From the IMG/VR virus record IMGVR_UViG_3300034684_000116, positions 1-42,252 of that record: a stretch of DNA of 42,252 nt; one strand, written 5' to 3'. This document shows, in pieces, positions 1 through 42,252 of this stretch. The notes under the pieces were generated by a model, which was given only the letters and a program-made list of their open reading frames with translations, was not told the DNA's origin and made no database searches. The DNA comes from a virus. The translations under genes and the position numbers were made by a program. The stretch's first letter is position 1; the number at the start of each line of letters is the position of its first letter.

Positions 1-2
1 CA

Positions 3-371
3 TTGAGCAAGACTTTCGAGCAGGGTGCAGTGTATACAATAGAGGAAATGAAGGACTTATCGGGCATAATATTCTTGCCCAGCAACTTTGTTTATGAGGG
101 CAAAACACAAGGGAGGAGGGCTAAACATATATTCAGGAGTGTGAACGGAGGATACTTACTCACATTTACAGATATACAGCTTTATGGTTTTATATTTAGG
201 GAAGGAGGTGGTGACAATGCCGAAAGGTTACGAGAAGATGCGGGATTCTATCAAGAAAGATCTAATCAAAAAGGGAAAATCACCAGAAGCAGCAGACAAA
301 GAGGCGAAGCGGATCGCCGCAGCTACGTGGAACAAACATCATCCCAAGAATCCTGTTACCAGAAAACATAA
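3..371 (+). CDS. 3' part of helix-turn-helix gene (copy A, truncated by window edge)
   Basis: This is the partial homologue of the gene at 40366-40899; its 5' end lies outside the window. The readable part begins at the codons for LSKTFEQGAV and covers the C-terminal domain with the segment HIFRSVNGGYLLTFTD. Against copy B the codons up to about base 200 differ almost only synonymously (one Ile/Leu change), so this frame is under selection there. Past about base 217 it overlaps the small basic protein gene in another frame, and there the changes favour the other frame. The last ~50 residues are therefore probably a passenger tail. Function is unknown beyond the helix-turn-helix seen in copy B. 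Confidence 0.6.
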   Translation: MSKTFEQGAVYTIEEMKDLSGIIFLPSNFVYEGKTQGRRAKHIFRSVNGGYLLTFTDIQLYGFIFREGGGDNAERLREDAGFYQERSNQKGKITRSSRQRGEADRRSYVEQTSSQESCYQKT

Positions 372-381
372 GAGTAAGTAG
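217..381 (+). CDS. Small basic conserved phage protein (copy A)
   Basis: A 54-residue Lys/Arg-rich protein starting MPKGYEKMRDSIKKDL and ending around NKHHPKNPVT. The start is fixed by the strong site GGGAAGGAGGTGGTGACA just before ATG 217. Similar short basic proteins ending in a HPxNPVT-like motif are, from memory, common in phages and have no known function. In copy B (40769-40939) nearly every base change is synonymous in this frame while altering the overlapping frame, which is direct evidence that this one is translated and selected. It is the last gene of the rightward unit. Confidence 0.75.
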   Translation: MPKGYEKMRDSIKKDLIKKGKSPEAADKEAKRIAAATWNKHHPKNPVTRKHKSK

Positions 382-383
382 GC

Positions 384-411
384 AAGAGGCCGAGATTCCT
401 CGGCCTCTTTT
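384..411 (+). terminator. Rho-independent terminator between convergent genes (copy A)
   Basis: A perfect 11-bp stem (384-394 with 399-409), a 4-base loop ATTC and a following TTTT run form a classical terminator for rightward transcripts. It sits between the end of the rightward unit (381) and the end of the leftward lysis genes (414). Copy B has a hairpin at the same place with a different stem sequence. Confidence 0.85.
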
Positions 412-413
412 GC

Positions 414-506
414 TTATAGAGACAACAAAACAATTGCCATGACGATAATAAGTGCTGCTATGAAAATGATTTGTTTCTTTTTAAATGTTATCTTTTCATC
501 TGGCAT
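414..506 (-). CDS. Single-helix membrane peptide (copy A)
   Basis: A 30-residue peptide starting MPDEKITFKKKQ, followed by one hydrophobic segment (about residues 13-30, IIFIAALIIVMAIVLL). A strong ribosome site, GGAGGTGATGTGA, lies directly before ATG 506. Copy B encodes a 32-residue homologue at 41045-41143 with the same plan (charged head, KKKQ, then FIAALI-V-MAIV). Conservation of the frame across diverged copies supports a real gene. It is the last gene of the lysis block, so a role in membrane disruption is possible but only inferred. Confidence 0.7.
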   Translation of the reverse strand: MPDEKITFKKKQIIFIAALIIVMAIVLLSL

Positions 507-528
507 TCACATCACCTCCAATATAGGT

Positions 529-975
529 TTAATTGGATGCCAATATACCCAAACCAATACCTAACACAAATCCCCATGTTCCACCTTTAGCAAGTCCTTT
601 ATTATACGACTTGGATAATTCTTTGTTCATACTATCTTGTAATTGTCGTAAGTTGTCCTCCATGAGCAACACCTGACGTTCAAGTTCCATGTTAGCTTGG
701 TTGGCTTCAGTTAGGGCATCACGTAATTGCTGTTCAATTGTGACCATACGATATTTCATGGTCTTAAGTTCTTCATGTTCTGCCATAGCTCCAGTTAATA
801 CACTTCTACCCCAATCCCATGGAGCAGCGATCAATGGTTCGGTTACAGTATAACCTGGTAAGAGTTTTCTCCATTCTTCATTCCACTCGTTCGACCACGA
901 TGGTGGAGTAGTCATTAGCAGCATTAAGAAAATCATCATCAGAAACAGACTGTATTTCTTTAGCAAGCTCATCAC
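529..975 (-). CDS. Secreted/membrane protein, candidate outer spanin-like partner
   Basis: A 148-residue protein with an N-terminal signal-like hydrophobic stretch (about residues 6-22), a possible signal-peptidase site after PSWS, a coiled-coil-prone middle (about 65-125) and a C-terminal glycine-rich hydrophobic segment (WGFVLGIGLGILASN). Its 5' end overlaps the previous gene by 98 bases in another frame, an arrangement typical of Rz/Rz1 spanin genes. No lipobox cysteine follows the signal stretch, so it is not a classical outer-membrane lipoprotein spanin. In copy B the aligned start is a GTG at 41591, which favours GTG 975 here over the ATG at 972. Spanin function is an inference from position, overlap and topology. 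Confidence 0.65.
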   Translation of the reverse strand: MMSLLKKYSLFLMMIFLMLLMTTPPSWSNEWNEEWRKLLPGYTVTEPLIAAPWDWGRSVLTGAMAEHEELKTMKYRMVTIEQQLRDALTEANQANMELERQVLLMEDNLRQLQDSMNKELSKSYNKGLAKGGTWGFVLGIGLGILASN

Positions 976-1195
976 CTGCCTCTTTGGCTATGCGTGTTAT
1001 GTCTTTTATGTCTTGTGTTATCTTGTCAATTTTTTGTAATGCATCTTTACTTTCACGCAATGCTTCTTGTGTAGCCTTAATTGTTTCTTGGGCTTGCATT
1101 AGCATTTCTTGCGTAGAAACATGATTACGCCACACAAATATAAGACTTATTATAAGGACAATAGTTATAATAATCCACAGAGTCTTAGAGTTCAT
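878..1195 (-). CDS. Inner-membrane coiled-coil protein, candidate inner spanin (Rz-like)
   Basis: A 105-residue protein with an N-terminal membrane anchor (about residues 5-22, LWIIITIVLIISLIFVW) followed by an almost wholly helical, charged region (about 28-90) of coiled-coil character. That is the shape of an inner-membrane spanin. It starts at ATG 1195, overlapping the end of the holin-like gene by 4 bases, with GAAAAGAAGG upstream. Its 3' third overlaps the next gene in another frame. The copy B homologue (41485-41814) keeps topology and length but is far more diverged than its neighbours. No sequence motif proves the assignment. Confidence 0.6.
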   Translation of the reverse strand: MNSKTLWIIITIVLIISLIFVWRNHVSTQEMLMQAQETIKATQEALRESKDALQKIDKITQDIKDITRIAKEAGDELAKEIQSVSDDDFLNAANDYSTIVVERVE

Positions 1196-1425
1196 GAATT
1201 TACCTTCTTTTCAGTGGTAGTATCTATCTTGTGTTCATACGCTGATTTGCCGAAATACCCCACGATGATAGTACTACCTAACCATTTCAACAAATCGGCA
1301 GATCGTTCAGTTAGTGGGCAAAGTGTGGTAACGTCTAATACTATAAGGACACATGTAAATATAGTAAAGCACAGTGCTATAAGCTTTGTAAGGGGTAACT
1401 TTCTAATCCTATCATTTAATGGCAT
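1192..1425 (-). CDS. Holin-like membrane protein
   Basis: A 77-residue protein with two hydrophobic segments (about residues 11-31 and 47-63) separated by a short loop and followed by a charged tail, the plan of a small two-helix holin. It starts at ATG 1425 with AGGTGATTAAGA upstream, immediately after the coiled-coil gene. In copy B the protein is about 90 percent identical, much better conserved than the two spanin-like genes that follow. A holin would release the signal-less muramidase encoded upstream. The family could not be named. Confidence 0.6.
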   Translation of the reverse strand: MPLNDRIRKLPLTKLIALCFTIFTCVLIVLDVTTLCPLTERSADLLKWLGSTIIVGYFGKSAYEHKIDTTTEKKVNS

Positions 1426-1427
1426 TC

Positions 1428-1781
1428 TTAATCACCTAACATCTTTACAATTATAGTAGCAACCAAGCCTCCCACGCCCCCAGCAGCTGCAACCATGCCA
1501 GTAAGCCTTGAATTGCTCATGCTGACACGCCACAGCCGCTCTGGCACGTCGCGAAGCGTACCGAGCTCGCTTTCGACAGTGCGGATGCGCACTTCGTGAT
1601 TTTCAAGTTGTTTCTCATATCTCTTAAACTGGCACTCGCGCTCCGACATCTGAGTTTCTATCCTTGTTAGTCTATCATGAATATGATTAAACGATACTCT
1701 GTTTTCTTCGCTCAATTTTTGTACTTGTTTAGATAGATCTCTTAAGGTAGATTGTAGTATCTCAATATCAGAAAGCGTCAT
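1428..1781 (-). CDS. Coiled-coil protein with C-terminal membrane anchor (holin-associated, XhlA-like plan)
   Basis: A 117-residue protein whose first ~80 residues are heptad-like and charged, and whose last 25 residues form one hydrophobic helix (TGMVAAAGGVGGLVATIIV). This layout resembles hemolysin/XhlA-type proteins that act with holins, but no diagnostic motif is visible. ATG 1781 is preceded by AAAGGGGTGGTACG. It lies 13 bases after the muramidase gene and abuts the holin-like gene, so the four are probably one lysis operon. Copy B contains the same gene truncated by the window edge (42040-42252), nearly identical in the shared 70 residues. Confidence 0.6.
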   Translation of the reverse strand: MTLSDIEILQSTLRDLSKQVQKLSEENRVSFNHIHDRLTRIETQMSERECQFKRYEKQLENHEVRIRTVESELGTLRDVPERLWRVSMSNSRLTGMVAAAGGVGGLVATIIVKMLGD

Positions 1782-1794
1782 CGTACCACCCCTT

Positions 1795-2385
1795 TCAAAG
1801 TCCTGCCTGTTGTTTGAGTTTGGTTACTCTATTTACGATCCAACCCTTGAAGAATCTTTCCTGTGATTTGTTATTTGTGATGATGGATGTATAAAGTTCA
1901 ACTCTATTCATCAATACGTCAATGCACAAATAGCGAACCAACGAATTAGGTTGGAGCCACATATTGTGATCCATGCTGATTACGTCTTTAACTGCGGCAA
2001 GCGTCTTAGGCCCAATGGCTCCATCAATGGTTAAGCTTGAACCTGTCTTAAGTATTGAGTTTAGCGATTGTTGAAGCAACTTAACGGCAGTGCTTGGTCC
2101 ATGGTTAACAGCCATATCGAATATTATTAGATCAAGAGGGTCTGGCAAATTGTCCGCCTTGACAACATCCCAATAGCCCTTTTTGTAGATGGTCCTGGCA
2201 TGCTCTACCGTCAGCGTTTTCACCGTTACGTCCGCAGGCACCCAACCTTTCGCCTGGGCTGATCTGAGCGTGCCCTCAGTTACGCCCAGGTTCGTCTCGC
2301 CTCCCCTGTCGTTCGGGTCATTGCTGTAGCCGCCTTCGAAGTCTAAAACGATCCTGAACACGTCATCGAATCGTATTGTAATCAC
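1795..2385 (-). CDS. Endolysin: GH108-type N-acetylmuramidase with C-terminal peptidoglycan-binding domain
   Basis: A 196-residue protein expected to cut the glycan backbone of peptidoglycan at lysis. Residues 14-36 match the GH108 signature (LDFEGGYSNDPNDRGGETN), with Glu17 as the probable catalytic acid. Residues ~95-135 (LLQQSLNSILKTG, then DGAIGPKTLAAV) match the PG_binding_3 pattern. There is no signal peptide, so it needs the holin-like partners downstream. The start is GTG 2385, with GAGGAAGG upstream. It lies just after a remnant of a different lysin (2395-2451), which suggests the enzyme was swapped in. Confidence 0.88.
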   Translation of the reverse strand: MITIRFDDVFRIVLDFEGGYSNDPNDRGGETNLGVTEGTLRSAQAKGWVPADVTVKTLTVEHARTIYKKGYWDVVKADNLPDPLDLIIFDMAVNHGPSTAVKLLQQSLNSILKTGSSLTIDGAIGPKTLAAVKDVISMDHNMWLQPNSLVRYLCIDVLMNRVELYTSIITNNKSQERFFKGWIVNRVTKLKQQAGL

Positions 2386-2394
2386 CGTCCTTCC

Positions 2395-2451
2395 TCAATC
2401 GCCCCCGGGGTCATGCCCGCCGTGGCCGGGATCTATGAAGACCGTTTCCAT
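2395..2451 (-). pseudogene. Remnant of an N-acetylmuramoyl-L-alanine amidase N-terminus
   Basis: An 18-codon ORF reading METVFIDPGHGGHDPGGD then stop. The string VFIDPGHGGHDPG is the characteristic first strand and zinc-binding His region of the Amidase_3 family (usual start vvIDPGHGGxDpGa). A shift of one base near the end would read DPGAIEEGR, closer still to the family, before another stop. The rest of the amidase is missing and the GH108 gene follows within 10 bases. It overlaps the upstream short ORF (TAATG). It could also be kept as a translated leader for the muramidase gene. Confidence 0.6.
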
Positions 2452-2531
2452 TACCACACCACCGCTTCCAGCTCGGCTACAAGGGGAAGGCCGCCTCTAC
2501 TTGAGTGGGACATCAATAAAAGATCGCTCAT
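2451..2531 (-). CDS. Short ORF (26 residues) upstream of the lysin genes
   Basis: ATG 2531 with GGGTGGTG upstream opens a 26-residue frame (MSDLLLMSHSSRGG...EAVVW) whose stop overlaps the start of the amidase remnant as TAATG. I do not recognise it. It may be a real small gene, a relic of the lysis module that was replaced, or a translational coupler. Only ribosome site and spacing support it. Confidence 0.35.
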   Translation of the reverse strand: MSDLLLMSHSSRGGLPLVAELEAVVW

Positions 2532-2549
2532 ATTATTAACACCACCCTA

Positions 2550-4487
2550 TCAATAAATTGCATACAAGCTCCCCTTAAACACAATCGTTGTTTCCGGATT
2601 ACTGTAATTGGACGTGAAGGTTAATTTCAATTTATCACCATTGAACGCATCAACGTAGTAATTGCAATCCTCCGTCATTTTTACAACTCCAGGGGAGTTC
2701 ATTGTATAGGTAAATGTAGCCAATGTGATATTACCAGCATCATTCGTTATCGTAATGGTTGCAATGGTAGAGCTTCCATAAGCTGGATTTGATATTGGGT
2801 AGAATTCAAACCCGATAATCCTTGTAGGGGGGATTGTTAGTGTGAAGGTGGTGTCTTTTGGGCAGGCGGCAACGCATTCTGATTCTGACGAAAAACTTAT
2901 AGCGCGTCTTGTTTTTTGGAGCATAATTTTACTGCTATGATTTGAACGCTCAGACTTCAACGCACGGTACTGGCCGTCGGTGGCTGTACCGCAATTTGTA
3001 ATGATGAACAATGGCGATATCCCGATATTATTAGTAGCTCCTGTGATGGTGAAAGTGCTGCCTGTTACAAAAGATGAGGGGATGTCGCTGTTATCTACAA
3101 TAACCACTAATTCTGAAGTAGCTTTCGAACCATCTCCAGTGTAATTGAAGAGATATTTTTGCATGTTGTGGCAGTTTCTGATTACGATGCGTCCTTGACC
3201 AGTCCATGTAAACATGCGAGCTGTTATTGGGTCAGGGATGTTGTATCCACCCATTCCACAACCATCATAATATATATGCAGGTTAGCATCATGATTTATT
3301 TTTTCTACCATCAACGACCCGCCACGCATCTCAAATCTGGTGGCGTAGAAGATTACATTAGGGCGATTAGTCGGCCCAAACGAGTTTGGGTCAGCATCAA
3401 TGGGAACTTTGATAATTCTGCCAGTGTCCGTAGTTGGTATTACTGAGCCTTGAGACCACAGCACGGTAGCACCTTTAAGAAATTCAAACAATGTACCACT
3501 GAAAACCTCTGCTTCACACCCATAAAACCTCCAGTTTACAGATTGTGAATTATTGAATCTAAAAGCGGTACCACTGAAAGCGAGAAATTTGCAATTGATA
3601 AATGTGTTTTCTGAGGCATTAGCGGGACCTTCCACATTAAATATGTTAGTGAAACCTTCGAATCTGCACTCTGTAAATGAAAAATTTTGAGCAGTGCCTG
3701 TACTATAGTAGTACATAAAGTTTTTGTTTGTACGGTTGGCTAACGGAACTTCAAACCTTATACCATGAAATTGGATGAACCCAAACTTGTCGTTGTTATA
3801 GATGAGATAATCATCAGGTGTTGTATCTGGAGGATCATACGAAATCCAAGTCACACCATCTTTGCCACCACCGACAATCTTATAAGACGCTAACGTCAAA
3901 CCTTCAAACAACGTATTCGGTTTTGCTATTCGGTATATGCCCCTTGTTAAGCGAATCTCTGCAGAGGTCAAGCGTCGATATTGATCTGCAGGAGCCATAT
4001 AGTAAGCGAAAATCAATGCTGACTGAATTGCGTCTGTGTCGTCAGTCACCCCGTCTGCTTTAGCACCAAACCACTCTGGATAGACACAGTGAATTCTAGT
4101 GCTAGGCGCACCTCTAATATTCCCATCCCCTCCAAATATCTGCCAGGGACCTGCGCTTATGCCCCCCTCAATAGTCAGCCTGATCCCAGTTGCTGGAGAG
4201 AGTTTTCCATTACCTTTGAAAGATAGATTGATATTGGAAGGAATAGTTAAATTAGTTGCCGTGATAGGAATGTCATTATATATCGCAATAGACGTAGGGT
4301 CGCTTCCAGCACTAGCAACTAACGAGCGTAATGTTATTTCGTCTCCTGCACTCTGCTCAACAGCACCTAAATTACCACCATCTACGATATTGGCTACCAC
4401 TTTATCCGCATAAACCGTATTCCAGTTTTTTGCAGGTGTTCCAAGATCTGCGCCCTTATCAGTACGTGGTACTATATTCCTCGCCAT
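2550..4487 (-). CDS. Tail fibre/tailspike with pectate-lyase-type beta-helix domain
   Basis: A 645-residue receptor-binding protein. Residues 136-160 (VYPEWFGAKADGVTDDTDAI) are the standard entry to the Pectate_lyase_3/beta-helix fold of tailspikes. A long repeat-poor beta-rich region follows to about residue 500, then a beta-sandwich-like C-terminus. The first ~45 residues (RTDKGADLGTPAKNWNTVYAD) look like a virion-attachment segment found at fibre starts. Such folds bind and often cut host surface polysaccharide; no catalytic residues can be assigned by eye. ATG 4487 is preceded by AGGAGGTGGCCTAAA. Confidence 0.8.
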   Translation of the reverse strand: MARNIVPRTDKGADLGTPAKNWNTVYADKVVANIVDGGNLGAVEQSAGDEITLRSLVASAGSDPTSIAIYNDIPITATNLTIPSNINLSFKGNGKLSPATGIRLTIEGGISAGPWQIFGGDGNIRGAPSTRIHCVYPEWFGAKADGVTDDTDAIQSALIFAYYMAPADQYRRLTSAEIRLTRGIYRIAKPNTLFEGLTLASYKIVGGGKDGVTWISYDPPDTTPDDYLIYNNDKFGFIQFHGIRFEVPLANRTNKNFMYYYSTGTAQNFSFTECRFEGFTNIFNVEGPANASENTFINCKFLAFSGTAFRFNNSQSVNWRFYGCEAEVFSGTLFEFLKGATVLWSQGSVIPTTDTGRIIKVPIDADPNSFGPTNRPNVIFYATRFEMRGGSLMVEKINHDANLHIYYDGCGMGGYNIPDPITARMFTWTGQGRIVIRNCHNMQKYLFNYTGDGSKATSELVVIVDNSDIPSSFVTGSTFTITGATNNIGISPLFIITNCGTATDGQYRALKSERSNHSSKIMLQKTRRAISFSSESECVAACPKDTTFTLTIPPTRIIGFEFYPISNPAYGSSTIATITITNDAGNITLATFTYTMNSPGVVKMTEDCNYYVDAFNGDKLKLTFTSNYSNPETTIVFKGSLYAIY

Positions 4488-4488
4488 T

Positions 4489-5271
4489 TTAGGCCACCTC
4501 CTGAAGTGTTATGTCGCCATTCTCATCAAGCACAAAATACTCGCTTGTCAACGGAGTAATCATCGGCATAAGATCTCCGTTTTCGTCTACTTCAAAAAAA
4601 CCATCCGGGGCAACAGTTATTCGTGTCCACTCCGCCTCGTTGTCGATGCCGTTTATATTCGGAGCAGAAGTGATGTTCGTTCCGATGCACCTGTACGTGT
4701 GCCCATTTGTAAAAGCGACCACATCTGGGAAATTATATACAGTCCCACTATCCCACGCCGGTGCGGCAGCACCGAAGGCTTCAGCGGCAGACCCGGCAGC
4801 ATCCAAAGCCGCAGCCTCGGCGTTCGTTTCAGATCTGGCAGCTTTCGTCGCATGATGCAGGGCAGAGTATTTACCAGGTTCTACCTCATCATTCTCAGGG
4901 TTCTCGGCCCATTGCTGAGCCTTCAACACCTGTACGTATCCATTTTGCTCAGCTTTGGCAGCCCAATGAAGTGATGAGTATTTACCAGGTTCTACCTCAT
5001 CATTCTCAGGGTTCTCGGCCCATTGCCTAGCTTTTTCTACCCATTCAAGAGTTTCAGATAGATTGTTGAAATAAATTGCATCACTCCATGTTGTGCCATT
5101 ATCAGTGCTGAAGCTAAGATACTTGTCTGTTTCTACAGGGTCATTATGCCACGTTACACCATCAGCAGAATATTTAATCTTCATATGTGGAGCCGCAGCT
5201 CCCTGAGGCCCAGGTGAGTTCATCGGCCTTACAACCACTGCTTGTCTTAAATCTTCAAAAGGATTACTCAT
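4489..5271 (-). CDS. Tail-fibre-associated protein with WAE repeats and carbohydrate-binding-type module
   Basis: A 260-residue protein. Residues ~15-75 are beta-rich (YSADGVTWH, FSTDNGTTWSDA). Residues ~80-150 carry two 37-residue repeats of the phage-fibre type QWAENPENDEVEPGKYS. Residues ~172-215 (WDSGTVYNFPDVVAFTNGHTY) resemble a CBM5/12-like carbohydrate-binding module. It starts at ATG 5271 overlapping the previous stop (TAATG), with AAGGTGG upstream. It is probably part of the adsorption apparatus with the tailspike next door. The repeats are encoded by 51 identical bases. Confidence 0.65.
   Translation of the reverse strand: MSNPFEDLRQAVVVRPMNSPGPQGAAAPHMKIKYSADGVTWHNDPVETDKYLSFSTDNGTTWSDAIYFNNLSETLEWVEKARQWAENPENDEVEPGKYSSLHWAAKAEQNGYVQVLKAQQWAENPENDEVEPGKYSALHHATKAARSETNAEAAALDAAGSAAEAFGAAAPAWDSGTVYNFPDVVAFTNGHTYRCIGTNITSAPNINGIDNEAEWTRITVAPDGFFEVDENGDLMPMITPLTSEYFVLDENGDITLQEVA
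4865..5026. repeat. Two identical 51-bp direct repeats in the fibre gene
   Basis: Bases 4865-4915 and 4976-5026 are identical over 51 positions and lie 111 bases (37 codons) apart, so copy number can change in frame. They encode AENPENDEVEPGKYS-type repeat units. Identity at every base, including third positions, suggests a recent duplication or conversion. Confidence 0.9.
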
Positions 5272-5636
5272 TATGATCCCACCTTATCACATGTCACTAC
5301 TTTTACCTTGCCACAGATAATGGGATATGTTTGTCTTGGTCCCCCAAAATCAGGTGTAGTTAAACTCGCAACCCACACATAAGACCCTGCAAGAAAAGCA
5401 TTGGTTTGTGTTGGAGACAACTCTATTTTGATCATGCCATAATCTGTCAAGGTAATTTCGTTTCCTGTAGTCCACCGTGCTATTGTAGCTGTGGAATCAA
5501 AGTCCTCTAATATTTCAATGGCGAGATCATATCCAGTGAAATTAAAGGGCTGTCCATAAACTTCAAATAGGAATCTATAGTCCCACGAATAGCCCCTCAT
5601 TATTGGAGGTAGGTTTTCATGTGCAGGATAAAGCAT
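5271..5636 (-). CDS. Beta-rich tail protein, first gene of the adsorption block
   Basis: A 121-residue protein with alternating hydrophobic strands (FLFEVYGQPFNFTGYDLAIEI, SYVWVASLTTP), reminiscent of the Ig-like N-terminal domains of phage baseplate or upper-fibre proteins. I cannot name the family. It is the first gene after promoter 5714-5742 and is translationally linked to the following fibre gene. ATG 5636 has only a weak ribosome site (GTGGG), and a 15-codon leader ORF overlaps it. Confidence 0.55.
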   Translation of the reverse strand: MLYPAHENLPPIMRGYSWDYRFLFEVYGQPFNFTGYDLAIEILEDFDSTATIARWTTGNEITLTDYGMIKIELSPTQTNAFLAGSYVWVASLTTPDFGGPRQTYPIICGKVKVVTCDKVGS

Positions 5637-5664
5637 AGCTATATACCCACAAAAAACAAACCAT
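5617..5664 (-). CDS. Short leader ORF overlapping the next gene start
   Basis: ATG 5664 has GGAG six bases upstream and opens a 15-residue hydrophobic peptide (MVCFLWVYSYALSCT). Its stop lies 20 bases inside the following 121-residue gene, whose own ribosome site is weak. The layout suggests translational coupling. No homology is claimed. Confidence 0.35.
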   Translation of the reverse strand: MVCFLWVYSYALSCT

Positions 5665-5713
5665 CATATACTCCACACTCCTTTTGGCCTTCTCTCCTGG
5701 TGTGGTTCTGTTT

Positions 5714-5742
5714 ATTATAGTGCATTTTCAAATAATTGTCAA
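5714..5742 (-). promoter_or_regulatory. Consensus sigma-70 promoter for the tail-fibre/lysis block
   Basis: On the minus strand TTGACA (5737-5742), a 17-base spacer and TATAAT (5714-5719) match the bacterial consensus perfectly. The -35 box starts directly after the stop codon of the 2002-residue gene. It would give the fibre and lysis genes expression independent of the long head operon. It lacks the GGGCT that precedes the -10 box of the early promoters. Confidence 0.85.
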
Positions 5743-8700
5743 TCATTTGTTTTTGGGCGCATTAAACAAAAATCTGCGCCATTCAAATTCTTTATCATAT
5801 GCATCAGACGTAATATAATCCATGAGATACGCAAAGTTCTGCCTCAAGCCTTTAGTGGGAAGCCTCCACCAGAACTCAGCAGCTGGATATGTTGCTTTAG
5901 CAAGGTCTTGCGCTCTTTCTGGCAGAGTTTTGTCCCCATCCTCAAACATTTTCCACATATACCTTGATACGTTAGCTATTTCGGTAAATCCCCTTAGCGC
6001 AGGAGAAAACTGATACGTTTCATATCCGCTTATGATACCAAAGAAATCCCTCAGCATAATCCACGTCCCTACGTAATACCCCAACGTATTTCTTGCCGCC
6101 CATTTAAACCACGTCCACCAAGCTGCTTCATCATCCCAAGGATCAGGTTCTTCGGGTCCGCCCTGGCGCATCCAAATCAAGGCATTTGCTGGTATGACCA
6201 AACCCCAAAGCAGAAATGCTGCAAACCTTGCCACGTCACCTTTCTTGATCAAGTGCTGTGTTTCAAGGTACGTCATATTGCGTAATGTGCCCATGAAAGA
6301 GTAAAACATAGAACAAAGTTGGTCGAACTCAGATCCTCTTTGCTTTGTAACCAAATCTATAGCACGTCCTACGTTTTGAGTTTGTCTTATGACCATATCA
6401 GCATACTCTATGGCTCTTTGCTCACTTAGTCCTTCTTCTATTTTCATATTGTATGCTTCAAGCCAAACGGGTATGGTCACCGTGGCATCCATAAACCCTA
6501 TGAAATAGAATCCTGTCTCGCGAATGCGGTCCATCGTTCCTGCTTGTATCTGTCTTTTCATGACCGCCGCCACATCACGGTCCCACGATTGACGCCTGAA
6601 TCTCATGAACGGCGACCTATCGTGCACAAATTTCACCTTCTCATTCCACGATGATGGGTCGCTGTAAAATGACATGATGGCATGCCCCACACGTGCAGGT
6701 CCTATCATTGCAGCAGCTGAAGAGTAACCCATAATCTGCGCTATAGCAGGAGACATCCTCAAGCCCAACCCCACCATTGTGGCTCCCATCCTTGCTCGGC
6801 GTATCATTCTTTGAATTGATGTTGTGGCAGGAGCAAAGCCCGACTGAATGTGGTCTAACCACCTATCAAATTGTTCCATCGCATTTTTACCTAAGGCCCG
6901 CGTGATGGCATGTCTGATATCGGGGTCATTGATAATGCGCCTTACGTCGCGTATTGCGCGCTTAAATGCAAGGTCTTCCGTAATATCTGCCACATGCTTG
7001 GCCAATACTGGAGTGACGCTGAGCATAAGTTTAGCATCCTCGCCCACAGTGGCAAGACGTGGTTTAGCATATCCTGCGATCATTGACCGAGCACCAGAGA
7101 TCATCCTGATGTTGTTGTCCATATCGGTATCAGTGAAGAACCTAAGATGAGATAGCCGTCTATCATATGCTATCGGGTAGTACCCGCCAGCTATCCACCC
7201 GTAAGGCGTCATCATGCCTGCAGGCTCTACTTTTTTGGGTCTCAGTCCAGTAACATCAACCATGAGTTTTTCAACCTCAGGCCAGTAAGATTCAAGAAAC
7301 GCTAAGACGTCTTTGACGAAGCCCCAATCAGCCTCGGTCATATTTTCGTTTAACCACGTTTCTATGGTCTCGCTATCAAGACCAAAACCCGTCATTAGCC
7401 TTTCTCTGCCCTCGACATTGAGATAATTGAGTGCCACGGCGAGCATGTTGTCCTTGTTCATTCTCTGTCCAGGTATCAACGATGTTTTAAGCCATTGCTT
7501 ATGCCATCGCCGCGATTCTTTTTCTGGATAGTATTTGTTGATAATGTCAACGATTTTTTGAGCAGCTTCATACTGAAGTAGCGTGGCCCGACCAGTAGCC
7601 TTTTCTAATGGATTATATATAGCATCTCTTATTTTACTAAATTCGTTAAAGTTGCTAAGTATTTGAATTAAGAAATCAATTCTGTTGTGCTCCATAACAA
7701 ATCTATCTAACCCATCTTTCAGCTTTTGCATCAAGGTGGGATTTAATGCTCCAATATCTTTGCCTTCTTTTTGAGTAACTAAAGCTATTTCTTCTAAAAT
7801 ACCGCTTATTGTTTTATCAAAATCCTCTTGTCTTTCTGCCTCAAGAAATTTATTCTCTAACTTGCCTATGTGTTCTAAGGTTTTAATGGCATCTATAAGA
7901 TCATAGAATTCACCAACGGTCATCTGGTCTATTGGTTTACGAGCAAGAGAATTTATCATTTCTTCAGGAAGCTCTATTTCTTCGCCTAATGCCTTGCGCT
8001 CTTCTATATATTTTCTCAGTTCGTCACGGACGACTTGTTCTTCTTTGGTCCTGCGCTTGGCATCCACAGAATCTACGAGGTTAGCTATGGCGTCGAGTAC
8101 CTTGATTGGAAGGCCATAAGTCTTTCTACCTCTGTTCTTATATTTCTTGATAAGTTGCATGCCACGCTTTACGTTCTCTCTAACTTCTATGGCTTCACGC
8201 GCGAGGGCGAAGTTTTGAGCCTGGAGATCTTTGTAGTAGACAGCTGCTTCATATTCACCATCTAATAGAGCCTGCTCGTATTTACGTGCATATTTTGTTT
8301 CTTGTGCAAAATACCTCGCAGGAGAGACCTTGCTCACCACATTGCGCAAGATAAGAAGTTTAGCATTGGCGCGCATCATTTGAGCTCTCTTGATTGAAGC
8401 TTCGACTAAGTTTTGTTTCGTCGTCCTTGCATCCAAGATCAACGACTCAAGCACTAAAGAAGCCAACATGTCATCGTTGTGGGTTGCTTTTTCTGCTATC
8501 TCCCTGAGACCATCACCAAAGGCCCCTGACTGTATCTCTCTGTTCAGGTTGTCTTGGTATGCTCGTCTGACTACATCTGCAATCGGCTGGGCTGCGGCAA
8601 GCTCAGTATACATTTCATCGATGTTAGCGAAGCCAAACATAGCCACAGCGTCACTGAGAGAGAGGTTGGCATCTTTGACCTTATACATGTGTCTGAATAC

Positions 8701-11700
8701 TTTAAGACCTTCCTCGCCGAATACATCCAATATCTCTTGCTTCGACAAACTGAACCTTGACTTTGGTCTTCTAAGCACTGATATCATTTGATAGACAGGC
8801 TGAGACCTGATCATGGCACTAACTTCTTTTTTGATCTGTTTACGTCTATCTCCAAGAGTATTTTGCAATCTATTAACCAATGGCTTAACGCCATTCTCGA
8901 CGAGCGAGGCATGCTGTTCTTGGAGCGATTTATTGACAAGTTTGGCCAATGTTTCCACGTTGTCAGTGCTTACCCCAGCCTGTTCGGCAAGTTCAACTAT
9001 TCTATCAAGGTGTTGACGCTGCATGATTGCGTCTGCTTCGTCTTCGAGCATTATCCACCTATCGAAGACACTTCTAACCTCGTCAGACAATTCAACGCCC
9101 AAGACCGAAAGCTCACGATATATATCCAACAGCCATCGTTTTATTTTCTCAAATATCGTGACTACCTCAGGCGTGGGAGCTTTGCCCTCCATGAGATAGG
9201 CTTCAAAGCCCCGCGCTATCTGTTCTTTGTGTTCGGTGGTTAGCTCTTCGCCCTCAGTAACACCAACCCAATCACGAAGGACAGCAAGGTCACGCAACCC
9301 CTCTTCGGATAACGTTCCCATCGCCTCAGCACGGAGCATATGTTCAATGGCAAAATGACCAGTAAATTCATGCACAGCTGTCGATATGTCAGCATCTTTG
9401 AAAATCCTTATTATCGCCTTACCAGAGTCTTGGTCGAACTGCATGCCGCCCTTGGGGTCTTGTTTAAACTTAACCTCAGCTTCGCCGACCTCATCACGAA
9501 CGATTGTGAGGTTATTCAATATTGCTTGTGGATCTTCACCTGTGTATTTGGCAACAGTGAAAAGCACTCTGGCGTTTATATCAGAAACAGTTTCTGCTTG
9601 CTCTAAACTAAGTCCAGCATCAGACAGCTTTATTCTGATGTTCTCTTTAAGGTCTCTTAAGGCCCTTGCTCTTTTATCGAGGTCTTCTGTAAATGCGTCT
9701 ATCTCACTTTCAAGCCTCGCCCTGGTCGTTTCTACTTCTCGCTCTGTTATACCTGTTTCGCTGAATGCAATATCCTTGGCCAAACCTTGCTGGAGTTCTG
9801 TGCCTGCAATCTTTGAAGCGTATACTTCTGTGGGTATGGCCATCCTTGCGCCATCATCATCTAAGGCTTCAAGAAATTCTCTTTCTGCAGCTGCATCTCT
9901 CTCAATTGACAGGACATTCGATTCATCAACAGCCCTTCTGTATTCATCCTCCACACCAAGGCCGGCTGCTGCTTCTTCTGGATCAACGTTTTGGTCTTGC
10001 CAGTAGGTCTGCCACCGCCTGACAGGGATGTATACATTTTCTCTTGGAGTACCATCTACGATGTCTCTGATGTTTTTCTCGTATGTAGATGGAGAACGTT
10101 CTTTGGTCTTGGATTCATTGACTAAGTCGTTTAACTCTTCGAATATTTCACGACTTTGATTGTATTCGTCAAGGTTTACTTTATCCTCTAATATACTTCC
10201 ACTGACACCTAAGGCAGACCACAATCCGAAAGAATAAAATGCCATCTTGGCTTCTTCTAATGGATCTAAGAATTCTTCGGTGAAGCCTGGTAAAGCAAAC
10301 GGTTGGCCTGAAGTATATTTAAGATATCTGTTAGTAAGCGCACCAACTGATCCTTGTAAGAATTCTTCAGCAACTTCGTTTACCATATCAACGACGCCTC
10401 TCGCTACATTTCTTGTAACTATCCCTAATAGTGATGGCGTACCAAAAACTCTCGATGTAATTGCGGCAACAGGCCCAGTGGTTCTATACATTGGCTTAAA
10501 CCATCTGATTGGCACCCAGGAGAGCGCAAGTCCTAACTGCATCAGCTCTATTGGTGCCTGTATAGACGCTGCAATATAAGACCACTTAGCCATATCATGA
10601 GAATCAAGACCCTGGCCATAAATATCTCTCTCTGCTTCCATGTCCCTATAGTTTCCAAACATTTCAGAGAGCTGTATTGCGCGCATCATACCGTATCTCT
10701 TAGCCCATGTTGCAATTCTACTAACTACTTGCTGCTCAACTGTAGTCTTAGCAGAAAGAAGTGCACCAGCGGCACCAACAACGGGAGCAGTCATTTTACC
10801 TGCTCCAGCTATAGCACTTGCACCAAGCCCAGCAAGCAGCGCCCATGTAGCCTGTCCAGCCCCTACAGACATCCATGCATAGGTTCTGCCTGCTTGCTCA
10901 GTAAAACCATGCAAAAGTTTACCAAAGAAACCCTTATCTCGATACCAATTAACATAATATGGACTTTCTTCAACAGCCTCTCTGTATCTTTTCCAATCGA
11001 GCATTCTTTCTTCAATGTCAATACCTTTAACCATAGCCCACGCGTCTTCTATATCAGGAAGCAAAAGCAAATATGGAGATAGTCCTTCTCTTTCAGCTAT
11101 ATAGCGCGAGTTTAGAATACCCTCTTTAGTAGATGCAGCACCATGTCTAAATGTAGTTGCAAGCTCTTTGTATGTTCTACCAGGACCAAAATCAACTGGA
11201 GTCCATGTTTCTGATTTTACACTTCTCTCGTGAATGCGTTTTCTTTCTTTAGTGCTCCTTGAAAAAGCGGGTCTACCTTTAGTGCGTTTTCTATCAGATA
11301 TGAATGGGATGGTCGGTTTAGAAAGAACTTCCTCAGTTTGTTTGATATTGTCCAAATCATCTCTAACAATTGCCATCCTTGAAACTTCTCTGGCCAAAAG
11401 TTCTGCCATCTTTGGTGCAGAAAGCATGAACGAATCCCAATCGTAATCGTTAGGAGTTAAGGTTTTACCGCGCTTCTCTATATCATTGCGCACTTCAGGG
11501 AGGTTCATTATTGTGGCCATAGTATATCCATACTCATCGGCCATTTTCTGATAATGAGCAATTTGATCTGGGCTCATATCACCAAGAGCCCTATATGCAT
11601 CAATGAGTGGCTGTTTAGGCATGTATGGTTCTTGCTTTCTTTGTTGTAACATCAAAGAAGCATATGCTATATCATTTGCAATATCTGAAGGGACGTTAAC

Positions 11701-11751
11701 CCCTTGTATTGCGAGCTCCTCTTCTTCTTCAAACCATAATTTATCTGCCAT
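5743..11751 (-). CDS. Giant ejection/internal virion protein (2002 residues) with zincin-like motif
   Basis: It occupies the place of T7 gp16, last of the internal virion genes, and probably enters the host envelope with the DNA. Visible parts: an Ala/Gly-rich hydrophobic stretch at about 285-330; a motif AVHEFTGHFAIEH at 792-804 whose H794, E795 and H799 form an HExxxH zinc-site pattern; a long helical, charged middle (~900-1450); and a C-terminal region (~1640-1990) resembling the large polyvalent protein domains of phage giants. T7 gp16 instead has a lytic transglycosylase at its N-terminus; none is seen here. Peptidase activity is inferred. The ATG follows the previous stop directly. Confidence 0.7.
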   Translation of the reverse strand: MADKLWFEEEEELAIQGVNVPSDIANDIAYASLMLQQRKQEPYMPKQPLIDAYRALGDMSPDQIAHYQKMADEYGYTMATIMNLPEVRNDIEKRGKTLTPNDYDWDSFMLSAPKMAELLAREVSRMAIVRDDLDNIKQTEEVLSKPTIPFISDRKRTKGRPAFSRSTKERKRIHERSVKSETWTPVDFGPGRTYKELATTFRHGAASTKEGILNSRYIAEREGLSPYLLLLPDIEDAWAMVKGIDIEERMLDWKRYREAVEESPYYVNWYRDKGFFGKLLHGFTEQAGRTYAWMSVGAGQATWALLAGLGASAIAGAGKMTAPVVGAAGALLSAKTTVEQQVVSRIATWAKRYGMMRAIQLSEMFGNYRDMEAERDIYGQGLDSHDMAKWSYIAASIQAPIELMQLGLALSWVPIRWFKPMYRTTGPVAAITSRVFGTPSLLGIVTRNVARGVVDMVNEVAEEFLQGSVGALTNRYLKYTSGQPFALPGFTEEFLDPLEEAKMAFYSFGLWSALGVSGSILEDKVNLDEYNQSREIFEELNDLVNESKTKERSPSTYEKNIRDIVDGTPRENVYIPVRRWQTYWQDQNVDPEEAAAGLGVEDEYRRAVDESNVLSIERDAAAEREFLEALDDDGARMAIPTEVYASKIAGTELQQGLAKDIAFSETGITEREVETTRARLESEIDAFTEDLDKRARALRDLKENIRIKLSDAGLSLEQAETVSDINARVLFTVAKYTGEDPQAILNNLTIVRDEVGEAEVKFKQDPKGGMQFDQDSGKAIIRIFKDADISTAVHEFTGHFAIEHMLRAEAMGTLSEEGLRDLAVLRDWVGVTEGEELTTEHKEQIARGFEAYLMEGKAPTPEVVTIFEKIKRWLLDIYRELSVLGVELSDEVRSVFDRWIMLEDEADAIMQRQHLDRIVELAEQAGVSTDNVETLAKLVNKSLQEQHASLVENGVKPLVNRLQNTLGDRRKQIKKEVSAMIRSQPVYQMISVLRRPKSRFSLSKQEILDVFGEEGLKVFRHMYKVKDANLSLSDAVAMFGFANIDEMYTELAAAQPIADVVRRAYQDNLNREIQSGAFGDGLREIAEKATHNDDMLASLVLESLILDARTTKQNLVEASIKRAQMMRANAKLLILRNVVSKVSPARYFAQETKYARKYEQALLDGEYEAAVYYKDLQAQNFALAREAIEVRENVKRGMQLIKKYKNRGRKTYGLPIKVLDAIANLVDSVDAKRRTKEEQVVRDELRKYIEERKALGEEIELPEEMINSLARKPIDQMTVGEFYDLIDAIKTLEHIGKLENKFLEAERQEDFDKTISGILEEIALVTQKEGKDIGALNPTLMQKLKDGLDRFVMEHNRIDFLIQILSNFNEFSKIRDAIYNPLEKATGRATLLQYEAAQKIVDIINKYYPEKESRRWHKQWLKTSLIPGQRMNKDNMLAVALNYLNVEGRERLMTGFGLDSETIETWLNENMTEADWGFVKDVLAFLESYWPEVEKLMVDVTGLRPKKVEPAGMMTPYGWIAGGYYPIAYDRRLSHLRFFTDTDMDNNIRMISGARSMIAGYAKPRLATVGEDAKLMLSVTPVLAKHVADITEDLAFKRAIRDVRRIINDPDIRHAITRALGKNAMEQFDRWLDHIQSGFAPATTSIQRMIRRARMGATMVGLGLRMSPAIAQIMGYSSAAAMIGPARVGHAIMSFYSDPSSWNEKVKFVHDRSPFMRFRRQSWDRDVAAVMKRQIQAGTMDRIRETGFYFIGFMDATVTIPVWLEAYNMKIEEGLSEQRAIEYADMVIRQTQNVGRAIDLVTKQRGSEFDQLCSMFYSFMGTLRNMTYLETQHLIKKGDVARFAAFLLWGLVIPANALIWMRQGGPEEPDPWDDEAAWWTWFKWAARNTLGYYVGTWIMLRDFFGIISGYETYQFSPALRGFTEIANVSRYMWKMFEDGDKTLPERAQDLAKATYPAAEFWWRLPTKGLRQNFAYLMDYITSDAYDKEFEWRRFLFNAPKNK

Positions 11752-13575
11752 CTATTTTTTGCCTCCACCAACTGGCATACCACCAACAACTTCCCATGCT
11801 GGAACCCAAGTACCATTTTGGTTCATATACCATTGTAAACTGCCGTCTGGTGCTTCTCTAAGCACGGCACCCATATTGAATAATTCAAACCCTCGCAAAA
11901 CATTCTCTTTGAAGAATCCTCGGGAAACGACTACTTTTTGCATTAACACATCAGCAATTTCATAACGTGTTGTTGGGCTTATTGAATCTATACCCGTTGC
12001 CCCTCCAAGAGCATTTATAAACGTAATATACGCTTCTTCGAATTGAGCCCATTCTGGTTTTGAAGGTACCATTCCATATGCATCTTTAACATAACTTCTT
12101 ACGTCAGAAGATATGTTAATACCGTAGTCTGTTGGTAAATATACATTTGGATTTTTCTGTACCACATCTTTAATTATATTTTCTATCTCATGACTACTCA
12201 GAACACGTTTTTCTATGGTTTCTTTGTTGTTAATAGCATTGTATATGTCGTTTGCAAGTCGGGGGAAAAGTCCTTCTGGGATGTTATAATCTCTCATAGC
12301 TTTAAATATAGAATCCCCAAGTTCTGGATGAGCATTCCTCGTTCTCCAAGCTTGATAAACTGTAGCTTGTTGCGATTTAGTTAATCTTCCATCAAAAGAC
12401 ATCAATAATTCAAGTTCATTTCTGAAGGCATCGGGATGTCCTTCTGGTCTTGACGCTCGATATAAAATTTCTTCAGTAGCTTTAACACTTTCCCACATAC
12501 CAACATCTGTGCCCATATAATCAGATTTTATCTGATTTATCAACCTTCTTTTCGTTGCATAATCTAAATTAGAATCCTCAACTATTCTAATGGCATCAGT
12601 CATGGACTGAACTGAGCCAATTCTATTTAAAATACTTCTTAGGTAATTATCCTCACGCTCTGCTTTGAATCTACGTTCGTCTACATAAACACCCTGCACA
12701 TATGTCATAAGAGCATTTTCATCTTCACCACTGAAGTTTTCTCTTATATAGGCTAACGCACCTGCTTCATTGTTCAAACCAAATTTTTGGAATATCTCAT
12801 ATCCTTTTTCTTGAATAAAAATGACTTTTTCTTTCTTAGTAAAAAATTCCTCAATTTTTGTTTGGCTTGCAGTACTAATTTCATCTTTGTTCTTTTCATA
12901 ATAATCTTTTGCAGCCTCAAGAGCATCATTAGCCAACAACTTAGAAATAATGCCACTGTGTATATTATCTAAGGCTTCATTAACCATAGATATAACAAAC
13001 TCTTCGCCGTAACTACCACCAAGAGCCACAGCTATACGTTCAATCTCTTCAGTTACGGTAGCCATTGTTTCAGGATCGCCCAAAGAAGATATAGCCATTT
13101 CAGTCAACGACGCAATATTTGCATTGAGTTCTTGAATCTTAGCTTTTTGTAACTCAGCAGCCTCGTGTTTAGCAAGCTGACTTTGGTATCCAGACAATTG
13201 GCGAAGCATAGATTGCATGAGTATATTTCTTTGATTGTCGTTTTCAGCTTCAGCTGCAATTTCATCAATGATCTGAGGATATAGTTCTGTAAATTTTTTG
13301 TAGACACCATCTGCATTTAATCCTTCCTGAAGCATTAGTCCTTCTTCGCCATACAAAACATCAGTGATGCGTTGTTGACCTTTTACTACAAGATTTAACC
13401 CTTTAATGGCATCTCTTTCTTCCTGCATACGCTTGGCATGAGCTTCTAACTCTGCTCCAGCTTGCGATAAAGCAGATGCTATTGTGCCACCAAAAGCCTC
13501 AGGCCCAGGAGCTGTAGCCCGAGGAGTCGGAGGAGCCTTTATCGTTTCTTGTGGGATAAGCCTCGGCACTCTCAT
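11752..13575 (-). CDS. Internal virion (ejection) protein, T7 gp15-like by position
   Basis: A 607-residue, mostly helical and charged protein with long coiled-coil-like stretches (about 50-150 and 190-300). The N-terminus is Pro/Ala-rich (MRVPRLIPQETIKAPPTPRA). Position between the gp14-like and gp16-like genes, and size, fit the second ejection protein of podoviruses, which with its neighbours forms the DNA translocation tube. No catalytic motif is seen. It starts at ATG 13575, just after the preceding gene's stop. Confidence 0.6.
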   Translation of the reverse strand: MRVPRLIPQETIKAPPTPRATAPGPEAFGGTIASALSQAGAELEAHAKRMQEERDAIKGLNLVVKGQQRITDVLYGEEGLMLQEGLNADGVYKKFTELYPQIIDEIAAEAENDNQRNILMQSMLRQLSGYQSQLAKHEAAELQKAKIQELNANIASLTEMAISSLGDPETMATVTEEIERIAVALGGSYGEEFVISMVNEALDNIHSGIISKLLANDALEAAKDYYEKNKDEISTASQTKIEEFFTKKEKVIFIQEKGYEIFQKFGLNNEAGALAYIRENFSGEDENALMTYVQGVYVDERRFKAEREDNYLRSILNRIGSVQSMTDAIRIVEDSNLDYATKRRLINQIKSDYMGTDVGMWESVKATEEILYRASRPEGHPDAFRNELELLMSFDGRLTKSQQATVYQAWRTRNAHPELGDSIFKAMRDYNIPEGLFPRLANDIYNAINNKETIEKRVLSSHEIENIIKDVVQKNPNVYLPTDYGINISSDVRSYVKDAYGMVPSKPEWAQFEEAYITFINALGGATGIDSISPTTRYEIADVLMQKVVVSRGFFKENVLRGFELFNMGAVLREAPDGSLQWYMNQNGTWVPAWEVVGGMPVGGGKK

Positions 13576-13577
13576 GA

Positions 13578-14135
13578 TTATTTACCCAGGGGCTGGCCCA
13601 TCCAGTCCCATTTGTTAGAGAAATTAGTCACAGATGTCCCAAGATGAGTTAGCCCACCTATAACTCCAGCAGTCCTTGCTTGTCTACCAGTGGCACGAGC
13701 TACATCAGCTTGGTATCTTTCAAGATTAGCACGACTTCCGTAGCCCCACTGGTCAAGCATGGCATTATACCTTATTGTGGCAGCATCCTGTTCTATTGAC
13801 CATTGTGTACTAAGCAAAACATCCAAAGGACTTCCTGCATCAGGCACAAGTCCAGCAGCACCAAAAGCAGCACGCTGAGTCCCTTTTGTTAATGCGCCTC
13901 TAATTCTTAGCTTTCTTTCTTCTTGTGCTGCTCTTTCTGCGGCGATAGCAGCTTTGCTTTCTTCAATTTGAGCATTATATTCTGCAGCTTTTGCTTGAGC
14001 TTCAGCACTTTCTTGGGCAGCTTTACCATACATCACTGGGGCAGCTACTGACATTACAGTACCTAAGCCACCAAGAAACGCAGGAACACTGCTAAAAGTT
14101 TTAGTTATCCAGGCAGTAAGTGCGTTAACGCACAT
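13578..14135 (-). CDS. Internal virion (ejection) protein, T7 gp14-like by position
   Basis: A 185-residue protein with a hydrophobic N-terminal part (about 13-37), an Ala/Gln/Glu-rich helix (AAQESAEAQAKAAEYNAQIEE) and a C-terminal Gly-rich segment, as in gp14-type proteins that insert into the outer envelope. ATG 14135 is chosen because TTAGGGGTGATAGAG precedes it and it leaves only an 11-base overlap with the upstream gene. An upstream in-frame ATG at 14204 would give a longer overlap without a better site. Confidence 0.6.
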   Translation of the reverse strand: MCVNALTAWITKTFSSVPAFLGGLGTVMSVAAPVMYGKAAQESAEAQAKAAEYNAQIEESKAAIAAERAAQEERKLRIRGALTKGTQRAAFGAAGLVPDAGSPLDVLLSTQWSIEQDAATIRYNAMLDQWGYGSRANLERYQADVARATGRQARTAGVIGGLTHLGTSVTNFSNKWDWMGQPLGK

Positions 14136-14604
14136 CTCTATCACCCCTAACCCAAACCATCTTGTAAAACTTAGCAGAGCCGTCAACACCAGGGTAAACT
14201 TCATCTAAAATTTTGAACCCTACCCACTCGAGCATCTTTATCACTTCAGTGTTTTCCGAGTATATTATACACTCAAGAGCATTAAACCTAACCTGTAAAT
14301 CTTTCATCATTTTCTTGAAATGCTTTAAAAACGTTATGCCGTATTCGTTGATAATGCTTGAGCATATAAGCCAAGGATATGCTCTCTTGATCAACTTAGA
14401 CGGCTCACGAAAACCAAAGATAGCTGCAGTGTTTCCATCTGCAGTTACAGCATATACCTCATCAGAAAGAGAAACTGACTTCATTAGTGCGTCTTTGTTT
14501 GCTGAGCCAAATAAAACCTTTAACTCAGCCACATTGCCAGGGTGCAGCGATTCTATAATTTGATCTATGTGATGGTCTTGGCATACCTCAGTCCTAATCT
14601 CCAT
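14125..14604 (-). CDS. T7 gp13-like protein, GNAT-fold
   Basis: A 159-residue protein resembling the Phage_T7_Gp13 family, a GNAT acetyltransferase-like fold (EVYAVTADGNTAAIFGF, then a C-terminal VIKMLEWVGFKILDEV typical of GNAT ends). In T7 the protein is needed for virion assembly rather than for catalysis. It sits between tail tubular B and the gp14-like protein, exactly as in T7. It overlaps both neighbours by about 11 bases. Confidence 0.7.
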   Translation of the reverse strand: MEIRTEVCQDHHIDQIIESLHPGNVAELKVLFGSANKDALMKSVSLSDEVYAVTADGNTAAIFGFREPSKLIKRAYPWLICSSIINEYGITFLKHFKKMMKDLQVRFNALECIIYSENTEVIKMLEWVGFKILDEVYPGVDGSAKFYKMVWVRGDRDVR

Positions 14605-16927
14605 GGGCTACCCTCACAGTCCAATTCAATATATTAAATGGATAGGGATGTCTTTGCTCTATGGTAACCTGGCCATAATAGTCATATTCTGAACTAAGGT
14701 CTTCGGTTAAAACACCAGAGTACAATTCAAGATTTTCATTGGGATAATAGATAGGATACATATCATCTTCTCTTGTGCCAATATAACCAAACCTGCTATC
14801 CAAAACCTGCAATATAACGTTTGTAGCTCGTCGTCGTGAACCTGTTGATATGCCTTCTCTAGCTTCGTATATCAATGGTAGAGATTGAATTGTACCAATA
14901 TATTGCAATCCAACGACAACGTATGACGCTGGGTTCCTTAAAATAACAGTACCATTCTGCACAGTATGGCCAAAGATTGGTACACCATCGGCTAAAACTA
15001 CAACTTGTTTGCCCTCAAGATGACCCAACCCACCTATTGTCGTAGTTGGATCTCCATCGTGTGCCACAACAGCACAATCAAGATGCATGGTTTCAGGTTT
15101 TGCGCTTAGTTTTTCTATGTATCGTACGTCATTACCGTTTATATTTCTTCTAACTATCATGTATACTTCGTCTTCGGTAAGTCCTGGAGCAGATGAAATA
15201 GATTCAACGACACCACCCACATCGTGCATATGCCAGGCCCATACTTCTTGTTCTTTCATGTACGTAAGACCAAGGAGCTTACCATCAGACCTAACTACCC
15301 ATAACACACTCCATGGTTCCTGCTGATAGCACCAATCGACGATTGTATAGTCATCGAAAAGATGAGTTGCAAATATAGACAAGTCAACACTATCGTAACC
15401 ATCACTTTCAAACGAATATGCAAGGTCACGTACTCTCTTGCCAAACTTCTGTACAAAAAGAATGGAAGCACCCGATATTACTGGTTCAATAGGATGACTA
15501 CCACGATAACCTTGGTTAGATATATACATCGAATCTGGAGTAATGGCGTTACCTTCGGCACTTCCAGTAATACGCCACTCGCCTCCAGTGGTAAGTACAA
15601 TAAGGTCTTTCAATGAAACAATGCCCTGTATTTCATCAAGCGAGCGTGACCGTATGGGAATTTTGACTGAATCATCAGCCTGGATAGGCTCTGAAACGCC
15701 AAAATTATTGTAATCGCCAGTCACACTTTGCCAAATATCGAACGGGCTTGTGGGCGTTCTGCCTAAAGTCAACCTATCTTGGTGGAATGTAATTATAGCG
15801 GGCCATCCAGGAACATCGCCCCATGCTCCAAGAGACCATTTCTTTGTCGGAGTATCAAGATAAAAACACTTGCGTTTGATTTCACATCTCACCTGTGTAG
15901 GTGATATATATTCAATAATTTCTAAAATACCATTGATTTCTTGTCTTGAATATTTTAAAATCCAAGAAAATTTATAAATAGTACCAGGAGTATACAATCT
16001 TATAAGTGGAACAATATTATTATAATCTTCAGAATTAAGTTCTCCAGTAAGCTTTACTCTATTAGTACTATGCATATGCAAAAAACTATCAAAAACCTGC
16101 CATGTAGATCCATTATCTATTGAATATTGAATTTCAACAACGTCGTCTATTTTAATATCATCTACCTTGCTAAACGTTCCTGTTATTTCAAATTTACCAT
16201 CTACATTCCATGGGCCACCAACTAAGCCACTTGTATTATCACTACACGAACCACGTGATATTGTTTTAGCTTCCATTACATATCTAATATTTATCAATCT
16301 ACCTACATCTTCTGGGACAAACATATCAGAAGAAGCTGTAACCGTAACAGTATCGCCAATCTTACCAATAGAGCCATTGTATGGCTCTATAGTAAACGTA
16401 ACATCAGTAATATTTTCTTTCATAAATGGACCATTCTTAAAATCAAGATCTTCTAATGACCAATTATCATTGGCATAACGTTTTAATTGCTTGGGCTTAT
16501 GGTGCCCATCTACTATATATAGCACATCGGCCGACTGGACATATCTAATGTTGGGAAGATCTGCAAGCTCATATGGTGCAGAAATTTCATAAGGCACACC
16601 GTTTTTGATGACTGGTTCGCCATCTACAAAAAATCTCATATATTGATGGCCAACCTCAATATGAACGGATGGCTCACTTGTGAAGCTCATTGGGATAAGT
16701 ATGGCCTTGCCATTGTTTTTTGTGCTACTAACGTACCACGTACCAGGTCTAAAACTGGTGCCACCATGTGCAAACGGTATAAAATTGCGGCACTTAGCCA
16801 ATGCTACCTTAATCTTTTCAAGGTCAGACCTATACCACAATGCTGGGGCTACTTCCCCGCCAACCATTGCAACCTGGTGAGTCTTAAATGTACTGGACGA
16901 TGGGGAAGACCCCATATTACGTGCCAT
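14594..16927 (-). CDS. Tail tubular protein B-like (nozzle)
   Basis: A 777-residue protein downstream of the tubular A gene. The N-terminus has VGGEVAPALWYRSDLEKIK, the entry of many podoviral nozzle proteins, and the body is beta-rich with several WR(I)TG and GxxxxVRSDGKL-like strands, consistent with a propeller. It would form the lower tail tube. Its ATG overlaps the previous stop (TGATG). Confidence 0.75.
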   Translation of the reverse strand: MARNMGSSPSSSTFKTHQVAMVGGEVAPALWYRSDLEKIKVALAKCRNFIPFAHGGTSFRPGTWYVSSTKNNGKAILIPMSFTSEPSVHIEVGHQYMRFFVDGEPVIKNGVPYEISAPYELADLPNIRYVQSADVLYIVDGHHKPKQLKRYANDNWSLEDLDFKNGPFMKENITDVTFTIEPYNGSIGKIGDTVTVTASSDMFVPEDVGRLINIRYVMEAKTISRGSCSDNTSGLVGGPWNVDGKFEITGTFSKVDDIKIDDVVEIQYSIDNGSTWQVFDSFLHMHSTNRVKLTGELNSEDYNNIVPLIRLYTPGTIYKFSWILKYSRQEINGILEIIEYISPTQVRCEIKRKCFYLDTPTKKWSLGAWGDVPGWPAIITFHQDRLTLGRTPTSPFDIWQSVTGDYNNFGVSEPIQADDSVKIPIRSRSLDEIQGIVSLKDLIVLTTGGEWRITGSAEGNAITPDSMYISNQGYRGSHPIEPVISGASILFVQKFGKRVRDLAYSFESDGYDSVDLSIFATHLFDDYTIVDWCYQQEPWSVLWVVRSDGKLLGLTYMKEQEVWAWHMHDVGGVVESISSAPGLTEDEVYMIVRRNINGNDVRYIEKLSAKPETMHLDCAVVAHDGDPTTTIGGLGHLEGKQVVVLADGVPIFGHTVQNGTVILRNPASYVVVGLQYIGTIQSLPLIYEAREGISTGSRRRATNVILQVLDSRFGYIGTREDDMYPIYYPNENLELYSGVLTEDLSSEYDYYGQVTIEQRHPYPFNILNWTVRVAHGD

Positions 16928-17538
16928 CAGTATCGAGCCCTCCTGTATTTGCTTTCATAGTCGCAAACAACGTGGATTGCTTCGTTAGCATTGCTTTCCT
17001 TCGATCCCTCACTCATCTGCATGGATAGCTGTAATAAGTCTAAGTGTTTTCCTCTATCACCAGCATGTGCCATTGCTATCTCAGCAGCGAGCCGCGTAGC
17101 GAAGGCCTGCACAAAGCTTGATGGGAACGCCTCCTCGCGAACATTATTTGTGGTATATATGGCATAAGCTTCGGCTTCATTGGTGCCTATCAAAAGCCTG
17201 CCAGTATTTTCATCTGTTATAATTTCATATTCAACTGGTACTTCATCTTTGGTATCGACAGATGCTGCAGAAGTAATCATCCTGATAGACAAACAATCAT
17301 CAGGATATTCATAGCAATACTCCCATTTAATATGCTCGTAATCTGACAATACCAGAGGTACGGTTCTTTTAGCGAAGCTCCACGAATGGTCCTCTAAGAA
17401 AGAGAATAATGTAGGCTCATAAAGATTGTGCAGGGTCTGAGCCAACGGGGAGTCAAGCACCTTGTCATCGACAAGTTGCCTTGAGATGCCCGCTTTGGCC
17501 AATGCCAAATTCCATATTTGCAGTCGGGTAAAACTCAT
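16927..17538 (-). CDS. Tail tubular protein A-like (adaptor)
   Basis: A 203-residue protein with the typical start of gp11-type adaptors (FTRLQIWNLALAKAGI), then LEDHSWSFAKR and WEYCYEYPDDCLSIRMI, all characteristic of this family. It joins the portal to the tail nozzle. It is separated from the head genes by a strong hairpin at 17555-17581. Confidence 0.8.
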   Translation of the reverse strand: MSFTRLQIWNLALAKAGISRQLVDDKVLDSPLAQTLHNLYEPTLFSFLEDHSWSFAKRTVPLVLSDYEHIKWEYCYEYPDDCLSIRMITSAASVDTKDEVPVEYEIITDENTGRLLIGTNEAEAYAIYTTNNVREEAFPSSFVQAFATRLAAEIAMAHAGDRGKHLDLLQLSMQMSEGSKESNANEAIHVVCDYESKYRRARY

Positions 17539-17554
17539 ATATTCACCCCTTATT

Positions 17555-17581
17555 GTGAGAGGGGGACGTGCCCCCTCTCAC
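17555..17581 (-). other. Strong intergenic hairpin between head and tail genes
   Basis: A perfect 11-bp stem (17555-17565 with 17571-17581) and a 5-base loop. On the minus-strand transcript it is followed by AATAAGGGG, not a T-run, so it is more likely a processing, stability or attenuation element than a full terminator. It could set the ratio of capsid to tail messages. Confidence 0.7.
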
Positions 17582-17583
17582 CA

Positions 17584-17883
17584 TCATAGTGTAGCTTTTC
17601 TCCTTTTCCTATCGGATCTAATCATCCTTACAATTTCGGGATTTGTAGCTCCGACAGGAACGTTCACACCCTCGTCACCTGCCAACTTCAACAGGTCGTC
17701 CTTTTTCATTTGGCTCAAGGTTTCGTGCTCTTTTCTTGGGTCTTCTTGCTTAACCTCTTGAACCTCGCCAATAGGCTTGAACCACTTAGGCACAGGTTGA
17801 CCGTCAGGGACGACTATGCGTTCACCCTTTTTACGATATGAGTGGTTAAAGTCCAAGCAATCAGCAGTAACCTCGTACAACAT
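17584..17883 (-). CDS. Small head-region protein with possible C-terminal SAP/HeH-like helices
   Basis: A 99-residue protein. The first ~40 residues form a short beta region (YEVTADCLDFNHSYRKKGERIVV) of a type seen in small phage head proteins. The last ~40 (LSQMKKDDLLKLAGDEGV...TNPEIVRMI) resemble a helix-extension-helix nucleic-acid-binding motif. ATG 17883 is preferred to GTG 17892 because GCGGTGG precedes it. It lies between the decoration protein and the tail adaptor. Function unknown. Confidence 0.5.
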   Translation of the reverse strand: MLYEVTADCLDFNHSYRKKGERIVVPDGQPVPKWFKPIGEVQEVKQEDPRKEHETLSQMKKDDLLKLAGDEGVNVPVGATNPEIVRMIRSDRKRRKATL

Positions 17884-17894
17884 AACTGCCACCG

Positions 17895-18302
17895 CTAAAT
17901 ATTAGTCTGTGGATTGTCAGTTAGATAAATATCAAATGCTCCAGCAGTTAAATCAGCAGTACCCACTATAATCTGTGCCGCAATGTATCTTTCGACCCTT
18001 TCAGGCTTTGGTAGTCTCACGATACCGAAACAATATTTGTCGACCAAGCTTGCCTTGGGAATGGCGCCAGATGACCAAAGTACGGTTGGGCTACTAATTG
18101 CACTATCGGAATCGGTAACAAGCTGTACTTCAACCGTAGCAGCACCAGCACTTGTACATGCCGTCTCTACACACGCAACAAAGTACAGCTCATTTACAGC
18201 ATCGCCAACTTCAACTGTATCTATTACATTTTCAGAAAGATGCGTAGTAGCAGTAGTAACTGCTTGCGCATCACTTAAAATAAGATTCTTATCTAATATC
18301 AA
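17895..18302 (-). CDS. Bbp16-like capsid decoration/cement protein
   Basis: A 135-residue beta-rich protein directly after the major capsid gene. It has the VEVQLVTDSDSAISSPTVLW strand and the C-terminal TAGAFDIYLTDNPQT that I associate with Bbp16-type proteins of BPP-1-like phages, which sit on the capsid surface. Position supports this. The start is ATG 18302; a ribosome site GGGGAGG lies about 12 bases upstream. Confidence 0.65.
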   Translation of the reverse strand: MILDKNLILSDAQAVTTATTHLSENVIDTVEVGDAVNELYFVACVETACTSAGAATVEVQLVTDSDSAISSPTVLWSSGAIPKASLVDKYCFGIVRLPKPERVERYIAAQIIVGTADLTAGAFDIYLTDNPQTNI

Positions 18303-18317
18303 TCTTTACACCTCCCC

Positions 18318-19319
18318 TTAAACGATCCTGGATTCAGTGGTCAGGATTTTATCACAACGTCTAATGGGTATACCATCAAATGTAAGTATCTTTTTACCAC
18401 CATATTCATCAAGAGAGAGATAGACGTTATTTTTCTCGTTTACCATAATCCTGAGCCACGTCCTAATTTTCCTGTTACAGTAAATAACAGGTTTACCAAG
18501 GTTAACCTCTGGAACTGTCTCAACAGCCTGAATTAGCAATCTAATTAAGTTTGGAGATTGATCGGATGAGCTATTAAACGTTTCTAAGTCATCCATATCA
18601 ATGTTAGCAATACGTACAACATATCTCCAGTCACGCACAGATAAACCACAGTCCCACTTATAGTGCGACTCGAGCACGTCATATCTGCCACCATTTACAA
18701 GGTCAGTTACAGTCTGCTTGCCGTTATCTGTGATTTGCATGCCAGCCTTGGAGCCCTTGGGGAAGATACCATGTACGGTGTTTGGTCCCCATACTACAAG
18801 CCATATGGACGTTAGGCTATTACCATCTCCGCCAGCATCTATAATCTGACCACCGTTATCAGCAGACTTACTGGAAAACCTTGGATGCAGGCCCATGAAC
18901 TTCTCTGGAGTATCTCTTGTATCGCCATAGAAGAGAGTATGGGCCATCTCTTGGTTCATACCCTCGATATGGAGCCTCTCCTCAGAAAGCCTCCACTCAG
19001 CAGAGTTACCGTTAAGCCTTGCAAGGTCTATATCTATCTGAGGCCTTGCTTCAAGCATACCACATGTATCTACGACCTGCTTGGTCGTGCCCTTGGTAGG
19101 CTTAACCCCTTGATACAACGCCCTCCACGTAGGCTCGGGTATGCCTGTGGCTACTGTGGTCTGATGGCCTGTAGGCAGGTTACCCTCAAGCCATACCATG
19201 TCCTCCAATATCTGGTTAGTTTCGGCCAATAAATTAACTACAGTATCTATCTTGCCCTTGGGGTCGAGCCGCCTCGACCAATCAAGCAAGGTAGGAAGAT
19301 TTTGTCCCATTACTGCCAA
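18318..19319 (-). CDS. Major capsid protein (BPP-1 Bbp17-like)
   Basis: A 333-residue protein in the standard slot after the scaffold. It opens with LPTLLDWSRRLDPKGKIDTVVNLL and has TWRALYQGVKPTKGTTKQVVDTCGMLEAR, patterns I recognise from the capsid protein of BPP-1-type podoviruses, an HK97-fold shell protein without a maturation protease domain. It forms the icosahedral head around the scaffold product of the preceding gene. Confidence 0.75.
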   Translation of the reverse strand: MAVMGQNLPTLLDWSRRLDPKGKIDTVVNLLAETNQILEDMVWLEGNLPTGHQTTVATGIPEPTWRALYQGVKPTKGTTKQVVDTCGMLEARPQIDIDLARLNGNSAEWRLSEERLHIEGMNQEMAHTLFYGDTRDTPEKFMGLHPRFSSKSADNGGQIIDAGGDGNSLTSIWLVVWGPNTVHGIFPKGSKAGMQITDNGKQTVTDLVNGGRYDVLESHYKWDCGLSVRDWRYVVRIANIDMDDLETFNSSSDQSPNLIRLLIQAVETVPEVNLGKPVIYCNRKIRTWLRIMVNEKNNVYLSLDEYGGKKILTFDGIPIRRCDKILTTESRIV

Positions 19320-19331
19320 TTCTTACACCCC

Positions 19332-19961
19332 CTATTGTTTGTCTTTAAACATTGTCGGATAGAGCGTCTTCAGGATGTTTTCTTCATCGCCAGCCCCTGG
19401 ACGCCCTTCGACGAACTTAGCCTCTGTACCAATCTCTTTACCAACACGATACAGAAATGCTAAAAGTCTAGGGTTGTTGCCGAATCCTGTCTGGTCGAGC
19501 TCCTGAATCAATTGCTCATCTCCGAACTTATTGAGGACTGGGATGATCACAGTTTTGAGGTTCTCCTCAAACTTGGGTCCCCCATATTCCTCATGTTTCT
19601 CAGCCTCTTCGCCCCACTTTTTCACCTGATCATACCAAGCCTTGATGCTAGCCTCTTGAACGGCCTTAGCTTGCTCTTTGATGTGCTCAATGAGATCATT
19701 AGCTGCTTCCTGAGTAGCACCGTGTTTCTTTAGAAGCGCAGAATATTTAGCTTTGTCATCTTCTGAAAGGCCAAGGTCTTCAGGAAACTCGTATGATTCA
19801 GGCACCTCTGGCTTTGGTTTTTCCTCTGCAGGTTTCTCCTCTGCAGATTTCACCTCACCAGAGTCTTGTTTAGTTATTTCTGTTTCTGTAGCTTTATCGC
19901 CACTCACCGAGGGTTCAGTGTTAGACTGTGCCTCGGTATTGACGTTAAGCTCTTCAGCCAT
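19332..19961 (-). CDS. Scaffold protein
   Basis: A 209-residue, highly acidic protein with a low-complexity Glu/Pro/Lys N-terminus (AEEKPAEEKPKPEVPE), a helical middle (about 85-125) and a compact C-terminus ending in ENILKTLYPTMF. Composition and position immediately before the capsid gene are those of podovirus capsid-assembly scaffolds. It starts at ATG 19961 with GGAGGGAAAGGATA upstream and overlaps the preceding gene by 8 bases. Confidence 0.75.
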   Translation of the reverse strand: MAEELNVNTEAQSNTEPSVSGDKATETEITKQDSGEVKSAEEKPAEEKPKPEVPESYEFPEDLGLSEDDKAKYSALLKKHGATQEAANDLIEHIKEQAKAVQEASIKAWYDQVKKWGEEAEKHEEYGGPKFEENLKTVIIPVLNKFGDEQLIQELDQTGFGNNPRLLAFLYRVGKEIGTEAKFVEGRPGAGDEENILKTLYPTMFKDKQ

Positions 19962-20304
19962 TATCCTTTCCCTCCTTCTCGTAAAGTATTTCTTCTATTT
20001 CCTCGTTCCATTTAAAAGACTCAGCAAACATCTTACCAAACAAATCTCTATCCACACCTGCTAACTCTTCTACTATCATTAAACCAACCTGACGCATACC
20101 ATCATTGAAAAAAGTATAACTATTTCCAGTCATTACGGGATGGAAAATGTGACACCTTTCAATAATAGAATACACCCACCTCCTACCAGATTCTGTAGAA
20201 ACAATATCTGCCAAATCACGAAGCCGCATATCTTTAATTATCTTGGCTCTTAGTCTCTGTCTTTCAGCACCTTCGTTATCAGTAACACTATATTTTCTTG
20301 TCAC
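19954..20304 (-). CDS. Bbp19-like conserved head protein
   Basis: A 116-residue protein between portal and scaffold. It contains DLADIVSTESGRRWVYSIIERCHIF and FFNDGMRQVGLMIVEEL, the pattern of the Bbp19 family found at this place in BPP-1-type phages. The biochemical role is unknown. It overlaps the portal stop by 4 bases and the scaffold start by 8. Confidence 0.65.
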   Translation of the reverse strand: MTRKYSVTDNEGAERQRLRAKIIKDMRLRDLADIVSTESGRRWVYSIIERCHIFHPVMTGNSYTFFNDGMRQVGLMIVEELAGVDRDLFGKMFAESFKWNEEIEEILYEKEGKDNG

Positions 20305-21995
20305 CTTACACCACCTATGGCCCCTTCAATCAGAGCACTCAATGCATTCTGCCCACTCATGTCAGCCTCAGACAATGTCTTTCCTTGCTCGGCAATCTGC
20401 TGCATCTGTGCCATCTGAGCAGCTTGTCTTTCGGCCTCTGCTCTACTCCTTCGTATTTGCTCACGTACTCGAGGATCAGTGAGCATCCTCTGTGGTATTT
20501 GTATTGCTGATAAGTATCCTTCACCTATAGCATCAGGATCCAATATGTCTCTTGCCTCAGGATACAGACTTGCAAGCTGTGCAATAAACGCTGAACCTTG
20601 TTCTATCTTTGCAGATTCAATCATCTGTTGAGCTTGAGCTAAAATAGAAACATATTCAATGGTTATCTCTTGGTCTTCAATACCTGGCGGCGGTGGTGGT
20701 AGTAATCCTCCTCTAAGCATAATGCCAAATATTCTGTTAATAGCATCGTCCAAATATTCATCTGCTCGTTCTAACGCTGGGGACAACATCAAAAGTTTTT
20801 CCTGCTGTATCTCCACAACCTCTCTGGCTGTCTTTTCAGCACTACCCCCAGACCTCATCATCAAAGCAAGAAACAAATCCTTATAATATGCCTGGTCTAT
20901 TAACTGCCTCAGCTCACTCAGGCTCAATTGTATGCCGTTCAGGTCAGGAGCAACCTCATAGAGCGGTTTAATACCTCCGCCAGATCCAGATACCATTCCT
21001 GAATAGAACGACAGTCCTCCTGGAGCAGCGTTAACAATCTTGTCCATATCTGCCACAGGTGCCTGCAATGGTGGGTTGACTGACTTTTCTATACCCACAC
21101 CTCTATCTCTTTGTGTGGCATGAAGCTCCTTACAGTCAGGAAGCACCACCCACCCTGGCCCGAAACCATAATCATCTCTACCAGCTATCTCCCACCTAAA
21201 TGTTGCGAATGGTTTTTCTTCATAGCCCTTAACCTCAAGCACGCCCTCGTCGTCTTCCGAGACATCAGCCTCAAAATACACTGACCTATATGGCATATTT
21301 CTGTTACTTCTGCCGCCACGAATACGATCGTCGTTTGGCTCTATGGCATGAATAATGTGGTGCCATTGTTCAGTGTTGTTGCGGTCGTACTCATTTCTAA
21401 CTTGTCGTGATACATTCTCTTTGCCAAATGTATTGACCAACTCCCACGTACGCATGTAGAAAGACCTATATAATGTATTGTTGCGCAGTGTATAATCAGA
21501 AGCCAGCGCATACTCACCAATCATCAATGTATGCGCTCGTATGACATCCTCAAAATCTTCAAGGAATACAGTAACACCAGTACCATACGTAGGGGCCTGA
21601 CTCCATACGCCATATGTGCCTTCGTAAAAATTGCTCTGCCCCATTACAAAAGTCATACGATAAGTAACCTCGTCCAACCACCGACGTATTGCTGGAAACC
21701 TCGACATCTCAGGATCTGGCAGGCTGGCACGCCACCATTGTCTTGATTTAGACGTCATACCGCTCTGAAGTCCTGCCGCAGTTACCCTGGCGGCCATCGT
21801 AGGCCACGATGTGACCATATCTTCGTCGCCACGCCTTGGTCGTGTTTCAAACCCTGGGAACAAAGCACGACCATACTGCGGCAGGACATAACTGCATAAG
21901 TCCTTCCATATAGGCTCCCAATGTGACCTATTATAGAGCAATTCTTTATGCCGTTTTTTATACTTTTGTATATCGGTCACACCAGGCAATTCCAT
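20301..21995 (-). CDS. Portal protein (head-to-tail connector)
   Basis: A 564-residue protein of the podoviral head-tail connector family. Its N-terminus YKKRHKELLYNRSHWEPIWKDL and the segment WPTMAARVTAAGLQSGMTSKSR are typical. The dodecameric portal is the DNA entry channel and terminase docking site. The C-terminal ~60 residues are Gln/Ala-rich helices (AEAERQAAQMAQMQQ), the usual barrel/tail of this family. It lies downstream of the terminase genes as expected. Confidence 0.88.
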   Translation of the reverse strand: MELPGVTDIQKYKKRHKELLYNRSHWEPIWKDLCSYVLPQYGRALFPGFETRPRRGDEDMVTSWPTMAARVTAAGLQSGMTSKSRQWWRASLPDPEMSRFPAIRRWLDEVTYRMTFVMGQSNFYEGTYGVWSQAPTYGTGVTVFLEDFEDVIRAHTLMIGEYALASDYTLRNNTLYRSFYMRTWELVNTFGKENVSRQVRNEYDRNNTEQWHHIIHAIEPNDDRIRGGRSNRNMPYRSVYFEADVSEDDEGVLEVKGYEEKPFATFRWEIAGRDDYGFGPGWVVLPDCKELHATQRDRGVGIEKSVNPPLQAPVADMDKIVNAAPGGLSFYSGMVSGSGGGIKPLYEVAPDLNGIQLSLSELRQLIDQAYYKDLFLALMMRSGGSAEKTAREVVEIQQEKLLMLSPALERADEYLDDAINRIFGIMLRGGLLPPPPPGIEDQEITIEYVSILAQAQQMIESAKIEQGSAFIAQLASLYPEARDILDPDAIGEGYLSAIQIPQRMLTDPRVREQIRRSRAEAERQAAQMAQMQQIAEQGKTLSEADMSGQNALSALIEGAIGGVR

Positions 21996-21998
21996 AAG

Positions 21999-22241
21999 TT
22001 ACGCCCCCATAGTCCTGCGAAGCACTGTTTGTGGTTGCTGTGTCGCTGCGCCTCCACCAGGACGACCTGTCTGGCTACCACGAGTTAACCACGTAGACTC
22101 AAACCCTCGCCTTGCTGCCGCACGCCTACGTTCTAAGTCCTTACCAACCATGGAGCGTTCGTCCTCTTGCTCCATGATAGGTGGAGGTGGTGGCTCTACT
22201 ATCATCGGTGGTGGTTTAGGAACATCAAATAACCCGCACAT
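21999..22241 (-). CDS. Small proline-rich protein between terminase and portal
   Basis: An 80-residue protein with an MCGLFDVPKPPP start, a polyproline stretch (VEPPPPPI), a charged helix (DLERRRAAARRGFESTW) and a Gly/Gln-rich end. Short proteins of this make-up beginning MCG occur at the same place in many podoviruses; their role is not established. ATG 22241 follows AAGGGAGGTATGATAA. Confidence 0.6.
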   Translation of the reverse strand: MCGLFDVPKPPPMIVEPPPPPIMEQEDERSMVGKDLERRRAAARRGFESTWLTRGSQTGRPGGGAATQQPQTVLRRTMGA

Positions 22242-22255
22242 TTATCATACCTCCC

Positions 22256-24643
22256 TTAACTATTAACCAGCACGGCATGCGGTCCTCCACCAATGGACCG
22301 CGCTCTGCCGCCTGATACAAACATAACTTCAGCTGCAGCACCCACACGCTTCCTAATAGGATACGCAAAAGTAAGAGCTAATGCATCAGCTCTGTCAGGG
22401 CTTGGCATCTTACGCACCTTCTTTATGGCCTGCTTCGACTCAAGCTTCATCTTACCAGTGCCCCTGTGGTAGTCGTAATACGGCGTCACCAAGTCGTCAC
22501 GCAACTTTCTATCGTCAGGTATGGCACCACCGCTCTTGAGCCACTCCTTCATCTCATACCACATTTCCATACGCTTATTGGCGAGCTCTGGGCGGCTCGA
22601 TGCAGCAGCACCATTAACACCTACAGTCTTATCACTTAAACCCATGCGCCGTAACTGGTCTACCACACCTGCGCCCACACCAGTTACATCAACGAAGATC
22701 TTATCAGCATTTCGCTCTACGGCGAATCTATATATCTTGTCAGCGTATTCAAGAGTATCGATGTCCATGCCCTCCCATAACTTCTCAGAATAAAGACCTT
22801 GCCGCAGGAACAAACAACTACTGTCATCACCAAAGTAACTTACATCAGCACCAAGTATTACAGGAGCGAAGTTGTACTCAATTTCGTGTATATGTCTATT
22901 TACGGCGGCCTCCACCAACTCCAGTGGTATGAACTGCTGCACCGAGGCGCTCGGAAATTCACCAAGAACTCTTACTCTATATTGGTCACTGTCCTCGCCG
23001 TACTCCTGCTTCATTAACTCTATATATTCTTTAGTTACGAGCGGTGAATCAAGACACGAGAAAGTGTACGTATCCCACAAATGACGGTTAGAATTGAATG
23101 CCTCATAGAAGTACCCAGTTACCATTGTTGGGTTACCAGTCATTACAACTCTTGCGTTGCTGGTGGTGAGTGTACCTCTCATGACCTCGAATATCTCGTT
23201 AGGTACCTCGGCAGCCTCATCTATCAGAAACATGAGGTTCTTAGCATGGAACCCCTGTAATGCACTTGGCTGGTCACGGCGTGCTGTACGAGCCACGGCG
23301 TATTGCTTCTTACCACATCCTTCTATGGTAACACGATCCTTAGTGACAATAGTTGCGTCGGCCATGTCCTTGGGCATCTTCATACGCCATGAGTCTATTT
23401 CTGACCACAACACGTCGTTGAGCTGGTGAGCTGATGGTGCTGTACATGGTATCTCTACATCTAACCTTGTCCAAAGATACCACAGTAGAGACCATGCCAA
23501 AGTTGAAGTGTTGTGTGTTGGCACAAAGTCCTCACCAGCCAGGTACATATGGTCTGGTGCCTCAACCTCGATACACATACTTTCTTTCATGCCAACTTCT
23601 TCTATACGATCAATCCAGCGCTTGAGATACCTATCCTGGACATTGTTGTGCAGGTTCTTTTGTTTTCTACTGACGTAACCTAACTTTGTACCAGGTTTGA
23701 AACGGATAGTTACATTGTAGGCATCGTTACACTGGACTTTGTAGCCATCTTCGTCAATATAATGTGCTTTTTTTGTTGCTTTTTGTGCTATGGCAATACC
23801 ACCAAGAGACCTAACTAACCATACAATATCGTCTCTAAGTTGTGAACTCGTAGTTGTGTATACACATATACCACTTGGGGCAATGTATCCATCGGTGTCA
23901 ATCAGACCACGCAGCAACTCGAAACGGTCTTCTATAGAAGAATATTTGTATATATCAGGAATGTATCTATATGGTGATGTGCAATCTAATAAACCAAGCT
24001 CTCTTAAATGAGTTATACATCCTCTGCAGTTAATTCTATTGTTATCAACAAACGAAGCATCTACTCCAATTTCTATGAGATGCTCGTATATCTCAATCTC
24101 TGGTTTAGATATTGTTCCTCTGTTCCTACTACCATCACCGATCCAGCAACCAACGAAGTATGGATGAAGTGGCAGCTCTTTCTTCTTGCGGAATGCCACA
24201 GGCTCATATGGTGGTATTTCTATTTGCCTTGCCATAGAGCGACCATTACTTCGTTTACACAGTGGGATCAACTCTTCAGTAGTTGCAATACGCCAACCAC
24301 GTGAGTAACGCCTCTCTTTGCGGGTCTTAACCTTCCACAGATGGTCACCTGTAGTCTCCAATGAACTGCCATCAGTGAAAATAACATTATATACCTTAAC
24401 CCTACCTAATGGATAAACAGCCTTTATTCTCGTTGGTGAGCCATCAAGACTAAATACATCGTCACCAACTTTAAGATCACCCCAGAATCGTGGTCCATCT
24501 GGTGTCACTGTAACTAATTCAAGCGGTACCCCTTTTCCGACCCCATGACCGCTCTTCACAGCAACATGTGCATTGTCCTTTGCTATAGCCCTCAAGAGCT
24601 TCTCCTGCTGATGTGTTGGCGTGGCACCAAAGATCTCTCGCAC
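22256..24643 (-). CDS. terL: Terminase large subunit interrupted by an intein
   Basis: ATPase-nuclease motor that packages DNA. The precursor as read from GTG 24643 has 795 residues, of which 38-378 are an intein; the spliced enzyme would have about 454. Extein motifs: Walker A GHGVGK|T split after Lys37, Walker B LMFLIDEAAEV (D475, E476), a coupling motif MTGNP, and nuclease acids D600, D652 and D750/D753 (SPDRADALALTF). Homology-like residues continue in frame upstream (NERLINKFAAYRKDPVLF) with no ATG, GTG or TTG, so the true start may be the ATT at 24698-24700, which overlaps the terS stop. Without splicing the ATPase site would be broken. Confidence 0.92.
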   Translation of the reverse strand: MREIFGATPTHQQEKLLRAIAKDNAHVAVKSGHGVGKGVPLELVTVTPDGPRFWGDLKVGDDVFSLDGSPTRIKAVYPLGRVKVYNVIFTDGSSLETTGDHLWKVKTRKERRYSRGWRIATTEELIPLCKRSNGRSMARQIEIPPYEPVAFRKKKELPLHPYFVGCWIGDGSRNRGTISKPEIEIYEHLIEIGVDASFVDNNRINCRGCITHLRELGLLDCTSPYRYIPDIYKYSSIEDRFELLRGLIDTDGYIAPSGICVYTTTSSQLRDDIVWLVRSLGGIAIAQKATKKAHYIDEDGYKVQCNDAYNVTIRFKPGTKLGYVSRKQKNLHNNVQDRYLKRWIDRIEEVGMKESMCIEVEAPDHMYLAGEDFVPTHNTSTLAWSLLWYLWTRLDVEIPCTAPSAHQLNDVLWSEIDSWRMKMPKDMADATIVTKDRVTIEGCGKKQYAVARTARRDQPSALQGFHAKNLMFLIDEAAEVPNEIFEVMRGTLTTSNARVVMTGNPTMVTGYFYEAFNSNRHLWDTYTFSCLDSPLVTKEYIELMKQEYGEDSDQYRVRVLGEFPSASVQQFIPLELVEAAVNRHIHEIEYNFAPVILGADVSYFGDDSSCLFLRQGLYSEKLWEGMDIDTLEYADKIYRFAVERNADKIFVDVTGVGAGVVDQLRRMGLSDKTVGVNGAAASSRPELANKRMEMWYEMKEWLKSGGAIPDDRKLRDDLVTPYYDYHRGTGKMKLESKQAIKKVRKMPSPDRADALALTFAYPIRKRVGAAAEVMFVSGGRARSIGGGPHAVLVNS
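23510..24532 (-). mobile_element. Class-3-type intein with LAGLIDADG endonuclease domain in TerL Walker A
   Basis: A 341-residue insert between Lys37 and Thr379 of the precursor. The N-terminal splicing block starts GVPLELVTVTPDG, so residue 1 is Gly, not the Cys/Ser needed by class 1 inteins. The class 3 WCT set is present: Trp103 two residues after the block B His101, Cys357 in block F (CIEVEAPDHMYLAG), and Thr376 before the terminal His377-Asn378, with Thr379 as first C-extein residue. Two LAGLIDADG motifs (FVGCWIGDG, D170; LLRGLIDTDG, D251) keep their acidic residues, so the homing nuclease may be active. Both ends of the insert are clean. Confidence 0.88.
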
Positions 24644-24695
24644 GAAGAGGACTGGGTCTTTGCGATAAGCAGCGAATTTATTGATTAAGCGCTCG

Positions 24696-25118
24696 TTAAT
24701 CTTCGTCTTCTGTCAGCTCCACAGTCAGTGGCTGTTCCTCGTCCATACACTTCTCAAGAGCGCTTAGTAGGCTGGCAGGACTGAAATTAACATTGACCTG
24801 ATCCACAAAGTCACCGCTTGCCTTGGCGAGGAGCTCACTGGCTCGTATTTTGTCCTTGTGGCTGGCTTCTTCATCGTTCATTATTCGTGCCCAGAAGCGC
24901 TTCCTTGCTGTTTGTGATTTGACTACCACATCTGCCTCTGGGTCGGCAGCACTTTCGATAGCAGTGTAAAAGTCATCCCTGAGGAGCAGTTCGTGGGCTT
25001 TCTTAGAGGGGTTGTCATAGCCCACCATACGACAGGCTTTAGCCACATCGTTAATGCCTGCTGCCACAAGGTTTATGACGGCTCTTTCCTTCTCGGTTAA
25101 GTTAGATACTGGATACAC
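24696..25118 (-). CDS. terS: Terminase small subunit
   Basis: A 140-residue protein upstream of terL. The N-terminus (LTEKERAVINLVAAGINDVAKACRMVGY) is a helix-turn-helix of the kind used for DNA recognition at packaging initiation. A helical middle and an acidic tail (ELTEDED) follow, the tail being the usual terL contact. It is read from GTG 25118, which abuts the ribosome site GGGGAG with almost no spacer; no better start is in frame. It is the first gene of the leftward unit, about 35 bases below promoter 25160-25188. Confidence 0.8.
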   Translation of the reverse strand: MYPVSNLTEKERAVINLVAAGINDVAKACRMVGYDNPSKKAHELLLRDDFYTAIESAADPEADVVVKSQTARKRFWARIMNDEEASHKDKIRASELLAKASGDFVDQVNVNFSPASLLSALEKCMDEEQPLTVELTEDED

Positions 25119-25159
25119 CTCCCCTCAAGTATAAAGCGTGGACTTTATCCACAGTATAC

Positions 25160-25188
25160 ATTATAAACAGATGGTGCATATTTGTCAA
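25160..25188 (-). promoter_or_regulatory. Consensus sigma-70 late promoter upstream of terS
   Basis: On the minus strand TTGACA (25183-25188), 17 bases and TATAAT (25160-25165) match consensus fully. A GTATAC site (25154-25159) abuts the -10 box on the downstream side, where a bound regulator would block the start site. It would drive the terminase-to-ejection-protein operon. Confidence 0.85.
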
Positions 25189-25203
25189 GTGGTGATAAAA
25201 ATT

Positions 25204-25229
25204 GAGCCACACCTGCGCAGGTGTGGCTC
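25204..25229 (-). terminator. Terminator-like palindrome upstream of the late promoter
   Basis: A perfect 13+13-base palindrome (GAGCCACACCTGC and its complement). On the minus strand it is followed by AATTTTTAT, a good terminator tail. It would stop leftward transcripts arriving from the early region before the late promoter. Confidence 0.7.
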
Positions 25230-25587
25230 GTGTTCGGTAACTCTATCCACATACCAAAGGAGGAGGTTTTGTGGTAGTTTAATTAAAGCACGTTGGGCTA
25301 TATACTGTCAAGGTACTAAAGTACTCGGAGTTCAAAATTACCATGAATGTGGGGGTGGGGTACCTTCGCCTCGCCCGAAGTTCAAAACCCCCTCCCCAGG
25401 GGGTGTATAGCATTGTATACAGAGCACACCCCATCTCATATTGCACTATGAATACAATGTATCATATACAATATGTGGCATATAACATAAAGAGTGTATG
25501 ATTGCATACAACATACACAAAACAGATATAAGAGCACATAGGCAAGATGAGCTTGGCTATGCGTGCTTAAGGTAAAGATAAAGTCAT

Positions 25588-25611
25588 CGTGTATACATGC
25601 ATGTATACACG
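25588..25611. promoter_or_regulatory. 24-bp perfect palindrome, candidate operator O1
   Basis: Half-site CGTGTATACATG and its exact complement. It contains two GTATAC cores whose starts are 12 bases apart (25591, 25603). It ends 9 bases before the -35 box of P1. A near copy with the same 12-base spacing lies beside the XRE regulator gene (29851-29874), so that regulator is the best candidate ligand. Confidence 0.7.
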
Positions 25612-25620
25612 AAAAAACAC

Positions 25621-25649
25621 TTGACAAACAAAACATAAGGGCTTATACT
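25621..25649 (+). promoter_or_regulatory. Early promoter P1
   Basis: TTGACA, a 17-base spacer ending GGGCT, and TATACT. The same spacer ending recurs in P2, P3 and the regulator's own promoter. It lies 32 bases before the first early gene. Confidence 0.85.
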
Positions 25650-25680
25650 ACAAGCACAAAGAACAAAGGGGGGGTTAGAA

Positions 25681-25989
25681 GTGATATACAAGGTCTATCA
25701 ATACAGTGGCCATATACATGACAAATACGGCTACATGGCCACAGATCAACGTTTCGCAGGCGAAGTGTCGATCAACCCAGAGATGGGCAAGGACCGACTA
25801 AAGGCTGAGCTTAGAGATATATTTCACCTGGGCGATGAGGTGCCTATCGACGGCCTGGAAGTTTTTGGCGACGACGAAGTCATGATCTTTGATCGCTTTA
25901 TCAATGGCCAGAGGATGGCCATAGGATATTTGAAAGTAGCGGAAGCAGCATTGAAGGCCGAAAAGGCCGCGGCCAAGGAGGTAAAATAA
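25681..25989 (+). CDS. Unknown early protein
   Basis: A 102-residue protein I do not recognise. It starts at GTG 25681 (GGGGGGGTTAGAA upstream), reads VYQYSGHIHDKYGYMATD and has a Lys/Ala-rich helical tail (AEAALKAEKAAAKEVK). It is the first gene after P1, a place often used for host-takeover proteins; that role is only a guess. Confidence 0.6.
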   Translation: MIYKVYQYSGHIHDKYGYMATDQRFAGEVSINPEMGKDRLKAELRDIFHLGDEVPIDGLEVFGDDEVMIFDRFINGQRMAIGYLKVAEAALKAEKAAAKEVK

Positions 25990-26196
25990 ATGACAGACGT
26001 TATGGACCTATCGACTGGGACAGTTTATTCCTACGACGCAAAACCCAAGGAAGCTTTAATAATGTGCTTTGAGCAAATATCAAAAGACAACTACAACACG
26101 TGGAGCTATAACTTCAATCAATCAATAGTTGAAACTGATCTTTGTTACAGTATTGGCGATATAGCAGTGTTTAAGGATGAAAGAAGCATAAAATAG
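25990..26196 (+). CDS. Unknown small early protein
   Basis: A 68-residue protein (MTDVMDLSTGTVYSYDAKPKE...) with no recognised domain. The AAGGAGG site within the end of the previous gene and ATG directly after its stop indicate an operon. A hairpin follows at 26202-26221. Confidence 0.6.
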   Translation: MTDVMDLSTGTVYSYDAKPKEALIMCFEQISKDNYNTWSYNFNQSIVETDLCYSIGDIAVFKDERSIK

Positions 26197-26201
26197 GCCG
26201 T

Positions 26202-26221
26202 GGGGTGCCATTAGGCACCCC
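26202..26221 (+). other. Intergenic hairpin
   Basis: An 8-bp perfect stem (GGGGTGCC with GGCACCCC) and loop ATTA. No T-run follows, so it is likely a weak terminator, attenuator or message-stabilising element. Confidence 0.55.
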
Positions 26222-26233
26222 TAACACCATTAC

Positions 26234-26276
26234 TTGATAAACACAAAACGCCTCATATATAATGAGGCGGAAGGAG
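26234..26276 (+). promoter_or_regulatory. Weak promoter-like sequence overlapping a hairpin and ribosome-site element
   Basis: TTGATA (26234-26239), 18 bases and TATAAT (26258-26263). The -10 box lies in and beside the loop of a 7-bp hairpin (26249-26255 with 26263-26269), whose 3' arm runs into GGCGGAAGGAG, a string repeated at several gene starts. Either use, or both, is possible. Confidence 0.4.
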
Positions 26277-26293
26277 ACAAGGAGGGGGTAGAA

Positions 26294-26758
26294 ATGAAGA
26301 TAACATTATCAGAAGAAGAAAAGAAACGACTGGGCATTGAATCTTGGAGCAACACACAAGCTCGGCTATATGCATCAGATATAGCAGAAAGTGTGCTCTT
26401 TATATATGAGCATATATGCCAACGTGACGCGCGCCCACGCCACGCAATAACAACAGCGCGCAATTACGCGCGAATGATAGAGCTAAAAGCTCCAGAAAGC
26501 TATATCGAAGAAGCACGACAAGCGCTAATATGGGCATCAGAAGCAGCAAAAGAAGCAGCAGTCGAAGCAATATTGCTCGATGATCCGTCTGCACATTGCG
26601 CTGCTTCTGCAGCAGTGCACGCGGCATCGCTTGATGACAATATGATATTTCACGCAATGGCGGCAACATATGAGGCGCGCAGCGCGGCATTTTACGCGCG
26701 CGACGAAATACTAAAAAAACAAAAACAAGAGCAAAAGAAGGGGGTAGAGCAAATATGA
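26294..26758 (+). CDS. Imm5-like all-helical protein 1
   Basis: A 154-residue protein, almost wholly alpha-helical and Ala-rich. The segment DARPRHAITTARNYAR and the repeated AAKEAAVEA / AASAAVHAA pattern resemble the Imm-5-like immunity-protein domain that turns up as orphan genes in phages. ATG 26294 follows GGAGGGGGTAGAA. A related protein is encoded at 31558-32145. Role in the phage unknown; defence or toxin neutralisation would be speculative. Confidence 0.5.
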   Translation: MKITLSEEEKKRLGIESWSNTQARLYASDIAESVLFIYEHICQRDARPRHAITTARNYARMIELKAPESYIEEARQALIWASEAAKEAAVEAILLDDPSAHCAASAAVHAASLDDNMIFHAMAATYEARSAAFYARDEILKKQKQEQKKGVEQI

Positions 26759-27012
26759 AGATAACACAAAAGTTTCATGACAAATTAGAATTAGCTAAAC
26801 AGAAAGGCTTCAAACGTGTATACGTAGTAATAGGCAAATACATGAGCACTACATATTGCTACTTTGTCGATATTGATGAATTATTGCAATTACCAATCGG
26901 CGCAACTTATAACGCACCACAACGTTGGTCGTCGCGCTGGACTGGACACCCCAACACCCGCCAAGCTACATCAACAGATATAAAATATAGCGAAGTATTA
27001 AACCTACAATAA
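26755..27012 (+). CDS. Unknown early protein
   Basis: An 85-residue protein (MKITQKFHDKLELAKQKGFKRVYVVIGKYM...) with no recognised family. Its first codons and upstream sequence (GGGGGTAGA..ATATGAAGATAACA) nearly repeat those of the previous gene, which suggests a duplicated start segment. It overlaps the previous stop by 4 bases. The late part mentions GATYNAPQRWSSRWTGHP, possibly a small basic patch. Confidence 0.55.
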   Translation: MKITQKFHDKLELAKQKGFKRVYVVIGKYMSTTYCYFVDIDELLQLPIGATYNAPQRWSSRWTGHPNTRQATSTDIKYSEVLNLQ

Positions 27013-27016
27013 TAGA

Positions 27017-27048
27017 AAGCCATGGGCGCTGAACGGCGCTCATGGCTT
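27017..27048 (+). other. Long intergenic hairpin
   Basis: An 8-bp perfect outer stem (AAGCCATG with CATGGCTT) continues into six inner pairs, two of them G-U, with loop GAAC. No T-run. It is probably a message-processing or stability element between early genes. Confidence 0.6.
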
Positions 27049-27081
27049 ATAGGAGTTGGAAAGAAGCAGTAATAAAAATAT

Positions 27082-27102
27082 CCGCCGAAAAGGCGGAAGG
27101 AG
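27082..27102 (+). promoter_or_regulatory. Hairpin fused to ribosome-site element
   Basis: CCGCC-GAAAA-GGCGG hairpin whose 3' arm is part of GGCGGAAGGAG. The next start codon is 27116. The same 11-mer occurs at 26266, 28247, 31539 and 38124. Confidence 0.5.
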
Positions 27103-27115
27103 GAGGGAACAAGAA

Positions 27116-27439
27116 ATGAAAAACTGGGAAGAAGCGGCGCTTAGAATAGCAGAAGAAGCAATAAAGAGATATGGGAACAACAAGCAAGGAGCAGAAAGAT
27201 TTATATTTAATGAAGCATGCGACTGTAACGAGGTAAAACACAGCACGCTATCATGTCAGGCCATATTAGACGCATTGTTTACAGACCACAAGGCACTTGA
27301 AGAGGCAAAAAAACAAATGCGTAATGTGTATAAAGCATCGCCGTGTTTGGAACATACAGCAAGATCATTAGTGCTTGCTATGATATACAACGAAGCAATA
27401 GAATATTACAACAAAAAAGCAAAAAAGGAGGAGAAATAA
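27116..27439 (+). CDS. Helical early protein, paralogue of the 32370 product
   Basis: A 107-residue, charged helical protein. Its pattern WEEAALRIAEEAIKRYG ... LVLAMIYNEAIEYYNKK lines up along its whole length with the protein at 32370-32690 (WIETAIEIAGSAFYGY ... LAFWIIYTKAMEHYRYI). No known family. ATG 27116 is chosen because the GGCGGAAGGAGGAGGG element lies just upstream. Confidence 0.6.
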   Translation: MKNWEEAALRIAEEAIKRYGNNKQGAERFIFNEACDCNEVKHSTLSCQAILDALFTDHKALEEAKKQMRNVYKASPCLEHTARSLVLAMIYNEAIEYYNKKAKKEEK

Positions 27440-27440
27440 A

Positions 27441-27683
27441 ATGTCTCACTTTTACGGAGAAGTGCACGGGCAAGCTAAAACACCAGCAACAAGGCGCGGA
27501 AGCAAGGCAAGTGGCCTTGAAGGTCACCTAAGAGGCTGGAACATAGGGGTTAGAGTTGTTTTAAAATACAAAGAGGGTATTGGAGACGTAATCCACATAT
27601 ACAGGACAAGCGGAAGTAATAACGTAGATAACGACGTGCTGATTGCAACACTAAACGAAGATGAGGTGAAAGAAATCAGTTAA
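27441..27683 (+). CDS. Conserved small phage protein
   Basis: An 80-residue protein starting MSHFYGEVHGQAKTPATRRG, then SGLEGHLRGWNIGVRVVLKY. I recall this pattern (MSHFYG.. followed by a RGW.VGVRV strand) in short uncharacterised proteins of many phages. It begins right after the previous stop, with AAGGAGGAG upstream, and is followed by a strong terminator. Confidence 0.65.
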   Translation: MSHFYGEVHGQAKTPATRRGSKASGLEGHLRGWNIGVRVVLKYKEGIGDVIHIYRTSGSNNVDNDVLIATLNEDEVKEIS

Positions 27684-27695
27684 GGCTATAATAAA

Positions 27696-27729
27696 GGGAG
27701 AGGAGGACTACTCCTCTCCCTACTTTTTT
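27696..27729 (+). terminator. Rho-independent terminator
   Basis: A perfect 10-bp stem (GGGAGAGGAG with CTCCTCTCCC), loop GACTA and then TACTTTTTT. It ends the first early gene group. Confidence 0.85.
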
Positions 27730-27804
27730 ATTGTAGCTCAACAAATACCGCATTTTATTTAATGAAACTCAAGGCGGAAGGCGGTATTCGGAGGAGGTGG
27801 TCGC

Positions 27805-27843
27805 GTGGGGGAAACAACAGGCGGAAGAAGGCCAAGGTCATGA
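27805..27843 (+). CDS. Short leader ORF coupled to the zinc-ribbon gene
   Basis: GTG 27805 has an ideal GGAGGAGG site and opens a 12-residue frame (MGETTGGRRPRS) whose stop overlaps the next start as ATGA. The following gene has a weaker site of its own, so re-initiation is plausible. It is not recognised as a protein family. Confidence 0.35.
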   Translation: MGETTGGRRPRS

Positions 27844-28241
27844 GGTGCAAGGTGTGCGGCAAAGAATTACCACATGGTGATGTATTAGAGGTTGACTGTG
27901 GGGCTAAGATCGAAGTATGCCACAATTGCGCGCGAATAATAAGGGAGGCAAGTAAAATGATAGAAGAAGAGAAGGTTTTCGTTTCTGAGGCAGCAAGGGA
28001 TTATTTGCAGTCAGACGAGCTAAGGGAGGCGTTCTGCGGGGATTGTCCATGGAACATATACCATCCTGGGTATTTCAATCCATTGTCAAGCACGGTTGAT
28101 CCGCCGTGGAACGAGTGCCCGGCGGATCTCGACATATCAAGCGATAAGTGCTACCACAAGAGCGACTATGAGGAGATAGTTGCGCTCTTGGCGGAGGCCG
28201 ACGACGTGGCGGGGATGCGGAAGGTGGTGAGAGTTTTATAG
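27840..28241 (+). CDS. Cysteine-rich, zinc-ribbon-like early protein
   Basis: A 133-residue protein. The N-terminus has C3-x2-C6 and C27-x2-C30 (MRCKVCGKEL...EVCHNC), a treble-clef or ribbon pattern. A second Cys group lies around CGDCPW and ECPADL...KCYHK. Function unknown, nucleic-acid or protein binding likely. ATG 27840 overlaps the stop of the leader ORF. A terminator follows. Confidence 0.6.
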   Translation: MRCKVCGKELPHGDVLEVDCGAKIEVCHNCARIIREASKMIEEEKVFVSEAARDYLQSDELREAFCGDCPWNIYHPGYFNPLSSTVDPPWNECPADLDISSDKCYHKSDYEEIVALLAEADDVAGMRKVVRVL

Positions 28242-28259
28242 CAATAGGCGGAAGGAGGC

Positions 28260-28289
28260 GGGCGCCACAGCTCGTGTGGCGCCCTTTTA
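28260..28289 (+). terminator. Rho-independent terminator
   Basis: A perfect 10-bp GC-rich stem (GGGCGCCACA with TGTGGCGCCC), loop GCTCG and TTTTAT. A GGCGGAAGGAG copy (28247-28257) sits just before it without a following gene, so that copy may be a relic of a lost gene. Confidence 0.88.
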
Positions 28290-28688
28290 TTATGGCCGCA
28301 GAAACTTGTATACTGTGCATTGTATATTGCTCTTAAGCAAAAGAGTCCACACGAGCGCCACTCATAAAAACGTGTAAACCCGCACCACGACTGCTTATAT
28401 ATAGGAATGAAAATTGTATTACCACAAATCGAGGCGGTGACTCCTTAGGTGACATATATACACAGCTCGTATGTGGTAGAAATAAAAAAAAGACCACAAG
28501 ACAGCTCTCTCTTGTGGCTTCCTAAAAATTGTATACAAAAAACAATGCTCAAAAATCGGTGACACCTGGGGACACATGTGTGACACTTTAGTTATGCCAG
28601 TATTACTGGTATTTGCAAGGCTTTATAGGGGCCGTGACACTGTGACACCAAAACGAAATGGCCGTGACCCCTTTTTTGGAAAGAGGTG
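28290..28688. other. Non-coding control segment
   Basis: No plausible gene of normal size. It contains GTATAC sites at 28308 and 28531, an inverted pair TACCACA...TGTGGTA (about 28412-28479), a leftward terminator (28484-28517) and the left half of the GTGACAC repeat cluster. A 13-codon ATG frame at about 28407 is possible but unsupported. Confidence 0.6.
28484..28517 (-). terminator. Leftward terminator of the control island
   Basis: On the minus strand, CCACAAG and CTTGTGG form a 7-bp stem with a 10-base loop, followed by TC and eight T residues (complement of 28484-28491). It would end transcripts from the gene at 28689. Confidence 0.75.
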
Positions 28689-28925
28689 TCACAGCCCGTC
28701 GAAAATCGTCCCAACCCTTGCAATCACCGTTTGGTCAACATTGGTCACAGGTGTCACACAGGTGTCACCATGTGTCACGCTTTTTGCCTCTTTGCGTGGT
28801 TTATCAACATTATAGGACATTTCGGTGATTATTCCCTTCTTTTTTAATTCGTGGAGTATTAAATTCGGGGTGATTTTAGCCTTGCCTAACATTTGGTGAC
28901 ACCTCCCAAAATAGGGTAGTGTCAC
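28559..28925. repeat. Iteron-like GTGACAC/GTGTCAC repeat cluster
   Basis: Ten exact copies of one heptamer in 367 bases. GTGACAC starts at 28559, 28580, 28634, 28642 and 28896; its complement GTGTCAC starts at 28686, 28751, 28762, 28772 and 28919. Near-matches occur at 28664 and 28743. The left group points one way and the middle group the other. It may be a replication origin, partition site or operator array for the overlapping gene. A single GTGACACC also occurs at 36382. Confidence 0.85.
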
Positions 28926-29243
28926 CAAATTGTGTATACACTCCTTGCTTTCTATGCCAACCAAGCTTTCCGTTCTCCCGTAGAACGGCATTTTGTTTTT
29001 TGCATACAATACACAACCATCATTTTCCACTCTGTGGAACGTATTTCCACCAAATAAACCATCGTTCCTAACAGTGATCCAACCACACTGCTCTCCTACT
29101 GTGGTCACCGTATCATCATCATAAAGACTGTTCCATTTTTTTGAGTTTTGTTCCATTGTGTGGAAGGGGTGTTTCCCAGCCCTTGTGGCAACCGAATTTG
29201 AGTTTTCTCTAACGCTTTTCGTAGTTAACATAAATCCGTTCAT
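28689..29243 (-). CDS. Unknown gene in the repeat cluster, two possible starts
   Basis: A 184-residue frame from ATG 29243 (GGGAGGCTTAGGGC upstream), with an internal ATG at 28892 that also has a good site (GGGAGGTGTCACCAA) and would give a 67-residue protein (MLGKAKITPNLILHELKKKGIITEM...). The helical C-terminal part could be a winged-helix DNA binder. The N-terminal part (VTTVGEQCGWITVRND) is not recognised and is rich in short palindromes. The repeats run through its 3' end and flank the internal start, suggesting autoregulation. Which form is made is unclear. Confidence 0.5.
   Translation of the reverse strand: MNGFMLTTKSVRENSNSVATRAGKHPFHTMEQNSKKWNSLYDDDTVTTVGEQCGWITVRNDGLFGGNTFHRVENDGCVLYAKNKMPFYGRTESLVGIESKECIHNLVTLPYFGRCHQMLGKAKITPNLILHELKKKGIITEMSYNVDKPRKEAKSVTHGDTCVTPVTNVDQTVIARVGTIFDGL
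28891..28930 (-). promoter_or_regulatory. Hairpin covering an internal start codon
   Basis: On the minus-strand message a perfect 12-bp stem (28919-28930 with 28891-28902) encloses a 16-base loop that contains GGGAG. The 3' arm includes the first two bases of ATG 28892. In DNA the same arms are an inverted pair of GGTGACAC sites. Folding would hide the internal start until ribosomes from ATG 29243 open it. Confidence 0.6.
28970..29000 (+). terminator. Terminator-like hairpin
   Basis: CCGTTCT-CCCGT-AGAACGG followed by CATTTTGTTTTTT on the plus strand. It would stop rightward read-through into the control island. It lies inside the long form of the minus-strand gene. Confidence 0.5.
29025..29165. 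repeat. Two 15-bp TTCCA-N5-TGGAA palindromes
   Basis: TTCCACTCTGTGGAA (29025-29039) and TTCCATTGTGTGGAA (29151-29165), 126 bases apart, share arms and part of the centre. They look like binding sites of another dimeric regulator. They fall within the long frame of the 28689-29243 gene. Confidence 0.5.
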
Positions 29244-29422
29244 GCCCTAAGCCTCCCTGCTTTTTTTCTACACTTCACCCTAATGCTCATATTAAATACG
29301 TAAAGTCATCACTAATGCGCATTATATTATTACGCCGTTCGCCGTCTTTTCTTGTGGTGCTTGTGGTATTCAAGTAGACACTACCCCACACTTATTCTAC
29401 CACCCCATCCCATAAAAACACT

Positions 29423-29471
29423 TAGGACCACAGTCCTATTTATCTCCCTACCAATTAAGACTGTGGTCCTA
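29423..29471 (-). terminator. Hairpin after the XRE regulator gene
   Basis: A perfect 13-bp inverted repeat (29423-29435 with 29459-29471) with a 23-base loop. On the minus strand it is followed by AGTGTTTTTATG. It lies 15 bases after the regulator stop, so a terminator or attenuator is likely. Confidence 0.65.
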
Positions 29472-29486
29472 TGTTGTCCATGTTAT

Positions 29487-29780
29487 CTACTCTTCTTCTT
29501 TGCTCTCAGTTGGCCATTTCTCAGTCAACCACCTTAAGTGCTGTGGTATCTTTACTGTTATTGTCATCCCTCCCTCAACGTCCCGCGGCAACAAGAACCA
29601 CCACATCGGCATCCCATACGCCAACGACACCTTCCGCAGCATCGACATCGACGGTGTGCGTCTTCCACCTTCGATGTCTGCCATATACTGGGGATGTATC
29701 CCCAGTAATGTGGTAGCCTCGGCCCGCGACAGGCCCACCATCTCCCTGGCTCTTTTGAGCCTCCACCCAATATCTTCCAT
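29487..29780 (-). CDS. XRE-family helix-turn-helix regulator (Cro/CI-type)
   Basis: A 97-residue protein. Residues 7-61 are a Cro/CI-type five-helix domain (RLKRAREMVGLSRAEATTLL then PQYMADIEGGRRTPSMSML). The C-terminus (MTITVKIPQHLRWLTEKW) is short and strand-forming, perhaps a dimer part. No peptidase domain, so it is not a LexA/CI cleavable repressor. The start ATG 29780 has AAGGAGGGGTAGT upstream; a longer frame upstream has no such site. It is divergent from P2/P3, with operator O2 between, so it probably controls the early promoters and itself. Confidence 0.8.
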   Translation of the reverse strand: MEDIGWRLKRAREMVGLSRAEATTLLGIHPQYMADIEGGRRTPSMSMLRKVSLAYGMPMWWFLLPRDVEGGMTITVKIPQHLRWLTEKWPTESKEEE

Positions 29781-29819
29781 ACTACCCCTCCTTATCTTAT
29801 ATTGTAAGTCTTCGTATAT

Positions 29820-29849
29820 ATTATAAGCCACCGTGCCCATAAAAGTCAA
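29820..29849 (-). promoter_or_regulatory. Promoter of the XRE regulator gene
   Basis: TTGACT (29844-29849), an 18-base spacer ending GGCT, and TATAAT (29820-29825). Operator O2 abuts its -35 box. Confidence 0.7.
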
Positions 29850-29850
29850 T

Positions 29851-29874
29851 CGTGTATACACGAATGTATACATG
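29851..29874. promoter_or_regulatory. Candidate operator O2 between divergent promoters
   Basis: CGTGTATACACG followed by AATGTATACATG. Two GTATAC cores start 12 bases apart (29854, 29866), the same spacing as O1. It ends 8 bases before the -35 box of P2 and sits directly upstream of the regulator's promoter. Confidence 0.7.
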
Positions 29875-29882
29875 AAAAGGGC

Positions 29883-29911
29883 TTGACACAAAAACCAGTA
29901 GGGCTTATACT
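29883..29911 (+). promoter_or_regulatory. Early promoter P2
   Basis: TTGACA, a 17-base spacer ending GGGCT, and TATACT; followed by ATAGGTACTAAAG. Confidence 0.85.
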
Positions 29912-29973
29912 TTGATAGGTACTAAAGGTTTGGGTTGTGGAAATAATGAGTATAAGGAATTGAATAAAAGGGC

Positions 29974-30002
29974 TTGACAACCAAAACAAACGGGCTTATA
30001 AT
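29974..30002 (+). promoter_or_regulatory. Early promoter P3
   Basis: TTGACA, a 17-base spacer ending GGGCT, and TATAAT; followed by ATAGGTACCAAAG, almost the same initial bases as P2. It lies 32 bases before the 30035 gene, the same distance as P1 from its gene. Confidence 0.85.
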
Positions 30003-30034
30003 ATAGGTACCAAAGATAAGGGGAGGGATGTGGA

Positions 30035-30343
30035 ATGAAAACAGCACCAGAAGAACCACGCACCACCAGAGAGCAACGGCTCATAGACGGAGGTTGGAGG
30101 ATCTTAGCCTCAGCCAACGACAGCGTCTACGTTGTGGAGTCACCGTACAGAGACCTACAGGTTCTTCACTTCTACTTTGACGCCGCCAGTAATACGCCCA
30201 TGGTCGAAGGATACTTCACAAGTTCCTTCGGTTTTAAGGCGCGGAACGAGCTACTCAACGATCCCCAGCGTTTTGTGGAAGAGTTTTATGTGCACTGCGG
30301 CGGCATAGACGCCGATTGGTGTACAAAAGAAGAATACTTATAA
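30035..30343 (+). CDS. Unknown early protein
   Basis: A 102-residue alpha/beta protein (GWRILASANDSVYVVESP, HFYFDAASNTPMVEGYF) that I do not recognise. First gene after P3, with GGGGAGGGATGTGGA upstream of ATG 30035. The C-terminus has two Cys (VHCGGIDADWC). Confidence 0.6.
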   Translation: MKTAPEEPRTTREQRLIDGGWRILASANDSVYVVESPYRDLQVLHFYFDAASNTPMVEGYFTSSFGFKARNELLNDPQRFVEEFYVHCGGIDADWCTKEEYL

Positions 30344-30344
30344 A

Positions 30345-30967
30345 AGGAGGAGAGTAATGTGGCTAAGATAATTAAGAAAAGAAAGTTCTACAATGAAGAA
30401 AAGGCAGTAAAAGTCACAAACAAGGATGACATGGTAGCCATAAACTTTGCAGCACTGGCCGCAGCCACCCCCACATTTGACGACCATCCTTGGGAATATA
30501 TTTGTATACGAGAGGGTGTGGTGATTGGCACCGACAGATGCAGAATACATCGTGCTAAGTTAGAAACTAAAATTGAGGACGGACTTTACGAGCTCATTAA
30601 AAGCACAAAAAAGGAATGCGTCATCGAGCGCATCAAAGACGACGAGGGTTATCCCTCGCAGAGGGCCATTGACAAATGTATGAATGTCGAAGGACATAAG
30701 TTAGGGATTGTAAATGAACTATTTTCTATTTTACCTGCCACTTTAGTTTATCTTGTGGGCAAGAATGGGCAGGCAATGAGGCCCGAATATATCATCGATG
30801 CATGTAAACTGATGTCTTCGGGTCATGTTATTGTTACGTTGCCCACCGACCCTAATTGCGGAGTTCACATTGAACATACAGATGGCACTATGGAGGCTTT
30901 TATTATGCCTGTTACGGTGGACAATGAAAAAATAAAAATATTAGAAGGAGGAGAGTAATATGGCTAA
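30345..30967 (+). repeat. 22-bp direct repeats flanking the clamp-like gene
   Basis: Bases 30345-30366 and 30946-30967 are identical except for one base (GTG versus ATG at the start codon). Each contains the ribosome site and first codons. The second copy opens only an 11-codon frame (30960-30995, MAKTRSKGGGK). It looks like a gene cassette duplicated or inserted at a start site. Confidence 0.75.
30359..30958 (+). CDS. Sliding-clamp-like (DnaN-fold) protein
   Basis: A 199-residue protein. Residues 47-66 (YICIREGVVIGTDRCRIHRA) resemble the clamp strand that reads gG.iatD..R. The end, 140-185 (MRPEYIIDACKLMSSGHVIV...FIMPV), strongly recalls the last domain of bacterial DnaN, including the closing IMPV. 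It has about half the length of host DnaN, so it may be a reduced clamp, a decoy or a clamp-derived regulator. It starts at GTG 30359; the ATG two bases earlier is out of frame and stops at once. No polymerase gene is present. Confidence 0.5.
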   Translation: MAKIIKKRKFYNEEKAVKVTNKDDMVAINFAALAAATPTFDDHPWEYICIREGVVIGTDRCRIHRAKLETKIEDGLYELIKSTKKECVIERIKDDEGYPSQRAIDKCMNVEGHKLGIVNELFSILPATLVYLVGKNGQAMRPEYIIDACKLMSSGHVIVTLPTDPNCGVHIEHTDGTMEAFIMPVTVDNEKIKILEGGE

Positions 30968-30996
30968 AACAAGAAGCAAAGGAGGAGGAAAGTAAT

Positions 30997-31158
30997 ATGA
31001 CAAAGACAATTCGGCAGTATTTAAAGGAAGCCTTGGGCAGTTACAGTAGAGAAGAGGACGCCGAGAGGTTGTTAATGAGGCTTTACCTTGAGAGGAAGGG
31101 TTTATTGGACGATTTCGAGAAATGGCAAATAAGACTATTTACAGAGGAGGATGAATAA
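30997..31158 (+). CDS. Unknown small early protein
   Basis: A 53-residue charged helical protein (MTKTIRQYLKEALGSYSREE...FTEEDE). ATG 30997 has GGAGGAGGAAAGTAAT upstream and lies directly after the stop of the 11-codon relic. Not recognised. The next gene follows at once with its ribosome site inside this gene's end. Confidence 0.55.
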   Translation: MTKTIRQYLKEALGSYSREEDAERLLMRLYLERKGLLDDFEKWQIRLFTEEDE

Positions 31159-31159
31159 A

Positions 31160-31435
31160 ATGGTTGAGCCAATCGAGTTTTATGTTATTAACTACAACGG
31201 TGAACGCATTCCAGTAATACCGAACGATGATTTGACGTTTAGGTCTACTGACGGACGTAACTGGTCCATATGTGAAGAAGGCCTACGCCTCAACGGAGAA
31301 TTGCTTTCTGACGACGAAGTATCTATCAACCACCCTGGCCCGCAGGATTATTATTGGATGCGGGCAATACATGAGTTTGACGAGGAGGAATTTCCCCCTC
31401 TGTCGTATCCGATACCAGGTGAGGAGGATGAGTAA
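31160..31435 (+). CDS. Unknown acidic early protein
   Basis: A 91-residue, acidic protein (MVEPIEFYVINYNGERIPVI...YPIPGEEDE) with no recognised family. ATG 31160 is preferred over ATG 31151 because the GAGGAGG site abuts the earlier codon and is 9 bases from this one. A long hairpin follows. Confidence 0.55.
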   Translation: MVEPIEFYVINYNGERIPVIPNDDLTFRSTDGRNWSICEEGLRLNGELLSDDEVSINHPGPQDYYWMRAIHEFDEEEFPPLSYPIPGEEDE

Positions 31436-31437
31436 GG

Positions 31438-31485
31438 ATATAGCCCGACCCCCCTACCACTACTGTGGTAGGGCTCGGGCTATAT
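31438..31485 (+). terminator. Long bipartite hairpin
   Basis: Outer stem of 11 bp (31438-31448 with 31475-31485) and inner stem of 9 bp (CCCTACCAC with GTGGTAGGG) with loop TACT. No strong T-run follows, so termination is uncertain. GTATAC lies just downstream, then the direct repeat CAAGTTAT-CG-CAAGTTAT and TATAAT, perhaps a weak promoter for the next gene. Confidence 0.6.
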
Positions 31486-31557
31486 TGGTATACAGGTTAC
31501 AAGTTATCGCAAGTTATAATCGCCCGTAATATATACGAGGCGGAAGGAGGAGCAATT

Positions 31558-32145
31558 ATGATGATCCCCATGACTAATTTCACCCTGCTTCGTAAGGCAG
31601 GGTTCAATAAGAAAATGTATAGACGCCTCGCTAAGAAACTTGGCGGAATCAAGAACTATGGACCACATATGCCAATTCATATCATTAAAATACTCAACAC
31701 TTGTGGCCTGTATAGTGCTGTGTGGGCATTGCGAGCATGTCCATGTGCAGAGAAATTTGCTTTAATGTTTGCGTATGATTGCGCAGAGCACGCACTCAAA
31801 GGGCAAGACCATCAATTTAATGAAGTGCTAAAAATAGCGCAACATATCGTCCATGATGCTGCTAAAGCTGATGATATATACGCAGCACAAAACACGCTTC
31901 AAGAAGCCCTACAAAAAGTCACTACTCCGAGCGATGCGTTGGCCACCACCATGCTACTTAAGCTTATAAGCAAACCTCCATTAGAAGCACCGTATTCCGT
32001 GGCTACGCGTGCTGCGGCATATGTGGATCATATAGACTCTCATCGCCACTGCCCTCCGTGGATAGCGTTGCAACATGAGATGGAGTGGCAAGAGCAGCAC
32101 TTCATAGAATTATTAAATATGGAGGATGATAAAAATGAGAATTAA
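31558..32145 (+). CDS. Imm5-like all-helical protein 2
   Basis: A 195-residue protein. The segment SAVWALRACPCAEKFALMFAYDCAEHAL and the late EWQEQHFIELL match what I recall of Imm-5-like immunity domains (WAL...C.CAE....FA.DCAE, then a terminal WQ). The middle is Ala-rich helical. It is a distant relative of the 26294 product. ATG 31558 follows GAGGCGGAAGGAGGAGCAATT. No toxin gene is adjacent, so the role is open. Confidence 0.55.
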   Translation: MMIPMTNFTLLRKAGFNKKMYRRLAKKLGGIKNYGPHMPIHIIKILNTCGLYSAVWALRACPCAEKFALMFAYDCAEHALKGQDHQFNEVLKIAQHIVHDAAKADDIYAAQNTLQEALQKVTTPSDALATTMLLKLISKPPLEAPYSVATRAAAYVDHIDSHRHCPPWIALQHEMEWQEQHFIELLNMEDDKNEN

Positions 32146-32350
32146 GAAAATTATAAGTCAGGATCGTAGAGATTTCACAGCAATATATGAGTGTGAGCAT
32201 TGTGGATTCACGATGGAGGGCTATGGATATGATGACAGTTACTTCCACAACAATGTCATCCCACAAAAGAAATGTCCTCGCTGTAAAAAGACTGCTGGAG
32301 AGGACTACAGGCCACTATCGACTATGTACCCAGACGACGTGCAGGTTTAG
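32135..32350 (+). CDS. Zinc-ribbon protein
   Basis: A 71-residue protein with CEHC (in AIYECEHCGFTMEGYG) and CPRC (in QKKCPRCKKTAG), a two-knuckle zinc ribbon. Such small ribbons are common in phage early regions and usually unassigned. ATG 32135 is spaced 9 bases from GGAGG; it overlaps the end of the previous gene. Confidence 0.65.
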   Translation: MRIKKIISQDRRDFTAIYECEHCGFTMEGYGYDDSYFHNNVIPQKKCPRCKKTAGEDYRPLSTMYPDDVQV

Positions 32351-32369
32351 CAAATAGGAGGTGTTAATA

Positions 32370-32690
32370 ATGTCTTGGATTGAAACGGCAATCGAGATCG
32401 CAGGGAGCGCATTTTACGGTTATGACGACCCAGAAGAGGCCATAAAGCACATTCGATATCGAGTAGAAAGGTGTCCCGACGCAGTGCTTACGCCTATGAT
32501 ATACGACACCATAGAAGATGCGCGAACAAAGGCCCCAGATATATACAATAAGGCCCGCGAGCAATTAGTTAAGGAGAAACCACAACCCAACGAGACAATG
32601 GACGATATGGTGAAGAGGCTGGCGTTTTGGATAATTTATACCAAGGCTATGGAGCACTATCGGTATATTATGGAGGAGGTGAGACAATGA
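32370..32690 (+). CDS. Helical early protein, paralogue of the 27116 product
   Basis: A 106-residue helical protein aligned end to end by pattern with the 27116-27439 product. Both pairs (Imm5-like plus this type) occur in the same order, so a two-gene block may have been duplicated and diverged. ATG 32370 follows GGAGGTGTTAATA. Confidence 0.6.
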   Translation: MSWIETAIEIAGSAFYGYDDPEEAIKHIRYRVERCPDAVLTPMIYDTIEDARTKAPDIYNKAREQLVKEKPQPNETMDDMVKRLAFWIIYTKAMEHYRYIMEEVRQ

Positions 32691-32878
32691 AACTAAGAGT
32701 CATTTTTAGAAACGATGGACCGCTGGTTCATTGTCAAGATAGCCCATCATATAGGTTGGTGTCTATCGATCTTACCCCAGAACAGATAGAAAAACTAAAG
32801 CCACGATATGCTTATAGCGTAGGAAGCAAGGACTATTATGAGGAAATTAGTAAATGTTTTCTGGAGGAGGAGGATTGA
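32687..32878 (+). CDS. Unknown small protein
   Basis: A 63-residue protein (MKLRVIFRNDGPLVHC...LEEED), not recognised. It overlaps the previous stop by 4 bases (ATGA) with GGAGGAGGTGAGACA upstream. Its end carries the ribosome site for the pentapeptide gene. Confidence 0.6.
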   Translation: MKLRVIFRNDGPLVHCQDSPSYRLVSIDLTPEQIEKLKPRYAYSVGSKDYYEEISKCFLEEED

Positions 32879-32879
32879 C

Positions 32880-33533
32880 ATGGCATTGACCAATTTAAAT
32901 GAAATATTGCATAAGCATAAATTATGGCTGAACTCTGATAAGGACGGCCAGAGAGCCGTATTCAAAGATATGGACCTCTCTGGTGTTAACCTCAAGGGCG
33001 AAGACCTGAGGGACGCCGACTTCAGGCATACTAATTTAGAGGCTGCAGTATTTACCAATACTGATTTGCGTGCCGCAAGGTTCGACAATTCAATACTTTA
33101 TCGAGCCACATTTCATGGGGCTAACCTGAGGGAGACACGCTTCATTATGTGCAACCTTGAGCGAGCTGATCTTTCTGAGGTTGGTGCCGTTGGAGCCAAC
33201 TTCAATGAATCTAATATGAGGGATGCGTGTCTCTATGGTGGCGATTTTAGAAGCGCCTCATTTAGGCATGTAGATTTACGTGGCGCAGATATGAGAGAAA
33301 CTGATTTCAGAGGTGCTGACCTATCTTTGTCGGCATGGCCCCTAAGTAAAGATTCTGTAGGCGTAGTGGTAGACATACAGTTTATATACCAGCTCTTGGG
33401 TCATGTGGCCTGTCTAAGGTGCAGTGATCCTGAGTTCGACGAGATAAAGGCAAAGATCATGCCACATGTTTCTAAGAGCCGTAAGGCATTAGAGCTGCTT
33501 TTAGAATTACAGTGGGGGGACAAAAATGAATAA
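32880..33533 (+). CDS. Pentapeptide-repeat protein
   Basis: A 217-residue protein. Residues ~28-150 are built of A(D/N)LxX-type pentapeptides (for example DLSGV NLKGE DLRDA DFRHT NLEAA), which fold into a right-handed square beta-helix. Such proteins can mimic DNA and bind gyrase (Qnr/MfpA types) or act as adaptors; which applies here cannot be told. The last ~60 residues are helical. ATG 32880 has GGAGGAGGAGGATTGAC upstream. Confidence 0.85.
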   Translation: MALTNLNEILHKHKLWLNSDKDGQRAVFKDMDLSGVNLKGEDLRDADFRHTNLEAAVFTNTDLRAARFDNSILYRATFHGANLRETRFIMCNLERADLSEVGAVGANFNESNMRDACLYGGDFRSASFRHVDLRGADMRETDFRGADLSLSAWPLSKDSVGVVVDIQFIYQLLGHVACLRCSDPEFDEIKAKIMPHVSKSRKALELLLELQWGDKNE

Positions 33534-33597
33534 AAGATATTTTACAGTAGAGGCCCATTGGCAAGCGTGCCGCCTGCTTGATATTCTGGAGGGATAA
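33526..33597 (+). CDS. Small overlapping ORF between pentapeptide and helicase genes
   Basis: ATG 33526 (GTGGGGGGACAAAA upstream) opens a 23-residue frame (MNKRYFTVEAHWQACRLLDI...) that overlaps the previous gene by 8 bases. It ends 2 bases before the helicase ATG and carries that gene's GGAGGG site. It may be a coupling ORF; not recognised. Confidence 0.4.
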   Translation: MNKRYFTVEAHWQACRLLDILEG

Positions 33598-33599
33598 CG

Positions 33600-35246
33600 A
33601 TGACAATCCTTGCTTGGACGAAAGGACAGCGCATCTATGTGCGCACGCCGTTTGAATACAAGGACATCATGAAAGGCATTACGGGCGGAAGGTGGGATGC
33701 GAAGGAAAGGGCATGGCATTATCCGCGATCCTACCGTACGCTTGCTGAAATCATGAAGTCGCTCCCTGGTCCTATCGGTCTAAGCGAGGATCTAATGAAA
33801 TTACTTGAGGAAGGGGATCCTTATGAGAAGGCCGCATCGATAAAGGAGGCAACCGACCTGCCCAATCCTCCTATATGCAAGGGCAACGATTGGCTACACC
33901 AGCGTAGGGCATATTGGTGGGCGAAGGACTTACCAGCAGTCTTGCTTGATATGTGGATGGGATCAGGCAAGACCCGCACGGCCATAAATATTGTGCAGAA
34001 CTGGTATCCACAGGGCAACGCACGAGCGTTGATAGTGTGCCCCCCTAACGTGGTGCCAGTGTGGGAAGAACAAATAGCTCAGCACGCAGTTATACCATGG
34101 AAGGTCACATTGCTCCCAGCAGGTAAGCCCATTCCTAAAAGAGCTGAGATAGCAGAGCAGGCGTGGCAGAGCACTGAACATGGAGCTATCACAGCTCTGG
34201 TATGCAATTACGAGGCGGTGTGGAGGGGGGTATTGGGTGAGTGGATACTTAGCAAAGAATGGGATGTAGTAATAGGTGATGAGCTACACCATATTAAAGC
34301 GCCAGGGTCTAAACAGTCTCTATTCTTTGCTAAGTTACATAAACGAAGCAAGCGTCGTCTTGGCCTTACTGGCACCCCTCTCCACGATGGTCCATTAGAT
34401 ATCTACGGCCAGGCCCGTTTCTTGTGTCCCGAGGTGTTTGGCACAAGCTTCGCTAACTTCAGGGCAAGATACGCTCGCATGGGTGGCTACGGCGGATACC
34501 AAGTATTAGGGTATCAGAACCTGGATGAGTTTTACGAGAAATATAACTCCTTTACGTTCACCGTAAGTGCCGACGAAGCACTACCAGACCTGCCGCCCAT
34601 TGTATTTGAACGTAGAATCTGCGAGCTGAGCCAAGAGGAAAGGAGGGTTTATAATGCGCTGGAGCAAGATTTGATAGCTCAAATAAAGGATGGTTTTGTC
34701 ACCGTCAACAATGCCCTGACAAAACTGATCAAGTTGCAACAGGTAACGTCAGGATACGTCAGGGATGATGACGGTATCGACAGGCATGTGGGCGACAGCA
34801 AGAAACAATTACTTGCTGAGGTTTTATCAGACCTGCCCAAGGACGAGCCAGTTGTGGTCTTCTGTCGTTTCACACATGACCTCGACGCAGTGCATGAGGT
34901 AGCAAAGCTGGACGGTAGGAAAAGTTTTGAATTATCAGGGAGGAGGCGAGAGCTTGAAGAATGGACAAACTCAGGAGGAGGTGAGGTGTTAGCAGTACAG
35001 TTAAAGGCAGGCGGCGAGGGTGTGGCAATGTACCGAGCAAGGTATGCCATAGATTACAGCTTGAGTTTCTCACTTGGTGAATACAACCAGACTCGTAGCC
35101 GCCTGCAGCGACCAGAGCAGACAAGACAAGTAATCTCAATAGCCCTGGTTGCGGCAGGCACTGTGGACGAAAAAATCTACAAAGCACTCAAGCAAAAAGA
35201 AAAAGTAATTGAATCAATCATGAGGGGGTATGGTGGTAATGAGTGA
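33600..35246 (+). CDS. SNF2/SF2-type DNA helicase (translocase)
   Basis: A 548-residue protein. Residues ~10-42 (IYVRTPFEYKDIMKGITGGRW and WHYP) resemble the HARP-like DNA-binding motif of annealing helicases. Walker A MGSGKT is at 120-125, the DExH box DELHH at 227-231 and motif III LTGTP at 256-260; the second RecA domain has VVFCRF and an arginine-finger motif with Q-x2-R-x-R (NQTRSRLQR). It probably remodels forks or recombination intermediates. First gene of the replication block. Confidence 0.85.
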   Translation: MTILAWTKGQRIYVRTPFEYKDIMKGITGGRWDAKERAWHYPRSYRTLAEIMKSLPGPIGLSEDLMKLLEEGDPYEKAASIKEATDLPNPPICKGNDWLHQRRAYWWAKDLPAVLLDMWMGSGKTRTAINIVQNWYPQGNARALIVCPPNVVPVWEEQIAQHAVIPWKVTLLPAGKPIPKRAEIAEQAWQSTEHGAITALVCNYEAVWRGVLGEWILSKEWDVVIGDELHHIKAPGSKQSLFFAKLHKRSKRRLGLTGTPLHDGPLDIYGQARFLCPEVFGTSFANFRARYARMGGYGGYQVLGYQNLDEFYEKYNSFTFTVSADEALPDLPPIVFERRICELSQEERRVYNALEQDLIAQIKDGFVTVNNALTKLIKLQQVTSGYVRDDDGIDRHVGDSKKQLLAEVLSDLPKDEPVVVFCRFTHDLDAVHEVAKLDGRKSFELSGRRRELEEWTNSGGGEVLAVQLKAGGEGVAMYRARYAIDYSLSFSLGEYNQTRSRLQRPEQTRQVISIALVAAGTVDEKIYKALKQKEKVIESIMRGYGGNE

Positions 35247-35652
35247 CGTCATGAAAGATCTTCTGAAGAAATACATAGAAACAGAAAGAGAAAAACGTAG
35301 AATTGAAACAGAACTACAGGAGGTGAAAGCAAAGTTACAAGAACTATCAGAGCAGGTACTCAACATATTCGAGTTAGAGGGCCTCCAAAGCCTCAAGCTC
35401 GAGGATGGTGTTACAATAGCCTTACGTACCGATATCAGAGCCAACATCCCAGCAGACAAGCGCGAGGAAGCCTATGAAGAATTTAAGAGGCAAGGTTTTG
35501 ACGGTATAGTTAAAGAAACTATACATCCCAAGACCTTGGAGGCGTGGGTCAGAGAATACGCAAGCATAAATGGTGTAGAATTGCCCGAGTGGGCAGCCCC
35601 ATATGTGGAAGTTTATGAGCAAACAAGGCCCGTCATATTGGGCCTAAAATAA
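35239..35652 (+). CDS. Coiled-coil conserved phage protein
   Basis: A 137-residue protein. The N-terminal ~55 residues are a coiled coil (KYIETEREKRRIETELQEV). The rest has EDGVTIALRTDIRANI and KETIHPKTLEAWVRE, a pattern I recall from uncharacterised phage proteins in replication blocks. ATG 35239 is chosen since GAGGGGGT abuts the earlier ATG 35230. It overlaps the helicase end by 8 bases. Confidence 0.6.
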   Translation: MSDVMKDLLKKYIETEREKRRIETELQEVKAKLQELSEQVLNIFELEGLQSLKLEDGVTIALRTDIRANIPADKREEAYEEFKRQGFDGIVKETIHPKTLEAWVREYASINGVELPEWAAPYVEVYEQTRPVILGLK

Positions 35653-35670
35653 AACAAGGAGGAGATAAGC

Positions 35671-36396
35671 ATGGCAAACGAATTAGTGAAGGCAGAGGGT
35701 TTTGCAATTGCAACACAGGGTGACAAGATCCAGGTAGTGCTTGAGGCCAATCTTGGCGGTGACAAGATCAATCAATTTGACCTTGACAAGGTCACTGTCC
35801 CTGCAGGTGGAGGTATCTCGTGGGAGGTTCCTGGGCTTATGGGACCTGAGTCCACGCCTGAAATCGAGGGCGTGATCGTTGGGTGGAAGCCTGTGAGGTC
35901 GTTGTACTTAACAGACTTTAAGGACAATCCAGGCGTACCACCAAACTGCTCGAGTGATGACGGTGTGGTGGGATTCGGAGATCCGCTTGGTAAGGGGATC
36001 GAGGAGCGCAGGGACTGCGCCACATGTCCCATGAACCAATGGGGCAGTGCCGTTAATGGCCCAGGTAAGCGATGCGCCGAGCGTAGGTTGCTATTTGTCC
36101 TACGCAAGAACGACAGGATCCCCATAATGGTCGTCATTCCACCCACGTCACTGAAGAACGCCAAAGCATACTTTCTGCGATTGGTACAGAATAATGTACC
36201 ATACTATGGCGTTATCACTGGACTAACGCTCTCCAAGGTCAAGTCCAAGGCTGGGATAACATATGCTCAGGTTGAATTTAAAGCCAAAGGATTCCTTACC
36301 GATCCAGACGTGGAAATGTTCAGGTCATATGCGGAGTTCTTTGGCAATGTGATCAAGCAAATAAAGTTCGATCCTGAAATTGTGACACCAGAGTAG
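35671..36396 (+). CDS. Four-cysteine protein, possible ssDNA-binding or recombination factor
   Basis: A 241-residue protein with C93 (PPNCSSDDG), C116-x2-C119 (DCATCPMNQWGS) and C135 (GKRCAERR), a likely zinc or iron-sulfur site. It is followed by IPIMVVIPPTSLKNAKAYFLRL. This family recurs next to primase and helicase genes in phages and integrative elements and is usually unnamed. Lying between the SNF2 helicase and primase, a DNA-binding role is plausible but unproven. ATG 35671, with AAGGAGGAGATAAGC. Confidence 0.55.
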   Translation: MANELVKAEGFAIATQGDKIQVVLEANLGGDKINQFDLDKVTVPAGGGISWEVPGLMGPESTPEIEGVIVGWKPVRSLYLTDFKDNPGVPPNCSSDDGVVGFGDPLGKGIEERRDCATCPMNQWGSAVNGPGKRCAERRLLFVLRKNDRIPIMVVIPPTSLKNAKAYFLRLVQNNVPYYGVITGLTLSKVKSKAGITYAQVEFKAKGFLTDPDVEMFRSYAEFFGNVIKQIKFDPEIVTPE

Positions 36397-36412
36397 GATG
36401 CCTTCTGTCCAT

Positions 36413-36464
36413 ATAGAGGGGTCGCAAGGCCCCTCTATTACCTACTGCATATGCGGAGGTCCGC
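36413..36464 (+). promoter_or_regulatory. Two hairpins before the primase gene
   Basis: A 9-bp hairpin (36413-36421 with 36430-36438, no T-run) and a small GCGGA-GG-TCCGC hairpin (36453-36464) directly before TAAGGAGGTG. The second follows the same hairpin-plus-ribosome-site plan seen at other early gene starts. Confidence 0.5.
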
Positions 36465-36480
36465 GTAAGGAGGTGAAGAT

Positions 36481-38160
36481 GTGCTTGACTACATACCAAC
36501 AATAAGGGGCCTGTGGTCATACATATGGACGCTGAAGGATAAGCTATCCTATTGGTTCCCGTTGGACAACGAAGGCATCCAAGATGCCAAGGGCTATGTC
36601 GAACGCCACAAAGACGAAACCGACATGTATATAGCTGTATCTTTCTTTGATTCCCAGGGGGACATGACCAAGCGTGGCAAGGCATCCGACTCTGCTGGGA
36701 TCTACGGTCTTTGGCTTGATATCGATGTTCAATGTATGATGCGCTCAAGGATCGACCTACCACGAACCACAGCAGACGCTATAAAGATCCTCGAGGATGG
36801 ACCCAAACCGTCCTTGGTAGTCAATTCTGGCTATGGTCTCCAGGCATGGTGGCTCTTTAATGAGCCATTTGTATTCAAGACTCCTGAGGATAGGTTGACG
36901 GCATCTAAACTTGCTGGTGCATGGAACGAATGGTATCGGTTAAAAGCGTTGAAGTTTGGTTGGGGCCTGGACAGCGTAAGCGACCTCGCTCGGGTGATGA
37001 GGATCCCTGGCACGTATAATTTTAAGGGTGACTTTCCAGTTCCTGTCACAATAACAGAAGATAACAAGTGTGTATATACGCCATCAGATTTATCAGAACT
37101 TATCCCACCCGAGGCATGGGATGCTCGGCGCGGCACAAGTGATCCTTCGATTTCTGTAAATATAGTGATCAATCCCAACGCTGATTATCCTCCACAGTTT
37201 TCCGCTATGTGCGCAAACATCGAAAACTTCGCTAAGACGTGGACACATAAAAAACCTATCAAGGATAGGTCTAACAGTGGCTATGACTTAGCCATTGCAT
37301 CTTATGCAGCTATGGCTAACTTGTCTGACCAAGAAATATGCGATCTACTGATATGCCACGCAAGAGAGCAAAACTTTCCTATTAAGCGCCTTGAATACTA
37401 TCAAAGGACCATAGCCAAGGCTCGTGAAGGTGGCCAGCTTGGTCTTGCGCCAGAAGAAACACATGACGTATCCTCTATCATTCCTAAGCTGAAGGACCTG
37501 AACGCAAGTGGTCAGGATACTGTATATGCTGAGAGGAAGTCTGTCTTCGCTCTTTTGTCGGTGCTATTCGGTATACAGGTATATGATTTCATAGCCTACA
37601 AAACAGACCCGCGCGAATATGAGCTTTTCACAGAGAACGGTAAGGTGTTTTTTCATAAAGGACAAGAAGACCTCGCTACGTCGAACGCCTTTAGAAAAAG
37701 AGTTGGTGATATAACCAAGGTCTACCCACCAAGGTATAAAACCGAAGACTGGGACGTTATTTTACAAGCGTTGAGGTTTGCGGCCCGTGACGTTGATATA
37801 GGCCCAGAACTATCAGACGAGGCGCAAACAAGGATGTGGGTTGAAAGCTACCTTGCCAACCATCCACCGCTTCCCGCGGATAAAATTAGGGATGCTGTCA
37901 TGGCAAAGAAACCATTTATTACTGAGAACGGAGAAACATGTTTCTTCATCGAAGAGTTGAAGTCGTGGTTGGCATCACGAGGAGAGAAGCTTCAGATGCA
38001 AAGATTAGGGTCAAAACTACAAAGGATAAATATTCAAAGCAAAAGAGTAAATTACAAATCTACTATTGGAGGTAGGATGCAAGCAAGGGTGTGGGTAATC
38101 CCATCAGAGGTTACAACATCTGAGGCGGAAGGAGGCGATGACAATGACAGAGACGAATGA
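36481..38160 (+). CDS. Archaeo-eukaryotic-type primase (PrimPol/RepB-like)
   Basis: A 559-residue protein. Catalytic-core motifs: GLWLDID with D80/D82, NSGYGLQAWW (116-124), and DLARVMRIPGTYNFK (168-182), as in phage AEP primases. A middle helical domain follows, and the C-terminal ~70 residues (WLASRGEKLQMQRLGSKL) look like a winged helix. It would lay primers, possibly with polymerase activity. It starts at GTG 36481 with AAGGAGGTGAAGAT; the ATG two bases earlier is out of frame. The end carries the ribosome site of the next helicase. Confidence 0.85.
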   Translation: MLDYIPTIRGLWSYIWTLKDKLSYWFPLDNEGIQDAKGYVERHKDETDMYIAVSFFDSQGDMTKRGKASDSAGIYGLWLDIDVQCMMRSRIDLPRTTADAIKILEDGPKPSLVVNSGYGLQAWWLFNEPFVFKTPEDRLTASKLAGAWNEWYRLKALKFGWGLDSVSDLARVMRIPGTYNFKGDFPVPVTITEDNKCVYTPSDLSELIPPEAWDARRGTSDPSISVNIVINPNADYPPQFSAMCANIENFAKTWTHKKPIKDRSNSGYDLAIASYAAMANLSDQEICDLLICHAREQNFPIKRLEYYQRTIAKAREGGQLGLAPEETHDVSSIIPKLKDLNASGQDTVYAERKSVFALLSVLFGIQVYDFIAYKTDPREYELFTENGKVFFHKGQEDLATSNAFRKRVGDITKVYPPRYKTEDWDVILQALRFAARDVDIGPELSDEAQTRMWVESYLANHPPLPADKIRDAVMAKKPFITENGETCFFIEELKSWLASRGEKLQMQRLGSKLQRINIQSKRVNYKSTIGGRMQARVWVIPSEVTTSEAEGGDDNDRDE

Positions 38161-39778
38161 GTTTAGGGTCTTCGGCCCTCCAGGTACAGGCAAAACTACA
38201 TACTTAGCACGTCAGATCGAGCGTGCTCGAAAGATTCATGGCGGTGAAAGGATTTTTGTTACGTCATTTACGAGGGCCGCAGCCATAGAAATAGCTTCTC
38301 GTGTGGGCATAACATTGCCCAAGGCATCAGTTGGTACACTGCATGCACATTGCTATAGGGCGCTTGACTTCCCAGAGCTTGCAGAAAACCACATATCAGA
38401 GTTCAACGCTAAACACCCCGACCTCGCCATAACTGCCGATGTGGATATAGATGACCCATTCGATGTACAGCCTGCCACAGCTCCAGGTGCTGAGGCATAC
38501 CAAGAAATGCAGAGGTTGAGGTCGATGCTCATACCCCCCGAAATGTGGCCCACAAATGTAAGGATCCTTTATAACGCGTGGGAGGACTGGAAAAGAGGAG
38601 ATAACCTCCTCGATTTTACAGACCTCCTTGAAATAGCGCTGAAAGATATATCTTACGCTCCAAACAACCCTGCGGTTGGCTTTGTCGACGAGGCTCAAGA
38701 CATGACACCATTGCAGTTTGCCTTGGTGCGTAAGTGGGGCAGTAAGATGGAAACGCTGGTACTTGTAGGTGACGAAGATCAATGCCTGTATCAGTTTAGT
38801 GGAGCTTCCCCAGATTCAATGCTTGACCCACCATTGCCAGATGATCATATTATTGTGCTTGGTCATTCATACAGAGTGCCAGAGTCTGTCTTGTCTTGGT
38901 CTGAGAATATTATATCCAAAGTAGAAAGACGACAAATCAAAGAATACAAACCACGGGAGGAGGATGGCAAAGTAGTTGAGGGCAAGGTTAGGTTGTCTCA
39001 GGCCAGTGCCAAAGATCCTTCGATGCTTTTACTTGAGATCGAAAAAGATATGAAGAGAGACAAAAGTATCATGGTGCTCGCTTCATGTGCATACATGCTC
39101 ATTCCTTTTATCCAACTCATGCGCCAGGAGGGCATCGCCTACCACAATCCATACAGATTGAAACAGGGTGCATGGAATCCATTGAATCGTGGTAGGGGCA
39201 CGTCATCTGCCGAACGACTTACATCGTTCATGAAATTCTCAGAATCTCTGTGGGGCGAGGCCGCCTCCGCGGTGTGGTCTGCAGAAGACCTGCAGAAATG
39301 GATCCCACTGATAGATTCAAAAGTATTGAAGCATGGGATCAAAGAAAAACTCAAAAAAGCCAAACCTACAGAGAAATTTACCATAGCCGATGTGTTTTCT
39401 GATGAAGATGCCTTGACAATGGTTTTTGGTAGTGAGGAAAAGAAACTTGAGTGGTTCGAGACAAACCTCACAAATGAAGGCAAGAAAAAGATGCAATACC
39501 CTTTACGAGTATTAAAGAAGAAAGCTTCACAGCTCTTATCTCAACCACAGGTCATTGTGGGCACAATTCACAGTGTTAAGGGTGGCGAAGCAGATATAGT
39601 TTATGTGCTACCTGACTTTGCAAAGCCACAAGTCAGATCATGGTATGGAGGTGGTGAAGGTAGAGATTCACTGAGGAGGTTGTATTACGTCGCTGGTACA
39701 AGAGCCAGAGAAGAGCTCGTACTATGTACGCCGTCATTTGGCGTGCATGGATTTCCCTTGATGGAGGGATTGGCATGA
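38144..39778 (+). CDS. UvrD/Rep-type SF1 DNA helicase
   Basis: A 544-residue protein. Walker A GPPGTGKT is at 11-18, motif Ia around VTSFTRAAA, Walker B VDEAQDMTPLQ (D182, E183), motif III GDEDQCLYQFSG (209-220), and the late motifs VGTIHSVKGGEAD and YVAGTRAREELVL. It is shorter than bacterial UvrD, lacking much of the accessory domains. It probably unwinds DNA for replication with the primase. ATG 38144 is preferred to 38138 because GGAAGGAGG is then 8 bases away. Confidence 0.88.
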   Translation: MTETNEFRVFGPPGTGKTTYLARQIERARKIHGGERIFVTSFTRAAAIEIASRVGITLPKASVGTLHAHCYRALDFPELAENHISEFNAKHPDLAITADVDIDDPFDVQPATAPGAEAYQEMQRLRSMLIPPEMWPTNVRILYNAWEDWKRGDNLLDFTDLLEIALKDISYAPNNPAVGFVDEAQDMTPLQFALVRKWGSKMETLVLVGDEDQCLYQFSGASPDSMLDPPLPDDHIIVLGHSYRVPESVLSWSENIISKVERRQIKEYKPREEDGKVVEGKVRLSQASAKDPSMLLLEIEKDMKRDKSIMVLASCAYMLIPFIQLMRQEGIAYHNPYRLKQGAWNPLNRGRGTSSAERLTSFMKFSESLWGEAASAVWSAEDLQKWIPLIDSKVLKHGIKEKLKKAKPTEKFTIADVFSDEDALTMVFGSEEKKLEWFETNLTNEGKKKMQYPLRVLKKKASQLLSQPQVIVGTIHSVKGGEADIVYVLPDFAKPQVRSWYGGGEGRDSLRRLYYVAGTRAREELVLCTPSFGVHGFPLMEGLA

Positions 39779-40167
39779 CAGAGAAAGCCATAGTTAAAAA
39801 AATACAGGAATGGTTTAAGGCTAAGGGCGGAGTTTGCCACAAAGTGCATGGAGGACCGTTATCGGCTGGGTTCCCTGACCTGATCGGGTGTATCGAGGCC
39901 GACGCATGGGTGGTAGAAGTCAAAGTGCCAAACGCCAAACCTCGAGTGCCTAAGGAATTACGTGAAAGGTCACCAAAAGAAATGCAAGAATGGATGGAGA
40001 AGGGCGCCACAATGCTCCAGGCCAAGACACTATACGATTGGCAATGTGCTGGTGCCATAGCTATGGTGGCCACCAGTGTGGAGGACGTAGAACGTAGATA
40101 TCAAGAAGAATATTTTGGTTTTAGCATAGGGGGGAAACACTATGACAGATTTAGAAGGACTCAATGA
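39775..40167 (+). CDS. VRR-NUC domain nuclease
   Basis: A 130-residue stand-alone PD-(D/E)xK nuclease of the VRR-NUC family. Residues 32-36 GFPDL (D35) and 47-51 VEVKV (E48, K50) form the active site, and GATMLQAKTLYDW gives the later Gln/Lys helix. Phage members cut branched or flap DNA and are Holliday-junction-resolvase-like. It overlaps the helicase stop as ATGA and the next gene by 26 bases. Confidence 0.85.
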   Translation: MTEKAIVKKIQEWFKAKGGVCHKVHGGPLSAGFPDLIGCIEADAWVVEVKVPNAKPRVPKELRERSPKEMQEWMEKGATMLQAKTLYDWQCAGAIAMVATSVEDVERRYQEEYFGFSIGGKHYDRFRRTQ

Positions 40168-40360
40168 GGTTGACTGGGAAGTTATAAAGTGGAAGGCACA
40201 GGGCCTTACAACTAAAGAAATAAGTGAAGTGATGGTACTCAGCCCACAGACCATCAAGAATAGATTGTCCCAGATTTATGACAAACTTGGCGTTCGTAAT
40301 GGCATAGAAATGCTCAAAGTATTGTATAAGAGCGGTGTGGATCCATGGAATGTGGGGTAA
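40142..40360 (+). CDS. LuxR/GerE-type helix-turn-helix protein
   Basis: A 72-residue protein that is essentially one GerE domain (GLTTKEISEVMVLSPQTIKNRLSQIYDKLGV, residues 21-51). There is no receiver domain. It is a candidate late-gene or timing regulator given its place near the end of the early unit; its target is unknown. GGGGGGAAACACT precedes ATG 40142. Confidence 0.75.
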   Translation: MTDLEGLNEVDWEVIKWKAQGLTTKEISEVMVLSPQTIKNRLSQIYDKLGVRNGIEMLKVLYKSGVDPWNVG

Positions 40361-40365
40361 TCATC

Positions 40366-40899
40366 ATGAACTACACAAATAGTAAAAAATACTGGACAGA
40401 AGAAGATAGAAACACTGTCCTACAAATGGATATAGATGGGTACACACAACATGAGATAGCAAAGCATATTGGAAGGTCATATAACTCTGTGAGGCATGTG
40501 ATGGCCACAGAGGAGTATAAACGCAACAAAGAAATGGCGCTCAACAAGTTGGCATTGAGCAAGACTTTCGAGCAGGGTGCAGTGTATACAATAGAGGAAA
40601 TGAAGGACTTATCGGGCATAATATTCTTGCCCAGCAACTTTGTTTATGAGGGCAAAACACAAGGGAGGAGGGCTAAACACATATTTAGGAGTGTTAACGG
40701 AGGATATTTGCTCACGTTTACAGATTTACAGCTCTATGGTTTTATTTTTAGGGAAGGAGGTGGTGACAATGCCGAAAGGTTACGAGAAGATGCGGGATTC
40801 TATCAAGAAAGATCTAATCAAAAAGGGAAAATCACCAGAAGCAGCAGACAAAGAGGCGAAGAGGATCGCTGCTGCTACGTGGAACAAGCATCATCCTGA
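40366..40899 (+). CDS. Helix-turn-helix protein with unknown C-terminal domain (copy B, complete)
   Basis: A 177-residue frame. The N-terminus (YWTEEDRNTVLQMDIDGYTQHEIAKHIGR, SYNSVRHVM) is a Myb/sigma-4-like helix-turn-helix, so a DNA-binding regulator is likely. The C-terminal domain contains NFVYEGKTQGRRAKHIFRS and is unknown. The last ~45 residues overlap the 40769 gene, and copy comparison shows that frame is not selected there. An in-frame ATG at 40345 overlapping the previous gene is an alternative start; neither site is strong. Confidence 0.6.
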   Translation: MNYTNSKKYWTEEDRNTVLQMDIDGYTQHEIAKHIGRSYNSVRHVMATEEYKRNKEMALNKLALSKTFEQGAVYTIEEMKDLSGIIFLPSNFVYEGKTQGRRAKHIFRSVNGGYLLTFTDLQLYGFIFREGGGDNAERLREDAGFYQERSNQKGKITRSSRQRGEEDRCCYVEQASS

Positions 40900-40939
40900 C
40901 AACCCTGTTACCAATAAACCGCACAGGAAAAAGAAATAA
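40769..40939 (+). CDS. Small basic conserved phage protein (copy B)
   Basis: A 56-residue homologue of the 217-381 product with the same strong GGGAAGGAGGTGGTGACA site. It differs mainly after HHP (DNPVTNKP versus KNPVTRKH). Base changes in the shared part are nearly all synonymous. Last rightward gene before the convergent terminator. Confidence 0.75.
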   Translation: MPKGYEKMRDSIKKDLIKKGKSPEAADKEAKRIAAATWNKHHPDNPVTNKPHRKKK

Positions 40940-40940
40940 A

Positions 40941-40970
40941 AGTAGAGGCCCACAAATCTGGGCCTCTACT
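40941..40970 (-). terminator. Convergent terminator (copy B)
   Basis: A perfect 12-bp stem (40941-40952 with 40959-40970) and a 6-base loop. The T-rich tail is on the minus strand (TTTATTTCTTTTT), so it best terminates the leftward lysis genes. The stem sequence is unrelated to that of copy A apart from the GGCC core. Confidence 0.8.
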
Positions 40971-41044
40971 GCGGCCAATGCCGCCAGGCTGGTAAGGAGG
41001 AGGGAACCCAGCCTTAGTTGCTGTGCGTTACGCACTTAGCAGCT

Positions 41045-41143
41045 TCAGTAAATGCTAAGTATTACGATAGCCATAACAACTATTAAAGCTGCTATAAAGA
41101 TAGCCTGTTTCTTTTTTAATACTACTGGTTTCTTGTCATCCAT
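41045..41143 (-). CDS. Single-helix membrane peptide (copy B)
   Basis: A 32-residue peptide (MDDKKPVVLKKKQ, then FIAALIVVMAIVILSIY) homologous to 414-506. GGGAGGGTTGGAA lies before ATG 41143. Confidence 0.7.
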   Translation of the reverse strand: MDDKKPVVLKKKQAIFIAALIVVMAIVILSIY

Positions 41144-41156
41144 TTCCAACCCTCCC

Positions 41157-41591
41157 TTAATCAGCTATCCACACGCCTAAGCCAATACCTAACACAAACC
41201 CTAATATCCCACCAGCTGTAAAACCTTTTTTGTATGATTTAGATAAAGCCTTATTCATGTTTTCTTCCATCAATGCCATGCTCTGCTCCAACCTTGTGTT
41301 TGTTTCGTTGATTTCAGCGAGAGCACTATTAAGCTGTTGCTCAATTGTGGCGATCCTTGGTTTTATGGCTTCAAGCTCTTCGTGCTCTGCCATTGCTCCA
41401 GTGAGTACTAATCGTCCCCAGCCCCATGGAGCCGCAATCAACGGCTCATCAACAGTGTAACCTGGCATAAGTTTTCTCCAACCCTCATTCCACGGTTGTA
41501 ACTCGTTCGACCATGAGCTTTGAATACTCATTAAGTTTATCAATAAACTCAACATCAGAAGCAGACTGCATTTCTTGAATACTTGTATCAC
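41157..41591 (-). CDS. Secreted/membrane protein, candidate outer spanin-like partner (copy B)
   Basis: A 144-residue homologue of 529-975 with signal-like N-terminus (VIQVFKKCSLLLMLSLLINL), the conserved block PGYTVDEPLIAAPWGWGR and the same C-terminal hydrophobic end. GTG 41591 aligns with GTG 975 and is taken as start; a longer frame from ATG 41606 exists. The N- and C-terminal parts have changed much more than the flanking genes. No lipobox cysteine is correctly placed (the Cys lies before the hydrophobic stretch). Confidence 0.6.
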   Translation of the reverse strand: MIQVFKKCSLLLMLSLLINLMSIQSSWSNELQPWNEGWRKLMPGYTVDEPLIAAPWGWGRLVLTGAMAEHEELEAIKPRIATIEQQLNSALAEINETNTRLEQSMALMEENMNKALSKSYKKGFTAGGILGFVLGIGLGVWIAD

Positions 41592-41814
41592 CTGCCTTCT
41601 TAGCATCGCTCATTATAGCTTTAATATCTTGCCTTATATACTCTATCTTTTGTGCTGCTTCTTTACTTGCCTTGATAGCTTCTTTGCTCGATTGTATGAT
41701 TTCTTCAGTGACTATCGATGTTTTATAATTATACCACACAAGGATAGATACACAAATAAAAACGATGGCGACCACACTAATCCAAAACGACTTCTTAGAT
41801 GTATCTATTATCAT
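41485..41814 (-). CDS. Inner-membrane coiled-coil protein, candidate inner spanin (copy B)
   Basis: A 109-residue protein with an anchor (about residues 10-27, FWISVVAIVFICVSILVW) and a helical charged tail. Same position and topology as 878-1195 but strongly diverged in sequence. The 3' part overlaps the following gene in another frame as in copy A. Confidence 0.6.
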   Translation of the reverse strand: MIIDTSKKSFWISVVAIVFICVSILVWYNYKTSIVTEEIIQSSKEAIKASKEAAQKIEYIRQDIKAIMSDAKKAGDTSIQEMQSASDVEFIDKLNEYSKLMVERVTTVE

Positions 41815-42038
41815 TGCTTCATACCACTTGTGGTGTTTATTTTGTGCTCATATGCTGACTTCCCAAAGTACCCTACGATGATGGTACTGCCCAACCATTT
41901 AAGGAGATCAGCAGACTTATCAGTAAGCGGGCAAAGTGTGGTTACGTCAAGCACAATGAGCACACACGTAAATACTGTGAAACACAGCGCTATCAATTTT
42001 GTAAGTGGTAATTTTCTGATCCTGTCGTCTAATGGCAT
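41811..42038 (-). CDS. Holin-like membrane protein (copy B)
   Basis: A 75-residue homologue of 1192-1425, starting MPLDDRIRKLPLTKL, with the same two hydrophobic segments. The few differences lie at the C-terminal tail (NTTSGMKQ versus DTTTEKKVNS). ATG 42038 is taken because it aligns with copy A and has AGGTG upstream. Confidence 0.6.
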   Translation of the reverse strand: MPLDDRIRKLPLTKLIALCFTVFTCVLIVLDVTTLCPLTDKSADLLKWLGSTIIVGYFGKSAYEHKINTTSGMKQ

Positions 42039-42039
42039 T

Positions 42040-42252
42040 TCAATCACCTAACATTTTCACAATTATAGTAGCGACCAAGCCACCCACCCCACCAGCGGCG
42101 GCTATCATACCTGTAAGTTTAGAGTTACTCATAGAAACGCGCCACAACCGTTCGGGTACATCACGAAGTGTACCTAATTCACCCTCGACGGTCCTAATCC
42201 TTACCTCGTGATTTTCAAGTTGTTTCTCATATCTCTTAAACTGGCACTCGCG
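42040..42252 (-). CDS. Coiled-coil, membrane-anchored protein, truncated by window end (copy B)
   Basis: The last 70 codons of the homologue of 1428-1781, with only a few substitutions (for example GMIAAAGG for GMVAAAGG). The 5' part is outside the window. Confidence 0.65.
   Translation of the reverse strand, partial: RECQFKRYEKQLENHEVRIRTVEGELGTLRDVPERLWRVSMSNSKLTGMIAAAGGVGGLVATIIVKMLGD

Follow-up and report, generated by a model that had tools for sequence, protein, structure and literature searches.

A dense GTGACAC array in a conserved non-coding island: a probable phage replication origin

The viral record IMGVR_UViG_3300034684_000116 of IMG/VR (42,252 nucleotides; its whole length is referred to here as the window) contains a non-coding control island of about 1.1 kb (28300-29450) which, on comparative sequence evidence, is probably the replication origin of the phage, with ten copies of the heptamer GTGACAC serving as iterons for a phage-encoded initiator. 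A preliminary description of this DNA had already raised the possibility of an origin, and that reading is now supported by constraint at the level of the DNA itself, by association with a replication module, by spacing that is conserved under a changed motif, by the lack of any above-chance promoter within the array, and by analogous arrays at the initiator or primase genes of other phages. Iteron origins are well known; initiators are poorly characterized in phages that combine a PrimPol with an SF1 helicase and lack an O-like protein.

The array and the island around it

The exact units, five per strand, were recounted and lie where they had been reported, at 28559, 28580, 28634, 28642 and 28896 (plus strand) and at 28686, 28751, 28762, 28772 and 28919 (minus strand), all within 367 bp (28559-28925). 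They make up 10 of the 13 GTGACAC copies in the window, and since merely three lie elsewhere, against a chance expectation of 4.4 for the whole window, the word can be regarded as confined to the array, unlike the sites of a dispersed regulon. The earlier statement that such a count goes far beyond chance holds good: this is the densest cluster of any heptamer in any 400-bp stretch of the window, and the top count for any heptamer in 30 shuffled windows (dinucleotide-preserving) was only 3-4 per 400 bp. Inclusion of the near-units GGGACAC (28569) and GTGACCC (28664) would bring the total to 11-12. A short unit is therefore repeated above chance in a compact non-coding segment, as in origins of the iteron type.

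The units have a marked internal order. A left triple on the plus strand (28559-28586; units at 28559, 28580 and, between them, the near-unit at 28569) is spaced at intervals close to a helical turn (10 and 11 bp); then come central units (28634-28692; plus at 28634 and 28642, minus at 28686-28692) and an inverted right triple on the minus strand (28751-28778; unit 5' ends at 28757, 28768 and 28778), spaced at 11 and 10 bp, so that helical phasing is present within both triples. To the right of the right triple is an AT-rich segment (28785-28885), a candidate unwinding element, which reaches 70% A+T per 60 nt, a value that is modest against the background of the window; an AT-rich stretch occupies a similar position in two of the relatives discussed below (65% in G006, 72% in L160). 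The last two units, themselves inverted, are part of a hairpin (28889-28932; DNA dG -14.2 kcal/mol, z -5.3).

DnaA boxes are moderately above chance in total, with the sole exact match in the window at 25145 and a single-mismatch box in the island at 28801. The cumulative GC skew, suggested earlier as a check, is consistent with an origin in this part of the genome, although its minimum (25168) is 3.4 kb to the left of the array and coincides with a switch of gene direction, by which it is confounded.

The repeats occupy the extent originally given for them, but the conserved element is larger, at about 28300-29450. This can be seen from the nearest relative, G001 (contig 3300034683_000400; loci L002, L005 and L155), which together with the window makes up clade A and which retains all ten units. 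Most 50-nt bins of the island are 84-100% identical in G001 (one bin is at 72% and one at 80%), and the core (28400-28950) is at 96-100%, compared with mostly 62-96% for the flanking genes. Terminator-like hairpins are found on both sides, as had been noted: at the left boundary, one on the plus strand (28260-28284) and one on the minus strand (28493-28518) facing leftward transcription, and at the right boundary, past an XRE-family gene, one that is bidirectional (29423-29438). No DNA similarity was found among phage records. A second palindrome, TTCCACNNNGTGGAA, is present twice in the island (29025-29039 and 29151-29165), with a one-mismatch copy to the left of the array in G006 (L149:2303).

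Part of the island is overlapped by an open reading frame of 184 aa on the minus strand (ORF 28689; 28689-29243), which the preliminary description took to be a gene. We think it probably non-coding. It has no Pfam, PHROG or NCBIfam match, and in a codon-by-codon comparison with G001 13 of its 22 changes alter the protein (pS 0.080, pN 0.030, omega 0.37). Silent-site differences were 0.20-0.60 for most of the genes compared (PrimPol 0.38; the pair entered as 30359 is a comparison of paralogues), although the small ORF 27056 is likewise low (0.118); because the silent sites of ORF 28689 differ at 0.08, against 0.42 in the adjoining XRE gene and 0.50 in the adjoining gene 27762, it is the DNA itself that appears to be constrained. 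From these sequence comparisons, 28300-29450 is most likely a cis-acting element to which the open frame is incidental. The low divergence might alternatively reflect recent exchange of this segment, although the XRE and 27762 genes on either side are not similarly low.

Sister phages with one layout and different words

Five more distant relatives (G002, G006, G004, G005, represented by L305, and L160) constitute clade B; in shared genes the first four have about 75-85% DNA identity to the window. The ends of the G002 contig repeat, and it is therefore probably a complete circle. (The ends of the window also contain repeats, 1-361 matching 40553-40913 at 95% identity and 1214-1640 matching 41830-42252 at 79%, as if the assembly had run past the circular join into a related strain, or there were a real duplication.) The GTGACAC array is absent from all five. 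In the homologous position, likewise upstream of this replication module, clade B has instead units that vary among GTGAGTAC, GTGAGGAC and GTGAGTGA at equivalent positions, in the order and orientation found in the window; in G002 and G006 they are borne on a non-coding island of about 1.1 kb between the upstream small genes and the homologue of gene 30359. Loss of the repeats from close relatives had been named beforehand as evidence against an origin. Conservation of the heptamer does extend to all ten copies in G001 and stops there; because clade B keeps a homologous array of another unit, with its spacing, what has been lost is the word and not the array.

The correspondence is close. Window units starting at 28559, 28569 and 28580, then 28634 and 28642 (plus), 28692 (minus), 28757, 28768 and 28778 (minus) and 28925 (minus; there is also a plus unit at 28896) align with G006 units starting at 2504, 2514 and 2525, then 2579 and 2587 (plus), 2697, 2708 and 2717 (minus) and 2848 (minus), and the central minus unit has counterparts in L160 (5242) and G002 (921). 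The window, G006 and L160 have exactly the same successive spacings (10, 11, 54 and 8), and G002 differs only in having 55 in place of 54; across the five clade B relatives, G004 and G005 included, none of these spacings departs by more than 1 bp. The surroundings of the right triple have changed in L160, where a long stem between the arms of the array is also weakened (z -2.8, compared with about -6 for the window and for G006), yet the units have been kept; it is apparently the units, as sites, on which selection acts.

In the phage represented by L160, where the terminase is of another kind (phrog_9) and is accompanied by an HNH-like ORF, these are nonetheless followed directly by the array and by the clamp-like gene described below. 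Its packaging module has been replaced right up to the proposed origin island (L160:2048-4454), and from the sequence the array would seem to have travelled with the replication module across this swap. Terminase genes in the group vary in another way: that for the large subunit in the window (22256-24643, minus strand) contains an intein-like insert with a LAGLIDADG homing endonuclease, which is present in some relatives (L003, 816 aa) and absent from others (L008 and L009, 475 aa).

When the centre block was used to scan for a third lineage, the known group alone stood out, with one clade B genome gained (L305). A pattern scan for arrays of the clade B type in other phages gave seven matches, all of which read as ordinary sequence and were set aside. 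G014, a distant relative by its terminase, has dense repeats of the CAGGTC/ACCTGA type at both contig ends (L157:31-325 and L158:19494-19788).

That the layout has been conserved under a changed word is, in our view, the most interesting part of the system, and it suggests that the repeats and the protein reading them changed together between sister phages.

Candidate initiators and the repressor

What protein might read the units? The conserved early genes to the right of the array, all on the plus strand where coordinates are given, include one that we tentatively call sliding-clamp-like (30359-30958; a weak C-terminal match to DnaN, E 0.06), one for a Gam/DUF7307-like protein, and the genes of the replication module for an SNF2-like helicase (33600-35246), a PrimPol-type primase (36481-38160; phrog_2478 in its N-terminal part) and a UvrD-type SF1 helicase (38138-39778) that overlaps the end of the PrimPol gene. 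Among the window proteins scanned there was no O-like initiator, no ParA/ParB-like protein and, in agreement with the preliminary description, no integrase.

First among the candidates is the PrimPol, which, as far as structure prediction can indicate, is most likely the initiator by virtue of a C-terminal winged helix (about residues 445-540; 37813-38100, plus strand). Between the clades its residues 221-440 are 96% identical, compared with 55% for residues 441-559. The C-terminus is predicted as a winged helix with pLDDT 80 and pTM 0.69 (elsewhere the full-length model is too poor to use); by fold it resembles other phage primases, and no significant fold match was found in the PDB. The presumed recognition helix is largely conserved between the clades (QRLGSKLQRI / QKLGARLQRI), and 7.5 kb separate the array from the gene for the PrimPol, so that the closeness of origin to primase-initiator gene seen with P4 alpha and in PICIs is not found here. 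The primase of Dinoroseobacter phage R5C matches the winged helix and has the same primase-helicase order, with no comparable dense array in that phage. The units could be read instead by either of two small helix-turn-helix proteins (40142-40360 and 40345-40899), which have 50-53% identity between the clades. No relatives of the PrimPol were found in bacterial genomes, and a search for the host by means of TerL gave as its only relative a protein of Duodenibacillus, 33% identical.

Some indication of the company kept by such arrays comes from a scan of viral DNA for three closely spaced copies of GTGACAC, which matched at least 120 stretches; as the heptamer was itself the criterion of selection, the sample can indicate what tends to accompany these arrays and not how frequent the word is at origins. 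Among the 120 matches listed, 13 hold at least five units in both orientations, and of these six overlap O-like initiator genes (L101, L089, L072, L044, L074 and L119) and two abut primase genes (L133, and L082, in which the primase is of phrog_2478 like that of the window). With a control heptamer matched in composition and likewise pseudo-palindromic, three of 120 loci had clusters of this sort, two of them in what are apparently coding repeats. The mixed-orientation arrays at L133:2915-3289 and L082:1167-1384 are dense, and there are dense GTGACAC arrays, likewise of mixed orientation, in L024, L034 and L088 with no identified replication gene alongside. Our search of the literature for the GTGACAC heptamer as an origin element found nothing relevant.

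The XRE-family regulator that had been noted beside the array is a protein matching HTH_31/HTH_3, encoded to its right on the minus strand (29487-29780 for a start at MEDIGW, with a longer ORF to 29891). G001 has a counterpart, a 94-aa ORF in L002; between its XRE and clamp-like genes G001 also has an extra ORF (L002:5620-5940, minus strand), ParB/Srx-like by eye and with no Pfam or NCBIfam match. Clade B, where the array persists, yielded no XRE gene. The natural candidate for the XRE operator is, from its distribution, likely to be the palindrome TGTATACA, of which the window has 11 sites against 0.6 expected. One tandem pair (29853-29872) lies between the promoter for the XRE gene (29849-29820, minus) and an early promoter (29883-29911, plus), beyond which is a second early promoter with a perfect TTGACA-17-TATAAT (29974-30002, plus); another pair (25590-25609) lies within 25580-25649, a diverged copy of the control segment at 29842-29911. 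In each pair the sites are four bases apart and directly upstream of a TTGACA promoter sequence. Because this 70-bp control segment is present twice, with 82% identity, the repressor probably controls two early operons. Single sites stand at the left edge (28530-28537, conserved in G001) and right edge (28933-28940) of the array, 403 bp apart in the window and in G001 too, through which the repressor may act on the origin as well. There is no TGTATACA in the first half of G002, which has the array and early genes and no XRE gene; in the window, the copies at 10029-10036 and 23857-23864 are inside structural or terminase coding sequence, far from the control regions.

Replication might accordingly be pictured as follows. 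The initiator, most likely the PrimPol acting through its C-terminal winged helix, would bind the GTGACAC units, open the AT-rich stretch beside the right triple and prime synthesis together with the polymerase of the host and two phage helicases, UvrD and SNF2. In clade A only, the XRE repressor would bind the TGTATACA sites of the early promoters and those on the two array edges, so that transcription and the origin would be held off together. A fuller proposal, that the sister lineages swapped the word of the whole array (GTGACAC versus GTGAGTAC) with its layout kept, in step with divergence of the PrimPol winged helix, and that the bracketing operators of clade A let one protein silence both early transcription and origin firing, is one that we regard as conceivable and, taken as a whole, rather doubtful. 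Two arrays with one layout and different words, together with two differing PrimPol winged helices, nevertheless form a natural pair, by which both the winged helix as an origin reader and the idea of a multi-site origin changing its word without losing function become testable.

Other readings of the array, and known systems

The alternative that survives best, though we consider it unlikely, is that the array is an operator cluster through which a transcription regulator, either the XRE protein or one of the helix-turn-helix proteins 40142 and 40345, controls early or late transcription. The XRE gene adjoins the array, terminators frame it, and the two helix-turn-helix proteins diverge between the clades as the units do. 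Moreover, clade B has a conserved leftward promoter at the right array edge (TTGACA-17-TAGAAT in G002; L146:1199-1171, minus strand), at a matching place in G002, L149 and L160, which would transcribe across the array. Against this, the array of the window contains no sigma-70 promoter better than chance, strong promoters being 0.9 kb away, and the units do not recur at other promoters. We also considered GTGACAC as the XRE operator and dropped the idea, since TGTATACA, at both early promoters, is the better candidate and XRE was not found in clade B despite the array there. The earlier suggestion of an operator array for the product of ORF 28689 is rejected, because the frame looks non-coding and was not found where the clade B array persists.

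Rather less probable is an origin of the kind suggested for pRN1 and phage BIP-1, in which the long inverted repeat would fold out and the GTG words would be starts for PrimPol priming and not iterons. The pRN1 PrimPol does begin its primers at GTG and depends on a large stem-loop (PMC4234260), the predicted folding of the array in both the window and G006 is much stronger than that of shuffled sequences, and the strong hairpin contains the last two units; but in L160 the units persist although much of the long stem is gone, phasing at 10-11 bp and a conserved spacing fit well with protein binding, and GTG alone leaves the fixed clade-specific extensions (ACAC or AGTAC) unexplained. The strong folding predicted on both strands, with the promoter beside the clade B array, could also suggest that the island encodes a structured non-coding RNA, such as a regulatory antisense RNA, with the repeats as its stems. 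This we think improbable, as the long stem is weakened in L160, a search of 24000-32000 against Rfam gave sub-threshold matches only, and no promoter better than chance enters the array of the window.

A partition site was another of the earlier suggestions. A centromere-like site of this kind, in a plasmid-like prophage, would accord with clustered repeats in a non-coding island, an XRE repressor and the failure to find an integrase, but is very improbable in view of the lack of a ParA/ParB-like protein among those scanned and the retention of the array by clade B without the XRE gene. That the repeats are a by-product of coding sequence in ORF 28689 can be dismissed, even though the frame is open in both clade A genomes with a mild purifying signal (the omega of 0.37), as four exact units (28559-28648) are wholly outside it and a fifth straddles its end, it differs less at silent sites than the other genes in the comparison, and it has neither a family match nor a clade B counterpart.

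How does the proposed iteron origin compare with known ones? The iteron word of the satellite phage P4, GGTGAACA, resembles GTGACAC and is not identical to it. As summarized in a later paper, the P4 alpha protein, a primase and helicase, binds origin repeats by a C-terminal winged helix (PMC4234260, citing Yeo, 2002; Ziegelin & Lanka, 1995). The candidate reader in the window is likewise a predicted winged helix at a primase C-terminus, but the primase is of the archaeo-eukaryotic PrimPol type and not TOPRIM, the helicase is a separate SF1 protein, and the gene is remote from the array. In the pri-rep-ori segments of PICIs (SaPIs), two sets of iterons are combined with an AT-rich region, and allelic Pri-Rep variants differ in sequence (PMC6092414). 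The window too has two sets of units and an AT-rich region; in PICIs, however, the sets flank that region and the origin is within the pri-rep-ori segment, whereas here the clearest AT-rich stretch is beside the right triple. Origins of the lambda O type have their iterons within the initiator gene, and in six unrelated phages (those listed above) mixed-orientation GTGACAC arrays are likewise within O-like genes, whereas the array of the window is in non-coding DNA.

The ORF904 protein of pRN1 combines a PrimPol with a winged helix in the corresponding place, and there is a large imperfect stem-loop in its origin; both pRN1 and BIP-1 have stem-loop origins with PrimPol-winged-helix replication proteins (PMC4234260). 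The window shares with them the PrimPol, the predicted C-terminal winged helix and a large imperfect stem-loop, but theirs are systems without iterons and with an SF3 helicase in the same protein, whereas our phages have iteron-like units and, in L160, a weakened stem. Finally, the divergent promoters and the tandem operators beside an XRE repressor gene are like those of the repressor-controlled early regions of temperate phages, with the difference that single operators (28530 and 28933) also bracket the proposed origin array, which suggests a simple way for an integrase-less phage to hold its origin off.
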